A stretch of DNA of 40,053 bases. Source: a virus. The translations under genes and the position numbers were made by a program. This document shows positions 1 to 40,053 of the stretch, piece by piece. The stretch is from positions 1 through 40,053 of the IMG/VR virus record IMGVR_UViG_3300037156_000070; one strand, 5' to 3'. The stretch's first letter is position 1. Every line of letters begins with the position of its first letter. The notes beneath the pieces were generated by a model. The model ran no database searches. It had not been told where the DNA came from and was given only the letters and a program-made list of their open reading frames with translations.

Positions 1-123
1 TTTACACAGGCATCAGTAACAGGGGCATTTGCAACTTCAGTTGGTACATTGGTAGAAGTTGGTTCAGCTACAGCTATTATGCCTACAGTATGGCTAAAAG
101 TGTTGGCTAGAACTTGGGCTTAA
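1..123 (+). CDS. 3' end of the SGNH-hydrolase tail-fibre gene (partial, left-end copy)
   Basis: This reads in frame from base 1 as the last 40 codons of the fibre protein at 37535-39928, ending in RTWA and a TAA at 121-123. It is the same gene seen again across the terminal overlap, not a second paralogue. On the circular map the fibre gene therefore lies directly upstream of the HNH gene at 191. Confidence 0.85.
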   Translation, partial: FTQASVTGAFATSVGTLVEVGSATAIMPTVWLKVLARTWA

Positions 124-125
124 TA

Positions 126-174
126 TGGTATAATTTAAGTAATAGCTCAGACGGCTTAGACCTCTGAGTTTTTT
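126..174 (+). promoter_or_regulatory. Extended -10 promoter with terminator-like leader hairpin (family member 1)
   Basis: The sequence shows TG-G-TATAAT (126-134). Transcription would then start near 141. A 6-bp stem CTCAGA/TCTGAG (146-151 with 163-168) with an ACGGC-containing loop follows, then six T (169-174). A transcript from this promoter meets a terminator-like hairpin after about 30 nt. The same GCTCAGACGGC block recurs at 5595, and related forms occur at 13018, 28551 and 32062. The hairpin could alternatively just terminate the fibre operon, with the promoter nested inside the intergenic space. Confidence 0.65.
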
Positions 175-190
175 ATTTTAAAAGGATCAT

Positions 191-772
191 ATGCCAAAGA
201 CACGACAAAGCCTACTAACCAAAAACTGCATAGACTGTTCTAATCCTATACAAAAATCCGCTATGCGTTGTTGGGAATGTTATAAAAAAAGTCCTAATAA
301 ATATTGGCTTGGCAAAAAAAGAGATTTTGTAACTGTACAAAAAATTGCTGATTCTAAAAGGGGTAAACCTAGTTGGAATAAAGGAATTACTGGCAAGGAT
401 AGTCATTCTTTTGGTAATACTAATATGTTAGGGGTTAAGCATAGTGATGAATATAGGCGCAACATGTCTAAGATTAAAAAAGCAACAAAAAATCATCTTT
501 GGATTCATGGATTGGGTAAAATGCGTAGTCATTATCCAGGTGTAGAATATAAAATTTGGAGAGATTCTGTCTTTAAAAGAGATGATTATACCTGTCAATT
601 TTGCCATAAACGTGGAGTTGAACTGCAGGCAGACCATATTAAACCCTGGGCGCTATATGAAGAATTAAGATACGAACTGAATAATGGGCGTACTTTGTGT
701 AAGCCATGTCATATATCTACCGATACATATGGTTCAAAAACCCGACAGCTATTAAAGGAGAAATTTATATGA
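191..772 (+). CDS. HNH endonuclease with NUMOD3-like repeats (homing type)
   Basis: This 193-residue protein has three parts. An N-terminal zinc-ribbon-like cysteine pattern (CIDC near 13, CWEC near 27) is followed by NUMOD3-like DNA-binding repeats (SKRGKPSWNKG near 55-65 and GVKHSDEYRRNMSKI near 81-95). The C-terminal HNH nuclease has CQFC (135-138), the catalytic DH (148-149), an NNGRTLC strand and CKPCH (170-174). Such free-standing phage HNH/NUMOD proteins usually cut DNA and spread themselves. It stands between the fibre gene and small tail genes behind the promoter-hairpin, with AAAGGATC as ribosome site. It may be mobile cargo rather than a virion gene. A role at the packaging site is possible but unsupported. 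Confidence 0.88.
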   Translation: MPKTRQSLLTKNCIDCSNPIQKSAMRCWECYKKSPNKYWLGKKRDFVTVQKIADSKRGKPSWNKGITGKDSHSFGNTNMLGVKHSDEYRRNMSKIKKATKNHLWIHGLGKMRSHYPGVEYKIWRDSVFKRDDYTCQFCHKRGVELQADHIKPWALYEELRYELNNGRTLCKPCHISTDTYGSKTRQLLKEKFI

Positions 773-945
773 AGCCCTTAACTTCCTATACAAAATCTAC
801 CGCAGCTGCATCAACCATAACATGGTTACTAAGTAGTACAACTGTCACCCTAAATAGTGTTACAGCATATCTCAATGGATATTTTACGCCTACCGTACCC
901 AACCAATTAAGCAATAAACCATTAACTACATATACGCAGGAGTAA
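769..945 (+). CDS. Small hypothetical protein, 58 aa
   Basis: The ATG at 769 overlaps the HNH stop as ATGA and has a good AAAGGAG ribosome site at 755-761. The product is rich in Thr and Ser (MKPLTSYTKSTAAAST...), with a central TITWLLSSTTVTL stretch and no charged core. I do not recognise a family. Placement between the HNH gene and a fibre-like gene suggests a minor tail or virion component. An upstream in-frame start at 706 would lie inside the HNH gene without a ribosome site and is not preferred. Confidence 0.65.
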   Translation: MKPLTSYTKSTAAASTITWLLSSTTVTLNSVTAYLNGYFTPTVPNQLSNKPLTTYTQE

Positions 946-948
946 ATT

Positions 949-1764
949 ATGTCTTTTCCAACAACACTACCATCCTATACGATAACTAGTGGAAGCGAAA
1001 CCGCAAATGGTACAGGAGGGGGTACAGGTTTATCGGGCTTATTGAATGCCTTAGAAGTTGACGTAACGGCATTGGGTACAAAATTGGGTACAGGCGCAAG
1101 CACACCAGTTGCTAATCAGGTTTTAATTGGAAACGGTACTGGAACTTCAACTTGGAGTGGCTTAACTTCTTCTCAATTAGCCAGTATTTTATCTGATGAA
1201 ACAGGATCTGGATTAGTTGTCTTTAATAGTTCGCCTACTATAGTAACGCCAACAATAGCAAGTTTCACAAATGCAACCCATAACCATACTAATGCAGCAG
1301 GTGGTGGCAATATTACAACTGGCGCATTTACCCAGGGTGCAGTTGGGGCAGCAGATATAGCTACAACAGCTATTACGTTAGCATCGCTGTCTTCAGTAAC
1401 ATCTCCAGGAGCATTTACTAGCACCAATATTTTAATACCTGGACTAACAACCACAGTAACAATACCAGCTGGAGGAAGAAAAGTTAGAATAACCGCATTT
1501 GTACCTAACATTGGCTCATCTAGTGCATGTAATGCCACGATAGCAATATATAATAATACAGCAGCTAGTGGAACGATATTACAACAAGCAGCCTATCAGA
1601 CTAACTCAACCTCCTCTGCTGTTACCACTGGATATATTATATATGAATATACTCCTGCCGCTGGATCACAAAGTTACTGTGTTGCCGTTTCTGTGGGTGC
1701 AGGAAATGGAACAGTAACACTCGGAGCTAATACGATAGCCTACATGAGTATACAGGTATTATAA
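949..1764 (+). CDS. Tail fibre or appendage protein
   Basis: This 271-residue protein is rich in Gly, Thr, Ala and Ser. Residues about 57-70 (PVANQVLIGNGTGTST) match the fibre-shaft repeat common in phage tail fibres. Around 110-125 there is an HNHTNAAGGGNI segment, a His-rich pattern seen in trimeric fibres that can bind metal. The C-terminal third (about 155-271) alternates hydrophobic and small residues as a beta-rich head domain would. It begins 4 bases after the previous stop, with CAGGAG upstream. Host binding or fibre assembly is inferred from composition and from the neighbouring adaptor and nozzle genes. Confidence 0.7.
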   Translation: MSFPTTLPSYTITSGSETANGTGGGTGLSGLLNALEVDVTALGTKLGTGASTPVANQVLIGNGTGTSTWSGLTSSQLASILSDETGSGLVVFNSSPTIVTPTIASFTNATHNHTNAAGGGNITTGAFTQGAVGAADIATTAITLASLSSVTSPGAFTSTNILIPGLTTTVTIPAGGRKVRITAFVPNIGSSSACNATIAIYNNTAASGTILQQAAYQTNSTSSAVTTGYIIYEYTPAAGSQSYCVAVSVGAGNGTVTLGANTIAYMSIQVL

Positions 1765-1765
1765 A

Positions 1766-2659
1766 ATGCTTACATTTAACCAAATATACGCCGAAGTACA
1801 AGCACAAACACAAGACTTTGATGCTACATCTTTGGTTATTATTAAGAGAGCCATCAATCAGGGGGCTAGAAAGTTTTACGATATTCTCGGTAGAGAATGG
1901 CGTGATGATGAACGTACTTTTGATATTATCGCTAATCAACAGTTCTATCAGATGCCTGAAGACTGTATACGTATTAAGGAAGTAACAGAGACAGTCGGTA
2001 GTATTACTTATCCATTGAATGAAGTTGCCGAGACAAGTTACTGGCAAGAGTTAAATATGAGGGCGCAACACTCTAATATCCCTCAGTTCTATTATGTCAA
2101 AGGATCAGATCAATATGGTATCTGGCCTATCCCTTCTAGTACACGACTCGGTGGTGGAACGCTAACCTTTGAACGTGATATGCGTGATATGACTCAAGAT
2201 GATGTTATCTCACCTGGCACGATCAGTTTAACTAATAATAATAATGCAGTTGTTGGATCCGGCACAACCTTCAATGCTAATATGGTTGGCCGAGTTCTGT
2301 TCCCTAATGCTAGTACTAGCGATGGTCTAGGTTATCGTATCGCAAGCTTTACAGATACAACTCATATAACTTTAGAGAATAACTACTCAGGCGGAACAAT
2401 TGGTAGCCAGTCATATCTTATCGGTGAAGTTCCAGATATTCCACCGGCTTATCATGAAGCATTAGTTGACTATGGAGCATATCGATACTACAGGCGAAGG
2501 CGTGATCTTAATACGGCCAAGGATCTGAAGGCAGCCTTTGATGAAGCGCTGATGCTTTGTGAAGAGAGTTATGCATCCAAAACTTCCTCACAATACGTAC
2601 GAACACCAAGAGCATATTCCGGTTATCGTCAATTTAAACGTGATCTAACGATTCCATAG
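1766..2659 (+). CDS. Head-tail adaptor (connector) protein
   Basis: The 297-residue protein opens with an alpha-helical segment (ILTFNQIYAEV-like opening, then IIKRAINQGARKFYDILGREW at about 25-45). A beta domain containing QFYQMPEDCIRIKEV (about 58-72) follows, and the end is basic and helical (YHEALVDYGAYRYYRRRRDLNTA, 224 onward). That helix-beta-helix plan, including the PxxYHEALxxYAxxRYYrRR-type C-terminal helix, is typical of adaptor proteins that dock under the portal in short-tailed phages. An insertion of about 60 residues (NNNNAVVGSGTTFNA..., about 153-215) looks like an added beta module. It precedes the nozzle-like protein, as expected. The assignment is by pattern, not by search. 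Confidence 0.68.
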   Translation: MLTFNQIYAEVQAQTQDFDATSLVIIKRAINQGARKFYDILGREWRDDERTFDIIANQQFYQMPEDCIRIKEVTETVGSITYPLNEVAETSYWQELNMRAQHSNIPQFYYVKGSDQYGIWPIPSSTRLGGGTLTFERDMRDMTQDDVISPGTISLTNNNNAVVGSGTTFNANMVGRVLFPNASTSDGLGYRIASFTDTTHITLENNYSGGTIGSQSYLIGEVPDIPPAYHEALVDYGAYRYYRRRRDLNTAKDLKAAFDEALMLCEESYASKTSSQYVRTPRAYSGYRQFKRDLTIP

Positions 2660-2669
2660 GGGTTAATCT

Positions 2670-4631
2670 ATGGGTAAATTTCCGATTGTACAAGATGACA
2701 ACTCAGGCGGACAAGCAACAAGCATTAAGCAAGGCACGCCAAATTCTTTTGCTAGTTCAAGACACCTTGATTTTCGTAAGGATCCAATGGCGCTTACTGT
2801 ACTTCCTGCAGCTACGAAAGAGAGTGGACTCGTTGTTACTGATCTTGTTACAAACACTATCCAACTACCGTCAGGAAAAATGGTAGCTATCGGTGATGCA
2901 GGCCATGTCTATACTCGATCAACAGGTGGTACTTGGGCCGACACAGGAACAATACTTCCAGATACAGCTTACGGCTTAGTCTATAACCTTCAGCAAGATA
3001 CAGTTTATATCCCAGGCAAGACTACAATGCATAACATTACCAATGCTGATGGTGCCTTCGGTGGATCATTAACGGTTAATAAAAACGTATTCACCGCATC
3101 AAAGGATCAGTCATCAGCTAATGGTCATGCTCAGTCTTATACAATTCTTGCGGCAATAGATGAAGGTGCAACCAATAGATTCTCAATTACTCCAACTATT
3201 GAACCGCTTTACTCTGTTAAAATCTGGGTAGCCACTAAAGGTACAGGCGATATTCTAGTTACCATGCATGATGGAGTAAACGATGTACTCGGTACTGCTA
3301 CTCTTCTTAACGCCAATGTTACGGCCGATGCATATAATGAGTTTGTTTTCTCAACACCACCAAGGATGTATGTTAAGCCTAATGCGGCAACTTATCACTT
3401 CCATGCTACATTCCCTAACGGCACAGCATCAACTCTCGGTACATCTACCACCAATGATTGCTCAACTGTAGATTATCAGTCATGGAGCAATAGATTCGTA
3501 AGTCCAGTTAATGGTTGTCATCCTATCCTAGAGTTCCTACAATACTATCTTATAGGTAATGGTCGTTATGTATCATCTTGGGAGCCTATCTCACAAGCCA
3601 ACCCTAGCACTTCAGAGTTCCAACAACATCGCTTAACACTTCCATCAGGTTATGAAGTTACTTCAATGGCCCCTTACGCTAACCTATATGCTGCTATTGG
3701 CGCAGAAAAGAGATCAACAAGTGCAACCAATGAGTTCCAGTCCGGCTATATATTCCTCTGGGATGGAACATCAACAACCTATAACGATCTAATCGAAGTA
3801 CCAGAAGGTTCACCGTTTAGCCTGTTTAGTTATAAGAAGGTGCTTTATTACTATGCGGGTGGCGCATGGATGGCTTACGCAGGAGCTAGTCCAGTTCAGA
3901 TATTTCAGATGCCAGGAACAGACTTTGAAGGATCCGGCCTTAATACTTATGTAGTCAATAATCCTTACATGATGGCCGTTAGAAATAAGATTCTATTAAT
4001 GGGCTTCCCAAGTAATACAAACTCACTAACTATGGATCATGCCGTTTATTCCTTCGGACAGCGTAATAAGAACTATCCTAACTCGTTTGGCTATTCTTAT
4101 TCAATATCTACACTAACAAGACAGTATGACGGCTCACACGCCTTGCAAATAGGTATGATAAAGAGTTTTGGCGATAAGCTATTCATATCATGGCGTGATG
4201 ATACTCAGGCAGCAGGTGCAACTTATGGTGTAGATAAAGTCGATCCTAACTCGCCACCATATACAACCTTTCTCTGGGAGTCGCTAATTAATGACTTCCG
4301 ATTCATATCTATTAAGCGAAGATTCGCTAGGCCAGATACCGATAAGCAAGCCACTAGGATTACCATAACTGCAGAAGCATTACCAACAGGATGTACAGTC
4401 AGGCCGAAGTATAAGATTAACAGAGAAGCTAATTGGCATTACATAGACGATACCGGCACTAATCAGACTGCAATGCAAGCCAATGATACTACAAAAGACT
4501 TCTATATTAATAAGCGCTATAGAGAGATTCAAATTGGTTTTGAAGGTACGACTACTGCAGCAACCCCAACAACCCCTAAGATAACCTCGGTTGTATTAAT
4601 TGCCGAGATGCTACCTGACGAGGCAGACTAG
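2670..4631 (+). CDS. Tail nozzle or stabilisation-like protein
   Basis: A 653-residue, beta-rich protein. Its N-terminus contains ASSRHLDFRKDPMALTVLPA (residues 29-48), resembling the DFRTDPmxLxvlPg opening common in short-tailed phage tail proteins of the T7 gp12 or P22 gp10 kind. Repeating aromatic/Gly strands (YTRSTGGTWADTG, YFYYAGGAW-like, LWDGTST) suggest a beta-propeller core. It follows the adaptor gene with GGGG upstream and abuts the next gene (TAG then ATG, no gap). It probably forms the distal tail tube or nozzle. A general beta-propeller virion protein is the alternative. Confidence 0.6.
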   Translation: MGKFPIVQDDNSGGQATSIKQGTPNSFASSRHLDFRKDPMALTVLPAATKESGLVVTDLVTNTIQLPSGKMVAIGDAGHVYTRSTGGTWADTGTILPDTAYGLVYNLQQDTVYIPGKTTMHNITNADGAFGGSLTVNKNVFTASKDQSSANGHAQSYTILAAIDEGATNRFSITPTIEPLYSVKIWVATKGTGDILVTMHDGVNDVLGTATLLNANVTADAYNEFVFSTPPRMYVKPNAATYHFHATFPNGTASTLGTSTTNDCSTVDYQSWSNRFVSPVNGCHPILEFLQYYLIGNGRYVSSWEPISQANPSTSEFQQHRLTLPSGYEVTSMAPYANLYAAIGAEKRSTSATNEFQSGYIFLWDGTSTTYNDLIEVPEGSPFSLFSYKKVLYYYAGGAWMAYAGASPVQIFQMPGTDFEGSGLNTYVVNNPYMMAVRNKILLMGFPSNTNSLTMDHAVYSFGQRNKNYPNSFGYSYSISTLTRQYDGSHALQIGMIKSFGDKLFISWRDDTQAAGATYGVDKVDPNSPPYTTFLWESLINDFRFISIKRRFARPDTDKQATRITITAEALPTGCTVRPKYKINREANWHYIDDTGTNQTAMQANDTTKDFYINKRYREIQIGFEGTTTAATPTTPKITSVVLIAEMLPDEAD

Positions 4632-5360
4632 ATGGGCGATTATAACGAAATACCAGATGTACCGCTAGAAACTGCCCTTGGCTCTGGTATGAATACCCAG
4701 ACCTCTGTGACCGATATTACCTCGCGGAGCATAGACATGAAGTCAGGTTCACTAGTCGTCAACAGCCCTAATGGGAAGATAGCCCAGCTTGGAGTGCAGG
4801 CTGATGGAACTTTCAATTTAAAGTTTTTTGACCCAAAGACGGGAATAGGGACGGCGCAGTTTGGTCAATATCCCGACAATAGCACGGCACTTAAAGTTGC
4901 TAAAACAGGAGTAGAAGTATCGACTGCTACCAACAATCAACTTATTTTCAACAGCAGTCAGGATATATTTAAGATTGTTAAAAAGTTGCCATTAACAATT
5001 CCTGCTTTTAATACAACATTTGGGGGGACTGTAACAACTGGCGGTAGTTCTGCTGTGGTACCTCATGGTCAAACTTTTACGCCTATCGTGCAAGTTTATG
5101 TTCAGGGGGCTATCGTTAATTTTAATAATGGCAGTTTATTAGCCTCAACGTATGTACCATTGCCGATAGTTACTGCTGATATAAATTCATATTATTTTGA
5201 AAATCAGGCAAACAATACCGAATATCCCTTAAGCATCGTTTATGGAGTCGACGCAACCAATGTTTATGTGCAGGCATTTTACAAAGGAACGGGTAATGAT
5301 GCAGATACTATTGGCTCAATTTCGGGGACTATATTCTTGCTACAAGAAACAGCTACTTAA
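4632..5360 (+). CDS. Minor tail or fibre-tip protein
   Basis: This 242-residue protein starts directly after the preceding stop, so it is probably co-translated with the nozzle gene. Its N-terminal part (about 35-60, SLVVNSPNGKIAQLGVQADGT) is a beta-shaft pattern seen in baseplate and fibre proteins. The second half (PHGQTFTPIVQVYVQG, about 142-157) resembles tip domains in which a PHG motif precedes a jelly-roll strand. No enzyme motif is visible. It closes the transcription unit, and the noncoding stretch 5361-5643 follows. Confidence 0.55.
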   Translation: MGDYNEIPDVPLETALGSGMNTQTSVTDITSRSIDMKSGSLVVNSPNGKIAQLGVQADGTFNLKFFDPKTGIGTAQFGQYPDNSTALKVAKTGVEVSTATNNQLIFNSSQDIFKIVKKLPLTIPAFNTTFGGTVTTGGSSAVVPHGQTFTPIVQVYVQGAIVNFNNGSLLASTYVPLPIVTADINSYYFENQANNTEYPLSIVYGVDATNVYVQAFYKGTGNDADTIGSISGTIFLLQETAT

Positions 5361-5643
5361 TATACAGGTCCATATTTTTGCAGTGATATGCCGTATAGTT
5401 TGTGCCTGTATTAAATTGTCTGCAATTTCTAATGGGGTTATTTAAGTAGTCTTGTAGGCTACAAAAACTCAAGAAGATTATTGCTGGTATTATCGTATAA
5501 TATATTAAATATTTTATTCGAGCGTACTCCTTAATTTACGTCTACATTATCTCACTTATATATTTAAAGTCAAAGTGGTATAATAGATGCATACGCTCAG
5601 ACGGCTAATGCTATCTGAGTTTTTTATTAAAAAGGAATAACAC
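5361..5643. other. Noncoding intergenic region with promoters and inverted repeats
   Basis: No convincing gene is present on either strand. Visible elements are a 7-bp inverted repeat ATACAGG/CCTGTAT (starting at 5362, second arm near 5403), a near-perfect palindrome TTGTAGGCTACAA (about 5452-5464) and a TATAAT at 5496-5501. Downstream of it is GCGTACTCC (about 5522-5530), the reverse complement of a ribosome site used elsewhere in this genome. The promoter-hairpin at 5576-5625 comes last. A short untranslated RNA from 5496 is possible but weakly supported. Confidence 0.4.
5576..5625 (+). promoter_or_regulatory. Extended -10 promoter with terminator-like leader hairpin (family member 2)
   Basis: TG-G-TATAAT occupies 5576-5584. 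The leader then shows GCTCAGACGGC at 5595-5605, stem CTCAGA (5596-5601) with TCTGAG (5614-5619), and six T at 5620-5625. The stem is identical to member 1 while the loop differs (TAATGCTA against TTAGACC), so the stem and the ACGGC core are what is kept. It drives the coiled-coil and giant polyvalent genes, whose first ATG lies 18 bases past the T-run. Confidence 0.68.
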
Positions 5644-6402
5644 ATGGATCCAGCAGCACTATCAGGTCAACTTGCTTCACTCGACAGTTCATATAACCCA
5701 ACCCAAGTTTACAATGACGTCACAACAAAACTAGGTATACCTGATGCACGTACTCAAGTGCAGTCCCTTCAAAAGAATCTTGTAGATACGCAAAACGCTA
5801 TTAATGCAGTAGATCCATCTGTTACAGGCCGTACTTCAAACTCATTAGTTACCGAAGCTCAACGTGGTCGCTTAGTTAATATGGAGAAGCAGCCACTACA
5901 ACAAACCTATTCAACCCAGAATCAATCACTTGGAACAGATACGACTAATCTAAATAACCTACAATCTGAAGCTGATCGTCAGGTAGGCGCAGCACAAACT
6001 GAGTATACTAATAAGAGGTCAGCACTTGCCGGTCAACTTCAAGAAGCTCTCACTCAACAAGAACAGCAACGTCAGGCAGAGGCAGCACAAGCAGCAGCAG
6101 CCGAACAACAGAGAGAGTTTAATATTACTAGCGCACAAAACGCTACTAAGATTGCTCAATCAGGACAATCTAAATCTGGTGCATCCGCTAACGCACCGGC
6201 CTATCAGCAACGATCAGGTGGTGGCTTTAACTTCCAAGACTCTAGCGGTAAAGCTATATCTGCCAGGTTATATGCTCAACAAACCGGCACAGACTTTAAT
6301 GCGTTACTTAAACAGATGGCAGCATCAGGAGACTCAGGCGCTAAAGACGTTCTGGCTAAGGGAGCTAAATCAGCAGCTTATAAAGCATTGACCTGGAATT
6401 AA
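5644..6402 (+). CDS. Gln/Ala-rich coiled-coil protein, probable internal virion protein
   Basis: The 252-residue product is rich in Gln, Ala and Ser. A long helical segment (about 70-165) includes EALTQQEQQRQAEAAQAAAA, a strong coiled-coil candidate. The C-terminal part (about 195-252) contains a GGGFNFQDSSGKAISARLYA stretch, resembling a pattern found beside injected internal proteins. It is the first gene behind the promoter-hairpin and ends 3 bases before the giant polyvalent gene, so the two are likely co-made and packaged together. No catalytic motif is seen. The role is inferred from position and composition. Confidence 0.55.
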   Translation: MDPAALSGQLASLDSSYNPTQVYNDVTTKLGIPDARTQVQSLQKNLVDTQNAINAVDPSVTGRTSNSLVTEAQRGRLVNMEKQPLQQTYSTQNQSLGTDTTNLNNLQSEADRQVGAAQTEYTNKRSALAGQLQEALTQQEQQRQAEAAQAAAAEQQREFNITSAQNATKIAQSGQSKSGASANAPAYQQRSGGGFNFQDSSGKAISARLYAQQTGTDFNALLKQMAASGDSGAKDVLAKGAKSAAYKALTWN

Positions 6403-6405
6403 ACA

Positions 6406-9400
6406 ATGGCATCTGCTTCTAAAGCGCTTATAAGCCCTAAGAACTCAGGCCAACTAGATAGTGTCATCGGTCATGGCCCTGATGCTAGTTATAGAAGTTA
6501 CGTTAAGTCAACTGGCGATAACATAATATCTACTGATCAGAGGAAACTTAATAAAGCTCAAACTATAGCAGGCCCAGCAGGATTAAAATCCCCTAAGAAC
6601 TCAGGGCAGCTTGATTCAGTTATAGGCGCAGGCCCAGATGCTAGCTACACTAACTTTGTTAAGCAACAACAGTTATCACAGAAGTTAGTTCAAGCACAAC
6701 AACCGAAACAACCAGCACAACCTAAGCCAGCTCCAGTTCCTAAACAACCAACTCAACCCAAGGCTCAAGTTCCTACACTACCCAAAGGCCAAACAACCAC
6801 TAGTCAACCTTCAGCACCAGCACAGCCTAAAGTTAGTCTAGCTCATCAGATCCTTGGTGCAGTTACGCCTGAATGGAATTTTGCCAAAGGTATGGTACAG
6901 CAAGTCGGGCAGATACAAGATGCTAATCCTATCTCACCAAAGAATGTTGGCAATGTAGTTAAAGCCGGTGCCGGAATAGTTACTGGCAATAAAAAAGCTA
7001 CATCTAATGCAGTAAACAACATTAAGAATACTGAGACAGCACCACTTAAAAGTGTTGGTCAAGGCACAGCTCAGTTTGCTTATGGCCTTGGTGAATCACT
7101 TAACCCAGCAGGCGGTGATGTTAATACTAGAAGTCATACAGCACATAACGCAGTTGAAAAAATTATCCTTGGCCCTAACGCTATACCTTCTTGGCAGAAT
7201 CAATATAAGCAAGACAAAGCACAGCATGGTCAGGCTTATGCAGCAAGCAATATAATACTTAATTCTGTATTAGCGGCACTTGCATTTAAGGGTGCAGGCG
7301 ATAGCGTAGCAGGCAAAGTTAAAAACCTACCAACTGAGAAGACGGTATCAACTTCTTCAGTAGTGCCAAATGATACCGCACGATCATTTTTCAATGAACC
7401 TAATCCAAATATAGATCCACATACTTCAAGCCTATTATCTAAAGCATTGTCCGAGAACAAGTCGCAGTTTACTAGCGAACTTCGTGCCGGTAATGGCGTT
7501 ACTATAAACGAAGTACATACCGTACCAACCGTATATGGCAAGCTACTTAACATTATCAAAGGCAAGATGGATAAAGGCGCACCGCTTACTCCAGCCGAAT
7601 CTGGCGTTGTTAAGACTGCTACAGAGAACCCTAGTCAATTTGTCAGTAAAGAACTTGTCCAACCTAAACAGTTACCAGCCGAAACTCCAGCTCCTGGTAG
7701 TTTGCCACCATTAGAACAACCAAACATAGTATCTCAAGGCATGGCACCTCTTGAAGCACCAACTCAACCACCAGCAATAGAACAACCACTACCACCTCAA
7801 GCAATAACCCCAGCAGAAGCACCGGCACCTCAACCAGAACCAGCACCTGCAACTACATCAACAAAACAAGAGCCACCAGCAACAATTAGCAACGAAGTAT
7901 CTCATGTTACACCGCTAACTAATCTACCTTCAATTATTGCAGATGGACATATTAAGATGGGGTCGGCACCGATAGAAGGCTTTGAAGGTAAAAAAGGTGT
8001 CTATCTACAGAAAGGATCTAAGAATGATTTTTATCATCCTGGAGTAGATAATGCAAAGATAGTCTATAAAGATACTGGATCAATCGGCCCTCATGAAGTT
8101 CATGGTGATCAAGTTAGGACTACTGGTCATCTATCAAGTCATCCTTCAGATGTACACCGCATAGAAGTACCAGACACCAAACTCGCTAAGACATTACAAG
8201 AACATGGATATAACGCAGTAGTTAATAAAGATCTAGCAGCATCTAAGATGAAGGGCGCAGTTAAACACCTAGGTAAAAAGAAGGCAGATGTTAAGATTAC
8301 CTATCCTGAAAAATCTAAATTACCACAACCTATTAAAGAGCGTATGCCAGAAGGCAAGGAAACTAATAAGCTTACTAAGCGTGAACTTGAGAATGTAACA
8401 AGTACAAGTAGCCGACTTGGCGGTATTGGTTGGGATAAAACTAAACTCAAGGAGTTAGTTAAAACTGTCCCTGGGCTTAAGGAACATCCAGTACTAACAG
8501 TTCATATTAACTCTGAGGGCGTACAGTTCCAAGCTAAGATAGGTGTACATGAGTTTAGCATCCCTGCAAAATCTCTAGGGCTTAACGAAGAACGACTAGC
8601 TCAAGCAGATTTTAAAGAGGGTCAGACAGTTGATATTAGCAGCGTACTAGAACCAGGAGCTAACAAAGTTCCGGTTATTAATAAGGGTAAAGCATCCTTT
8701 GAAGGTACGACTGGCGGTTCAAGTAAACCTAAAGTTACTGAACATCCTCTTGATGCGTTACAAGAAAAAGCTAGACAATTTAGTGATCCACAAAAATTCT
8801 ATGATAGCTTAAAACCAGTTGAGCGTGATGTAGTTAGGCAAAACTATCGTAAGAAAGATGGTGAATCTGAGATAGACCTATTCAAGCGAATGATGGAAAG
8901 TTCAGGTGCTAAAATCTCAGAAGGCAAGCCACCAGAGGATGGTTATAAGATGAGTCATAGGCCAAACGAAGACGGCCCAAGAGCGCACAACCTAACTGAA
9001 AGCGATCAGATACCAAAAGATATGTACTCTGAATGGTACGGAAGCCGAGGATCAGTTGCAGATAAACAGTCTATCGCAGCACTTAAAGCTATCAAAGGTC
9101 AACCAAATGCTGAAGTTACTATCTATCGTGCAGCACCAACTAGCAAAATGCGAAGCGGTGATTGGGTTACGTTTTCTAAAGACTATGCTACTAAACATGC
9201 CGAGAGTAATACACTAGCCGGTAATGATCTAAAGGTATACCAGTTTAAAGTTCCAGCTCATGATGTACGGTGGGCGATGGATGACATTAATGAGTTTGGG
9301 TATTACCCACAAAAGAACACAGCTAAATTTGAAGGTACTAGTGGTAGTCGAAGACAAGCACCAAAATCAGGTGCTAAGGTAGATAACATATTCAAGAAGC

Positions 9401-12400
9401 GTGCAGCAGCAAAGGCCGAAAAAACTAAACAAGTTAATCCTATTACTAAGTTTATTAAAAGTACTGAAGCTACCAAGAAGGCAGCCGGTAGCCTTGATGA
9501 TCAGCTCCATGCATTAGGCGGCCAAACTATTGCAGATAATGTAGCGCTCGACCACATGTTTAAAGAAGTTCAGAAGTTAAAGATTAAGCCTGAAGACTGG
9601 AAGGCTATTTATCATTATGCAGAAGATAAAGCATCGCCTATTACCGAGAGTCAGAAGGCTATCTATGAACAAACTATTAAGCCACTTCAAGACGGCATTA
9701 ATACTATGCGTAAAGAAATGGGCCTTAAAGAATTTAGCAATGATGACTTTATCCACCGAGAAGTTATAGGACATGGTGGCCCTATAGATAGGTTCATGGA
9801 AGGTACAAATAAAACTATCAGTACCGGTAATGTACTCAACCGTACTTCTAGCTCAATGAAGACAAGAACCTGGATGAAGTTAGTTGACGGTAAAGGTAAC
9901 TCAAAGATTGTCTCTATCAAATCGCCTAAAGATAAAAAAGGGAAAGTGCTTGGTGGTCAGCAAGTAACAGAGTTCAAGAACGGTATGCAGCATCTAATGG
10001 GCTTACTTAAAAAGAAAATCCCAGATCCTGTTACCGAATTTAATGATCCAGTACTCATGGATCAACTTAATAAAATTGCTGAAGGGTTAGGACTTACTCA
10101 TATTAGAACTAATATTCCACTTAAGCGTGGTGATACTGCAGCAGGTGTTAGCTATGGTGGCACAGGACTTATAAAGACTAAGACAGCATCAGCTCCTGAT
10201 ACATTACTCCATGAAATAGGCCACCAGATAGATGAAAAATATAATCTCTATGACTATATGATTGATCCTGTTCCCAAGGAAACTGTTATGGCTACTAAGG
10301 GTATCAATAAAGGCAAGATGATTACTCGGCCAGTTAAACAAGATTCAGCAGTTGTTGAAGAGCGCAAGACTATCAATCAAGAACTTCGTGATCTAGCTGA
10401 TAAAAGATTAAGCGAAGACAGTTCCAGTAACATGGGGAAGTATGTTCGTAAAGGCGAAGAGAAAATGGCAGTCATGTTCCAAGCATATCTACATGCCCCA
10501 GATATATTTAAGACTGTTGCGCCAACAGCCTTTGATAAATTTGAAGCCTTCCTAAAATCTCATGCTGATACTAAGGCCATAACTACTATAGAGAAATCAT
10601 TACAGTTTGGCCGAGAGACTATTGGTGATGTTCGTCATCAAGGTGAGTTCATAGATAAGAACGGTAAGAAGTGGAAGATTGTAAATGCTACAACTAAAGA
10701 GATTGAAGCTAACAGCAAAACTCGATATATTAAACAACCGTTTGTTACAAGCGCTATAGATTATGTTCAGACAAGACAAGCATTGAGAGCATCGCAATTC
10801 TTAGATAACTGGAAGACTCATCCTAACTTTGAATATAAAGTCCATGAAGACGGTACGACTTCGGGTATAGCTATTAAGTTTGATTCTAAAACTGCTATAC
10901 CAGATGGATGGAAAACTACTACAGCGCTACAGTTCAAGGGTTATTACTTTGAACCTAGAGTAGCCGAAGTATTAGATGACTTTGCTAAGACTGCGGCCAA
11001 GGGTGATCCACTTGGAGCGTTTACTGGCATGAACAATTTTCTTAGAACAACTATTTTCTATAACCCACTGATGCACGTACCAAACATATTCTGGCACGCA
11101 GCAATGCGTAGAGGTGTATCTGGGCTTATTAACCCAGTCAGATTATATAGAGGAGTAACTTCTAGTGTTCAGGCAATAAATGAAGTTATACATACTGGTG
11201 ATCTATACCAAGAAATGTTACGTAATGGCGCACCACTTATGCATTTTGATAGAGATTCAATGTCCAAGAACCTAGGCAAATTAGTTGAGGATGTACTCAA
11301 AGATGATAATACAGCATCTACCCTAGCTAAACTTGGTGGATATGCTAGTAAAGCTAACTTCGTTAAGGCGTGGTATAAGGTATCATCTGGTGTTACTTGG
11401 AGTAGCCACGACTTCTTTATGATGCAGGGGATTATTGAAGAGATGAAGAAAAATGGCATGACGATGGATCAGGCTATTCATGAAGTTACGGCCCACATCC
11501 CAGACTACCGTTTACCAACTAGATTCTTTGGTAGCAGAACGGCTAAGACTACTCTATCTAATCACAACGTAACAATGTTCCTACCATATCACTATGGCAT
11601 CTGGAAGAGTTACGCCAATACTATTAGAGAGATTGCAGGATTTGAACCACGTGGCGGATATAAGAGAACTGGTTGGTCAGGTAAGGCCAAGACCTCAGCG
11701 CATGGTATAGATAAATTAATCATGGCCGGTTTAATTATGCTTGTTATTTATCCAATGTTAGATAAGTTAGCTCAAAAAATATCTGGCGTACCTGGAGCTA
11801 TCGTTAGGCGTGCAGGGCCGTTTACCTTCCCTTATGCAGTTTATGAAATGCTAGAAGGTAATAAATCTCTCGCTTCAACAGTTCAGACGATGGTGCCAAC
11901 GCCACCAGGAACTAAGGCAGCAATAGAGTTAGCACGTAACAGAGATGATCTTAACCGTCAGATCTGGAACCCAAGCGATGCATTTACTAACCCAGTTCAG
12001 GCAGCTAAAGATGTTGGATCGTTTGTTGCAGGCACTATAGCGCCAGTCAGTAAAGCTAAACAAGCTACTAATGGCAAGTTAAGTGCAAAGCAATTTGGCG
12101 AAGGAGCAATTGGCATCCAGACCCCAGATCATACTAAGACTTTAGTTAATCAGCTATACAGTCAGCAATTAAACACCGGTGTCCAGAGCAAGGCACAACA
12201 ACGTGCAGCAGCAGCAAAGAACGCAGCCAGGGATCAAATAGCCCAAGGCAAAGGTGATTCTCTCGCTAAACAACTAGTAGCTAACGGCACTATTACTCAG
12301 GCTAAATTAAAAGCCTTTGAAGCTACTGCAAAATGGACTCCAGTTCAACGTACCTTTGATGCGCTTAGTCCGGTCAACAAACTCCAGGTATTACAGAAGA

Positions 12401-12996
12401 CAAGTCCGAGCAACTGGTCAGAACTATTTACTGATAAAGGTGCATTAATTAAAGAAGCTCAGAAGCAATCTAATAATAAGCATGGATCGGCAGCTAATCG
12501 TGCAGCAGCCGGTGATGTAGTCAAGGTGCTTAATGGTGATAAGAGTGGCTACAGTTTTACTTCAGGTACAACAACAACCAATGAAGGATTCCTGCAGACT
12601 GTATCGGCTTATGCATCGGCCTTTGGCACAAGTCCTAAGACAGCATTTAATCGCATCCTAACCGGCCAGCGTATACTTCGTACAGAGAATGGAGCTATTA
12701 TAGTTCAGCGTATGCCACTCGCCACCTCTTCAAAGATTAGGGTTCAGCTTGGCTCACAAAAGGCCAGTGTACCTATGCAGTTAGATCATATTATCCCACT
12801 AGAGATTGGCGGATCAAATGATATATCTAACCTACAACTGATACCAAAGTCTCAGGATGAAGCTAATAACCCTGTTGAAGATTACCTCGGTAAACAGTTA
12901 CAGGCCGGTAAGTTAAATGCTAAACAAGCACAAACTTTGATGCTTGATTATAAGCATGGCAAAATTACTGATCAGCAGGTTTACAATCACAAGTAG
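6406..12996 (+). CDS. Giant polyvalent protein: ART-like, HExxH metallopeptidase and HNH-like modules
   Basis: A 2196-residue protein and the largest gene here. It has a duplicated repeat SPKNSGQLDSVIGxGPDASY at about 10-29 and 62-81, then Pro/Gln-rich linkers to about 490. A module with HVTPLTNLPSIIADGHI (from 500) may be related to ADP-ribosyltransferases. A clearer ART-PolyVal-like module has TIYRAAP (R908) and NEFGYYP (E963). A zinc metallopeptidase motif HEIGH sits at 1269-1273, with a possible third ligand in GEEKMAVMFQAYL. A transmembrane helix lies near 1769-1788, and an HNH-like end reads LDHIIPLEIGGSNDISNLQL (from 2126). Such polyvalent proteins are known in phages and plasmids and are thought to enter the host with the DNA. 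Sites of cleavage between modules are unknown. Confidence 0.75.
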   Translation: MASASKALISPKNSGQLDSVIGHGPDASYRSYVKSTGDNIISTDQRKLNKAQTIAGPAGLKSPKNSGQLDSVIGAGPDASYTNFVKQQQLSQKLVQAQQPKQPAQPKPAPVPKQPTQPKAQVPTLPKGQTTTSQPSAPAQPKVSLAHQILGAVTPEWNFAKGMVQQVGQIQDANPISPKNVGNVVKAGAGIVTGNKKATSNAVNNIKNTETAPLKSVGQGTAQFAYGLGESLNPAGGDVNTRSHTAHNAVEKIILGPNAIPSWQNQYKQDKAQHGQAYAASNIILNSVLAALAFKGAGDSVAGKVKNLPTEKTVSTSSVVPNDTARSFFNEPNPNIDPHTSSLLSKALSENKSQFTSELRAGNGVTINEVHTVPTVYGKLLNIIKGKMDKGAPLTPAESGVVKTATENPSQFVSKELVQPKQLPAETPAPGSLPPLEQPNIVSQGMAPLEAPTQPPAIEQPLPPQAITPAEAPAPQPEPAPATTSTKQEPPATISNEVSHVTPLTNLPSIIADGHIKMGSAPIEGFEGKKGVYLQKGSKNDFYHPGVDNAKIVYKDTGSIGPHEVHGDQVRTTGHLSSHPSDVHRIEVPDTKLAKTLQEHGYNAVVNKDLAASKMKGAVKHLGKKKADVKITYPEKSKLPQPIKERMPEGKETNKLTKRELENVTSTSSRLGGIGWDKTKLKELVKTVPGLKEHPVLTVHINSEGVQFQAKIGVHEFSIPAKSLGLNEERLAQADFKEGQTVDISSVLEPGANKVPVINKGKASFEGTTGGSSKPKVTEHPLDALQEKARQFSDPQKFYDSLKPVERDVVRQNYRKKDGESEIDLFKRMMESSGAKISEGKPPEDGYKMSHRPNEDGPRAHNLTESDQIPKDMYSEWYGSRGSVADKQSIAALKAIKGQPNAEVTIYRAAPTSKMRSGDWVTFSKDYATKHAESNTLAGNDLKVYQFKVPAHDVRWAMDDINEFGYYPQKNTAKFEGTSGSRRQAPKSGAKVDNIFKKRAAAKAEKTKQVNPITKFIKSTEATKKAAGSLDDQLHALGGQTIADNVALDHMFKEVQKLKIKPEDWKAIYHYAEDKASPITESQKAIYEQTIKPLQDGINTMRKEMGLKEFSNDDFIHREVIGHGGPIDRFMEGTNKTISTGNVLNRTSSSMKTRTWMKLVDGKGNSKIVSIKSPKDKKGKVLGGQQVTEFKNGMQHLMGLLKKKIPDPVTEFNDPVLMDQLNKIAEGLGLTHIRTNIPLKRGDTAAGVSYGGTGLIKTKTASAPDTLLHEIGHQIDEKYNLYDYMIDPVPKETVMATKGINKGKMITRPVKQDSAVVEERKTINQELRDLADKRLSEDSSSNMGKYVRKGEEKMAVMFQAYLHAPDIFKTVAPTAFDKFEAFLKSHADTKAITTIEKSLQFGRETIGDVRHQGEFIDKNGKKWKIVNATTKEIEANSKTRYIKQPFVTSAIDYVQTRQALRASQFLDNWKTHPNFEYKVHEDGTTSGIAIKFDSKTAIPDGWKTTTALQFKGYYFEPRVAEVLDDFAKTAAKGDPLGAFTGMNNFLRTTIFYNPLMHVPNIFWHAAMRRGVSGLINPVRLYRGVTSSVQAINEVIHTGDLYQEMLRNGAPLMHFDRDSMSKNLGKLVEDVLKDDNTASTLAKLGGYASKANFVKAWYKVSSGVTWSSHDFFMMQGIIEEMKKNGMTMDQAIHEVTAHIPDYRLPTRFFGSRTAKTTLSNHNVTMFLPYHYGIWKSYANTIREIAGFEPRGGYKRTGWSGKAKTSAHGIDKLIMAGLIMLVIYPMLDKLAQKISGVPGAIVRRAGPFTFPYAVYEMLEGNKSLASTVQTMVPTPPGTKAAIELARNRDDLNRQIWNPSDAFTNPVQAAKDVGSFVAGTIAPVSKAKQATNGKLSAKQFGEGAIGIQTPDHTKTLVNQLYSQQLNTGVQSKAQQRAAAAKNAARDQIAQGKGDSLAKQLVANGTITQAKLKAFEATAKWTPVQRTFDALSPVNKLQVLQKTSPSNWSELFTDKGALIKEAQKQSNNKHGSAANRAAAGDVVKVLNGDKSGYSFTSGTTTTNEGFLQTVSAYASAFGTSPKTAFNRILTGQRILRTENGAIIVQRMPLATSSKIRVQLGSQKASVPMQLDHIIPLEIGGSNDISNLQLIPKSQDEANNPVEDYLGKQLQAGKLNAKQAQTLMLDYKHGKITDQQVYNHK

Positions 12997-12999
12997 ATA

Positions 13000-13048
13000 T
13001 GGTACATTAAAGGCATAGCTCAATACGGCCATCTGTGCCGTATTTTTT
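13000..13048 (+). promoter_or_regulatory. Promoter with 8-bp leader hairpin and T-run (family member 3)
   Basis: A weaker extended -10, TG-G-TACATT (13000-13008), begins 3 bases after the giant gene's stop. The leader has GCTCAATACGGC (13018-13029). Here AATACGGC (13022-13029) pairs perfectly with GCCGTATT (13037-13044) across a 7-nt loop, followed by T to 13048. The ACGGC core sits inside the stem rather than in the loop as in members 1 and 2. It also looks like a fully competent intrinsic terminator for the upstream gene. Confidence 0.65.
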
Positions 13049-13066
13049 AATATAAGGATCAATTCA

Positions 13067-13366
13067 ATGGACAAAGCGCAACTCGTTAAACTAGCACTTA
13101 AAAAGAGAGATACAAAAGGTGTAGCCATGTCAGCTAACCCCTTCCCAGACAAAAACAGCAACACAGACGTTGTTAAAAAAGGAGCTGGTGGTAAGGATTC
13201 AGAAGAACAGGGTGAGAGCAAAGCCTTTGAAGCAAGCGAGAATGAATCAAGCGAGAACGCTAATAACGCAGTAAACTCACTTCGCAAAAAGCCAGGTACT
13301 AAGGCCACTTCAACTAAGAAGAAAGTTGCCGGAGCAGTTTTCTGGAAGTCAAGTAAAAGAGGTTAA
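13067..13366 (+). CDS. Small charged hypothetical protein
   Basis: This 99-residue protein is polar and probably disordered. It has a basic N-terminus (KLALKKRDTKG), an acidic and Ser/Asn-rich middle (about 44-68) and a basic tail (KKPGTKATSTKKK, WKSSKRG). AAGGATC lies upstream of its ATG, and it is the first gene after the promoter-hairpin. No family is recognised. Its high charge and its position between the internal protein and a small structural gene fit a minor virion or DNA-associated protein, but that is a guess. Confidence 0.6.
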   Translation: MDKAQLVKLALKKRDTKGVAMSANPFPDKNSNTDVVKKGAGGKDSEEQGESKAFEASENESSENANNAVNSLRKKPGTKATSTKKKVAGAVFWKSSKRG

Positions 13367-13368
13367 TC

Positions 13369-13707
13369 ATGTCATACGGTTTAGATTCACCACTATTAAA
13401 CTCAACATCTGTTGCCTATGAAGAAAGCCGTATAGTCAAGGCAAGTGCCGGAAGACTATTTGGATTCTCTGGGTTCAACTCAAAAGCATCGGCACAGTTT
13501 ATTCTTATCTTTGATTCAGCAACACTACCTGCAGATACAGCAGTACCAGTATCAGTCATATCAGTAGCTACAGTAGCTAACTTCTCTGTAGAATATGGCG
13601 ATCATGGTCGTGCATTTACTAACGGCATCGTTATCTGTAACTCATCAACTGGGCCAACTAAAACTATCGGGGCGGCAGACACTTGGTTTGACTGTCAGTA
13701 TACCTAA
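13369..13707 (+). CDS. Small beta-rich virion-like protein
   Basis: The 112-residue protein starts 3 bases after the previous stop, with AGAGG upstream. The sequence has beta-strand alternation. Its core FGFSGFNSKASAQFILIFDS (about 31-50) and ends FTNGIVICNSSTGPTKTIGAADTWFDCQY are a pattern I associate with small phage head or tail proteins, in which a carrier-like domain ends in an aromatic Cys-rich strand. No enzyme motifs are present. It is probably structural, sitting just before the lysis genes. Confidence 0.55.
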   Translation: MSYGLDSPLLNSTSVAYEESRIVKASAGRLFGFSGFNSKASAQFILIFDSATLPADTAVPVSVISVATVANFSVEYGDHGRAFTNGIVICNSSTGPTKTIGAADTWFDCQYT

Positions 13708-13708
13708 G

Positions 13709-13771
13709 ATGACTGTCATAATTACCGGTTCAACTCTTGACTTAAGGGCCAGGACTAGAAGAGAAAAGTAA
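13709..13771 (+). CDS. Possible 20-aa micro-ORF
   Basis: This ORF encodes MTVIITGSTLDLRARTRREK. The ATG begins one base after the previous stop, and the TAA ends one base before the next ATG, so it fits the gap exactly. No strong ribosome site is visible (CTAAG only). It may be a translated linker that carries ribosomes to the next gene, or chance. Confidence 0.3.
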   Translation: MTVIITGSTLDLRARTRREK

Positions 13772-13772
13772 A

Positions 13773-14225
13773 ATGTTTTTTGCAGATATACTTCATGCTG
13801 ATGGACAAATAGTCCAGGACATTGTTTTTATCGCCATCTTTATAGGAAGCGTATTTGCTTACGCTAAAGGCCACGTACCTCAACAGACTATTAAAAATCT
13901 TAAAGATCTATCTGATGCTCAGGCTAAAAGTATTATCGAACTTAGGGAACAAGTAAAAGAAAATACCAAGGCGCACGTAAGCGAAACTTTAGAACTCAAC
14001 AAAGCGATTGCAGATCTACAAGGCCAGATCAAAGTATATAAAGAGCTACCACTTAGAGAGCTTGCAGATGGCATCAAGAAGGTTAGCGAAGGCCAGACAG
14101 CTATCAGCGATAACCAGACAAAACTTTATACACTACTAGAAAAATCAGCTATAGTAGCTCACTCAGATACTCAGGATGCAGCAGCTAAAGTTAAGAAAGT
14201 TAAGGAAGACTTGCAAAGCGCATAG
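13773..14225 (+). CDS. Membrane-anchored coiled-coil protein of the lysis cassette
   Basis: The 150-residue protein has an N-terminal hydrophobic segment (IVQDIVFIAIFIGSVFAYA, about 13-31), followed by a long heptad-like helix (about 40-140, with repeated Glu/Lys/Leu). One membrane anchor plus a long periplasm- or cytoplasm-facing coil resembles i-spanin-like or holin-associated proteins. It sits directly before the GH25 lysin and the holin. No partner o-spanin lipoprotein is visible, so a spanin role is uncertain, particularly if the host is monoderm. Its GAGAAAAG upstream serves as ribosome site. Confidence 0.55.
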   Translation: MFFADILHADGQIVQDIVFIAIFIGSVFAYAKGHVPQQTIKNLKDLSDAQAKSIIELREQVKENTKAHVSETLELNKAIADLQGQIKVYKELPLRELADGIKKVSEGQTAISDNQTKLYTLLEKSAIVAHSDTQDAAAKVKKVKEDLQSA

Positions 14226-14228
14226 GCG

Positions 14229-14234
14229 TATAAT
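14229..14234 (+). promoter_or_regulatory. Possible weak promoter before the lysin
   Basis: TATAAT occurs just past the stop of the coiled-coil gene and 26 bases before the lysin ATG. There is no TGn extension and no well-spaced -35 (TTGCAA at 14211 is only 12 bases upstream), so support is limited to the hexamer. It could give timed expression of lysin and holin. Confidence 0.3.
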
Positions 14235-14259
14235 CTAAATTATTAAGTAAAGGAAAATT

Positions 14260-15099
14260 ATGCTTTTATTCAAAGATATTTCATACGCTCAAGGCAACTA
14301 CAATATGGATGCCAATACGGATCCAATGGTTATGATGAAGATGGCCGGTGGCGATGGTGTTACTACTCCTCTCTACTTCGATAACGAAGCGGCAGCCAAT
14401 TATAATAAAGCGATCCGAGCGAATAAGATTCCTTTTATGTATTACTTCTATGGTGGTGGCGATCCAGTTACTGAAGCTAACTTCTTTATCCGAGCATGTT
14501 CACCTCTAGCTGTTGGCGATGGCCTAGCACTAGACATCGAGCGTGGCACCAGATGGAATCCACAAACAGATCCAGGTGCAGTTCAAAAAGTACTAGCCTT
14601 TGTTACTAGGATCCATGATGTTACCGGAGTATGGCCTTGGGTATATATGAATATGTCAACTGCAAATATGTATGACTGGAGTCCAGTCTTTAACCTATGC
14701 GCCTTCTGGTGTGCAGCACCAAGTTTTGGGTTCAACGATACGCTTCCAGTTAAATACCCTCAAACAGCACAACAAGGCCCAGTAGTTAATGGACAAGATA
14801 CAGATGCAGCCTTTGTTCCTGATCTTGATCATCTTAAGAAGTTTACTTATCAAGGTGGCCCACAAGTTCCAGTTCAACCACCGGCACCAACTCCACCCCC
14901 AGTAGTAACACCACCGGCACCTGTTCCACCAGTAGTAACACCGGATCCAGTTCCAACGCCTACACCACCAGTTGTTACCCCAGATCCAGTACCACCAGTA
15001 GTAAATCCACCGGCTCCATCAAAGCCAAACTTTATCCAGTCTCTAATCTCAGCAATAGTTAATTTAATAAGAGCCTTTTTTACAGGGAGTAAAAAATGA
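14260..15099 (+). CDS. Endolysin, GH25-type muramidase with proline-rich linker and C-terminal helix
   Basis: A 279-residue cell-wall hydrolase. Residues 1-200 follow the GH25 lysozyme plan: an opening DISYAQG (D6), the catalytic pair in LALDIERG (D92 and E94), an aromatic YMNMSTANMYDW strand and W150 in FWCAAPSFG. A proline-rich repeat linker of PPAPxPPVVTP type spans about 203-262. The final 17 residues (NFIQSLISAIVNLIRAFF) form an amphipathic or hydrophobic helix. There is no N-terminal signal, so holin release is expected. Enzymes of this family cut the glycan chain between MurNAc and GlcNAc. The C-terminal helix instead of a wall-binding domain is unusual. The ribosome site is AAAGGAAA. 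Confidence 0.85.
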   Translation: MLLFKDISYAQGNYNMDANTDPMVMMKMAGGDGVTTPLYFDNEAAANYNKAIRANKIPFMYYFYGGGDPVTEANFFIRACSPLAVGDGLALDIERGTRWNPQTDPGAVQKVLAFVTRIHDVTGVWPWVYMNMSTANMYDWSPVFNLCAFWCAAPSFGFNDTLPVKYPQTAQQGPVVNGQDTDAAFVPDLDHLKKFTYQGGPQVPVQPPAPTPPPVVTPPAPVPPVVTPDPVPTPTPPVVTPDPVPPVVNPPAPSKPNFIQSLISAIVNLIRAFFTGSKK

Positions 15100-15350
15100 T
15101 CAACAAAGTTAAATCATTAGTCCGTAAGTTATGGGCCAACGTAATGGTACGAAGAGTCGTACATACATTTTGGCAGGCGTATCTAGCAGTATTCGTACTA
15201 GGAGTTCCGGCAGTAGTCCACTATAACGGTAACTTTTCGGTATCAGTTGATCATAAAGCATTAATTGCCCTAGTTATAGCAGCCGGTGCAGCAGGACTTG
15301 CAGCACTTAGAACTGGCATATACAACATCTGGCAGACTCGAAAAGCTTAA
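15096..15350 (+). CDS. Holin
   Basis: This 84-residue protein starts within the lysin stop codon (ATGA overlap). A basic N-terminus (NKVKSLVRKLW) is followed by a first membrane segment (about 25-43, WQAYLAVFVLGVPAVV), a short polar turn (NGNFSVSVDHK) and a second membrane segment (about 54-72, LIALVIAAGAAGLAAL), ending in RKA. Two membrane helices and placement right after a lysin are typical of class II holins, which form the membrane lesion that frees the lysin and times lysis. Confidence 0.8.
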   Translation: MINKVKSLVRKLWANVMVRRVVHTFWQAYLAVFVLGVPAVVHYNGNFSVSVDHKALIALVIAAGAAGLAALRTGIYNIWQTRKA

Positions 15351-15357
15351 TGCCACT

Positions 15358-15714
15358 ATGGAAAAGCACAATGGATATAATAACTTCAGCAGGAAGTTAG
15401 CTTCAGCGAGAGCATTAGTTCGACAAGTTCATATATTACCAAGAGTCCTATCCCCAGTCTCAGAACACTTCCAAGAGCGTGAAGCGCAAGATGAAGTGTT
15501 ACCACCACCAGACTATTATGATAGTCGTGGCTACCCTCAGTGGACTCTAGCAGATCAGCTAGAACAACCAGGATCAATCCAACCTGAACTCTGGGAGCAT
15601 ATTGGTGAGATGACTTTAATAGTCCATCCAACCCTAGCTGAACAGAATCGTTGGGATTCCGGGGGAACATACTTCGATGGAACAGCATCCTGGACAAGAT
15701 CCTATAGGTTTTGA
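15358..15714 (+). CDS. Hypothetical protein, 118 aa
   Basis: The ATG at 15358 is chosen over an in-frame ATG at 15286, which would run 65 bases inside the holin gene. The product is acidic to neutral with many aromatic residues in its second half (YYDSRGYPQWTL, WDSGGTYFDGTASWTRSYRF) and a helical start (RKLASARALVRQVHILPRVL). It overlaps the next gene by 38 bases. I do not recognise a family. It is part of the last rightward transcription unit before the convergent terminator. Confidence 0.5.
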   Translation: MEKHNGYNNFSRKLASARALVRQVHILPRVLSPVSEHFQEREAQDEVLPPPDYYDSRGYPQWTLADQLEQPGSIQPELWEHIGEMTLIVHPTLAEQNRWDSGGTYFDGTASWTRSYRF

Positions 15715-15982
15715 GTTTGATGGCCTATGGGTAACTAGAAGTATCTCAAGAGTCATTCGATTTTATCATCGACCACTATGTGATCACCTTGAAGTAGATA
15801 CAGGCGGTGAATGTCCTATGGCTTATGTATTAGATGAAGCAGGTTTTGAAACTCTTGAAGCATACAAATGGGATGTAGTTGTTTATGATGATGCTAGTGA
15901 ACAGATGCAGGAGTTCATAGTTGAATTGCACTTAGATAACCAGGAAAACGAATTAAGACAATGGAGTGTTGACAATCCATAA
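15677..15982 (+). CDS. Hypothetical acidic protein, 101 aa
   Basis: This protein starts inside the preceding gene in another frame (38-base overlap). It is acidic, with FDGLWVTRSISRVIRFYHR (about 14-32), a Cys pair (C35 and C45) and an acidic C-terminal half (YDDASEQMQEFIVELHLDNQ). No alternative ATG, GTG or TTG shortens it sensibly. Its last codons contain the promoter at 15969-15997. Function is unknown. Confidence 0.5.
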   Translation: MEQHPGQDPIGFEFDGLWVTRSISRVIRFYHRPLCDHLEVDTGGECPMAYVLDEAGFETLEAYKWDVVVYDDASEQMQEFIVELHLDNQENELRQWSVDNP

Positions 15983-15997
15983 TCATAAGCGTATATA
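15969..15997 (+). promoter_or_regulatory. Consensus-like sigma70 promoter for a small RNA
   Basis: TTGACA (15969-15974), 17 bases, then TATATA (15992-15997). It lies across the 3' end of the hypothetical gene and points toward a stretch of only about 85 bases that ends in a terminator before the oppositely oriented genes. The predicted start is near 16004. Confidence 0.7.
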
Positions 15998-16003
15998 TTT
16001 AAG

Positions 16004-16087
16004 TGTACCGTTAGGTTGCGATCAGTAAGCACTTTACCAGATTAATCCAAAGTTTGTATATAGCCCCTGCAACCAGGGGCATTTTTT
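16004..16087 (+). ncRNA. Predicted about 80-nt small RNA between convergent operons
   Basis: The interval is bounded by a near-consensus promoter and an intrinsic terminator and has no ORF of note. AAGTG (16001-16005) can pair with CACTT (16030-16034), although part of that arm may lie just before the start. GGTTGC (16014-16019) is complementary to GCAACC (16069-16074), which spans the terminator loop, so a long-range or loop-loop contact is possible. Because the gene at 16086-16469 is read toward it, it could also act on that mRNA's 3' end. The target is unknown and no known RNA family was recognised. Confidence 0.55.
16063..16087 (+). terminator. Intrinsic terminator
   Basis: Stem GCCCCTG (16063-16069) with CAGGGGC (16074-16080), 4-base loop CAAC, then A and six T. 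It would end rightward transcription and the small RNA. On the minus strand the following bases are TATATAC, so it is only a weak terminator for the leftward operon. Confidence 0.85.
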
Positions 16088-16469
16088 ATACCTCAATTTT
16101 CTTGTTATATATTTTCTCTAAGTCTTCAACATCTAAACTTCGCTTAAGCTGGTTGCAATTATTGCAGGCCGGTTTTAAATTACTTATTTCATACTTAAGC
16201 TCAGGATGCCTGGCTTTACTTTTTACATGCTCAAGTTGAATAGTTGATCTGGTCAGCTTCACCGGACAGTTAGGACTAATCTGCAGATAGCAGATCCAAA
16301 CGCCTTTTTCGTCAGGTGGATTGACCTTGAACCACTCTCTGTTAGTTAAGGTTCTTAGATCATGAGTCTTCTCAGACTCTTGTTTTAGTGCCTTGCGTGG
16401 CTTGTTTAAGCACATTAATGAACTATGATACAGGCCACCGCAATAAGTACATGGTTTTTGTTTAAACAT
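16086..16469 (-). CDS. HNH nuclease/zinc protein, possibly NinG-like
   Basis: The 127-residue protein has an N-terminal zinc-type pattern (CTYCGGLYHSSLMC, about 7-20). An HNH core follows with IQLEHVKSKARH (about 77-88), SNLKPACNNCN (about 96-106) and a basic helix QLKRSLDVEDL. Zinc finger plus HNH in a recombination operon recalls lambda NinG/Rap-like proteins that cut branched DNA, but length and details differ, so plain HNH nuclease is the safer call. It is the last gene of the leftward operon. Confidence 0.7.
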   Translation of the reverse strand: MFKQKPCTYCGGLYHSSLMCLNKPRKALKQESEKTHDLRTLTNREWFKVNPPDEKGVWICYLQISPNCPVKLTRSTIQLEHVKSKARHPELKYEISNLKPACNNCNQLKRSLDVEDLEKIYNKKIEV

Positions 16470-16479
16470 TTTTATTTCC

Positions 16480-16704
16480 TTAAATTAAATACGACCTCAT
16501 TATTTCATGCTCAATCTTATGGGCCTTTACCTCAATACGTTTTAACTCCTTGGCCTTCTTACGTGCTTCAGCAGACTTCTTGCCAGCTTCAGAGGTAAAC
16601 TTCTTTAGTCTCTCTGGACTCATGGTTTGAAGGAACTTCTTGCCGGTAGTACCGCCTTTACGGCCAGCTTCAACTGTCTTAGGGTTATTCTTTTCAAACG
16701 GCAT
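16480..16704 (-). CDS. Small basic KGG-like protein
   Basis: A 74-residue, Lys-rich protein with AGRKGGTTGKKF (about 13-24) and an alanine/lysine helix (EAGKKSAEARKKAKELKRIEV). The GRKGG motif resembles KGG-repeat small proteins of unknown function. The charge suggests nucleic-acid binding. It starts at a TAATG overlap with the membrane micro-ORF upstream, with AAGGAG as ribosome site. Confidence 0.65.
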   Translation of the reverse strand: MPFEKNNPKTVEAGRKGGTTGKKFLQTMSPERLKKFTSEAGKKSAEARKKAKELKRIEVKAHKIEHEIMRSYLI

Positions 16705-16817
16705 TAGATTCTCCTTTTAATTAAGTGGATGGTTAGCATTATTATTATAGCGAATGTTGTTACGCTACAGGTGATTAGAAAAATAGGTACGCTATTGTAT
16801 ACGATATAGTCCGTCAT
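16704..16817 (-). CDS. 37-aa single-helix membrane microprotein
   Basis: This small ORF begins inside the winged-helix gene in another frame (26-base overlap) and ends at a TAATG overlap with the next gene. It has a good AAAAGGAT ribosome site upstream. The sequence begins MTDYIVYNSVP and has a membrane segment (about 11-32, IFLITCSVTTFAIIIMLTIHL) and a basic end KRRI. It fills what would otherwise be an 87-base gap. A membrane helper or host-takeover peptide is possible. Function is unknown. Confidence 0.6.
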   Translation of the reverse strand: MTDYIVYNSVPIFLITCSVTTFAIIIMLTIHLIKRRI

Positions 16818-17103
16818 GGATAATCCTTTTCGGTACTTCCCGAATTAAAGTTCCGGTAGTCTTCCAGTAAATGACCTTGCGATTAGTAACTGGATGTACT
16901 TCCTTATATGCTACAACAACTAATTTCATCTCTCTAAGCTCCATAACACGCCCTGTAACTCGATTAACTTCCCAATCTAGCTCATGCGCTATATCATAGT
17001 TACAAGCCGATCCTAGGCGCTCTATGGTGTCATAAATGCGTACTTGCTTATCGCCAAGGTGTTTTAACTCGACATAAGCTAATAGGCTAGTTTGTTGCAT
17101 CAT
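16792..17103 (-). CDS. Winged-helix DNA-binding protein
   Basis: The 103-residue protein has a recognisable helix-turn-helix core: QVRIYDTIERLGSACNYDIAHELDWEVNRVTGRVMELREMKLV (about 20-62), followed by a beta wing with a Lys/Arg-rich hairpin (EVHPVTNRKVIYWKTTG, about 69-85). This is the MarR-like fold used by small phage regulators and by replication initiator N-termini. It overlaps the NinB-like gene by 4 bases (ATGA) and is a candidate regulator or replication helper. DNA target sites were not identified. Confidence 0.68.
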   Translation of the reverse strand: MMQQTSLLAYVELKHLGDKQVRIYDTIERLGSACNYDIAHELDWEVNRVTGRVMELREMKLVVVAYKEVHPVTNRKVIYWKTTGTLIREVPKRIIHDGLYRIQ

Positions 17104-17513
17104 AAGTATCTCCTATTTTGTTCTATTAAATTATCTATTTGTAGTAGCCACTCTTTATCTGTAGCAAGGGGTAGATCATAGCCTTGCTCAGATGACTTCT
17201 GGCGAAAAACGTCAATAGTCTTTGCCATATCTTCCTTGCTTAGATCAGCGGAACTTCTGAAAAATACTCGATCCTTCTTACGATAGATGTATATAGGCTT
17301 GTTTAGTTCCTTATAGATCTGTTTAGCTTCCTCGATTGTGTAACCGAAGTGTTCACCAAATGCCCCTATAATTAAATGTAAGTAGCTATTCTGGCTTAGA
17401 GTCCGGTTAGGACTAATTGCTTTAATCTCAACCATATCTTTGCGCCTAACAAGGTAACTGATCCGATTACGTGCCGCCTTAACTTCAGTGGGATTAGATA
17501 GTTGGTACTTCAT
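17100..17513 (-). CDS. NinB/Orf-like recombination protein
   Basis: This 137-residue protein contains NRTLSQNSYLHLIIGAFGEHFGYTIEEAKQIYKEL (about 37-70). It matches the RTxxQNxxxHxxIxxxAxxxGxtxEexK pattern found in phage NinB/Orf-type recombination mediators and in related small phage proteins. The second half (SADLSKEDMAKTIDVFRQKSSEQGYDLP, about 89-116) matches the usual Ser-Thr, helix, GxxLP ending of this group. Lambda Orf assists strand annealing with SSB. Here RecT-like and exonuclease genes lie upstream in the same operon. Confidence 0.6.
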   Translation of the reverse strand: MKYQLSNPTEVKAARNRISYLVRRKDMVEIKAISPNRTLSQNSYLHLIIGAFGEHFGYTIEEAKQIYKELNKPIYIYRKKDRVFFRSSADLSKEDMAKTIDVFRQKSSEQGYDLPLATDKEWLLQIDNLIEQNRRYL

Positions 17514-17559
17514 CGCTATCCCCCTCTTGAGTTTCCCTTCCTAATACTTTATGTGTCAT
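17494..17559 (-). CDS. Overlapping 21-aa micro-ORF
   Basis: This ORF encodes MTHKVLGRETQEGDSDEVPTI. Its ATG forms an ATGA overlap with the stop of the 17556-17750 gene, its end overlaps the start of the NinB-like gene, and GAGGAAG precedes it. Double coupling argues that it is translated and may help carry ribosomes across the gap. No function is visible. Confidence 0.45.
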   Translation of the reverse strand: MTHKVLGRETQEGDSDEVPTI

Positions 17560-17750
17560 AGCTTTGCTTCCTCGTCTTTAATTTCTAAGACTGCATCTAT
17601 ACTAAATTGAGCACCTGCTTGGTATATTTTAGCTATTAACCGCTTATCTAGCTTGTCCAGCTCATTCAGCTCGTTACCAGTTAAGCTGTCTAAAAACTTC
17701 ATTAAGTGAATAGGCATCTTGGCTAATAATTTATCTCGTATATCACTCAT
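17556..17750 (-). CDS. Small hypothetical protein, 64 aa
   Basis: A helical, charged product (IRDKLLAKMPIHLMKFLDSL, then NELNELDKLDKRLIAKIYQAG) with an acidic tail EIKDEEAKL. AAAGGAGATAGA precedes the ATG. No family is recognised. Member of the leftward early operon. Confidence 0.6.
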   Translation of the reverse strand: MSDIRDKLLAKMPIHLMKFLDSLTGNELNELDKLDKRLIAKIYQAGAQFSIDAVLEIKDEEAKL

Positions 17751-17812
17751 TCTATCTCCTTTACTTTATGTTCTGGGGTGGGCTTAGTTTCTATAGTAAA
17801 TCCCTCATACAC
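17747..17812 (-). CDS. Possible 21-aa GTG-start micro-ORF
   Basis: The ORF starts with GTG inside the end of the DUF1660-like gene and stops as an ATGA overlap with the next gene. The sequence begins VYEGFTIETKPTPEHK. No ribosome site is visible. Only the exact stop-start coupling supports it. Confidence 0.25.
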   Translation of the reverse strand: MYEGFTIETKPTPEHKVKEIE

Positions 17813-18018
17813 TTATCGCATGATTTAGGATAAAAACCACCAGCCCAATGCTGTCTCCAGCTATGTAAACCAATACGACACCAAAAATCCCTGTTAGCAT
17901 ATCTAAGCTTTGCTTCATCTTTTACTTTTAATTCTTTGTTGACTCTGAGTAGCTCGGGGGTAACTGGTACGCCACGACTTCTTTGTTGCTCAATGAAACC
18001 ATCAAAATATTTACTCAT
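17791..18018 (-). CDS. Small zinc-binding protein, DUF1660-like
   Basis: The ATG at 18018 is preferred to one at 18033, because the ribosome site GGAGGGTG lies between them and would be read as codons by the longer form. The 75-residue product ends with FWCRIGLHSW...YPKSCDKCMRDLL. Its C-x4-H-x(n)-C-x2-C spacing resembles the short prophage zinc proteins of the DUF1660 type (CxxxGHKW...CxRC). Function of that family is unknown. Confidence 0.65.
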   Translation of the reverse strand: MSKYFDGFIEQQRSRGVPVTPELLRVNKELKVKDEAKLRYANRDFWCRIGLHSWRQHWAGGFYPKSCDKCMRDLL

Positions 18019-18049
18019 AAACACCCTCCACAATTAGCTAGATTAGCAG

Positions 18050-18463
18050 TCATCTTTTAATTCCTTCGTCAGCATCTATTTCAATATCTATATCTTCACT
18101 AGAGGTTTCAAATTCAGGTCTAGTCCATTTACCCTCTAATTCCTTTAACTTTTCTTGTAGGTCGGCTTTCCGTTCATGTAAGTAATCTAGTTTCTTAATT
18201 TTTATACTACTTCTAGCTCTACGGTCTTGAATAGCTTTCTCTATTTCATCTATCCTCGCCCTTAATTTCTCAATTTCTATTTGGGTGGCGTGTAATTCAG
18301 TTATTGAGTCTACTAAACCAACAAATTCGTGTATTAGTTCATCACCATTTTGATTAAAGTTATACTTATCTATTTTGGTGTGTCCATCTGTTGCCGATAA
18401 TATAACTCCAGGTAATTGTTCTAACAATATCTTTTCAACATCTAAATTAAAGTAATTACTCAT
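18050..18463 (-). CDS. Coiled-coil protein, 137 aa
   Basis: A helical N-terminal domain (VEKILLEQLPGVILSA) is followed by a long coiled coil (about 50-112, EIEKLRARIDEIEKAIQDRR and KADLQEKLKELEGKW) and a very acidic tail (SSEDIDIEIDADEGIKR). No catalytic motif is present. AAAAGGAG serves as ribosome site inside the preceding micro-ORF. It may be a scaffold or inhibitor within the DNA-metabolism operon. Function is unknown. Confidence 0.62.
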   Translation of the reverse strand: MSNYFNLDVEKILLEQLPGVILSATDGHTKIDKYNFNQNGDELIHEFVGLVDSITELHATQIEIEKLRARIDEIEKAIQDRRARSSIKIKKLDYLHERKADLQEKLKELEGKWTRPEFETSSEDIDIEIDADEGIKR

Positions 18464-18510
18464 ATCATCTCCTTTTCATCTAACCAGCTATAGTTATCTT
18501 TCATGGTCAT
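18460..18510 (-). CDS. Possible 16-aa micro-ORF coupled at both ends
   Basis: The ORF encodes MTMKDNYSWLDEKEMI. Its ATG overlaps the previous stop (ATGA) and its TGA overlaps the next ATG (ATGA), with the next gene's AAGGAG inside it. Perfect coupling at both ends suggests translation, perhaps only as a bridge. Confidence 0.4.
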   Translation of the reverse strand: MTMKDNYSWLDEKEMI

Positions 18511-18704
18511 AGCTTGTCCGCCTTTATAGCAACGTAAAGCTTTTTCATACTTTCGTTATCTAAAGTAAAATTACCGCTACCTTCTCCATGAGTTCCGTTT
18601 ACAAGTATATGATTACTATTAAAATTTATAGTTACAATATTATCTATATTTAAAACAAAAGTTTCGTTATATCTAGTTTCTTTGACTTGTATAAATTGCC
18701 CCAT
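18507..18704 (-). CDS. Small hypothetical protein, 65 aa
   Basis: A beta-rich sequence (FIQVKETRYNETFVLNIDNI, HILVNGTHGEGSGNFTLD) ends in a helix (ESMKKLYVAIKADKL). The ribosome site GGGGAGGAG is among the strongest in the operon, so high expression is likely. No family is recognised. Confidence 0.6.
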   Translation of the reverse strand: MGQFIQVKETRYNETFVLNIDNIVTINFNSNHILVNGTHGEGSGNFTLDNESMKKLYVAIKADKL

Positions 18705-18732
18705 AATCTACTCCTCCCCTTTAAATAATTTA

Positions 18733-19272
18733 TTATCGGTCATATAGTTTTTCCTTAAATCTTTTAATTAGTTGCTCATCCCTCGGAACATCAATAACCT
18801 TAAAGCACAATGAAGTATCTTCAATGTCAGGGTTATAGTGTATTAGCCTAGCCATGTCCGATTCGCTTATCATTAGGCCAAACTGGATCTGAGCATAGAC
18901 TTCTATTGGTGTATCTTCTAGGCAAGCTAAATGCTTTTCTTCTTTAAAACACTTAACTTCTAGTGGCATGATGCCATTTTTAATCACCACATAGTTGTCC
19001 GGACTATAACCGGCATCAGGGAACTGATCATTGGTCATAAACCCTATAGCTTCTGTTTTAACGTCATATACGGCTTCGTAAGCTTCTAATGCCTTAACTT
19101 CAAGAATATGTCCACGTTCGGCCCAAAAACCGCCAGAACTAATGTTAGCGGTTCCTGTAGCAGCCTTTTTACCACGTGCTAATAGAACAGCAGCATTACT
19201 AGCAGTAACTTTACCGATTCGTAATGCGTGCCATTCACTGGATCCTTGCTCAACTTTATGATAGGTTAGCAT
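18733..19272 (-). CDS. YqaJ/lambda-type 5'-3' exonuclease
   Basis: The 179-residue protein shows the family's ordered motifs: QGSSEWHALRIGKVTASN (9-26), ERGHILEVKAL (52-62), the metal-site aspartate in GYSPDNYV (D92), PLEVKC (E105, K107) and the helix YAQIQFGLMIS (about 127-137). Such enzymes degrade one strand from a DNA end to give a single strand for annealing. The RecT-like gene lies directly upstream and overlaps by 17 bases, forming the usual exonuclease-annealase pair for phage recombination and recombination-dependent replication. Confidence 0.88.
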   Translation of the reverse strand: MLTYHKVEQGSSEWHALRIGKVTASNAAVLLARGKKAATGTANISSGGFWAERGHILEVKALEAYEAVYDVKTEAIGFMTNDQFPDAGYSPDNYVVIKNGIMPLEVKCFKEEKHLACLEDTPIEVYAQIQFGLMISESDMARLIHYNPDIEDTSLCFKVIDVPRDEQLIKRFKEKLYDR

Positions 19273-19963
19273 TTTCTCTAGCCTTCTTAATTATGTCAGC
19301 TTGCTTATCATCAGTAGCTGTAACCTTATCTGCTAGGCCGTAAGATTCGTTATCGACTTTATCTATCTCGATAGTAATATCGTTGAAGTGTCGCTTGCAG
19401 GCACGCTTAATGACACTCTTAAGCCAGAACTCTGATTCCCATTTATCCCAAGTGCTAGAATTTTTACTACCTTTTTTCATCTCTTCAAAGTCATGCCGGT
19501 TCAATGCTTCAAAGTAATCTTGGCCGTCAATCTTAATAATGCAGTAAGCACCATTAATCTTAGAGTTACCAAAAGGATCACCGAATTGATGAGAGTAAAC
19601 TACTTCACCGGATTCTTTAGCAACAGAAAAAGTATCGCCTTCTCGGACTAGCTGAACATCAAAGGTTGCAGTTGGATAGATAGACTTAACTTTATTCTTA
19701 TAGCCATGATAAGTAACCATAGCCATGCCCTTGCCGGTTATGACAACATTAACACCATCTATTACAAGGCCAAGTCCTTTAAACTTGAAGGCCATTGTAT
19801 ATAGCTGATCATCGGTGTTGCTTGTTACTGGCTTATAATCTGATTTGGAATTTTTCTCTTGGGTCTTTTGCCCTTCAATATATGCCAAAAACTTATTAAT
19901 ATCATTTACCGGCATATGCATCTTTTTGAGTTTATCTTTTAGTGTAGTTGCTTGAACCATCAT
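19256..19963 (-). CDS. RecT-like single-strand annealing protein
   Basis: This 235-residue protein has the RecT hallmarks. A central beta segment ends in ATFDVQLVREGDTFSVAKES (about 104-123), and GAYCIIKIDGQDYFEALNRH (about 141-160) follows. The conserved end is SSTWDKWESEFWLKSVIKRA (about 171-190), equivalent to the family's W-x3-M-x2-KtxiRr helix. Such proteins bind single strands and anneal them. It starts in an ATGA overlap with a 59-residue gene and overlaps the exonuclease. Confidence 0.82.
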   Translation of the reverse strand: MMVQATTLKDKLKKMHMPVNDINKFLAYIEGQKTQEKNSKSDYKPVTSNTDDQLYTMAFKFKGLGLVIDGVNVVITGKGMAMVTYHGYKNKVKSIYPTATFDVQLVREGDTFSVAKESGEVVYSHQFGDPFGNSKINGAYCIIKIDGQDYFEALNRHDFEEMKKGSKNSSTWDKWESEFWLKSVIKRACKRHFNDITIEIDKVDNESYGLADKVTATDDKQADIIKKARENANLS

Positions 19964-20139
19964 AGTAACCTCTCTAACTTAGCGTAAATATCCCTAACCT
20001 TAGTGAAAGGGATAGTATCTTTTAATATAGCTTCATCAACTGCATCAAACAGTTTTTCAGCTTCGTCTATAGTTAAATTCCCTAGCGATATTGAAACCGC
20101 TAGGAACATTAAAGACTCTTTTCTAACATTAGGAGTCAT
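19960..20139 (-). CDS. Small helical protein, 59 aa
   Basis: A short gene that fills the space before recT. The ATG lies one base beyond the stop of the 20141 gene, AAAGGTGA is its ribosome site, and the TGA overlaps the RecT-like start (ATGA). The product is helical (VRKESLMFLAVSISLGNL, TIDEAEKLFDAVDEAIL, FTKVRDIYAKLERLL). No family is recognised, but the spacing and coupling make it a confident gene. Confidence 0.7.
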   Translation of the reverse strand: MTPNVRKESLMFLAVSISLGNLTIDEAEKLFDAVDEAILKDTIPFTKVRDIYAKLERLL

Positions 20140-20140
20140 A

Positions 20141-20548
20141 TTATTTCACCTTTTTATTTAAGCGATAGTAACTATTATCTGCAGTACCGGTTGGTAGCTC
20201 GTCATATAGTTCATAATGCTTTTTAATTTTATCCATCTTTGCAACCTTAACAGTCTCAGTATATTCAGCAGGTAGTTTTTCAAGATCTACAACCTTAATA
20301 CCAAATACCTTGCTAACAGATACCTTAAAGTTTTCATTCTCTATAACATCGAAGTAACCGGCTTGGATCAGTTCATCTTTAACCTGAGTCCACATTTCAG
20401 TTACTTTGCGCTCTAACTCTTTTTGTTCCTTTAAGAATTTAGCAAATGCCTTATTCTCAAGTTCAAACTTAGTTAGTTTATCTAACATCTTCTGTTCTTC
20501 TTTGGTAGCCTTTAAAGCTAACTTCTGGGCGTTCTTAATATCACTCAT
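20141..20548 (-). CDS. Coiled-coil DNA-metabolism protein, Gp157- or Gam-like
   Basis: The 135-residue protein has an N-terminal long helix (KNAQKLALKATKEEQKMLDKLTKFELENKA... to about 60). A compact C-terminal part follows in which VVDLEKLPAEYTETVKVAKMDKIKKHYE (about 91-118) resembles the IPxEYx(n)xDKxxIKxxxK motif of phage Gp157- and Gam-type proteins. Gam proteins protect DNA ends from host nucleases; Gp157 proteins accompany annealing proteins. Leading the recombination operon fits both. The exact family is uncertain. Confidence 0.5.
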   Translation of the reverse strand: MSDIKNAQKLALKATKEEQKMLDKLTKFELENKAFAKFLKEQKELERKVTEMWTQVKDELIQAGYFDVIENENFKVSVSKVFGIKVVDLEKLPAEYTETVKVAKMDKIKKHYELYDELPTGTADNSYYRLNKKVK

Positions 20549-20619
20549 TTTATTACCACCCTTATCTGGCCTAGATAGCCGTTTTTAGTTTGTTGTTTTA
20601 TATATTGTTGTACTGTCAT
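20545..20619 (-). CDS. Leader peptide, 24 aa, first ORF of the leftward operon
   Basis: The product begins MTVQQYIKQQTKNGYLGQ. It has a strong AAGGAGTACGC ribosome site (GGAGTACGC is 20621-20629 on the plus strand), and its TGA overlaps the next start (ATGA). It is the first translated sequence after the promoter at 20650-20679. That ribosome site is complementary for nine bases to the small RNA loop at 20720-20731. Confidence 0.65.
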   Translation of the reverse strand: MTVQQYIKQQTKNGYLGQIRVVIK

Positions 20620-20649
20620 AGCGTACTCCTTGCTTTAATTGACCCTCTA

Positions 20650-20679
20650 ATTTTAACAAAAGCATAACAAGCCTGTCAA
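20650..20679 (-). promoter_or_regulatory. Sigma70 promoter of the leftward early operon
   Basis: On the minus strand TTGACA (20674-20679), an 18-base spacer and TAAAAT (20650-20655). It stands about 30 bases before the leader peptide and is the only clear promoter found for all leftward genes to 16086. Confidence 0.75.
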
Positions 20680-20687
20680 GTGCTTTA

Positions 20688-20696
20688 TGGTATAAT
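20688..20696 (+). promoter_or_regulatory. Extended -10 promoter of the hairpin RNA and tRNA
   Basis: TG-G-TATAAT begins at 20688, with the hexamer at 20691-20696. It faces away from the leftward promoter, with transcription expected from about 20703. No good -35 is seen, which the TGn extension can offset. Confidence 0.7.
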
Positions 20697-20702
20697 TATA
20701 GT

Positions 20703-20759
20703 TCAGTGTCATTAGGATGATTGCGTACTCCAACTCTTTTAACCTAATGACACTTTTTT
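20703..20759 (+). ncRNA. Small hairpin RNA with anti-ribosome-site loop
   Basis: A perfect 11-bp stem GTGTCATTAGG (20706-20716) with CCTAATGACAC (20743-20753) ends in six T (20754-20759), giving a terminated RNA of about 57 nt. The 26-nt loop carries ATTGCGTACTCC (20720-20731). It is the exact complement of GGAGTACGCAAT at 21235-21246, the ribosome site and first two bases of the start codon of the 21245 gene. Nine of these bases also match the sites before 22528 and 20619. It could be a trans-acting translational repressor or, more simply, a terminator with a chance loop. Confidence 0.55.
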
Positions 20760-20761
20760 GT

Positions 20762-20835
20762 TGGCTTGTCATCTAATGGTAGGATAGTGGACTTTGACTC
20801 CATCAATCTAGGTTCGAGTCCTAGCGAGCCAGCCA
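20762..20835 (+). tRNA. tRNA-Gln (anticodon UUG)
   Basis: A full cloverleaf can be drawn. Acceptor TGGCTTG pairs with CGAGCCA. The D stem is ATC/GAT and the anticodon stem GTGGA/TCCAT around loop CTTTGAC (anticodon TTG). The T stem is CTAGG/CCTAG around TTCGAGT, and the discriminator G is followed by an encoded CCA. It reads CAA codons, which are very common in the Gln-rich internal and linker proteins here. It is the only tRNA found. Confidence 0.92.
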
Positions 20836-21244
20836 TTATAAAAAGAGAAAACCCCTATTGCTAGGGGCCTTGATCGTGTTCTCTTATAAGCGACTCAGCC
20901 GTTGACTTAATATTAACAATACGTATAATAGATGTCAACACTTGATCGTGTTCCGGACAGTTCAAATGTTAGGCCGGTTAAACCTAACAACCACACTCAA
21001 ACTCATGTAACGAGGGCGAGACTAGTACAGTTAAGGGAGAAAAGGACTTGTTACATAAGTTCTTCTTAACTATGTATTTGATCTTTTAATTATTAATTGC
21101 TTCATTAAAAAACAGTACCAGCCTAAATCTATGCTTCAAAGAACAAGACTAGATAATCTCTTCTAACTTATAAACTATATACTTGACTTATACAACAAAA
21201 GCATATACACTATACAGGTCATTAATAAATACAAGGAGTACGCA
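20836..21244 (+). promoter_or_regulatory. Structured intergenic leader, no gene seen
   Basis: This 409-base stretch has no convincing ORF but several ordered elements. Just after the tRNA a long stem-loop pairs TTATAA..GAGAA (20836-20849) with TTCTCTTATAA (20879-20889) around CCCCTA/TAGGGG (20852-20857, 20862-20867). CTTGATCGTGTTC occurs twice (20869-20881 and 20941-20953), flanking the promoter at 20902-20929. Hairpins TGTTAGG/CCTAACA (20967-20989) and a two-part stem AGTTAAG..AAGGACTT with AAGTTCTT..CTTAACT (21029-21071) follow. It may be an operator-plus-leader region or a replication origin. Confidence 0.5.
20902..20929 (+). promoter_or_regulatory. Promoter of the rightward early block
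   Basis: TTGACT (20902-20907), 16 bases, TATAAT (20924-20929). GTTGAC (20901-20906) and GTCAAC (20934-20939) form an inverted repeat around it, and the second copy of a 13-base repeat with AACAC/GTGTT symmetry lies at the expected start. These are plausible repressor or activator sites. The transcript would have an untranslated leader of about 300 nt. Confidence 0.65.
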
Positions 21245-21490
21245 ATGACTAAATCAACTAAAAAAGTAGAGAAAACTACTGAAAAAACAACTAAGGTAAT
21301 AAATAAAGATTCCCTTCTAAAAGTATTAGACTGGGTAGCAAAGATAGTAGCTGGAGTATTCTTCATAGCATGTACCTATGGATATGTCTCAGGTTGGTTA
21401 AAGACTCATCAGAACAACTATGATCTAAGCCGAATTGGTGCTATTCTAGTTGTTAGTGTTGCGCTATACCTTTTCTTACGAAAAAAATAG
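21245..21490 (+). CDS. Small membrane protein with two helices
   Basis: The 81-residue protein has a Lys/Thr-rich start (about 1-24) followed by two membrane segments (about 28-48, VLDWVAKIVAGVFFIACTYGY, and about 64-78, IGAILVVSVALYLFL) and a basic end RKK. It is the first rightward gene, with ribosome site AGGAGTACGC, the predicted target of the hairpin RNA upstream. Holin, antiholin or exclusion roles are all possible; none is shown. It precedes a secreted wall enzyme. Confidence 0.62.
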   Translation: MTKSTKKVEKTTEKTTKVINKDSLLKVLDWVAKIVAGVFFIACTYGYVSGWLKTHQNNYDLSRIGAILVVSVALYLFLRKK

Positions 21491-21502
21491 TAACACCACA
21501 AG

Positions 21503-21961
21503 ATGAAAGACTTTTTTAAGTGCCTAACTATAGTGGCCTTTGTCGCTCTGATCAGTGTCTCACTATCTAGCCCCAAGGCCACCTCATCTCTAGCAAAACC
21601 TAAACCAAAGGTTATTGCTTCAGTTATTAAGCCGGTTATCGCACCGGTAGCTGTAGCTCCAATAACTTATCCAATAGGTTGTGCTAACTATTTATCACTT
21701 GTCGATCAATATAACTGGAATACTCACGTTGCTATGGCAATCATGCAGGCCGAAAGTTCCTGCAACCCCTATAGCGTATCTAACGTATCAATCAACTATG
21801 ACGGTGTAGCAGACTATGGCCTGATGCAACTTCATGGAGTAGACATACTTGATCCGGCTCAGAATGTAGCTTATGCCTATTATCATAAGTATTTACCAGC
21901 TCATGGATTCACGCCTTGGAGTACATATAACTCCGGTGCATACACAAAATACTTGCAATAA
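21503..21961 (+). CDS. Secreted lytic-transglycosylase-like lysozyme
   Basis: A 152-residue protein with an N-terminal signal or anchor (about 4-23, FFKCLTIVAFVALISVSLSS) and a linker to about 58. Its domain resembles the SLT/lysozyme fold: HVAMAIMQAESSCNP (catalytic E84), YDGVADYGLMQLHGVDILDP and NVAYAYYHKYLPAHGFTPWSTYNSGAYTKYL. Family members cleave the glycan strand of peptidoglycan. C60 and C87 could form a disulphide outside the cell. Its place in the early block, far from the lysis cassette, suggests a separate role, for example local wall opening or superinfection control. The start has only a weak ribosome site. Confidence 0.75.
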   Translation: MKDFFKCLTIVAFVALISVSLSSPKATSSLAKPKPKVIASVIKPVIAPVAVAPITYPIGCANYLSLVDQYNWNTHVAMAIMQAESSCNPYSVSNVSINYDGVADYGLMQLHGVDILDPAQNVAYAYYHKYLPAHGFTPWSTYNSGAYTKYLQ

Positions 21962-21974
21962 TTATCAGTGTTTA

Positions 21975-21983
21975 TGCTATAAT
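21975..21983 (+). promoter_or_regulatory. Extended -10 promoter of the chaperonin operon
   Basis: TG-C-TATAAT (21975-21983) lies 14 bases after the transglycosylase stop. Transcription from about 21990 would include the paired inverted repeats at 21997-22047 in its leader, ahead of groES and groEL. No CIRCE-type operator is present. Confidence 0.65.
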
Positions 21984-21996
21984 GTAGTTATGAAAT

Positions 21997-22047
21997 CACT
22001 GTGGAATTTGAAGTAATTATCGGGCGCTTTACCACAGTGGAGCGCCC
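21997..22047 (+). promoter_or_regulatory. Interlocked inverted repeats in the groES leader (switch candidate)
   Basis: Arms occur in the order A-B-A'-B': CACTGTGG (21997-22004), GGGCGCT (22022-22028), CCACAGTG (22032-22039), AGCGCCC (22041-22047). Each pair is perfect (8 and 7 bp). They can form two competing hairpins. A full pseudoknot is sterically unlikely, with only one base between A' and B', unless the stems are partly open. The second hairpin is followed by TATTATTAG, which is not a strong terminator tract. Confidence 0.6.
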
Positions 22048-22071
22048 TATTATTAGTTTAAGGAGCCATAT

Positions 22072-22365
22072 ATGTCAAACGCATCAAATATCAACCCTAA
22101 ATTTGATTACCTTCTATGCGAAGAGGTCAAAGAAGTAAGTGGCGTTGTTACGTCAACTGAAATCTCAGATCATTGGCAGAAGTATCGAGTCCTAGCAGTT
22201 GGCCCAGGTAGATACCAAGAAGGAACTTTTGTTCCTACTACTACCGAAGTAAACGATGTTATATATGTTCAAAAACACGCAGAAGCTGATAGCCCTGAAG
22301 ATCTAAAACAGCGTGGCCTACACCTGATAATGGAATCAAGGGTTATGGCAAATGTTGAAGCATAG
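22072..22365 (+). CDS. groES: Phage GroES-like co-chaperonin
   Basis: A 97-residue protein following the GroES fold from end to end. Strand FDYLLCEEVKE (11-21) leads to the mobile-loop position SGVVTSTE (23-30, with V25-V26 replacing the usual I-V-L contact). Then come YRVLAVGPGR, TEVNDVIYVQKHAE and the ending HLIMESRVMANVE, close to cellular IMSESDILAIVE. Co-chaperonins cap the GroEL ring and enclose the substrate. A GroEL homologue lies 517 bases downstream, with two small genes between them. AAGGAGCC is the ribosome site. No cellular CIRCE control is seen. Confidence 0.85.
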   Translation: MSNASNINPKFDYLLCEEVKEVSGVVTSTEISDHWQKYRVLAVGPGRYQEGTFVPTTTEVNDVIYVQKHAEADSPEDLKQRGLHLIMESRVMANVEA

Positions 22366-22528
22366 TGCCAAAGTTAAAAGAGCTAGGCGTTTTCAGCTCC
22401 ATGAACCTTCGAGTTCGTTATTTCATACAAATGGTTGGCTATTACGTAGAGCTTATATTGCGGAAAGAGTAAGGCGAAAGAATATCCGGATCAAATATTA
22501 TATAGAACTTAAAAAAGGAGTACGCTAA
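22352..22528 (+). CDS. Small basic protein, 58 aa
   Basis: This gene overlaps the groES end by 14 bases in another frame and shares TAATG with the following gene. It fills an otherwise empty 162-base gap. The product is strongly basic (MLKHSAKVKRARRFQLHEP..., WLLRRAYIAERVRRKNIRIK) and may bind nucleic acid. The next gene's ribosome site AGGAGTACGC lies inside its last codons. No family is recognised. Confidence 0.6.
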   Translation: MLKHSAKVKRARRFQLHEPSSSLFHTNGWLLRRAYIAERVRRKNIRIKYYIELKKGVR

Positions 22529-22878
22529 TGTTTATAAGCAAGAAAAATTATTATGATTTACATCAGCGGTTAAATGTCCTAGAGGATTATGCCGAAAAAG
22601 ACTTTAAGCGTTTTGGTGAATATAAGGGAGACATTGATAAGTTGAATGATGTTGTATTCCACTCTAAAAAAGACTCGGACAGGATTTATCCATCCTTGCT
22701 AGAGAGATTATGGTTGAATCCAAAGCCCAAAGAGTCAAATGCTATCAGCATACTAAATGATAAATTTGAGTTAGCCATGAACTACTTAGGCATATCTGTA
22801 TATAAGAAGTCAGCAACCGATGAACATTTAGCAGTAAAGTCAATTAAAAAACCAGTTAAGAAAGTTAAGAAAGGATAA
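22528..22878 (+). CDS. Coiled-coil hypothetical protein, 116 aa
   Basis: Located between the co-chaperonin and chaperonin genes. It is helical (NYYDLHQRLNVLEDYAEKDF, SILNDKFELAMNYLGI) with a Lys-rich end (SIKKPVKKVKKG). A partner or substrate adaptor for the chaperonin is conceivable by position only. Its ribosome site GGAGTACGC is a nine-base match to the small RNA loop at 20723-20731. Confidence 0.6.
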   Translation: MFISKKNYYDLHQRLNVLEDYAEKDFKRFGEYKGDIDKLNDVVFHSKKDSDRIYPSLLERLWLNPKPKESNAISILNDKFELAMNYLGISVYKKSATDEHLAVKSIKKPVKKVKKG

Positions 22879-22882
22879 TATC

Positions 22883-24505
22883 GTGGCCAGAGGTGAGACC
22901 AAGGTAATCAATCATAAAGCTCAAGACAAGATCGTTAAAGGTGCAGAAGCTGTATATAAGGCAGTAGCTAGAGTTTACGGCCCGACAAGTTCAAACGTAG
23001 CTATCCAGCGTAATTACGGCTATCCAACCGTAACTCATGATGGTGTTACTGTAGCTAGAGAAGTATTCTTAAAAGATCCAGTTGAAGACATTGGTGCAGG
23101 ACTTCTAGTTCAAGCATCAGATAAAAGTAATAATATCTCAGGCGATGGTACTAGCTGTACTGTTATGCTTGCTTACCACGTAATGGCCGGAGCTAGACAA
23201 AGCGCAGCAGCAGGATTCAATATCATGAAGCTAAGACGAGGTATCGATAAAGCATCTATAGACATTAAGGCCGAGTTAGATAAGTTAGCTAGAGAAGTAC
23301 CAGACAAAGAGTTATCTCAAGTCGCAGCAATCTCAGCTAGTGATCCAGAGATTGGTAAACTTGTAGCAGATACAGTCCTTAAGGTTGGTGGTGTTGGTAT
23401 CACCGTAGAAGAGTATGAAGGACTTGGAGTTATTGAAGATGTTGTTGAAGGTGTTTACTTTGAGCAAGGATGGGCGATGCCGCACTTCGTTACTGATCGT
23501 ACCACCGAAGAAGCTGTACACGCCAACCCAAATATCCTTATTGTTGAAAAGAAGCTTAAACAGAACCAAGACATCGTGCCAATAATTGAGATGGTATTTA
23601 AAGATGCAGCCGAAAAGACCCTAATCATTATCGGTCATGTAGATGGACAGGCCCTAGAGACTTGCGCCTTAACTAACCTAAACGGTGGAGTTAAACTCTG
23701 TGTCATTAAACCGCCAGTATATGGTGATCAAGAGTTGCCCTTCCTAGAAGACATCGCAGCAATGACTGGCGGCAAGTTAGTCCAGCAATCACTTCCATCA
23801 GATAAAGTAACTATCGACTACCTAGGCCAAGCATCAAAGATTACCATAGCCAAAGATCATACAACCATCCTTAACGGTAAGGGTGTTCAAGAAGACATAG
23901 ACAATCGGATCGATGACCTTAAGAAGCAAATGCTATCAGATAAGTATAGTGCCTTCCAAAAGGAACGCATGGAGTTCCGCCTAGCTAAACTTCAAGGTAA
24001 GATCGGTATCATCCGAGTTGGTGGTGCTACTGAGTCAGGCCAGAAGGAAATGAAGTTCCGAGTAGAAGATGCAGTACATGCAACACGTGCAGCAAAAGAA
24101 CAGGGGATTATCCCTGGCGGTGCTACAACTCTAGCTCGACTATCTACACTACCAGTTCCAAAGAACCTAAACGCTGATGAAGCTCAAGGTTATAGGGTAG
24201 TACTCGAAGCTTTAACTGAACCATTTAAACAGTTGATGGCTAATGCCGGTGATGATGGTGGCTATAAACTACAGCAAGTCCTAACTTCAGAACCAGGATA
24301 TGGATTCAATGTTACTAAGATGGGATCAGAACCTATTGACCTATTCAAAGAAGGCATAGTGGATCCAGTTAAGGTAATTAAGTCAGTAGTAGAAAATGCC
24401 TGTGATGTTGCCGGTATTGCAGTTACGATTCCAACAACCATAACCATAGATCGAGAAGCACAGCTTGAACAGATAGCAATGAATAAGGCACAGATCGGTA
24501 ACTAG
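22883..24505 (+). CDS. groEL: Phage GroEL-like chaperonin
   Basis: This 540-residue protein uses a GTG start. It has the GroEL ATP-site residues in order: YGPTSSNV (32-39), HDGVTVARE with D53, GDGTSCT with D88 and RVEDAVHATRAA with D396, equivalent to the cellular hydrolysis aspartate. LRRGIDKA and the GGA/PGGA segments are kept. Differences are TSS in place of the usual KGR in the LGPKGRNV motif and no GGM-rich C-terminal tail (it ends MNKAQIGN). Chaperonins fold proteins in a sealed ring. With its own GroES-like gene in the same operon it may fold capsid or other phage proteins. Ring size and dependence on host GroES cannot be read from sequence. Confidence 0.92.
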   Translation: MARGETKVINHKAQDKIVKGAEAVYKAVARVYGPTSSNVAIQRNYGYPTVTHDGVTVAREVFLKDPVEDIGAGLLVQASDKSNNISGDGTSCTVMLAYHVMAGARQSAAAGFNIMKLRRGIDKASIDIKAELDKLAREVPDKELSQVAAISASDPEIGKLVADTVLKVGGVGITVEEYEGLGVIEDVVEGVYFEQGWAMPHFVTDRTTEEAVHANPNILIVEKKLKQNQDIVPIIEMVFKDAAEKTLIIIGHVDGQALETCALTNLNGGVKLCVIKPPVYGDQELPFLEDIAAMTGGKLVQQSLPSDKVTIDYLGQASKITIAKDHTTILNGKGVQEDIDNRIDDLKKQMLSDKYSAFQKERMEFRLAKLQGKIGIIRVGGATESGQKEMKFRVEDAVHATRAAKEQGIIPGGATTLARLSTLPVPKNLNADEAQGYRVVLEALTEPFKQLMANAGDDGGYKLQQVLTSEPGYGFNVTKMGSEPIDLFKEGIVDPVKVIKSVVENACDVAGIAVTIPTTITIDREAQLEQIAMNKAQIGN

Positions 24506-24790
24506 ATGTTGACTGCCATACTAAGCATTAACCTTTTCGCATTAGGAATCTTAGTTGGCTATTTTCTTCGTGAATATATTAATAAGTTCAATACATTAAT
24601 AGAGATCCGCAAGGAACGTAAAGAAGCTCAGAACATTGGAGTAGTCAGACCTCAAGGCATACCAGCTACACGTAACCAACCTATTGATCTATCTAGCGAT
24701 ACTGGCCCAGTAATGCGACCAACTCCGGCCAAGGTTGAAGATCAAAGGCAAGATGAGCGAGCAAGAATATTAAGGGAGAATCACAGGTAA
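24506..24790 (+). CDS. Single-helix membrane protein, 94 aa
   Basis: The ATG follows the groEL stop without a gap. An N-terminal membrane helix (about 2-21, LTAILSINLFALGILVGYFL) is followed by a basic coiled segment (EIRKERKEAQ) and a polar tail. It may be a membrane anchor of the early block. Function is unknown. Confidence 0.6.
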   Translation: MLTAILSINLFALGILVGYFLREYINKFNTLIEIRKERKEAQNIGVVRPQGIPATRNQPIDLSSDTGPVMRPTPAKVEDQRQDERARILRENHR

Positions 24791-24794
24791 AAAT

Positions 24795-24851
24795 ATGGAA
24801 CAGCAAGACTTCATCCGACAACTTAGTGAATTATGGTACCGACATGACTAA
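24795..24851 (+). CDS. Possible 18-aa micro-ORF
   Basis: This ORF encodes MEQQDFIRQLSELWYRHD. It ends overlapping the next start (24844), with GGTAAAA upstream, which is poor. It is an acidic, helical peptide. Its only support is the overlap. Confidence 0.3.
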   Translation: MEQQDFIRQLSELWYRHD

Positions 24852-24924
24852 AGACCCAAGCCAAATAGTTAAACTCTGTCCAGTATGCAAACACCGTCAT
24901 GCTAAAGGTGAGGATTGTCTATGA
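24844..24924 (+). CDS. 26-aa zinc-knuckle peptide
   Basis: The ORF encodes MTKDPSQIVKLCPVCKHRHA and six further residues that include the final Cys. CPVC plus later His and Cys (C12, C15, H19, C25) could hold one zinc. It ends in an ATGA overlap with the next gene, whose AGGTGAGG ribosome site lies within it. Several small zinc peptides occur in this block (25093, 26496, 28253). Confidence 0.5.
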   Translation: MTKDPSQIVKLCPVCKHRHAKGEDCL

Positions 24925-25103
24925 AAAAGGTTGGCACTATTGGAGAGATAGATGTTTTTGAGGATCTTTGGGTTCCTGATGGCAAGATGTATTTTTTAGG
25001 AGATAACTTTACGGCAGTAGTATCTAACCCTGATTCAATATACGGAATAAAAGTTAGCCGTTGGTACCGCATTAAACGATGGATAAAACGTCATGTGCGA
25101 TAG
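24921..25103 (+). CDS. Small hypothetical protein, 60 aa
   Basis: The ATG at 24921 is chosen over a TTG at 24915 because it overlaps the previous stop and has AGGTGAGG upstream. The product has a short beta-rich start (KKVGTIGEIDVFEDLWVPDG) and a very basic end (WYRIKRWIKRHVR). It overlaps the following zinc-ribbon gene by 11 bases. No family is recognised. Confidence 0.55.
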   Translation: MKKVGTIGEIDVFEDLWVPDGKMYFLGDNFTAVVSNPDSIYGIKVSRWYRIKRWIKRHVR

Positions 25104-25365
25104 TTGCGGTTCAAAGGAACATACAATCACAGCCGTTATTAATGGTAAATTTGGTCAATATTGTAATAACTGTAGACAAGGAGCTACACGCCAAGCAAAT
25201 GTAGGATCAGCACAGTACGCAAGAGATCGAGATCGTGATGCTCATGAGATAGGACTGGTTCAACCCTGGGATCGTCAAGGCAATCCAAATAAAGAATTTA
25301 TGCGCCTATACCCTGATGAGTCTAAAGAAATGTTTACCGAGGAAGAATTTAATAAGTTCGGTTAA
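25093..25365 (+). CDS. Zinc-ribbon protein, 90 aa
   Basis: CDSC (2-5) and CNNC (24-27) frame a zinc ribbon with NGKFGQY between them. The rest is polar with an Arg/Asp-rich stretch (YARDRDRDAHEIG) and an acidic end. Such proteins are common phage accessory proteins that bind nucleic acid or other proteins. Function here is unknown. Confidence 0.6.
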   Translation: MCDSCGSKEHTITAVINGKFGQYCNNCRQGATRQANVGSAQYARDRDRDAHEIGLVQPWDRQGNPNKEFMRLYPDESKEMFTEEEFNKFG

Positions 25366-25375
25366 GGAGAATATT

Positions 25376-25529
25376 ATGAGATTATCAGTTCAAATAGTTA
25401 GTTGAATTAATAGTATCTACTCACGATGGAACTACCGGCAATGGCGCAGGTATAGTAATATCAATAGTATGGATTATTCAAAGTATATTAACGCTAAGTT
25501 ATATCTATAGCGAAAAAGGAGAATTTTAA
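25376..25529 (+). pseudogene. Small membrane-protein gene broken by a 4-base duplication
   Basis: ATG at 25376 with AAGGAG upstream opens MRLSVQIVS and meets a TGA at about 25403. Just there the sequence has AGTTAGTT. Removing one AGTT joins the frame to a 3' part with no stop until 25527-25529, giving an intact product of about 49 residues with a membrane helix (AGIVISIVWIIQSILTLSYI). The +1 shift could also be programmed, or a sequencing error. The downstream frame has no start of its own. Confidence 0.55.
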
Positions 25530-25530
25530 G

Positions 25531-25857
25531 ATGACAGATACAGCACCAGCAAAAGAAGAAATTAAGGGTCAAGAATTTAATTTAAAACCTACCGAGACTC
25601 AGCTATTAGTTATTACTCAAAATAACCAGCAAGCAGTCTTCGCAGCAATCCTAAGTCAAATAGCAGTAGATCGACTAGGCTATCAAGTAACAGACCGTAC
25701 TCAATTTAAACTAAGCCCAGCATTAGATAAAATGGAGATAGGCGAATTACCTGAACCACCAGTACCTACAGCTAAAGCCGATACTCCAGCAACACAAGTA
25801 GATCAACCACCAAATCCACCTAAGCCACCAAAAAGTGGTGTAGTCGCAGCAGCATAA
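25531..25857 (+). CDS. Hypothetical protein with proline-rich tail, 108 aa
   Basis: AAAGGAG precedes the ATG. A short folded-looking region (about 14-60, with TETQLLVITQNNQQAVFAAI) is followed by a Pro/Ala/Thr-rich tail (PEPPVPTAKADTPATQVDQP...) and AAA at the end. No family is recognised. It is the last gene before the packaging genes and may belong to the late or early block. Confidence 0.5.
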   Translation: MTDTAPAKEEIKGQEFNLKPTETQLLVITQNNQQAVFAAILSQIAVDRLGYQVTDRTQFKLSPALDKMEIGELPEPPVPTAKADTPATQVDQPPNPPKPPKSGVVAAA

Positions 25858-25934
25858 GGTAGTTGAGTTCAACTAAAGCATAGAAACCTAACGTCGCACA
25901 ATATAGCACTAACAGGGGTGGAAGATCAATCGTC

Positions 25935-26495
25935 ATGCCAACAGTGAAACAACAATTAGTATTTAAAGCCCTATCGGAAAATATTGGAAGTAACAATATA
26001 AAGCCGTTAGGCACAGTATTAATTGAAGCCGGTTATTCAAAGACAGTATCTGAAACCCCTAACCTTGTTCTAAAGTCAAAAGGATTCCAAGAGCTATTAG
26101 ATGATTACTTACCTGATGCAGATCTAATTACTACTCACAAGAAGCTATTAGAGACTAAGCGTATTGATCATCTAGTATTCCCTGTAGCTATTACTGATGA
26201 AGAGATAACTGAATTAGTTGAATCAGTTGGTGGCACAGTCCGGAAGATAGCTCATGGCGAAACAGCTAATCATGTTTGGTTCTGGATAGCTAACGATAAG
26301 GCTAGGCACGATGCATTGAAGCTTGCGTATGACCTTAAGGGTAAGCTCGGTAAGCGTGATACACCAGAACATTCATCAACCTACAATACCTTCATCCAAA
26401 ACAATAACGTCAATCCTGAAGCACCTGGCGCTAAAGAACTTGCAGCAAAGACTCTTGAAACATTAATGGAATTAACTAAAAGGAAGGTGGATTAG
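25935..26495 (+). CDS. Terminase small subunit
   Basis: This 186-residue protein has an N-terminal helix-turn-helix (GTVLIEAGYSKTVSETPNLVLKSKGFQELLDDYLP, about 26-60). A helical middle (DADLITTHKKLLETKRIDH) and a basic C-terminus ending KRKVD follow. This is the usual DNA-recognition and oligomerisation layout of small terminases, and the large subunit follows within about 60 bases. It recognises phage DNA for packaging. GGTGGAAG is a distant ribosome site. Confidence 0.75.
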   Translation: MPTVKQQLVFKALSENIGSNNIKPLGTVLIEAGYSKTVSETPNLVLKSKGFQELLDDYLPDADLITTHKKLLETKRIDHLVFPVAITDEEITELVESVGGTVRKIAHGETANHVWFWIANDKARHDALKLAYDLKGKLGKRDTPEHSSTYNTFIQNNNVNPEAPGAKELAAKTLETLMELTKRKVD

Positions 26496-26576
26496 ATGAC
26501 CATCTGTCCTGATTGTGGCCTAGAGTACATTAACAATATATATAAACCTCATGAGTGTAAGCCAACCAATGACTGA
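26496..26576 (+). CDS. 26-aa zinc peptide between terminase genes
   Basis: The ORF encodes MTICPDCGLEYINNIYKPHE and six further residues with a final Cys. The ATG follows the small terminase stop directly. CPDC and HEC (C4, C7, H19, C21) could bind one zinc. It overlaps the start of the large terminase and may couple its translation. Confidence 0.5.
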   Translation: MTICPDCGLEYINNIYKPHECKPTND

Positions 26577-28248
26577 AGAAGAACTTAAACAGCAGGAAGA
26601 GATGAAGGCAACGATGCATATCCTTAGCCCTGCAGCTTGGGTATTAGATAACAACTTCATTAATGAGAACCAGCAACCCTTTGAGTTCGACTTACACCGG
26701 TTCATGATCCAACCATATAACGATACGCATCCGGATCAAGTTATCATGAAGTCAGCACAAGTTGGTTGGAGTGTTGCAGCTATTATCAAATCTATTCATG
26801 CAGCCAACTTCCGTAAACTCAATGTTATCTATGTATTACCAACACGTAATGCTACTCACGACTTCGTTATACCTAAAGTAAACCCTATGCTTGATCGTAA
26901 TCCATTGCTTAAAGACATGCTCAAGAATACCGATAGCATCCACTTGAAGGCAGTTGGTGATCGTTTTATCTACTTCAGAGGAGCTTTTCATCGTGGTGAA
27001 GCTATCTCAACTACAGCAGATCTAGTCGTATCTGATGAGCATGACATCAGTGATCAGAACGTGCTTAGTATCTATCAGTCAAGATTACAGTCATCAACCT
27101 TCGGTTGGATGTGGCGATTCTCTAATCCATCATTGCCATCGTTTGGTGTTAGCGAGCTATACGAAGACAGTGATCAAATGCATTGGATCATTAAATGCCC
27201 GCATTGTGGTTGGCAAATGTACATTGACTTTGAGAAGGATCGACAGATAGGCAATCACTTCCTAGATCAAGTTAAGGTTCAGTATGTTTGTGGCAGATGC
27301 GAAAAAGAACTAGACAATGACGATAGGCAGTCAGGTCAATGGATAGCCAAATACCCTAATCGTGAGCGCAGAGGTTATTGGATCAATCAGTTGATGGTGC
27401 CTTGGGTATCAGCTAAGAAGATACTTCAACAGCAAGCAAGCATGGAGACAGATGTATTCTATAACTTCGTGCTTGGCCTACCTTGGCAAGCATCAGAGTA
27501 TATCATTAACGGTGAAGCTATCCTTAGAGCTTGTGATCCTGGCCTTGCTGATATGACAGACGTTATCATTGGATGCGACTCAGGTAAGACTAAACACTGG
27601 GTAATGGGTAATGCTCAAGGTGTCTTCGCTTATGGCACTACAACCGACTGGGATGATATAGAACGCCTTATTAAAATGTATAACGCAACTGCAGTCATTG
27701 ATGCATTACCGGACTTTACGATACCTGAACAGTTAGCACGCAAATATCCAGGCCAAGTCTTCGTACACTACTACACGCATGACTCCAAGAGCTTGAATGT
27801 TACTGAGCGCAAAGAAGGTGAACAGTTTGGCGTACTTCAATCAGATAGAACCAAGTTATTCGATAACCTTGCAGCACGTATCACTGGCGGCAAGATGCGA
27901 TTCTTCCAGAATAAGGATGCATTACAAGATCTAATTGATCATTTTGAAACGATGTACCGAGTTGTTGAAGCTGATACACGTGGCATCAAGCGTGCTAGAT
28001 GGGAGACAAAGATTGGCAAAGCTGATCATTACGCTCATGCAACAGCTTATTATCTAGTTGGCTTATCTATGGCGCTGTTGGTTGGTGAAGCCGGTGGTGT
28101 TAAACCTAATGCACCAGCGAAGCAAAAGACTACATTTAAGGTTGATCCAGTTACCATGAAAGTACCTGTTGAAGATGCATTAGGTAGGCCATTTAATGCA
28201 ATGATCGAAAAATCATTAGCACGAAACAAAAGACATAAGGTATCATAA
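26551..28248 (+). CDS. Terminase large subunit, GpA-like
   Basis: A 565-residue packaging motor. The ATPase part has a deviant Walker A MKSAQVGWSVAA (about 66-77) and Walker B LVVSDEHD (158-165, acidic D162-E163). A zinc finger CPHC (216-219) with CGRC (247-250) is typical of the GpA family, to which lambda gpA belongs. The nuclease part has IIGCDSGKTKHWV (about 346-358), AVIDALPD (about 384-391) and the end DHYAHATAYY. It cuts concatemers and drives DNA into the prohead. An in-frame ATG at 26569, overlapping the zinc peptide stop, is an equally possible start; neither has a clear ribosome site. Confidence 0.9.
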   Translation: MSVSQPMTEEELKQQEEMKATMHILSPAAWVLDNNFINENQQPFEFDLHRFMIQPYNDTHPDQVIMKSAQVGWSVAAIIKSIHAANFRKLNVIYVLPTRNATHDFVIPKVNPMLDRNPLLKDMLKNTDSIHLKAVGDRFIYFRGAFHRGEAISTTADLVVSDEHDISDQNVLSIYQSRLQSSTFGWMWRFSNPSLPSFGVSELYEDSDQMHWIIKCPHCGWQMYIDFEKDRQIGNHFLDQVKVQYVCGRCEKELDNDDRQSGQWIAKYPNRERRGYWINQLMVPWVSAKKILQQQASMETDVFYNFVLGLPWQASEYIINGEAILRACDPGLADMTDVIIGCDSGKTKHWVMGNAQGVFAYGTTTDWDDIERLIKMYNATAVIDALPDFTIPEQLARKYPGQVFVHYYTHDSKSLNVTERKEGEQFGVLQSDRTKLFDNLAARITGGKMRFFQNKDALQDLIDHFETMYRVVEADTRGIKRARWETKIGKADHYAHATAYYLVGLSMALLVGEAGGVKPNAPAKQKTTFKVDPVTMKVPVEDALGRPFNAMIEKSLARNKRHKVS

Positions 28249-28252
28249 TCTT

Positions 28253-28513
28253 ATGTACGACATTAAGCCATACAAGAACCATGCAGGATCGCCAGCATTA
28301 AGTCTATATCTATTGAGCGATGATCAACCAGAGATGGAAAAGTTATCATGCATCTACTGCAAACGAACCATTGCAGATATTAAAGGAAACATCGACACTA
28401 TCATTAGCACGCCTATGCCATTACAAGACTTTGGTATTGCTGTTAATATACGATGCAAACTATGCGGTCAGAACTATCGATTGCTTGTAAATGCTGAAAC
28501 TATACAGGGGTAG
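28253..28513 (+). CDS. Small zinc-ribbon protein, 86 aa
   Basis: CIYC (33-36) and CKLC (68-71) form a four-cysteine site in a beta-rich frame (FGIAVNIRCKLCGQNYRLLV). Similar small Com-like zinc proteins occur near packaging genes in several phages. AAGG lies upstream. Possible roles are translation control or a head-joining aid, but neither is shown. Confidence 0.55.
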   Translation: MYDIKPYKNHAGSPALSLYLLSDDQPEMEKLSCIYCKRTIADIKGNIDTIISTPMPLQDFGIAVNIRCKLCGQNYRLLVNAETIQG

Positions 28514-28530
28514 ATTTACAGTTCAGCTTG

Positions 28531-28578
28531 TGATATACTGTTTTTAATATGCTCATACGGCTAACAAGCTATAGGAGC
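28531..28578 (+). promoter_or_regulatory. Promoter with ribosome-site-capturing leader (family member 4)
   Basis: TG-A-TATACT (28531-28539) and GCTCATACGGC (28551-28561). Unlike the others it has no T-run. GCTC (28551-28554) can pair with GAGC (28575-28578), which includes the AGGAG (28573-28577) of the portal gene, whose start is a TTG at 28586. The hairpin would thus hide the ribosome site. The short 4-bp outer stem makes the pairing tentative. Confidence 0.5.
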
Positions 28579-28585
28579 AATTCCC

Positions 28586-30757
28586 TTGGATCCAATGTCA
28601 GCACCACTACCAGGCGAGATACAACTTAGTGCCAACGAAGCTCAAGTTGTTATATTTGATTTAAAGATAGATGATAATGAACTACTAGGACTAATCCGCA
28701 GTCCTATTCGAGATAGTGAAGCATACTGGAACGATACCTTTAAACTTAAGAAGGTACGCCATGAGAACATGAATCTCTGGCTACCAAACCACTGGAAAGA
28801 TAAAGATGTTTACGACTTCCAAGAAGAGTATCTATATCAAGATCCACGTATCTTTACTGCAGTTGAATCAATCGCATCAGTAGTCAACTCACGTATTCCA
28901 CAACCTGATGTTATGCCAGGCCAAGACAATGTAATTAGTAAACAGATAGCAACTGATGTTCAGAAGGTATTATTTGCTCATAGTACCAAGTATCAAACAC
29001 CGGACATATTTAGGATTGCAGCACGTAACTTACTCTTAAAGCGTGTTGGCTTTGTGAAGCTTAGATGGGATCCATCAAGAGGTGAGCATGGTGATGTTGT
29101 TCCGGAGCATGTATCACCTGAAGATGTTGTTGTTGACCAAGATGCACGATGGGGTGATATACCTCGGTTCATAGCTCAGAGGATCAAGAACAAAACTGGT
29201 GAAGAGCTTATTGCAATGTTCCCTGATCAGAAGCAAGCGATACTTGCATTACTTGGAGCTAAACGCCAGAACTCTAAGGGTGATCTAGTTGCCTACAAGT
29301 CAATGCTTGGTAAGAAGAAGAATATCTGGGAAGTTTGGTTCAAGTATTATGATGAAGAGTCAGGCAAGTATAGCGGTGGCCTAGCCTATGTTGATGAGAT
29401 GTTCCAAACAGTACTCGGCAAGATGCGTAATCCTAACTGGAACTATGAAGATGAGAATACCAAAGGCGAGTGTTCAAACTTACTCGACTTCCCAGAACCA
29501 CCATTTATTCCTCTTAACTACCTGAACGATGGCACAAGCTACATTGACCTTACAACTCTAGTTGAACAGGCAGCACCACTACAACGTATCTTAGATAGGC
29601 GTGGATTCCAGATCATGGAAAATGCCGAGATGGCAGGATCAGGACTGATATTCAATACTCAGATGATCAAGAAGGAAGACATCGCCAAACTTACTGGATC
29701 ACCTGATGAGCGCATTGGTGTTAAAGGTAACGTCAACCAAGCTGTTATGCGTATCGCACCACCACCACTACCTCAATACGTTATTGAAGACAAGCAAGAT
29801 GCCAGGAACGAGATGGACAACATCTTTGCAACTCATGACATTACACGTGGTCAGAACTCAGACAATGTAACTCTTGGTCAGGATCAACTACAAGTTAGCC
29901 AGGATTACACAAGGATGGGCGATATTGCACGTGCTGTTGAACGCATGGCAACTAAGTATTATCGATACCTAGTCCAGATGATGAAGGTCTACTACACAGA
30001 CGAGCATTGGTTCTGGGCAGCCGGTGAAGACGGACAGTTTGATCGAGTCATGATGAAGTCAGACATGATTGAAGACGGCATTGACGTTAGTGTTGAAGCT
30101 GATTCTACATTGCCACCAAACAAAAAGGATCAGATGACCTTTGCAATGGAACTAGCGCCACTAGGCTTAATTGATCCACTATCTATGTTTGAGGTTGGAT
30201 CAGGTGGCGTATTGCCTAGTCCTAAGAAGATGCTTGAGCGATTAGTTAAATGGAAGATGGATCCAATGTCCTTCGTACAAGACACCCAAGATGCAGACTT
30301 CGATAGGCTTGCGTTTATGGATATACAAGTATTACTTCGTGGCGAGATGCCAAAGGAACGTGATCTAATTAGTCCTGAGTATCTATCATTCCTCAACAAG
30401 TACATGACTTCAAATGGTGAGTTCATGCATCAACCAGATAAGACTAAACTTCTATTCATCGAGTGGGCGCATCAATGTACTGTAATCGCACAACGTCAGA
30501 TGCAAGCAATGATGAGTCAGTTACCAACTCAACAAGATATGCAGAACGCTAACCAGCAAGCCATCCAACAGAAGCAAACAGTTGACCAACTACAACCTAG
30601 CCAACCACCACAACCAGGCGCACCAAGTCCAGGTGGCGCTCCAGCTCCATCCCCAGCAGGATCAGGCGGGTCTGATCTAGCTAGAGGATTAATCCAAGCA
30701 CAGCAACAGGGGAATCCAACGCCACCACCAACTGGTCGACCACAACCAGGTGTATAA
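28586..30757 (+). CDS. Portal protein
   Basis: The 723-residue protein starts with TTG, using AGGAG at 28573. The N-terminal half has the portal pattern DSEAYWNDTFKLKKVRHENM (about 43-62) and DPRIFTAVESIASVVNSRIP, then the helical wing KQIATDVQKVLFAHSTKY. The middle has ISPEYL-like and MEQAAPLQRILDRRGFQIM stem segments. The C-terminal about 70 residues are Gln/Pro-rich (QPSQPPQPGAPSPGGAPAPS). Portals form the twelve-fold DNA gate and nucleate the head. The next structural genes are the scaffold and capsid. The proline-rich tail is longer than usual. Confidence 0.82.
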   Translation: MDPMSAPLPGEIQLSANEAQVVIFDLKIDDNELLGLIRSPIRDSEAYWNDTFKLKKVRHENMNLWLPNHWKDKDVYDFQEEYLYQDPRIFTAVESIASVVNSRIPQPDVMPGQDNVISKQIATDVQKVLFAHSTKYQTPDIFRIAARNLLLKRVGFVKLRWDPSRGEHGDVVPEHVSPEDVVVDQDARWGDIPRFIAQRIKNKTGEELIAMFPDQKQAILALLGAKRQNSKGDLVAYKSMLGKKKNIWEVWFKYYDEESGKYSGGLAYVDEMFQTVLGKMRNPNWNYEDENTKGECSNLLDFPEPPFIPLNYLNDGTSYIDLTTLVEQAAPLQRILDRRGFQIMENAEMAGSGLIFNTQMIKKEDIAKLTGSPDERIGVKGNVNQAVMRIAPPPLPQYVIEDKQDARNEMDNIFATHDITRGQNSDNVTLGQDQLQVSQDYTRMGDIARAVERMATKYYRYLVQMMKVYYTDEHWFWAAGEDGQFDRVMMKSDMIEDGIDVSVEADSTLPPNKKDQMTFAMELAPLGLIDPLSMFEVGSGGVLPSPKKMLERLVKWKMDPMSFVQDTQDADFDRLAFMDIQVLLRGEMPKERDLISPEYLSFLNKYMTSNGEFMHQPDKTKLLFIEWAHQCTVIAQRQMQAMMSQLPTQQDMQNANQQAIQQKQTVDQLQPSQPPQPGAPSPGGAPAPSPAGSGGSDLARGLIQAQQQGNPTPPPTGRPQPGV

Positions 30758-30784
30758 TAGAAGGATTAACTTAAGGAGAACATC

Positions 30785-30970
30785 ATGAATTTAGGAACAA
30801 TATTAATAGTAGTTTGGATCATTCTAGTAAATATCTCTCAATACTTCCTCAACTGGATAGTATTTGGTAGGACAGGTCTAATCGTTATAGGCGTTATCGG
30901 TTTAGTAGGTGGATTGATCTGGTTATTTGGTGGATCTTATACTATAAAATTACCAACTCGTAAGGTATAA
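30785..30970 (+). CDS. Small membrane protein, 61 aa
   Basis: The product has two hydrophobic segments (about 4-21, GTILIVVWIILVNISQYF, and about 31-48, GLIVIGVIGLVGGLIWLF) with a short basic tail. AAGGAG is the ribosome site. A membrane protein between portal and scaffold genes is unusual. It might localise head assembly or be an accessory inserted gene. Function is unknown. Confidence 0.55.
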   Translation: MNLGTILIVVWIILVNISQYFLNWIVFGRTGLIVIGVIGLVGGLIWLFGGSYTIKLPTRKV

Positions 30971-30997
30971 TTATAAGCATTAACTAAGGAGTACTAA

Positions 30998-31951
30998 ATG
31001 TCGAAGCCTAACTCGGATGACAGCAATACAAATAGCGATGACGCAAAAGAGGTATCAGGCGTAGCGCCTACACTAGATCAAGTTCATCAAATGAATCAAG
31101 CTAAAGTGGAAGCTGAGGACTTAGAAAATGAAGAAGATAACGCAGACGATAGTTCCGATAGTGATGCCGGAGTTGGTGATAGCGGATCCGCATCTAATGA
31201 CAGCAACGATGAAGATGGTGAAGACGAAGATGGATCTGGAGAAGATGAGCAATCGGGCGATGAGGTTGTACAACCGCCAGTTCCGCCTGTTGTCGAAGAG
31301 TCGAAAGTTGAATCAGCCGCTCAACTAGATACCGATATTACTAAGCCAGGCGCAGGTAAAGTCGCAGTTAAAGATGCAGATGGCACAACCTTCTACTTTA
31401 ATAACAGTGATGAGATACCTGAAGACTTTGAACCAGCTAGCTATAAGGCGCTTACAAAGGCCACCATCGAACTCTATAAGAAAGAGACTACAGATGAAGC
31501 CAATGCATCTACTGCAGAAGCTGATCGATTAGAAGCTGAACGAACTGCAGAGAACCAGCGCCAAGCCGATGCAATGCAGGCAGCCTGGGAAGTTGATACT
31601 AAGGCATTAGTTGATCAAGGTCTATTCCCTAAAGATGCTAAGAAGCTAGTTGAAGCTCAAGATGAGGTCTATAACTATATAGACTCAGAGATGAAAAAGG
31701 GCAACATCATTACTAGCTTTATGCAGGCTTATAAGGGTCTACAGTTTGATAAGGAGCAAGTCGCTAAAGCCGAACAGCAAAAGAAGATTGATCAGGCTAA
31801 GAAGAATCGTGGCGGCATAGTCCAAAGTGGATCCGGTGGTTCAAGCGGTGATACAGGTAGTTCAACACGTGGCCGAGTCATAACAGCGCCACCATCAGGC
31901 GTAAGTCTTGATGCTGTACATAACCGAGCAATAGAACAACTCAACAATTAA
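30998..31951 (+). CDS. Scaffolding protein
   Basis: A 317-residue protein with a very acidic, Ser/Asp/Glu-rich first 100 residues (NDEDGEDEDGSGEDEQSGDE, about 70-89), a charged helical middle (ADRLEAERTAENQRQADAMQ, LVEAQDEVYNYIDSEMKKGN) and a Gly/Ser, basic end (RGRVITAPPSGVSLDAVHN). Acidic plus helical composition and position between portal and capsid genes are typical of scaffolds, which guide prohead assembly and leave. No protease domain was seen. Confidence 0.68.
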   Translation: MSKPNSDDSNTNSDDAKEVSGVAPTLDQVHQMNQAKVEAEDLENEEDNADDSSDSDAGVGDSGSASNDSNDEDGEDEDGSGEDEQSGDEVVQPPVPPVVEESKVESAAQLDTDITKPGAGKVAVKDADGTTFYFNNSDEIPEDFEPASYKALTKATIELYKKETTDEANASTAEADRLEAERTAENQRQADAMQAAWEVDTKALVDQGLFPKDAKKLVEAQDEVYNYIDSEMKKGNIITSFMQAYKGLQFDKEQVAKAEQQKKIDQAKKNRGGIVQSGSGGSSGDTGSSTRGRVITAPPSGVSLDAVHNRAIEQLNN

Positions 31952-31955
31952 TAAC

Positions 31956-32018
31956 GGTTGCCAAACCCTGTGTCTAGTGAGGGGAGCCATGATGGTCGTT
32001 GTTCCATCGGCAATAGCC
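31956..32018 (+). other. Predicted three-way RNA junction upstream of the capsid gene
   Basis: P1 pairs TTGCC (31958-31962) with GGCAA (32009-32013), with an outer GG/CC and a TAG bulge. P2 is CCCT (31966-31969) with AGGG (31980-31983). P3 is GATGG (31991-31995) with CCATC (32004-32008), which abuts P1 and could stack. It lies right after the scaffold stop and before the capsid promoter, so it would be the 3' end of the upstream transcript. No known family was recognised. Confidence 0.4.
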
Positions 32019-32040
32019 AGTTGATTTATTGTCTATAGTG

Positions 32041-32092
32041 TGATATATTCTTAGGTAAGTAGCCCATACGGCCAGAACGTATGGGTTTTTTT
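32041..32092 (+). promoter_or_regulatory. Promoter with 8-bp leader hairpin and T-run (family member 5)
   Basis: TG-A-TATATT (32041-32049), then GCCCATACGGC (32062-32072). CCCATACG (32063-32070) pairs perfectly with CGTATGGG (32078-32085) across a 7-nt loop, followed by seven T (32086-32092). It directly precedes the major capsid gene, the most highly expressed gene expected. A terminator between promoter and coding sequence there is striking. Confidence 0.68.
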
Positions 32093-32117
32093 AATACTTT
32101 AAACAAGGATATAAATT

Positions 32118-33182
32118 ATGGCTTTATCAAACCGAGTAACATCAATAACCGAGGAAAGCTATGTACCATCTGTAATTGATGGCGTACTTAACTCTAACGT
32201 CTTCTTGGCACGTTTGTTCATGCGAACACAAAAGACTTGGGGTGGTCGACAGATGCAAGTTCCTCTACAATTCGCTAAACCAGCAACAGGTGGTTCATTC
32301 AGCGGTGTAGGTGATTTTGATACTTCACTACAAGACACTAGGATCCGACAGACATTCTCTCATGCTCAGTTCTACCAAAACATTTCTGTATCGGGCGGTG
32401 AAGCAAGCTTGAATAAGACTGATGGCGAAGTGCTTGATCTTATGAAAGTAACAATGGAAGAAGGACAAAATGCAATGCTTGATAGCATCGGTACGCAAGT
32501 ATACGGTGTTGGTACAGGCGATGACTTCCTAGGTCTAGCAGCAATCGTTGATGATGGAACTAACACATCAACTTACGGTGGTCTTACAAGGACTACTTAC
32601 CCTCAGCTAAACTCAACTACTCTAGCTAATGCGACTCTATCATTCACTAACATGGCTACTCAAATGCGTGGTGCATCTGCAGCCGGTACTGGTCGACAAC
32701 GCCCAAGTATTATTGTTACTACTGAAACTGGATTCGATCTTTTGGAAAGCCTATACACACCAACTATCCAATCAACTTACCAAGGTCTATCAAGAGTTCA
32801 GATTACTGCTAACAGCAAGCCTGGTGTAGCGTTTAAGGATCAGGATTCTCTAAAGGGTCAATACGGATTTGAAGCTCTCTACTGGAGAGGTGTTCCAATC
32901 GTAGCTGATGAGAAGACTCCAAGTGGTTCAATGTACTTCCTAAACGAAGAGTACATCAACTGGTACAACCTAGTCGGTGTTGGTCTTACAAACTATAAGG
33001 TTGCTAACGATGCAGTCGATTCAGTTTACTCAGATCTTCAAGCTACATACCCAATCCAATGGTCAGGTTTTGATAAGCCTTACAACCAGTACGCACAAAT
33101 CGGTCAGTTCATCATGTTAGGTAATATAATCAGTGGTTCAACTCGAAGACACGCAGTACAAACCACAATAACTACAGTTTAA
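32118..33182 (+). CDS. Major capsid protein
   Basis: This 354-residue protein sits directly after scaffold and promoter-hairpin. It has an N-terminal arm (LSNRVTSITEESYVPSVIDGVLNSNVFLARLFM), an extended loop (FSGVGDFDTSLQDTRI), a long helix (GEVLDLMKVTMEEGQNAMLDS, about 103-123), a middle domain with RPSIIVTTETGFDLLESL (about 196-213) and an ending FIMLGNIISGSTRRHAV. The layout fits the HK97 fold (arm, loop, spine helix, P domain). It forms the head shell. Neighbours are portal, scaffold and decoration-like genes. Confidence 0.82.
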   Translation: MALSNRVTSITEESYVPSVIDGVLNSNVFLARLFMRTQKTWGGRQMQVPLQFAKPATGGSFSGVGDFDTSLQDTRIRQTFSHAQFYQNISVSGGEASLNKTDGEVLDLMKVTMEEGQNAMLDSIGTQVYGVGTGDDFLGLAAIVDDGTNTSTYGGLTRTTYPQLNSTTLANATLSFTNMATQMRGASAAGTGRQRPSIIVTTETGFDLLESLYTPTIQSTYQGLSRVQITANSKPGVAFKDQDSLKGQYGFEALYWRGVPIVADEKTPSGSMYFLNEEYINWYNLVGVGLTNYKVANDAVDSVYSDLQATYPIQWSGFDKPYNQYAQIGQFIMLGNIISGSTRRHAVQTTITTV

Positions 33183-33206
33183 GAAAGTAATAAGGAGAAT
33201 AAGAAA

Positions 33207-33935
33207 ATGGGATTATCTCAACGAGCGCACGTATTAGAACAAGACATCCACCAAATAAGCTCTACCCAGCAAGGCGCACTCGGTCTAGTAGGCGAAACGA
33301 AGGATGGTCGCAGATTCCGTTATGGTCTAGCCGGAGCCGTAACACTAGCAGTTGGTAAGTTAGTTCAGCAACCATTGGTTGTTACTACTCATCAGAACGT
33401 AACAATTACTGGTTCAGCAGGTGATCAGCAAGTAACTGTTACTCTTGGTGCTACTAACGCAATGACTCAGGATCAGTACAAAGATGGTTACGTAAGTGGC
33501 CTATCTGGAACTGGTGCCGGTCAAACAGTTAGAATCCGAACTCATGGTGCAATCGCAGCATCGGGTACAGGTACTCTATATCTTGCAGAACCACTAACAA
33601 CTACTTTTGCACCAACTCCAAAAGCTTCATTGGTACTTAACCCTTACTCTGGTGGCCTAATAAGCACAACCGCTGATACTACTCAGCAAGTAATCGGTGT
33701 TCCAATCATTGCAATTACAGCAGCTAACTATGGTTGGTTCCAAACTCATGGTATCGCATCAGTATTAGCTAACGGTACTCCAGCAGTAGGCACAGGACTT
33801 ATCAAGTCAGCTACTACAGCAGGTGCAGTTGATACAGAAGCAACCGGTACGATTACTCAAAGAGTTGGTCAGGTATACGATACTGCAGCAGTCTCAACAA
33901 GTTACATTACAGCTAACTTGAACATTAACGTCTAA
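33207..33935 (+). CDS. Head decoration-like protein
   Basis: The 242-residue, Gly/Thr/Ala-rich beta protein starts with RAHVLEQDIHQISSTQQGALGL. It contains YKDGYVSGLSGTGAGQTVRI (about 91-110), and its strands repeat Thr and Val. It follows the capsid gene with AAGGAGAA. Many phages place a capsid-stabilising or auxiliary protein here. No carbohydrate-binding motif was evident. Confidence is from place and composition. Confidence 0.55.
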   Translation: MGLSQRAHVLEQDIHQISSTQQGALGLVGETKDGRRFRYGLAGAVTLAVGKLVQQPLVVTTHQNVTITGSAGDQQVTVTLGATNAMTQDQYKDGYVSGLSGTGAGQTVRIRTHGAIAASGTGTLYLAEPLTTTFAPTPKASLVLNPYSGGLISTTADTTQQVIGVPIIAITAANYGWFQTHGIASVLANGTPAVGTGLIKSATTAGAVDTEATGTITQRVGQVYDTAAVSTSYITANLNINV

Positions 33936-33945
33936 GGAGATTAAC

Positions 33946-34419
33946 ATGGCCGAACATTTAGAAGATTACGTACCATACGTAAAACAGCAGAAGGAACTTA
34001 GAACAGCTCAACCAGTTGTCTTAGAGAGTACTCTAACAGTTACTGGAGCTATCACAGGGCCAGTTACTGCAACAGTTATTCAAAGCGCTCTAGTTGGTGC
34101 AACGGTAGTAGTTACTGCAGCGCAATCAGGTAGTGTATTCCAGAACAGGTCAACAAGCGGTACTCCTTCATGGACACTTCCAACTTGTGCTAACGGCCTT
34201 GTCTATACCTTCACGACAGCTAACACGACAACCGGATTCACAGTTACAGGCGCACAGGTTATTCACGCTAAGACTACAGCTACAGGTACTGCAATTACTA
34301 CAACTACTACATTGACTAATACTCAAGGTACAGCAGTTGTCGGTGATTCAATCACTATAGTTGGTGATGGTACGGCTTGGTGGGTAACAGCTCAAACTGG
34401 AACATTTGCAGCATCTTAA
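33946..34419 (+). CDS. Second beta-rich capsid-associated protein
   Basis: A 157-residue protein with a polar helical start (EHLEDYVPYVKQQKELRTAQ) and a Thr/Val/Ala-rich beta region to the end, with SITIVGDGTAWWVTAQTG (about 134-151) as its most distinctive strand. The latter resembles a phage fibre or decoration ending. It is separated from the previous gene by 10 bases, with AAGGAG. A role in surface decoration is inferred. Confidence 0.5.
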   Translation: MAEHLEDYVPYVKQQKELRTAQPVVLESTLTVTGAITGPVTATVIQSALVGATVVVTAAQSGSVFQNRSTSGTPSWTLPTCANGLVYTFTTANTTTGFTVTGAQVIHAKTTATGTAITTTTTLTNTQGTAVVGDSITIVGDGTAWWVTAQTGTFAAS

Positions 34420-34443
34420 TAAGTTAAACAAGGAAATTACATT

Positions 34444-34818
34444 ATGGATCCAAATAACATAGACGGTAGTCCAGCTCCAACGCATATCAATGCATTTTAT
34501 GCAGATCTAGCATTAGCAGAAAAGAATCTATCTGAAGCCCAAGGTGCAGTAGATGCAGCTAAGGCAGCAGTCATAGCTAATGGTGGTGAATTGCCAGATG
34601 ATGGTGAAACACCTGAAGTAGAAGGCGCAGAATCAGTTGATGAAGCTCCAGTGGCCCCAGTAGTTGATACTCCGGCACCTGTTGTTGAACCAACTCCAGC
34701 ACCTGCAGTAGATCCTACTCCAGCACCAACAGCCCCTGATGTACCAGTTGCACCAGCCCCAGTCGCTGATGATGAAGTAGCTGAAGGCGAAGCACCAGCT
34801 CCAACTCCAGCAGCTTAA
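34444..34818 (+). CDS. Proline/alanine-rich acidic protein, 124 aa
   Basis: The start is a helix (INAFYADLALAEKNLSEAQG, about 16-35). The rest is a low-complexity Pro-Ala-Val-Glu tail (VDTPAPVVEPTPAPAVDPTP). Such tails are flexible and appear in phage virion and linker proteins. It ends the transcription unit at the terminator 34839-34864. Function is unknown. Confidence 0.5.
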   Translation: MDPNNIDGSPAPTHINAFYADLALAEKNLSEAQGAVDAAKAAVIANGGELPDDGETPEVEGAESVDEAPVAPVVDTPAPVVEPTPAPAVDPTPAPTAPDVPVAPAPVADDEVAEGEAPAPTPAA

Positions 34819-34838
34819 TAAGCTCCTCTCAAGGACTT

Positions 34839-34864
34839 AAGACTCTCTTTTTAGGGAGTCTTTT
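34839..34864 (+). terminator. Intrinsic terminator after the capsid block
   Basis: AAGACTCTC (34839-34847) pairs with GGGAGTCTT (34854-34862), one G-U pair, around a 6-base loop, and runs into TTTT. The following TG-T-TATAAT promoter overlaps its tail. Confidence 0.75.
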
Positions 34865-34872
34865 GTTATAAT
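34864..34872 (+). promoter_or_regulatory. Extended -10 promoter of the HNH gene
   Basis: TG-T-TATAAT directly overlaps the terminator's T-run. It gives the inserted HNH gene its own transcription start close to 34880, as is common for mobile HNH genes in phage late regions. There is no ACGGC leader, unlike the other late promoters. Confidence 0.6.
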
Positions 34873-34905
34873 ATGCTTATCATTTAAATGGAGTTCAACC
34901 GACCA

Positions 34906-35316
34906 ATGACAACACAAACCATTTCTTTACCCGTTAATAAAATACCGTTCTTCTTTAATCATGTAGATAAAACATCAAACTGTTGGCTATGGACTGGTTC
35001 ATTGCGTAAAGGGTATGGCGCTTTTTATAATATGGCTGCTCATCGAGTGGCATATTATCTTTACAAAGGACAGTTAGACACATCACTCGAAATAGATCAT
35101 TTATGCCGAGTACGTAATTGCGTTAATCCAGAACACTTAGAACAGGTTGAAAAAAGTATTAATCTCAGGAGGCGACCACTAAAAGAATATTGCGGAAAGG
35201 GACATGTATTTACAGAAGTAAATACATACATAAGACCAGATCGAAATGTAAGAGAATGCAAAGATTGCCATAATATAGCTAGTCAGAAGTATAGATTAAA
35301 TAAGAAGGAGAAATAG
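34906..35316 (+). CDS. HNH endonuclease (HNH_3 type), probable homing gene
   Basis: The 136-residue protein has CWLWTGSLRKGYGAFYN, AAHRVAYYLYKGQLD, the catalytic LEIDHLCRVRNCVNPEHLEQ and a second zinc-type part (YCGKGH, CKDCHNIASQKYR). This is a classic mobile phage HNH plan. The ATG at 34906 is chosen over the in-frame one at 34888, because GGAG lies between them and the expected start of transcription is only 8 bases before the first. It splits a structural block with its own promoter. A packaging role is the alternative. Confidence 0.85.
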   Translation: MTTQTISLPVNKIPFFFNHVDKTSNCWLWTGSLRKGYGAFYNMAAHRVAYYLYKGQLDTSLEIDHLCRVRNCVNPEHLEQVEKSINLRRRPLKEYCGKGHVFTEVNTYIRPDRNVRECKDCHNIASQKYRLNKKEK

Positions 35317-35317
35317 A

Positions 35318-35887
35318 ATGCAGTCAACTAATACGTCCAGAGATGATGGCTTCCGTCCGAAATATCACCACTTTAGTCCACTATCAAGGATATGGGTACA
35401 AAACCCCTTTGACCATGATGTAGTCTATCAAGTAGCCGATGAGTACAACAGACCTTATAAATACCGATTACCAGCAGGAAAAGTATCTGAACTACCTGGT
35501 GGCGCAATAGCAACTCTCGGTGTTAAGGCGATTGTCGATGAACTAATCTCAAACTCCAAAGAAGATCAGATGCTTATGTGGGATCCATTAGTACGTGGCC
35601 GACATGAAGCGGATATAATTATGCGTATTAAAGAGACAGCCCCTTCAGCGGCAGACGTAGCAACTGGCGAGATTGATCTATCTGTTAAAGGTAATGATCA
35701 ACCAGAACCTACTGCTACAGTTACAGAAGCACCAGAGGAATCAGCCTTTGATAGCCTTAATAATGAACCAGTAGGCGAAGCTATCGATACACCTCAACTT
35801 GCTCCATTGCCACCTGAAGCTTCACAAGGTTTAGAAGACCTAGTTAGTGCCTCTTTACCTAAAGAAGACAAAGTTCTAGAGGGATAG
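35318..35887 (+). CDS. Hypothetical virion-associated protein, 189 aa
   Basis: AAGGAG precedes the ATG, which follows the HNH stop closely. A folded N-terminal part (SRIWVQNPFDHDVVYQVADE, about 23-42; YKYRLPAGKVSELPGGAI) is followed by an acidic, Pro-rich tail (PEPTATVTEAPEES...). Tails like this are common in minor head or tail proteins of this phage. It abuts the next coiled-coil gene (1-base gap). Confidence 0.5.
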   Translation: MQSTNTSRDDGFRPKYHHFSPLSRIWVQNPFDHDVVYQVADEYNRPYKYRLPAGKVSELPGGAIATLGVKAIVDELISNSKEDQMLMWDPLVRGRHEADIIMRIKETAPSAADVATGEIDLSVKGNDQPEPTATVTEAPEESAFDSLNNEPVGEAIDTPQLAPLPPEASQGLEDLVSASLPKEDKVLEG

Positions 35888-35888
35888 C

Positions 35889-36659
35889 ATGGACGATCCA
35901 TTTAAGACCGCTAGCTCACTTGTGGGCGACTTAAAGGTTGAATACAATAAGCTCAATAAAGAATTACCTAGACTTAGGGAATTGTATAAAGGGGCGAAGT
36001 CTGATCTTGATGCTATTAATCGAGATACTATTTCTGCTCAAGAGAAGTTGGATAAACTGCTTGAAGATATTAAAGTCAATACGGAAACATATAATAAGTG
36101 GCAGGCAGATGAATACGCTAAATTAAATAAAACCAGACTAGATATTAAGACTGATCGTAAGGCGCTAGATAATGATAAAGCCGAACATATTACCTCTGTT
36201 AATAATCATTTGAAAATGGCTGGAATTGCCGACTCTCAGATACGTTCAGAGCGACAATCAATTGATCAGGATCGTAAAGAAGTTCAAGGCCAACAATCGG
36301 TTAATAATAAATGGGCCGAAAAACTTAAACTTCAAGAGATCAAGAATAGCGAGACTAAAACACTTGCTGATAACAGGGATAAAGAACTCGATGAACGCTC
36401 TAATAAATTAGATATACGCGAACAATCTATCGCTGGTGCTGAAGAAGAAGCCGCCAAGATTATTGCTGATGCTGAAAAGGAACGTAACTCAGCTAGGGTA
36501 ATACTCTCTGATGCTAAAGAAACAGTTGCAAACAATGATGCACGTGAGCAAGCGAACGACATTAAAGAACGCCTACTAGATGAACGGGAAAGAAAACTTA
36601 ACAAGATAAAAGCTGGCCTAGATGATAGGGCTGGCGTACTTAGTTCTAACAGTCTATAA
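35889..36659 (+). CDS. Long coiled-coil virion protein
   Basis: The 256-residue protein is mostly helix with continuous charged heptads. Examples are VEYNKLNKELPRLRELYKGA near the start, KEVQGQQSVNNKWAEKLKLQ in the middle and GAEEEAAKIIADAEKERNSA (about 180-199). It is too short for a full tape measure protein. An internal or connector-associated protein is plausible. The last bases form the TATAAT of the next promoter. Confidence 0.5.
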   Translation: MDDPFKTASSLVGDLKVEYNKLNKELPRLRELYKGAKSDLDAINRDTISAQEKLDKLLEDIKVNTETYNKWQADEYAKLNKTRLDIKTDRKALDNDKAEHITSVNNHLKMAGIADSQIRSERQSIDQDRKEVQGQQSVNNKWAEKLKLQEIKNSETKTLADNRDKELDERSNKLDIREQSIAGAEEEAAKIIADAEKERNSARVILSDAKETVANNDAREQANDIKERLLDERERKLNKIKAGLDDRAGVLSSNSL

Positions 36660-36683
36660 TATAATCAATATGCTCTATCGGCC
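36655..36683 (+). promoter_or_regulatory. Promoter with degenerate leader motif (family member 6)
   Basis: TATAAT occurs twice in a row (36655-36660, overlapping the stop, and 36660-36665), then GCTCTATCGGCC (36672-36683). The motif is near the same distance as in the other members but lacks a paired 3' arm and T-run. It precedes the repeat-rich structural gene. It may be a decayed copy. Confidence 0.4.
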
Positions 36684-36707
36684 AAACTCTTTTAATTTAA
36701 GGTTATT

Positions 36708-37538
36708 ATGGCTAAAGAGACACAAGGCGTCGATCCTAATTACGGTAGAACACTTCAGGGAATGGATCTTTCTACTGGTAAACTCCCGACTAATGTATAT
36801 GTTGATGAGTCAACACATAGGCTAATGGTTAATGCCGTTATCTCAGGTGGTGCCGCAAGTGATGGCGCAATCGTTGATGGTGCCGGATCTGGCAATAAAG
36901 CCGGTGTAATTCAGTCAGTTACGACTCCTGGCATCTATGGTGTCGTTATTGTTAATGCCGATGGATCTGCAGTTGGTGGTGGTGGCGGTGGTGGCGGAAC
37001 TCAGTATGTTGATGGAGTAGCACAACCAACTCATCCAACCGGTAATGCATTAGTTTATGGTAATGGCGCAAACATGACGGCCGTATCATCTACAACTCCT
37101 TTACCTGTAAGCGGAACATTCTGGCAAACAACTCAACCGGTATCAATAGCAACTATGCCAAGTACTCCTGTTACGGGTACCTTCTGGCAGGCCACACAAC
37201 CAGTTAGTGGCACAGTTACGTCCAATATCTCTGGCTCAATAAGCAACACTTCATTCAATGCGACAACACCATTAACAACTCAAACGATAGGCCAGACAAC
37301 ATCTAACACCACGCAAGTTCAACTTACGGCATCTTCAATCGTACCTAGTAATGGTGTAACTATTCAGGCATTATCTACTAATACTGCTAGTATATTTGTA
37401 GGTATAACAGGAGTACTAACTACTACAGGATTTGAACTTCAGGCTGGACAACAGATGCAATTTGCACCAACTAACGCTAACTTAATGTATATAATAGGAG
37501 CTAATGCAACCGATAAAGTTTGCTACTTAATATCATGA
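36708..37538 (+). CDS. Repeat-containing tail or head structural protein
   Basis: This 276-residue protein has a charged N-terminus with MAKETQGVDPNYGRTLQGMD. A run of eight Gly appears near 90-97, and then tandem SGTFWQTTQPVS-like repeats (two copies at about 130-160) of a type found in many phage structural proteins. The C-terminal beta region ends ANATDKVCYLIS. AAGG is the only ribosome site. It overlaps the fibre start (ATGA at 37535). A surface or tail-associated role is inferred. Confidence 0.6.
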   Translation: MAKETQGVDPNYGRTLQGMDLSTGKLPTNVYVDESTHRLMVNAVISGGAASDGAIVDGAGSGNKAGVIQSVTTPGIYGVVIVNADGSAVGGGGGGGGTQYVDGVAQPTHPTGNALVYGNGANMTAVSSTTPLPVSGTFWQTTQPVSIATMPSTPVTGTFWQATQPVSGTVTSNISGSISNTSFNATTPLTTQTIGQTTSNTTQVQLTASSIVPSNGVTIQALSTNTASIFVGITGVLTTTGFELQAGQQMQFAPTNANLMYIIGANATDKVCYLIS

Positions 37539-39928
37539 AATTAAACGGAACATCAGTTAAAACTAGGGCAACTACTCAAACAGTTACAGATAACTCTACA
37601 CTCCTAGCTACAGATGCCTTTGTTCAAAACGTGGCTGAAACTTCACAGATCAGCACTCTTACAGTTATAGGGCACTCTTGGACAGCTTTAGCTAATGCTG
37701 ATGGTGCTGGAACTCCTATGTTTGACCAACAGAACATGATACCTCGTTTAATGGGATTACTTAATATTCATTCAGACAATCTTAATCATTTAGGTACAGG
37801 TGCTAGTTATCTAACTAAGACTCAAGCTGTATTTGGTGGTAGAAATACTGGTTGGGGTGGAGTGCTTCAGTTTATTGTTCCTTATTCTAACCAGAACGTA
37901 GCAGACCAAAATATACTCAATATTACCGTACCTGTTCCACAGCCATCAGCTTTTGTTATAGTCCATGGCGTAAATGACATAGGGTTATTACAAACTAATA
38001 CTACGGCCTTTAACTTTGGTCTTATACTATCATCTTATCAAAATGCTTTAAGGGCGATTCTGTCTAGAATTAGGGCAGGGGCATTATATGGTTCGTACTA
38101 CTCAAATGGTAACGCTGCAACTATAGCTTGGGATAGTACGATAACTACCTCTGGCTTTACGTCTACCGCCCAACAAGCAGCCAATACAGGTGTAGCTATC
38201 TATAGAAGTTCAACTAATGCTCAGACTCTAACATATACAATACCAGCTAACTTCACTGGTGGAACTATTGCTATGCAATTCTTGGGCAATACAAATGCTT
38301 GGTCGCTCTGTAATACAGTTATGAACAATACGGATGTATCTACGGTAGTGGCTTTGACGTTTACGACAGGTACTCCTTACATAGCCTTTGCCAACGGTGA
38401 TGTAATCGCTTGGTATAACAATGGTGTTGACTCAGGAGAACGTGGTCTAATAACAGCAGGTGGTGGCACAGCTTCAATCACAGTTACTAGAGGCTTCAAT
38501 TCTACCGCTAAAACGACACACGCAGTCAATGATGAAATAGTAAAAGCTAGCCCAATCAGCGTTACTTTCTCAACAAGTGGAGCAAATGCTAACATTTCAG
38601 GAACACTAGCATTAGGTGCTAAAGGTACACCAACATCTTTAGGTGGTACATGGAACGAACGAGTACCAATAGTCAAAAGGTTTGTTTGTACCGCAGCAGA
38701 TGCAGGAAAAACTATAGTCGCTACAGTAAACGCAGTAGCTAGTGATACAGCTACAGTTGACTTTGATTCAGTATGGATAGAAGCCTTTGACCCACAACCA
38801 GTGGTAGTAGCTAACCTACCTAGATACGCTTATTCAATTAATAATTATGTAACAGAAACTCAAATGGGTGCTTTCAATACAGGTAACGCAAGTGTAGTAG
38901 CTGAGTTTGACGGAGCTATCCAGATAGCCGATCTTGATACAACTATCCATGATAGGGGGGGAACACTCCCATCTGATATATTAATAGGGGCAACTTCATT
39001 TAACGTAACCGCCTCTAACGCTAGCATACTAGCAACTCTCCCACAAAATACTACATTTTGTATCGAAGCTGAACGAATATTAGTCGGTACGATTACTAAT
39101 AATGGCGGTGGTTCATTTACCTTTTCAAATGTTACTAGAGGTTATGATGGTACGGCAGCAGCAGCACATACATCAGGGAAGTTAGTATCAGACGGTATAT
39201 GGTTCCATACTGATTGTTTACACTTTAATGGCTATGGCATGAATGTTGCAGCTAATCTAATGTACAATGCTTTTAAAGCATATCAGGGACAAACTAATTA
39301 TTCTCTTTCAACGGGTGCAGGAAACTTTAGTGATGACAGACGTTCACCATTTCTAGGGTTAGCTAATAATAGTTATACCTCCTTTGCTCAAATAACTAAC
39401 CTTGCTAATGCAGCAGGAGTTTTAAATACACAGTATTTCTATCCTATATATATTCCAGAAACATGTATTATTACCCAAGTAGGGTGTGTTATTACAACAG
39501 TGGGTGTTACATCGACTGTTTGTAGGTTTGGGCTTTACGACTTAGATGCAGCTAGACGAGCACCAGCAACATTATGGCAAGACTTTGGAACTGTAAATAC
39601 CGTATCAAGTGGAACTGGTTATGTACCAGTAAATACTTATAAACTAGTTAGACCAGGTTGGTATTACATATCTTCTTGCGAACAGGGGACAGGCACAGCT
39701 TCAATTAAACGTGGTATAAACACAGCAGCAGCAATACAGGGTTCAGCAAGTGTACCTATAGGTTCACTAAATGCACCAGTAGCAGCAGCATTTCCAGTTA
39801 TAGGTTTTACACAGGCATCAGTAACAGGGGCATTTGCAACTTCAGTTGGTACATTGGTAGAAGTTGGTTCAGCTACAGCTATTATGCCTACAGTATGGCT
39901 AAAAGTGTTGGCTAGAACTTGGGCTTAA
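37535..39928 (+). CDS. Tail fibre with SGNH/GDSL hydrolase domain
   Basis: The ATG at 37535 overlaps the preceding stop (ATGA) and is preferred to a TTG at 37520. The 797-residue product has the SGNH blocks in order. Block I is VIGHSWT (catalytic S48, GHSW instead of GDS), block III is VHGVNDIGL (G145, N147, D148) and block V is DCLHFNGYGM (D560, H563). Two beta insertions lie between blocks III and V, and a C-terminal beta domain (about 605-797, including FYPIYIPETCIITQVGC) may bind sugar. Members of the fold remove acyl groups, so it probably deacylates host surface polysaccharide during attachment. The gene re-enters at bases 1-123. Confidence 0.85.
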   Translation: MKLNGTSVKTRATTQTVTDNSTLLATDAFVQNVAETSQISTLTVIGHSWTALANADGAGTPMFDQQNMIPRLMGLLNIHSDNLNHLGTGASYLTKTQAVFGGRNTGWGGVLQFIVPYSNQNVADQNILNITVPVPQPSAFVIVHGVNDIGLLQTNTTAFNFGLILSSYQNALRAILSRIRAGALYGSYYSNGNAATIAWDSTITTSGFTSTAQQAANTGVAIYRSSTNAQTLTYTIPANFTGGTIAMQFLGNTNAWSLCNTVMNNTDVSTVVALTFTTGTPYIAFANGDVIAWYNNGVDSGERGLITAGGGTASITVTRGFNSTAKTTHAVNDEIVKASPISVTFSTSGANANISGTLALGAKGTPTSLGGTWNERVPIVKRFVCTAADAGKTIVATVNAVASDTATVDFDSVWIEAFDPQPVVVANLPRYAYSINNYVTETQMGAFNTGNASVVAEFDGAIQIADLDTTIHDRGGTLPSDILIGATSFNVTASNASILATLPQNTTFCIEAERILVGTITNNGGGSFTFSNVTRGYDGTAAAAHTSGKLVSDGIWFHTDCLHFNGYGMNVAANLMYNAFKAYQGQTNYSLSTGAGNFSDDRRSPFLGLANNSYTSFAQITNLANAAGVLNTQYFYPIYIPETCIITQVGCVITTVGVTSTVCRFGLYDLDAARRAPATLWQDFGTVNTVSSGTGYVPVNTYKLVRPGWYYISSCEQGTGTASIKRGINTAAAIQGSASVPIGSLNAPVAAAFPVIGFTQASVTGAFATSVGTLVEVGSATAIMPTVWLKVLARTWA

Positions 39929-39930
39929 TA

Positions 39931-39979
39931 TGTTATAATTTAATTAATAGCTCAGACGGCTCAGACCTCTGAGTTTTTT
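39931..39979 (+). promoter_or_regulatory. Right-end copy of the promoter-hairpin (member 1)
   Basis: TG-T-TATAAT (39931-39939), stem CTCAGA (39951-39956) with TCTGAG (39968-39973) and six T (39974-39979). It differs from the left copy only at neutral positions. Confidence 0.7.
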
Positions 39980-39995
39980 ATTTTAAAAGGATCAT

Positions 39996-40053
39996 ATGCC
40001 AAAGACACGACAAAGCCTACTAACCAAAAACTGCATAGACTGTTCTAATCCTA
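39996..40053 (+). CDS. 5' end of the HNH/NUMOD3 gene (partial, right-end copy)
   Basis: The ATG and first 19 codons of the HNH gene at 191-772 are repeated here and cut by the window end. This is the same gene across the terminal overlap. Confidence 0.85.
   Translation, partial: MPKTRQSLLTKNCIDCSNP

Follow-up and report, generated by a model that had tools for sequence, protein, structure and literature searches.

A conserved promoter-linked leader element ahead of phage late genes and its possible role in attenuation

Leader sites and the genome that carries them

Six late transcription units of the virus record IMGVR_UViG_3300037156_000070 (positions 1 to 40,053, that is, the whole stretch of 40,053 bases analysed here and called the window) carry a promoter together with a short leader element, all of them on the + strand, and a seventh copy belongs to a 248-bp overlap of the record ends. 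In the layout of a site, an extended -10 promoter is followed after about 7 nt by a pyrimidine-A pair and then by GCYC-N2-4-CGGC at the presumed 5' end of the RNA. We propose, with a probability of roughly 0.4, that these leaders serve promoter-proximal attenuation of the late genes, in which a putative factor would allow readthrough by means of the 5' element. All six sites that an earlier note on this DNA had described as a promoter followed by GCYCA and ACGGC are present, with GCYCA lying 9-12 nt past a TGnTATAAT-like -10 box and ACGGC after it (ATCGGC at 36655). The hairpins ending in T that the same note had seen at four of them were also found, since a hairpin runs into 6-7 T at 126, 5576, 13000 and 32041 and not at 28531 or 36655.

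The first site (126..174, +) has its extended -10 at 126-134, a presumed start at about 141 and the element GCTCAGACGGC at 145-155, and its hairpin (stem 146-151/163-168, T run 169-174) stands before an HNH/tail unit with the start codon at 191. A second copy lies at 39931..39979 (+) in the overlapping record end; the last 248 bases (39806-40053) repeat 1-248 with three mismatches (positions 128, 139 and 157), so that 126 and 39931 are one locus, and the mismatches between both copies spare the -10 hexamer, the element and the stem. All three mismatches fall within 30 bases of this first leader site. The repeat probably means that the genome, some 39.8 kb long, is circular or terminally redundant and that population variants of it exist. 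At the second site (5576..5625, +) the extended -10 occupies 5576-5584 and the element 5595-5605, and the stem CTCAGA/TCTGAG is followed by a T run to 5625; downstream lies the 252-aa gene (5644) of a unit encoding proteins of 252 and 2196 aa. The larger protein (6406-12996) gave no confident family match, with a weak HNH match near the C-terminus, and is similar to its relatives in parts only. The third site (13000..13048, +), before the endolysin-containing unit (13067), comprises an extended -10 at 13000-13008, the element GCTCAATACGGC at 13018-13029 and a stem 13022-13029/13037-13044 leading into a T run.

Before the portal gene (28586) the fourth site (28531..28586, +; extended -10 28531-28539, element 28551-28561) forms a short leader lacking a T run. 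The fifth (32041..32092, +; extended -10 32041-32049, element GCCCATACGGC at 32062-32072) precedes the major capsid gene (32118) with the stem CCCATACG/CGTATGGG and a T run. The sixth and weak site (36652..36708, +), with the -10 TATAAT at 36655-36660 and the element GCTCTATCGGC at 36672-36682, is devoid of a long hairpin and lies before a 276-aa gene of the tail region (36708). The downstream units, namely HNH/tail, 252-aa plus 2196-aa, endolysin, portal, capsid and tail region, agree with the former statement that the sites precede late genes. In another part of the window (20688-20760) an extended -10 promoter is followed by a long AGTGTCATTAGG...CCTAATGACACTTTTTTG hairpin and a T run in the absence of the GCYC..CGGC element; this site could produce a short RNA of its own.

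The genome further encodes the terminase large subunit (26551-28248), the portal (28586-30757), the major capsid protein (32118-33182), a GH25 endolysin (14260-15099), RecT and YqaJ on the minus strand, a tRNA-Gln and a GroEL-like chaperonin (22883-24505). A Cpn10-like gene adjoins that of the chaperonin within 22072-24505, and chaperonin genes occur likewise in the TM7 phage, in MW202566 and in every long relative. Among named phages the nearest capsid protein is that of TM7 phage DolZOral124_53_65 (36%), assigned to a TM7/Saccharibacteria host, and the next that of MW202566 (32.5%). These two phages both encode a chaperonin as well, and from these resemblances a Saccharibacteria-like host is plausible for the phage. 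A terminase query against viral contigs retrieved no relatives, and against genome contigs the capsid alignment gave no relative and the strict motif 0 matches.

Conservation, folding and covariation of the leaders

Relatives were collected through the capsid gene (57-79% identical) and by motif searches, which yielded 49 sites in 16 related records, as a list curated by hand and not automatically, with 13 matches removed as coding or poorly placed. The curated sites keep to a single strand within each record and lie 26-61 nt ahead of the start codon. The pattern TANNNT-N9-12-GCYC-N1-3-CGGC occurs 29 times in five near-complete genomes, where 71 permuted motifs averaged 0.97 occurrences with a maximum of 7. 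When 2 mismatches were allowed, the loose pattern GCYCANNNACGGC showed no enrichment in the window (32 vs 28 expected). The pattern TAAYANGCTCANACGGC, an extended form of the element searched with no -10 attached, requires an extra base and for that reason cannot find the common TAATAGCTCA form; in newly fetched loci it gave only matches lacking TATAAT upstream and served as a negative control, and scans with AATAGCTCANACGGC and two variant cores added only more parts of known relatives and the doubtful record L292. The earlier note would have given up its proposal if related phages lacked the core, and the family of promoters with leader hairpins is conserved in them. The ACGGC core on which it insisted is likewise conserved in relatives, although this definition is too narrow, as CCGGC, TCGGC, TAGGC and TTGGC also occur. 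In one related record, G002 (IMGVR_UViG_3300042991_000223, 47966 bases), the portal leader and the capsid leader each occur twice in diverged form (47016/5240 and 44044/2214), so that the record is either longer than one genome or a mix of two variants.

Of the 49 sites, 41 have a pyrimidine-A pair 6/7 nt past the -10 and 7 have it at 7/8 nt. From what is known of sigma70 promoters we take the A of this pair to be the transcription start, and therefore the element would span roughly +3 to +17 of the RNA.

The more distant record G007 (capsid 57%) has the core GCCC..TGGC and strong terminators. MW202566 and L276 (capsid 32-34%) use the same promoter type with a different leader sequence that ends TAAAGCAG, AGAGCAG or similar, and in their clearest cases a hairpin, a U tract and a ribosome-binding site succeed one another after it. 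Repeated leaders resembling TAAAGCAG follow promoters at 13949 and 24743 of L005 and at 4549 and 10872 of L276, several with a hairpin and a T run. No such leaders were found in the TM7 phage MG269973. The succession of promoter, hairpin, U tract and ribosome-binding site seems, by comparison of these genomes, to be older than any one sequence, which would fit a recognition factor that diverged together with its site.

In order to evaluate the folding, each leader was taken from the presumed start to the start codon and the sequence past the element was shuffled 300 times with the element fixed. At 24 of the 49 sites a hairpin whose 5' arm is formed by the element stands ahead of the ribosome-binding site and leads into a U tract, and about half of the sites have the element and no terminator. 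The 24 U-tract leaders fold with a mean z of -2.7 (combined p 2e-19) and 21 short leaders (26-38 nt) of the terminator-free kind modestly better than chance, with a mean z of -1.3 (combined p 3.5e-6), both combined values overstating independence as the sites are related to each other. Leader lengths fall into two classes of 26-38 and 44-61 nt, a split made without four sites, three of them from the distant record G007. One hairpin is counted per leader. In the same genomes 29 other extended -10 matches gave a mean z of -0.81, compared with -2.58 for the motif sites under an identical test (p 2e-5), and at several of these element-free promoters the ribosome-binding site follows directly and the leader is nearly unstructured. 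When the element alone was shuffled to see whether it masks the Shine-Dalgarno sequence in the short class, the effect was not significant (0.40 vs 0.43 unpaired, p 0.15).

Covariation was analysed in 14 aligned leaders of the orthologous capsid gene. Their 10-pair terminator stem forms in 90.7% of cells, against 69.2% in shuffled alignments, both partners have changed in six of the 10 pairs, and covariation scores 0.605, where shuffled alignments give 0.216 and slid versions no more than 0.125. That the stems covary, as had been claimed from the window, is borne out in these orthologues. One relative has two leaders in which CCGGC replaces ACGGC and the 3' arm carries the matching change. The terminator hairpin is thus kept by selection. 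The arm itself differs by site: some sites use CTCAGA, others use AATACGGC, CACACGGCA or ACGGCACA and one uses GCTCAAACG, and the pairing register shifts between sites as the element sequence stays. The element is also present in leaders devoid of a stable hairpin (36655 in the window and 12688 in L268). Because the register varies and the element remains constant, the comparison indicates that the element is conserved for more than pairing. A mini-hairpin of 3 bp that overlaps the terminator arm could form between its GCY and its GGC; three capsid-gene leaders show the double change ACC..GGT and three other leaders have the outer pair broken, and as most sites were found via the GCYC pattern only the capsid-gene leaders found by protein are unbiased in this respect. 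At -0.7 to -3.1 kcal/mol the mini-hairpin is weak by itself, and it would depend on a partner. The leaders are so compact that hairpin and element are bound to overlap to some extent.

Proposed mechanism and its rivals

The attenuation mechanism that we propose would start with the host RNA polymerase, which may transcribe the late genes from the extended -10 promoters and produce transcripts beginning, if the start site is correctly placed, with a 5'-terminal element of about AAYA-GCYC-N2-4-CGGC. At many promoters, those of the capsid, tail and lysis units among them, this element would double as the 5' arm of a predicted intrinsic terminator, ending the RNA some 35-45 nt from the start and ahead of the ribosome-binding site, so that most transcripts would abort there by default. 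Infection would bring a factor, a phage protein being the likeliest candidate, that might then recognise the constant 5' element outside the long stem, perhaps as the small GCY/GGC hairpin; its binding would let the polymerase read through late in infection and turn on the late genes together. Leaders that have the element and no terminator would have to answer the same factor by another route, which is the weakest step. In favour of this mechanism we count the 49 sites with one orientation per record, the pyrimidine-A pair at 41 of them, the folding of the U-tract leaders, the covariation, the varying register, the less structured element-free promoters and the architecture of distant relatives, and against it the weak mini-hairpin, the terminator-free half of the sites, the non-significant Shine-Dalgarno masking and the forced overlap. 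Attenuation or antitermination had been suggested before, and it stands as the best reading of a promoter-hairpin family that is real and conserved, even though it is unproven and its factor putative.

The lead for such a factor is an 86-aa double-CxxC protein (28253-28513, +) encoded between terminase and portal and conserved in the motif-bearing phages, which we regard as a candidate only. G007, the record in which the core is altered, encodes a diverged form of it, and a similar but more distant protein is present in MW202566. The searches gave neither a family match nor a match to Com, and structure predictions of the protein alone and with 5 sequences reached a pLDDT of 43, the models not being usable. 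A 108-aa protein (25531-25857) is also common to the motif-bearing phages, and BLAST finds none in the TM7 phage or MW202566.

Several other explanations have to be weighed against attenuation. A constitutive leader that protects the mRNA or boosts translation, like that of T7 gene 10 and involving no switch, is conceivable if unlikely: the hairpin starts about 3-8 nt from the presumed 5' end, where it might slow decay, and is followed before the late genes by a U/A-rich stretch, which could aid ribosome binding, and the ribosome-binding site. Such a leader accounts neither for the constant element where no hairpin forms nor for the U tracts that abut the stems and should terminate. That the hairpin is just the upstream terminator, stopping read-through from the preceding unit with the next promoter sitting by chance before it and no regulation involved, had been raised as the alternative in the earlier note, and no other strong terminator is listed from the upstream gene to these promoters in the window. 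An insulator of this kind would nevertheless stop the RNA of its own promoter too, and elsewhere in the window the order is terminator (34839-34862) and then promoter (34864-34872); the persistence of the element at terminator-free sites and the varying register weaken the idea further, and we hold it to be quite unlikely.

Sites lacking a local terminator would be explained by a 5' element that loads a processive antitermination system and modifies the polymerase to ignore local and later terminators, as in lambda nut, HK022 put or Q-like systems, and terminator-like sites do lie further downstream (e.g. 34839 and 16063). We regard this as very unlikely, given that no Q, N or put-like feature was recognised in about 25 scanned proteins and an Rfam scan, and that the put site is much longer than the leader element. 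The least probable of these rivals is an operator or an initially transcribed part of the promoter, read as duplex DNA by a phage regulator. The tight coupling to the promoter and the conservation where no hairpin forms would suit it, but the distance to the -10 varies by several nt with the start pair fixed and the inner gap varies as well, unlike a rigid DNA site, and the orthologous leaders covary as RNA stems. Attenuation through a leader peptide was set aside, the leaders being just 26-61 nt, as was an antisense sRNA, for the window holds no full complement of the element and promoter-linked matches on the + strand only.

A broader version of the attenuation proposal, which we consider unlikely, is a phage-wide late regulon in which one phage factor reads a minimal 5'-terminal RNA element of 10-13 nt, existing in lineage-specific versions, and the outputs are interchangeable, being a terminator in some leaders and translation or processive antitermination in others. 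If the attenuation proposal is true, many copies of one tiny leader element, and neither a lone Q-type site nor a phage polymerase, would switch the late genes, and the leaders offer a compact and testable set with which to find the factor. If the protective leader is right, a natural family of strong late-mRNA leaders is at hand. Our literature search found no paper on late promoters of Saccharibacteria phages or on late gene regulation in this phage group.

Comparison with known systems

The leader of T7 gene 10 has a 5' hairpin, a U/A-rich spacer and a strong ribosome-binding site on a late phage mRNA, and the present leaders share the succession of these parts before late genes. T7 uses its own polymerase and its gene 10 leader hairpin is not a terminator, whereas most of the clear leader hairpins described here are terminator-like. 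The small phage zinc-finger protein Com of Mu acts on a hairpin at the translation start of the mom mRNA (PMC6483171); a conserved double-CxxC protein is encoded here too, although the candidate has no sequence match to Com and most clear hairpins are terminators. The SAS (start-associated sequence) of Cluster K mycobacteriophages lies 3-7 bp before start codons with a proposed role in translation initiation, and SAS/ESAS consist of a 13-bp GGGATAGGAGCCC-like sequence (PMC3203893). Both systems are short asymmetric repeats upstream of many phage genes in one main orientation, half of them with inverted repeats; the element here differs in sequence and position, being tied to a promoter and lying 26-61 nt before the start codon.

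As in the lambdoid Q and PR'-tR' system, a late phage promoter is followed by a terminator that has to be passed, and a phage factor is expected near the start. The Q of phage 21 recognises DNA at a site lying between -35 and -10 and depends on a pause sequence that resembles a -10 (PMC6606751), whereas the constant element here is transcribed as part of the leader and many promoters carry a copy of it. The aligned sites share no sequence between -35 and -10 apart from the TG of the extended -10, and no Q-family protein was recognised among about 25 scanned proteins. With the ANTAR/EutV sites, which have two hairpins with conserved loop residues (PMC3369931), the leaders have in common a small conserved RNA hairpin feature that overlaps terminators across a regulon. 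They differ in having a single element, 10-13 nt long, at the 5' end of the RNA, and with one hairpin per leader no dual-hairpin ANTAR site is formed. An Rfam scan of the window matched no known leader or riboswitch at the gathering score and gave only a tRNA. The features of a generic intrinsic-terminator attenuator, that is, a stem and a U tract within the leader and ahead of the coding region, are present in 24 of the 49 sites. The leader variant appears to match no described family among those tested, and the kind to which it would belong, attenuation or antitermination, is already known. As there is no dual-hairpin ANTAR site, no Q homologue among the scanned proteins and no Rfam match, the leaders would not be members of those families by the features tested; in their working they most resemble promoter-proximal attenuation or antitermination as known from Q and ANTAR.

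Follow-up and report, generated by a model that had tools for sequence, protein, structure and literature searches.

The element described here lies between two divergent operons of a 40-kb viral record, the whole of which (40,053 nucleotides, hereafter the window) was analysed, and which encodes GroES/GroEL, RecE- and RecT-like proteins and a terminase. Its features are collected in Table 1. An extended −10 promoter is followed after about 9 nt by a hairpin whose arms are 100% complementary over 12 bp, and a transcript from this promoter would probably start near 20703. The earlier note had described a promoter, an 11-bp stem and a T-run; the promoter and the T-run stand, and the stem is 12 bp long by sequence. 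The hairpin has a calculated fold energy of −20.2 kcal/mol (z −6.5). It resembles an intrinsic terminator in its perfect stem and T6 run, but just 5 of the stem pairs are GC and the loop is 26 nt long, and a terminator scan with limited loop length did not pick up the hairpin.

A tRNA-Gln gene, which had been missed before, begins 7 nt past the end of the stem and has no visible promoter other than 20688-20696. As this gene adjoins the hairpin, the hairpin is the 5′ leader, and the sole visible one, of the only transcript with a visible promoter that is able to make the tRNA. When the joint transcript is folded, the hairpin and the tRNA form separately, side by side. A hairpin RNA of 57-59 nt would be the expected product whether RNase P cleaves the transcript or transcription terminates at the T-run.

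Table 1. Positions of the hairpin, the tRNA gene, the copies of the repeated 9-mer and the neighbouring genes in the window
Feature	Position	Strand	Basis or detail
Extended −10 promoter TGGTATAAT of the putative hairpin/tRNA transcript	20688-20696	+	TATAAT 20691-20696 after TGG
Hairpin, 12-bp perfect stem, 26-nt loop	20705-20754	+	arms 20705-20716 / 20743-20754
Loop segment ATTGCGTACTCC, exact complement of 21235-21246	20720-20731	+	sequence
T6 run, terminator-like, after the stem, directly 5′ of the tRNA	20754-20759	+	sequence
tRNA-Gln, anticodon TTG, CCA encoded	20762-20835	+	ARAGORN; Rfam tRNA 59.5 bits
Candidate promoter TTGACT-17-TACACT of the 21245 operon	21183-21211	+	consensus scan alone
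Best candidate target, GGAGTACGC + AAT: SD and start-codon A,T of the 21245 gene	21235-21246	+	
81-aa protein, two hydrophobic stretches	21245-21490	+	open reading frame
Transglycosylase-domain gene, next after 21245	21503-21961	+	SLT domain E 2.4e-7
GGAGTACGC, SD of the 24-codon leader ORF 20619-20545(−)	20621-20629	−	
GGAGTACGC, SD of the operon-internal gene 22528	22517-22525	+	
Fifth GGAGTACGC, past a promoter-like stretch, no start codon behind it	5522-5530	−	

To the right, the 21245 protein gave no family match; it is holin-like by position, ahead of the transglycosylase-domain gene, and could be a holin. To the left, the start at 20619(−), previously taken for that of a normal gene, opens a leader ORF of 24 codons, MTVQQYIKQQTKNGYLGQIRVVIK, which is ATGA-coupled to the 20548 gene. 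Five of its 24 residues are Gln (4 CAA; binomial P ~0.006), and it is divergent from tRNA-Gln(UUG). Beyond the tRNA gene, the direct repeat CTTGATCGTGTTC, at 20869-20881 and 20943-20955, flanks overlapping divergent promoters at 20902-20929(+) and 20938-20910(−). A minus transcript from the latter would stop at a terminator at 20871-20848 and may thus form a further short RNA, with complementarity to the 5′ end of the plus transcript.

Promoter-hairpin cassettes in the phage group

The promoter motif TGNTATAAT occurs six times in the window, each time on the plus strand and within the 2974 intergenic bases, and the assignment of 20688 to an extended −10 promoter class is strongly supported. 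Four of the six sites (126, 5576, 20688 and 39931) directly precede a hairpin and T-run. We defined a cassette as TGNTATAAT followed by a hairpin and T-run that begin within 28 nt. Over the window and its relatives, cassettes are found at 13 of 47 TGNTATAAT sites, compared with 0.53 expected from shuffles, and TATAAT without the TG leads to a hairpin and T-run at 5 of 158 sites. The window cassettes at 126-190, 5576-5625 and 39931-39995 precede genes of the structural region; copies also occur in the relatives L005 and L038/L040, and the cassettes of relatives often run straight into an SD and a gene. The 20688 element conforms to this definition, and its hairpin thus belongs, by architecture, to the promoter-proximal hairpin cassettes, which are common in the phage group. 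It is set apart by its loop of 26 nt (3-16 nt in the other cassettes), by a longer stem and by leading into a tRNA. Separately, 126-190 and 39931-39995 are near-identical in promoter, hairpin and the start of the same HNH-type ORF, which suggests a terminal or assembly-related repeat near the two ends of the window.

Similar arrangements are known in other phages. In lambda, the late promoter pR′ is followed by the terminator tR′, giving the short 6S leader RNA; the likeness lies in a promoter and then a terminator with a short leader RNA, whereas here the hairpin begins within ~10-20 nt of transcription initiation and a Q-like factor is not known. The PeSL elements are said, in work by Arbiol (2010) and Comeau (2014), to consist of a promoter near a terminator-like stem-loop, repeated across the phage genome. 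PeSL promoter/stem-loop cassettes of T4-like phages are also named in PMC4503421. Our cassettes share with them the close tie of promoter to stem-loop and the genome-wide repeats, but promoter type and phages differ, and the gene shuffling attributed to PeSL is not indicated here.

These cassettes bear directly on the role of the 20688 hairpin. It may serve the tRNA-Gln gene alone, as a promoter-proximal leader or attenuator that sets how much polymerase reaches the tRNA (by attenuation, possibly with an antiterminator) or protects the 5′ end, with the loop motif being a copy that has no function in trans. The excess of hairpins behind TGNTATAAT, the position of the other window cassettes before structural-region genes and the lack of any other visible promoter for the tRNA all speak for such a role, and we consider it a real possibility, nearly as likely as the antisense action proposed below. 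It leaves unexplained why the loop should be 26 nt long and should hold the sole 12-nt stretch exactly complementary to the nearest first gene downstream, and the 20705-20754 stem lacks the GCTCARACGGC found in the stems of the other window cassettes.

Complementarity of the loop to the 21245 ribosome site

As the earlier note had stated, all 12 nt of the loop segment 20720-20731 are complementary to the 21245 ribosome site, and nine of these bases are shared with the sites before 20619 and 22528. The shared 9-mer, GGAGTACGC, occurs five times in the 40-kb window against 0.06 expected, and no shuffle gave five copies; one copy, at 5522-5530(−), had escaped notice. Three copies are SDs (20619−, 21245 and 22528), one lies in the loop and one has no gene. 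The 9-mer is thus common to several leaders, and the loop copy could be incidental, which counts against an antisense role.

The complementarity could also have arisen by chance, as an SD-like string that happens to fall in a hairpin loop. The matched core holds GGAG, which is common to many leaders, and the extended SD AAGGAGTACGCWATGAC serves as a plain SD, with no loop partner, in 12 apparently unrelated viral records. However, shuffled loops reached a complement of at least 12 nt to any of 50 leaders in only 31 of 5000 cases (0.6%) and to the 21245 leader in 1 of 5000 (0.02%), and random genomic 26-mers did so for any of the 50 leaders in 6 of 4438 (0.14%). These figures are optimistic, as the match was picked by eye from the whole window; even so, a 12-nt match at ~0.1-0.6% per 26-nt loop makes chance very unlikely in our view.

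A further point against an antisense role is that the loop reads CTCCAA, not CTCCTT, so that the complement stops short of the full AAGGAG. Two other accounts of the sequence were rejected. Reasoning from the usual 16S 3′ end, pairing of the host anti-SD does not explain TACGC. Nor does the hairpin hold up as an inverted copy of the entire 21245 leader, with GTCATTA...TAAA...GGAGTACGCAAT in common. The alignment score of the hairpin with that leader was equalled by 1 of 500 shuffles with the 9-mer kept, and without the 9-mer by 367 of 500; support is therefore confined to the 9-12-nt block.

Another possibility is that a phage protein binds GGAGTACGC, in DNA or in mRNA leaders, so that the loop and 5522 copies would be sites of this kind and not antisense elements. 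The 9-mer ranks among the most repeated intergenic 9-mers of the window, two of its five copies are not at genes, and a divergent promoter pair lies between the copies at 20621 and 20723; a second divergent pair is flanked by the CTTGATCGTGTTC repeats (20869, 20943). Against this, three copies sit exactly at SD spacing, an operator inside an operon (the 22517 copy) would make little sense, GGAGTACGC is not palindromic and no regulator was found. We therefore regard a protein site as rather unlikely.

The energetics of pairing single out one target. The duplex of the hairpin RNA with the 21245 leader, calculated at −31.4 kcal/mol, was the best among 50 leaders; when the hairpin was shuffled around a constant 12-mer, 12 of 1000 sequences paired with the 21245 leader as well, and 26 of 1000 did so when the flanks of the leader were shuffled. 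Past the 12-mer, UAAUGAC in the 3′ stem arm can pair with GUCAUUA in the leader. The 12-bp loop/target helix has an energy of −18.8 kcal/mol, to be set beside accessibility costs of 0.9 kcal/mol for the target 9-mer, 3.7 for the target 12-mer and 4.5 for the loop 12-mer. The net gain of the co-fold over the separate folds is a modest −7.0 kcal/mol (equalled by 68 of 1000 controls), since pairing requires part of the hairpin to open. Duplexes with the 20619 and 22528 leaders, which share only the 9-mer, were no better than shuffles (560 of 1000 and 979 of 1000 as good, respectively), and the 22528 leader is outside the best twelve. Repression of three leaders at once was rejected on this comparison. 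The proposal of a timing switch that acts on both operons through their first genes is likewise not borne out, and 22528, taken for such a first gene, is internal to its operon. What survives of the proposed antisense action is the part that concerns 21245, for which 12 contiguous pairs, display in a loop and the best of 50 duplexes make pairing plausible and, for this leader alone, convincing.

We tentatively prefer the reading in which the tRNA-leader RNA uses its loop to base-pair with the 21245 ribosome site, in the manner of the sar and c4 antisense RNAs, and thereby lowers translation. Transcription from 20688-20696 would open with the stable hairpin and continue into tRNA-Gln, and a short RNA of ~57-59 nt may be freed if the polymerase terminates at the T-run or if RNase P removes the leader from the tRNA. 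Its 26-nt loop would then form 12 bp with the 21245 mRNA at the ribosome site, extending to GUCAUUA in the leader, and thereby reduce the synthesis of the small, holin-like membrane protein encoded ahead of the transglycosylase-domain gene.

Relatives and known phage RNAs

The proposal rests on one genome. A search with the 21245 protein found no relatives, whereas the 20548 protein led to one, G001, whose main proteins are 54-75% identical and which shares the left recombination operon in the opposite orientation; the early region of this nearest relative holds no tRNA and no similar hairpin. About 20 more records, reached through RecT, GroEL and terminase, have the structural module in common, and none carries GGAGTACGC, a tRNA or the hairpin. 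Known phages gave no DNA match to the region, a scan for the loop-plus-stem pattern gave no match, and genome contigs searched by terminase and by the cassette pattern yielded nothing. The 12 viral records with AAGGAGTACGCWATGAC show no sign of kinship to this phage, and no complementary loop was found in them. Conservation of the loop, whose lack the earlier note had listed among three refuting outcomes, thus receives no support from the relatives; as the early module is mostly not shared, with early regions that are mostly non-homologous, the comparison gives conservation little chance to show, and its negative outcome is a lack of support more than a disproof.

The relatives contain other candidate RNA elements. 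The groES leaders of two of them share an RNA (L004:11812-11897(−) and L009:486-565(+)) made up of an SD mimic, AACGGAAG, a stem of 22-24 bp that differs in sequence between the two, and a loop, CTTCCGTT, complementary to the mimic and, with G-U pairs, to the real SD (AAACGGAGG / AATGGAGG). This RNA has the look of a translation switch, either two-state or pseudoknotted, for a phage chaperonin operon; it has no Rfam match and is absent from the groES leader of the window. In the L004 early region, near L002 4670 and 4631, a direct repeat, CTATTCAATGTAGA, flanks a hairpin downstream of a promoter.

By mode of action, sar of phage P22 and c4 of P1/P7 would be the nearest known RNAs. The c4 antisense RNAs of P1/P7 reportedly pair with a translation start region, as Citron and Schuster are said to have described in 1990. 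That study is among those cited in PMC2864571 for the c4 antisense RNAs, and sar, an antisense RNA of 68/69 nt, has been proposed to pair with the translation start of a phage mRNA (PMC12197685). The likeness is that of a short phage RNA proposed to act on the translation start of a phage mRNA, and the long complementarity to such a start that marks RNAs of the sar/c4 type is present here as 12 exact nt at 21235-21246. In contrast, the RNA described here is a tRNA leader, would pair through a single loop and has a predicted function, and it shows no sequence or Rfam relation to sar or c4: in the Rfam search the tRNA alone was found, even with E up to 1, and the c4 covariance model RF01695 gave no match. 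Repression of a phage endolysin has been proposed for the antisense RNA PAK_P4as15 (PMC12197685), and the likeness is that of a phage RNA possibly delaying lysis; however, PAK_P4as15 is ~550 nt long and cis-antisense, whereas the ~57-nt hairpin is encoded away from its candidate target, whose role in lysis is only presumed. The hairpin would join the phage antisense RNAs if its function were shown.

A further extension is that one promoter has a dual output, giving both tRNA-Gln and, once its leader is cut by RNase P or terminated, an antisense hairpin that restrains a lysis-type gene, so that tRNA supply and lysis timing would be coupled. We cite the glutamine-rich leader peptide of the left operon alongside this extension, which we consider quite unlikely.

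In summary, the promoter-hairpin cassettes can serve as a simple guide to promoters in this phage group, whatever becomes of the antisense role. If the loop does act on the 21245 leader, an uncultured phage group would carry an antisense RNA as the leader of a tRNA; the timing of another phage gene could in this way be linked cheaply with tRNA production.
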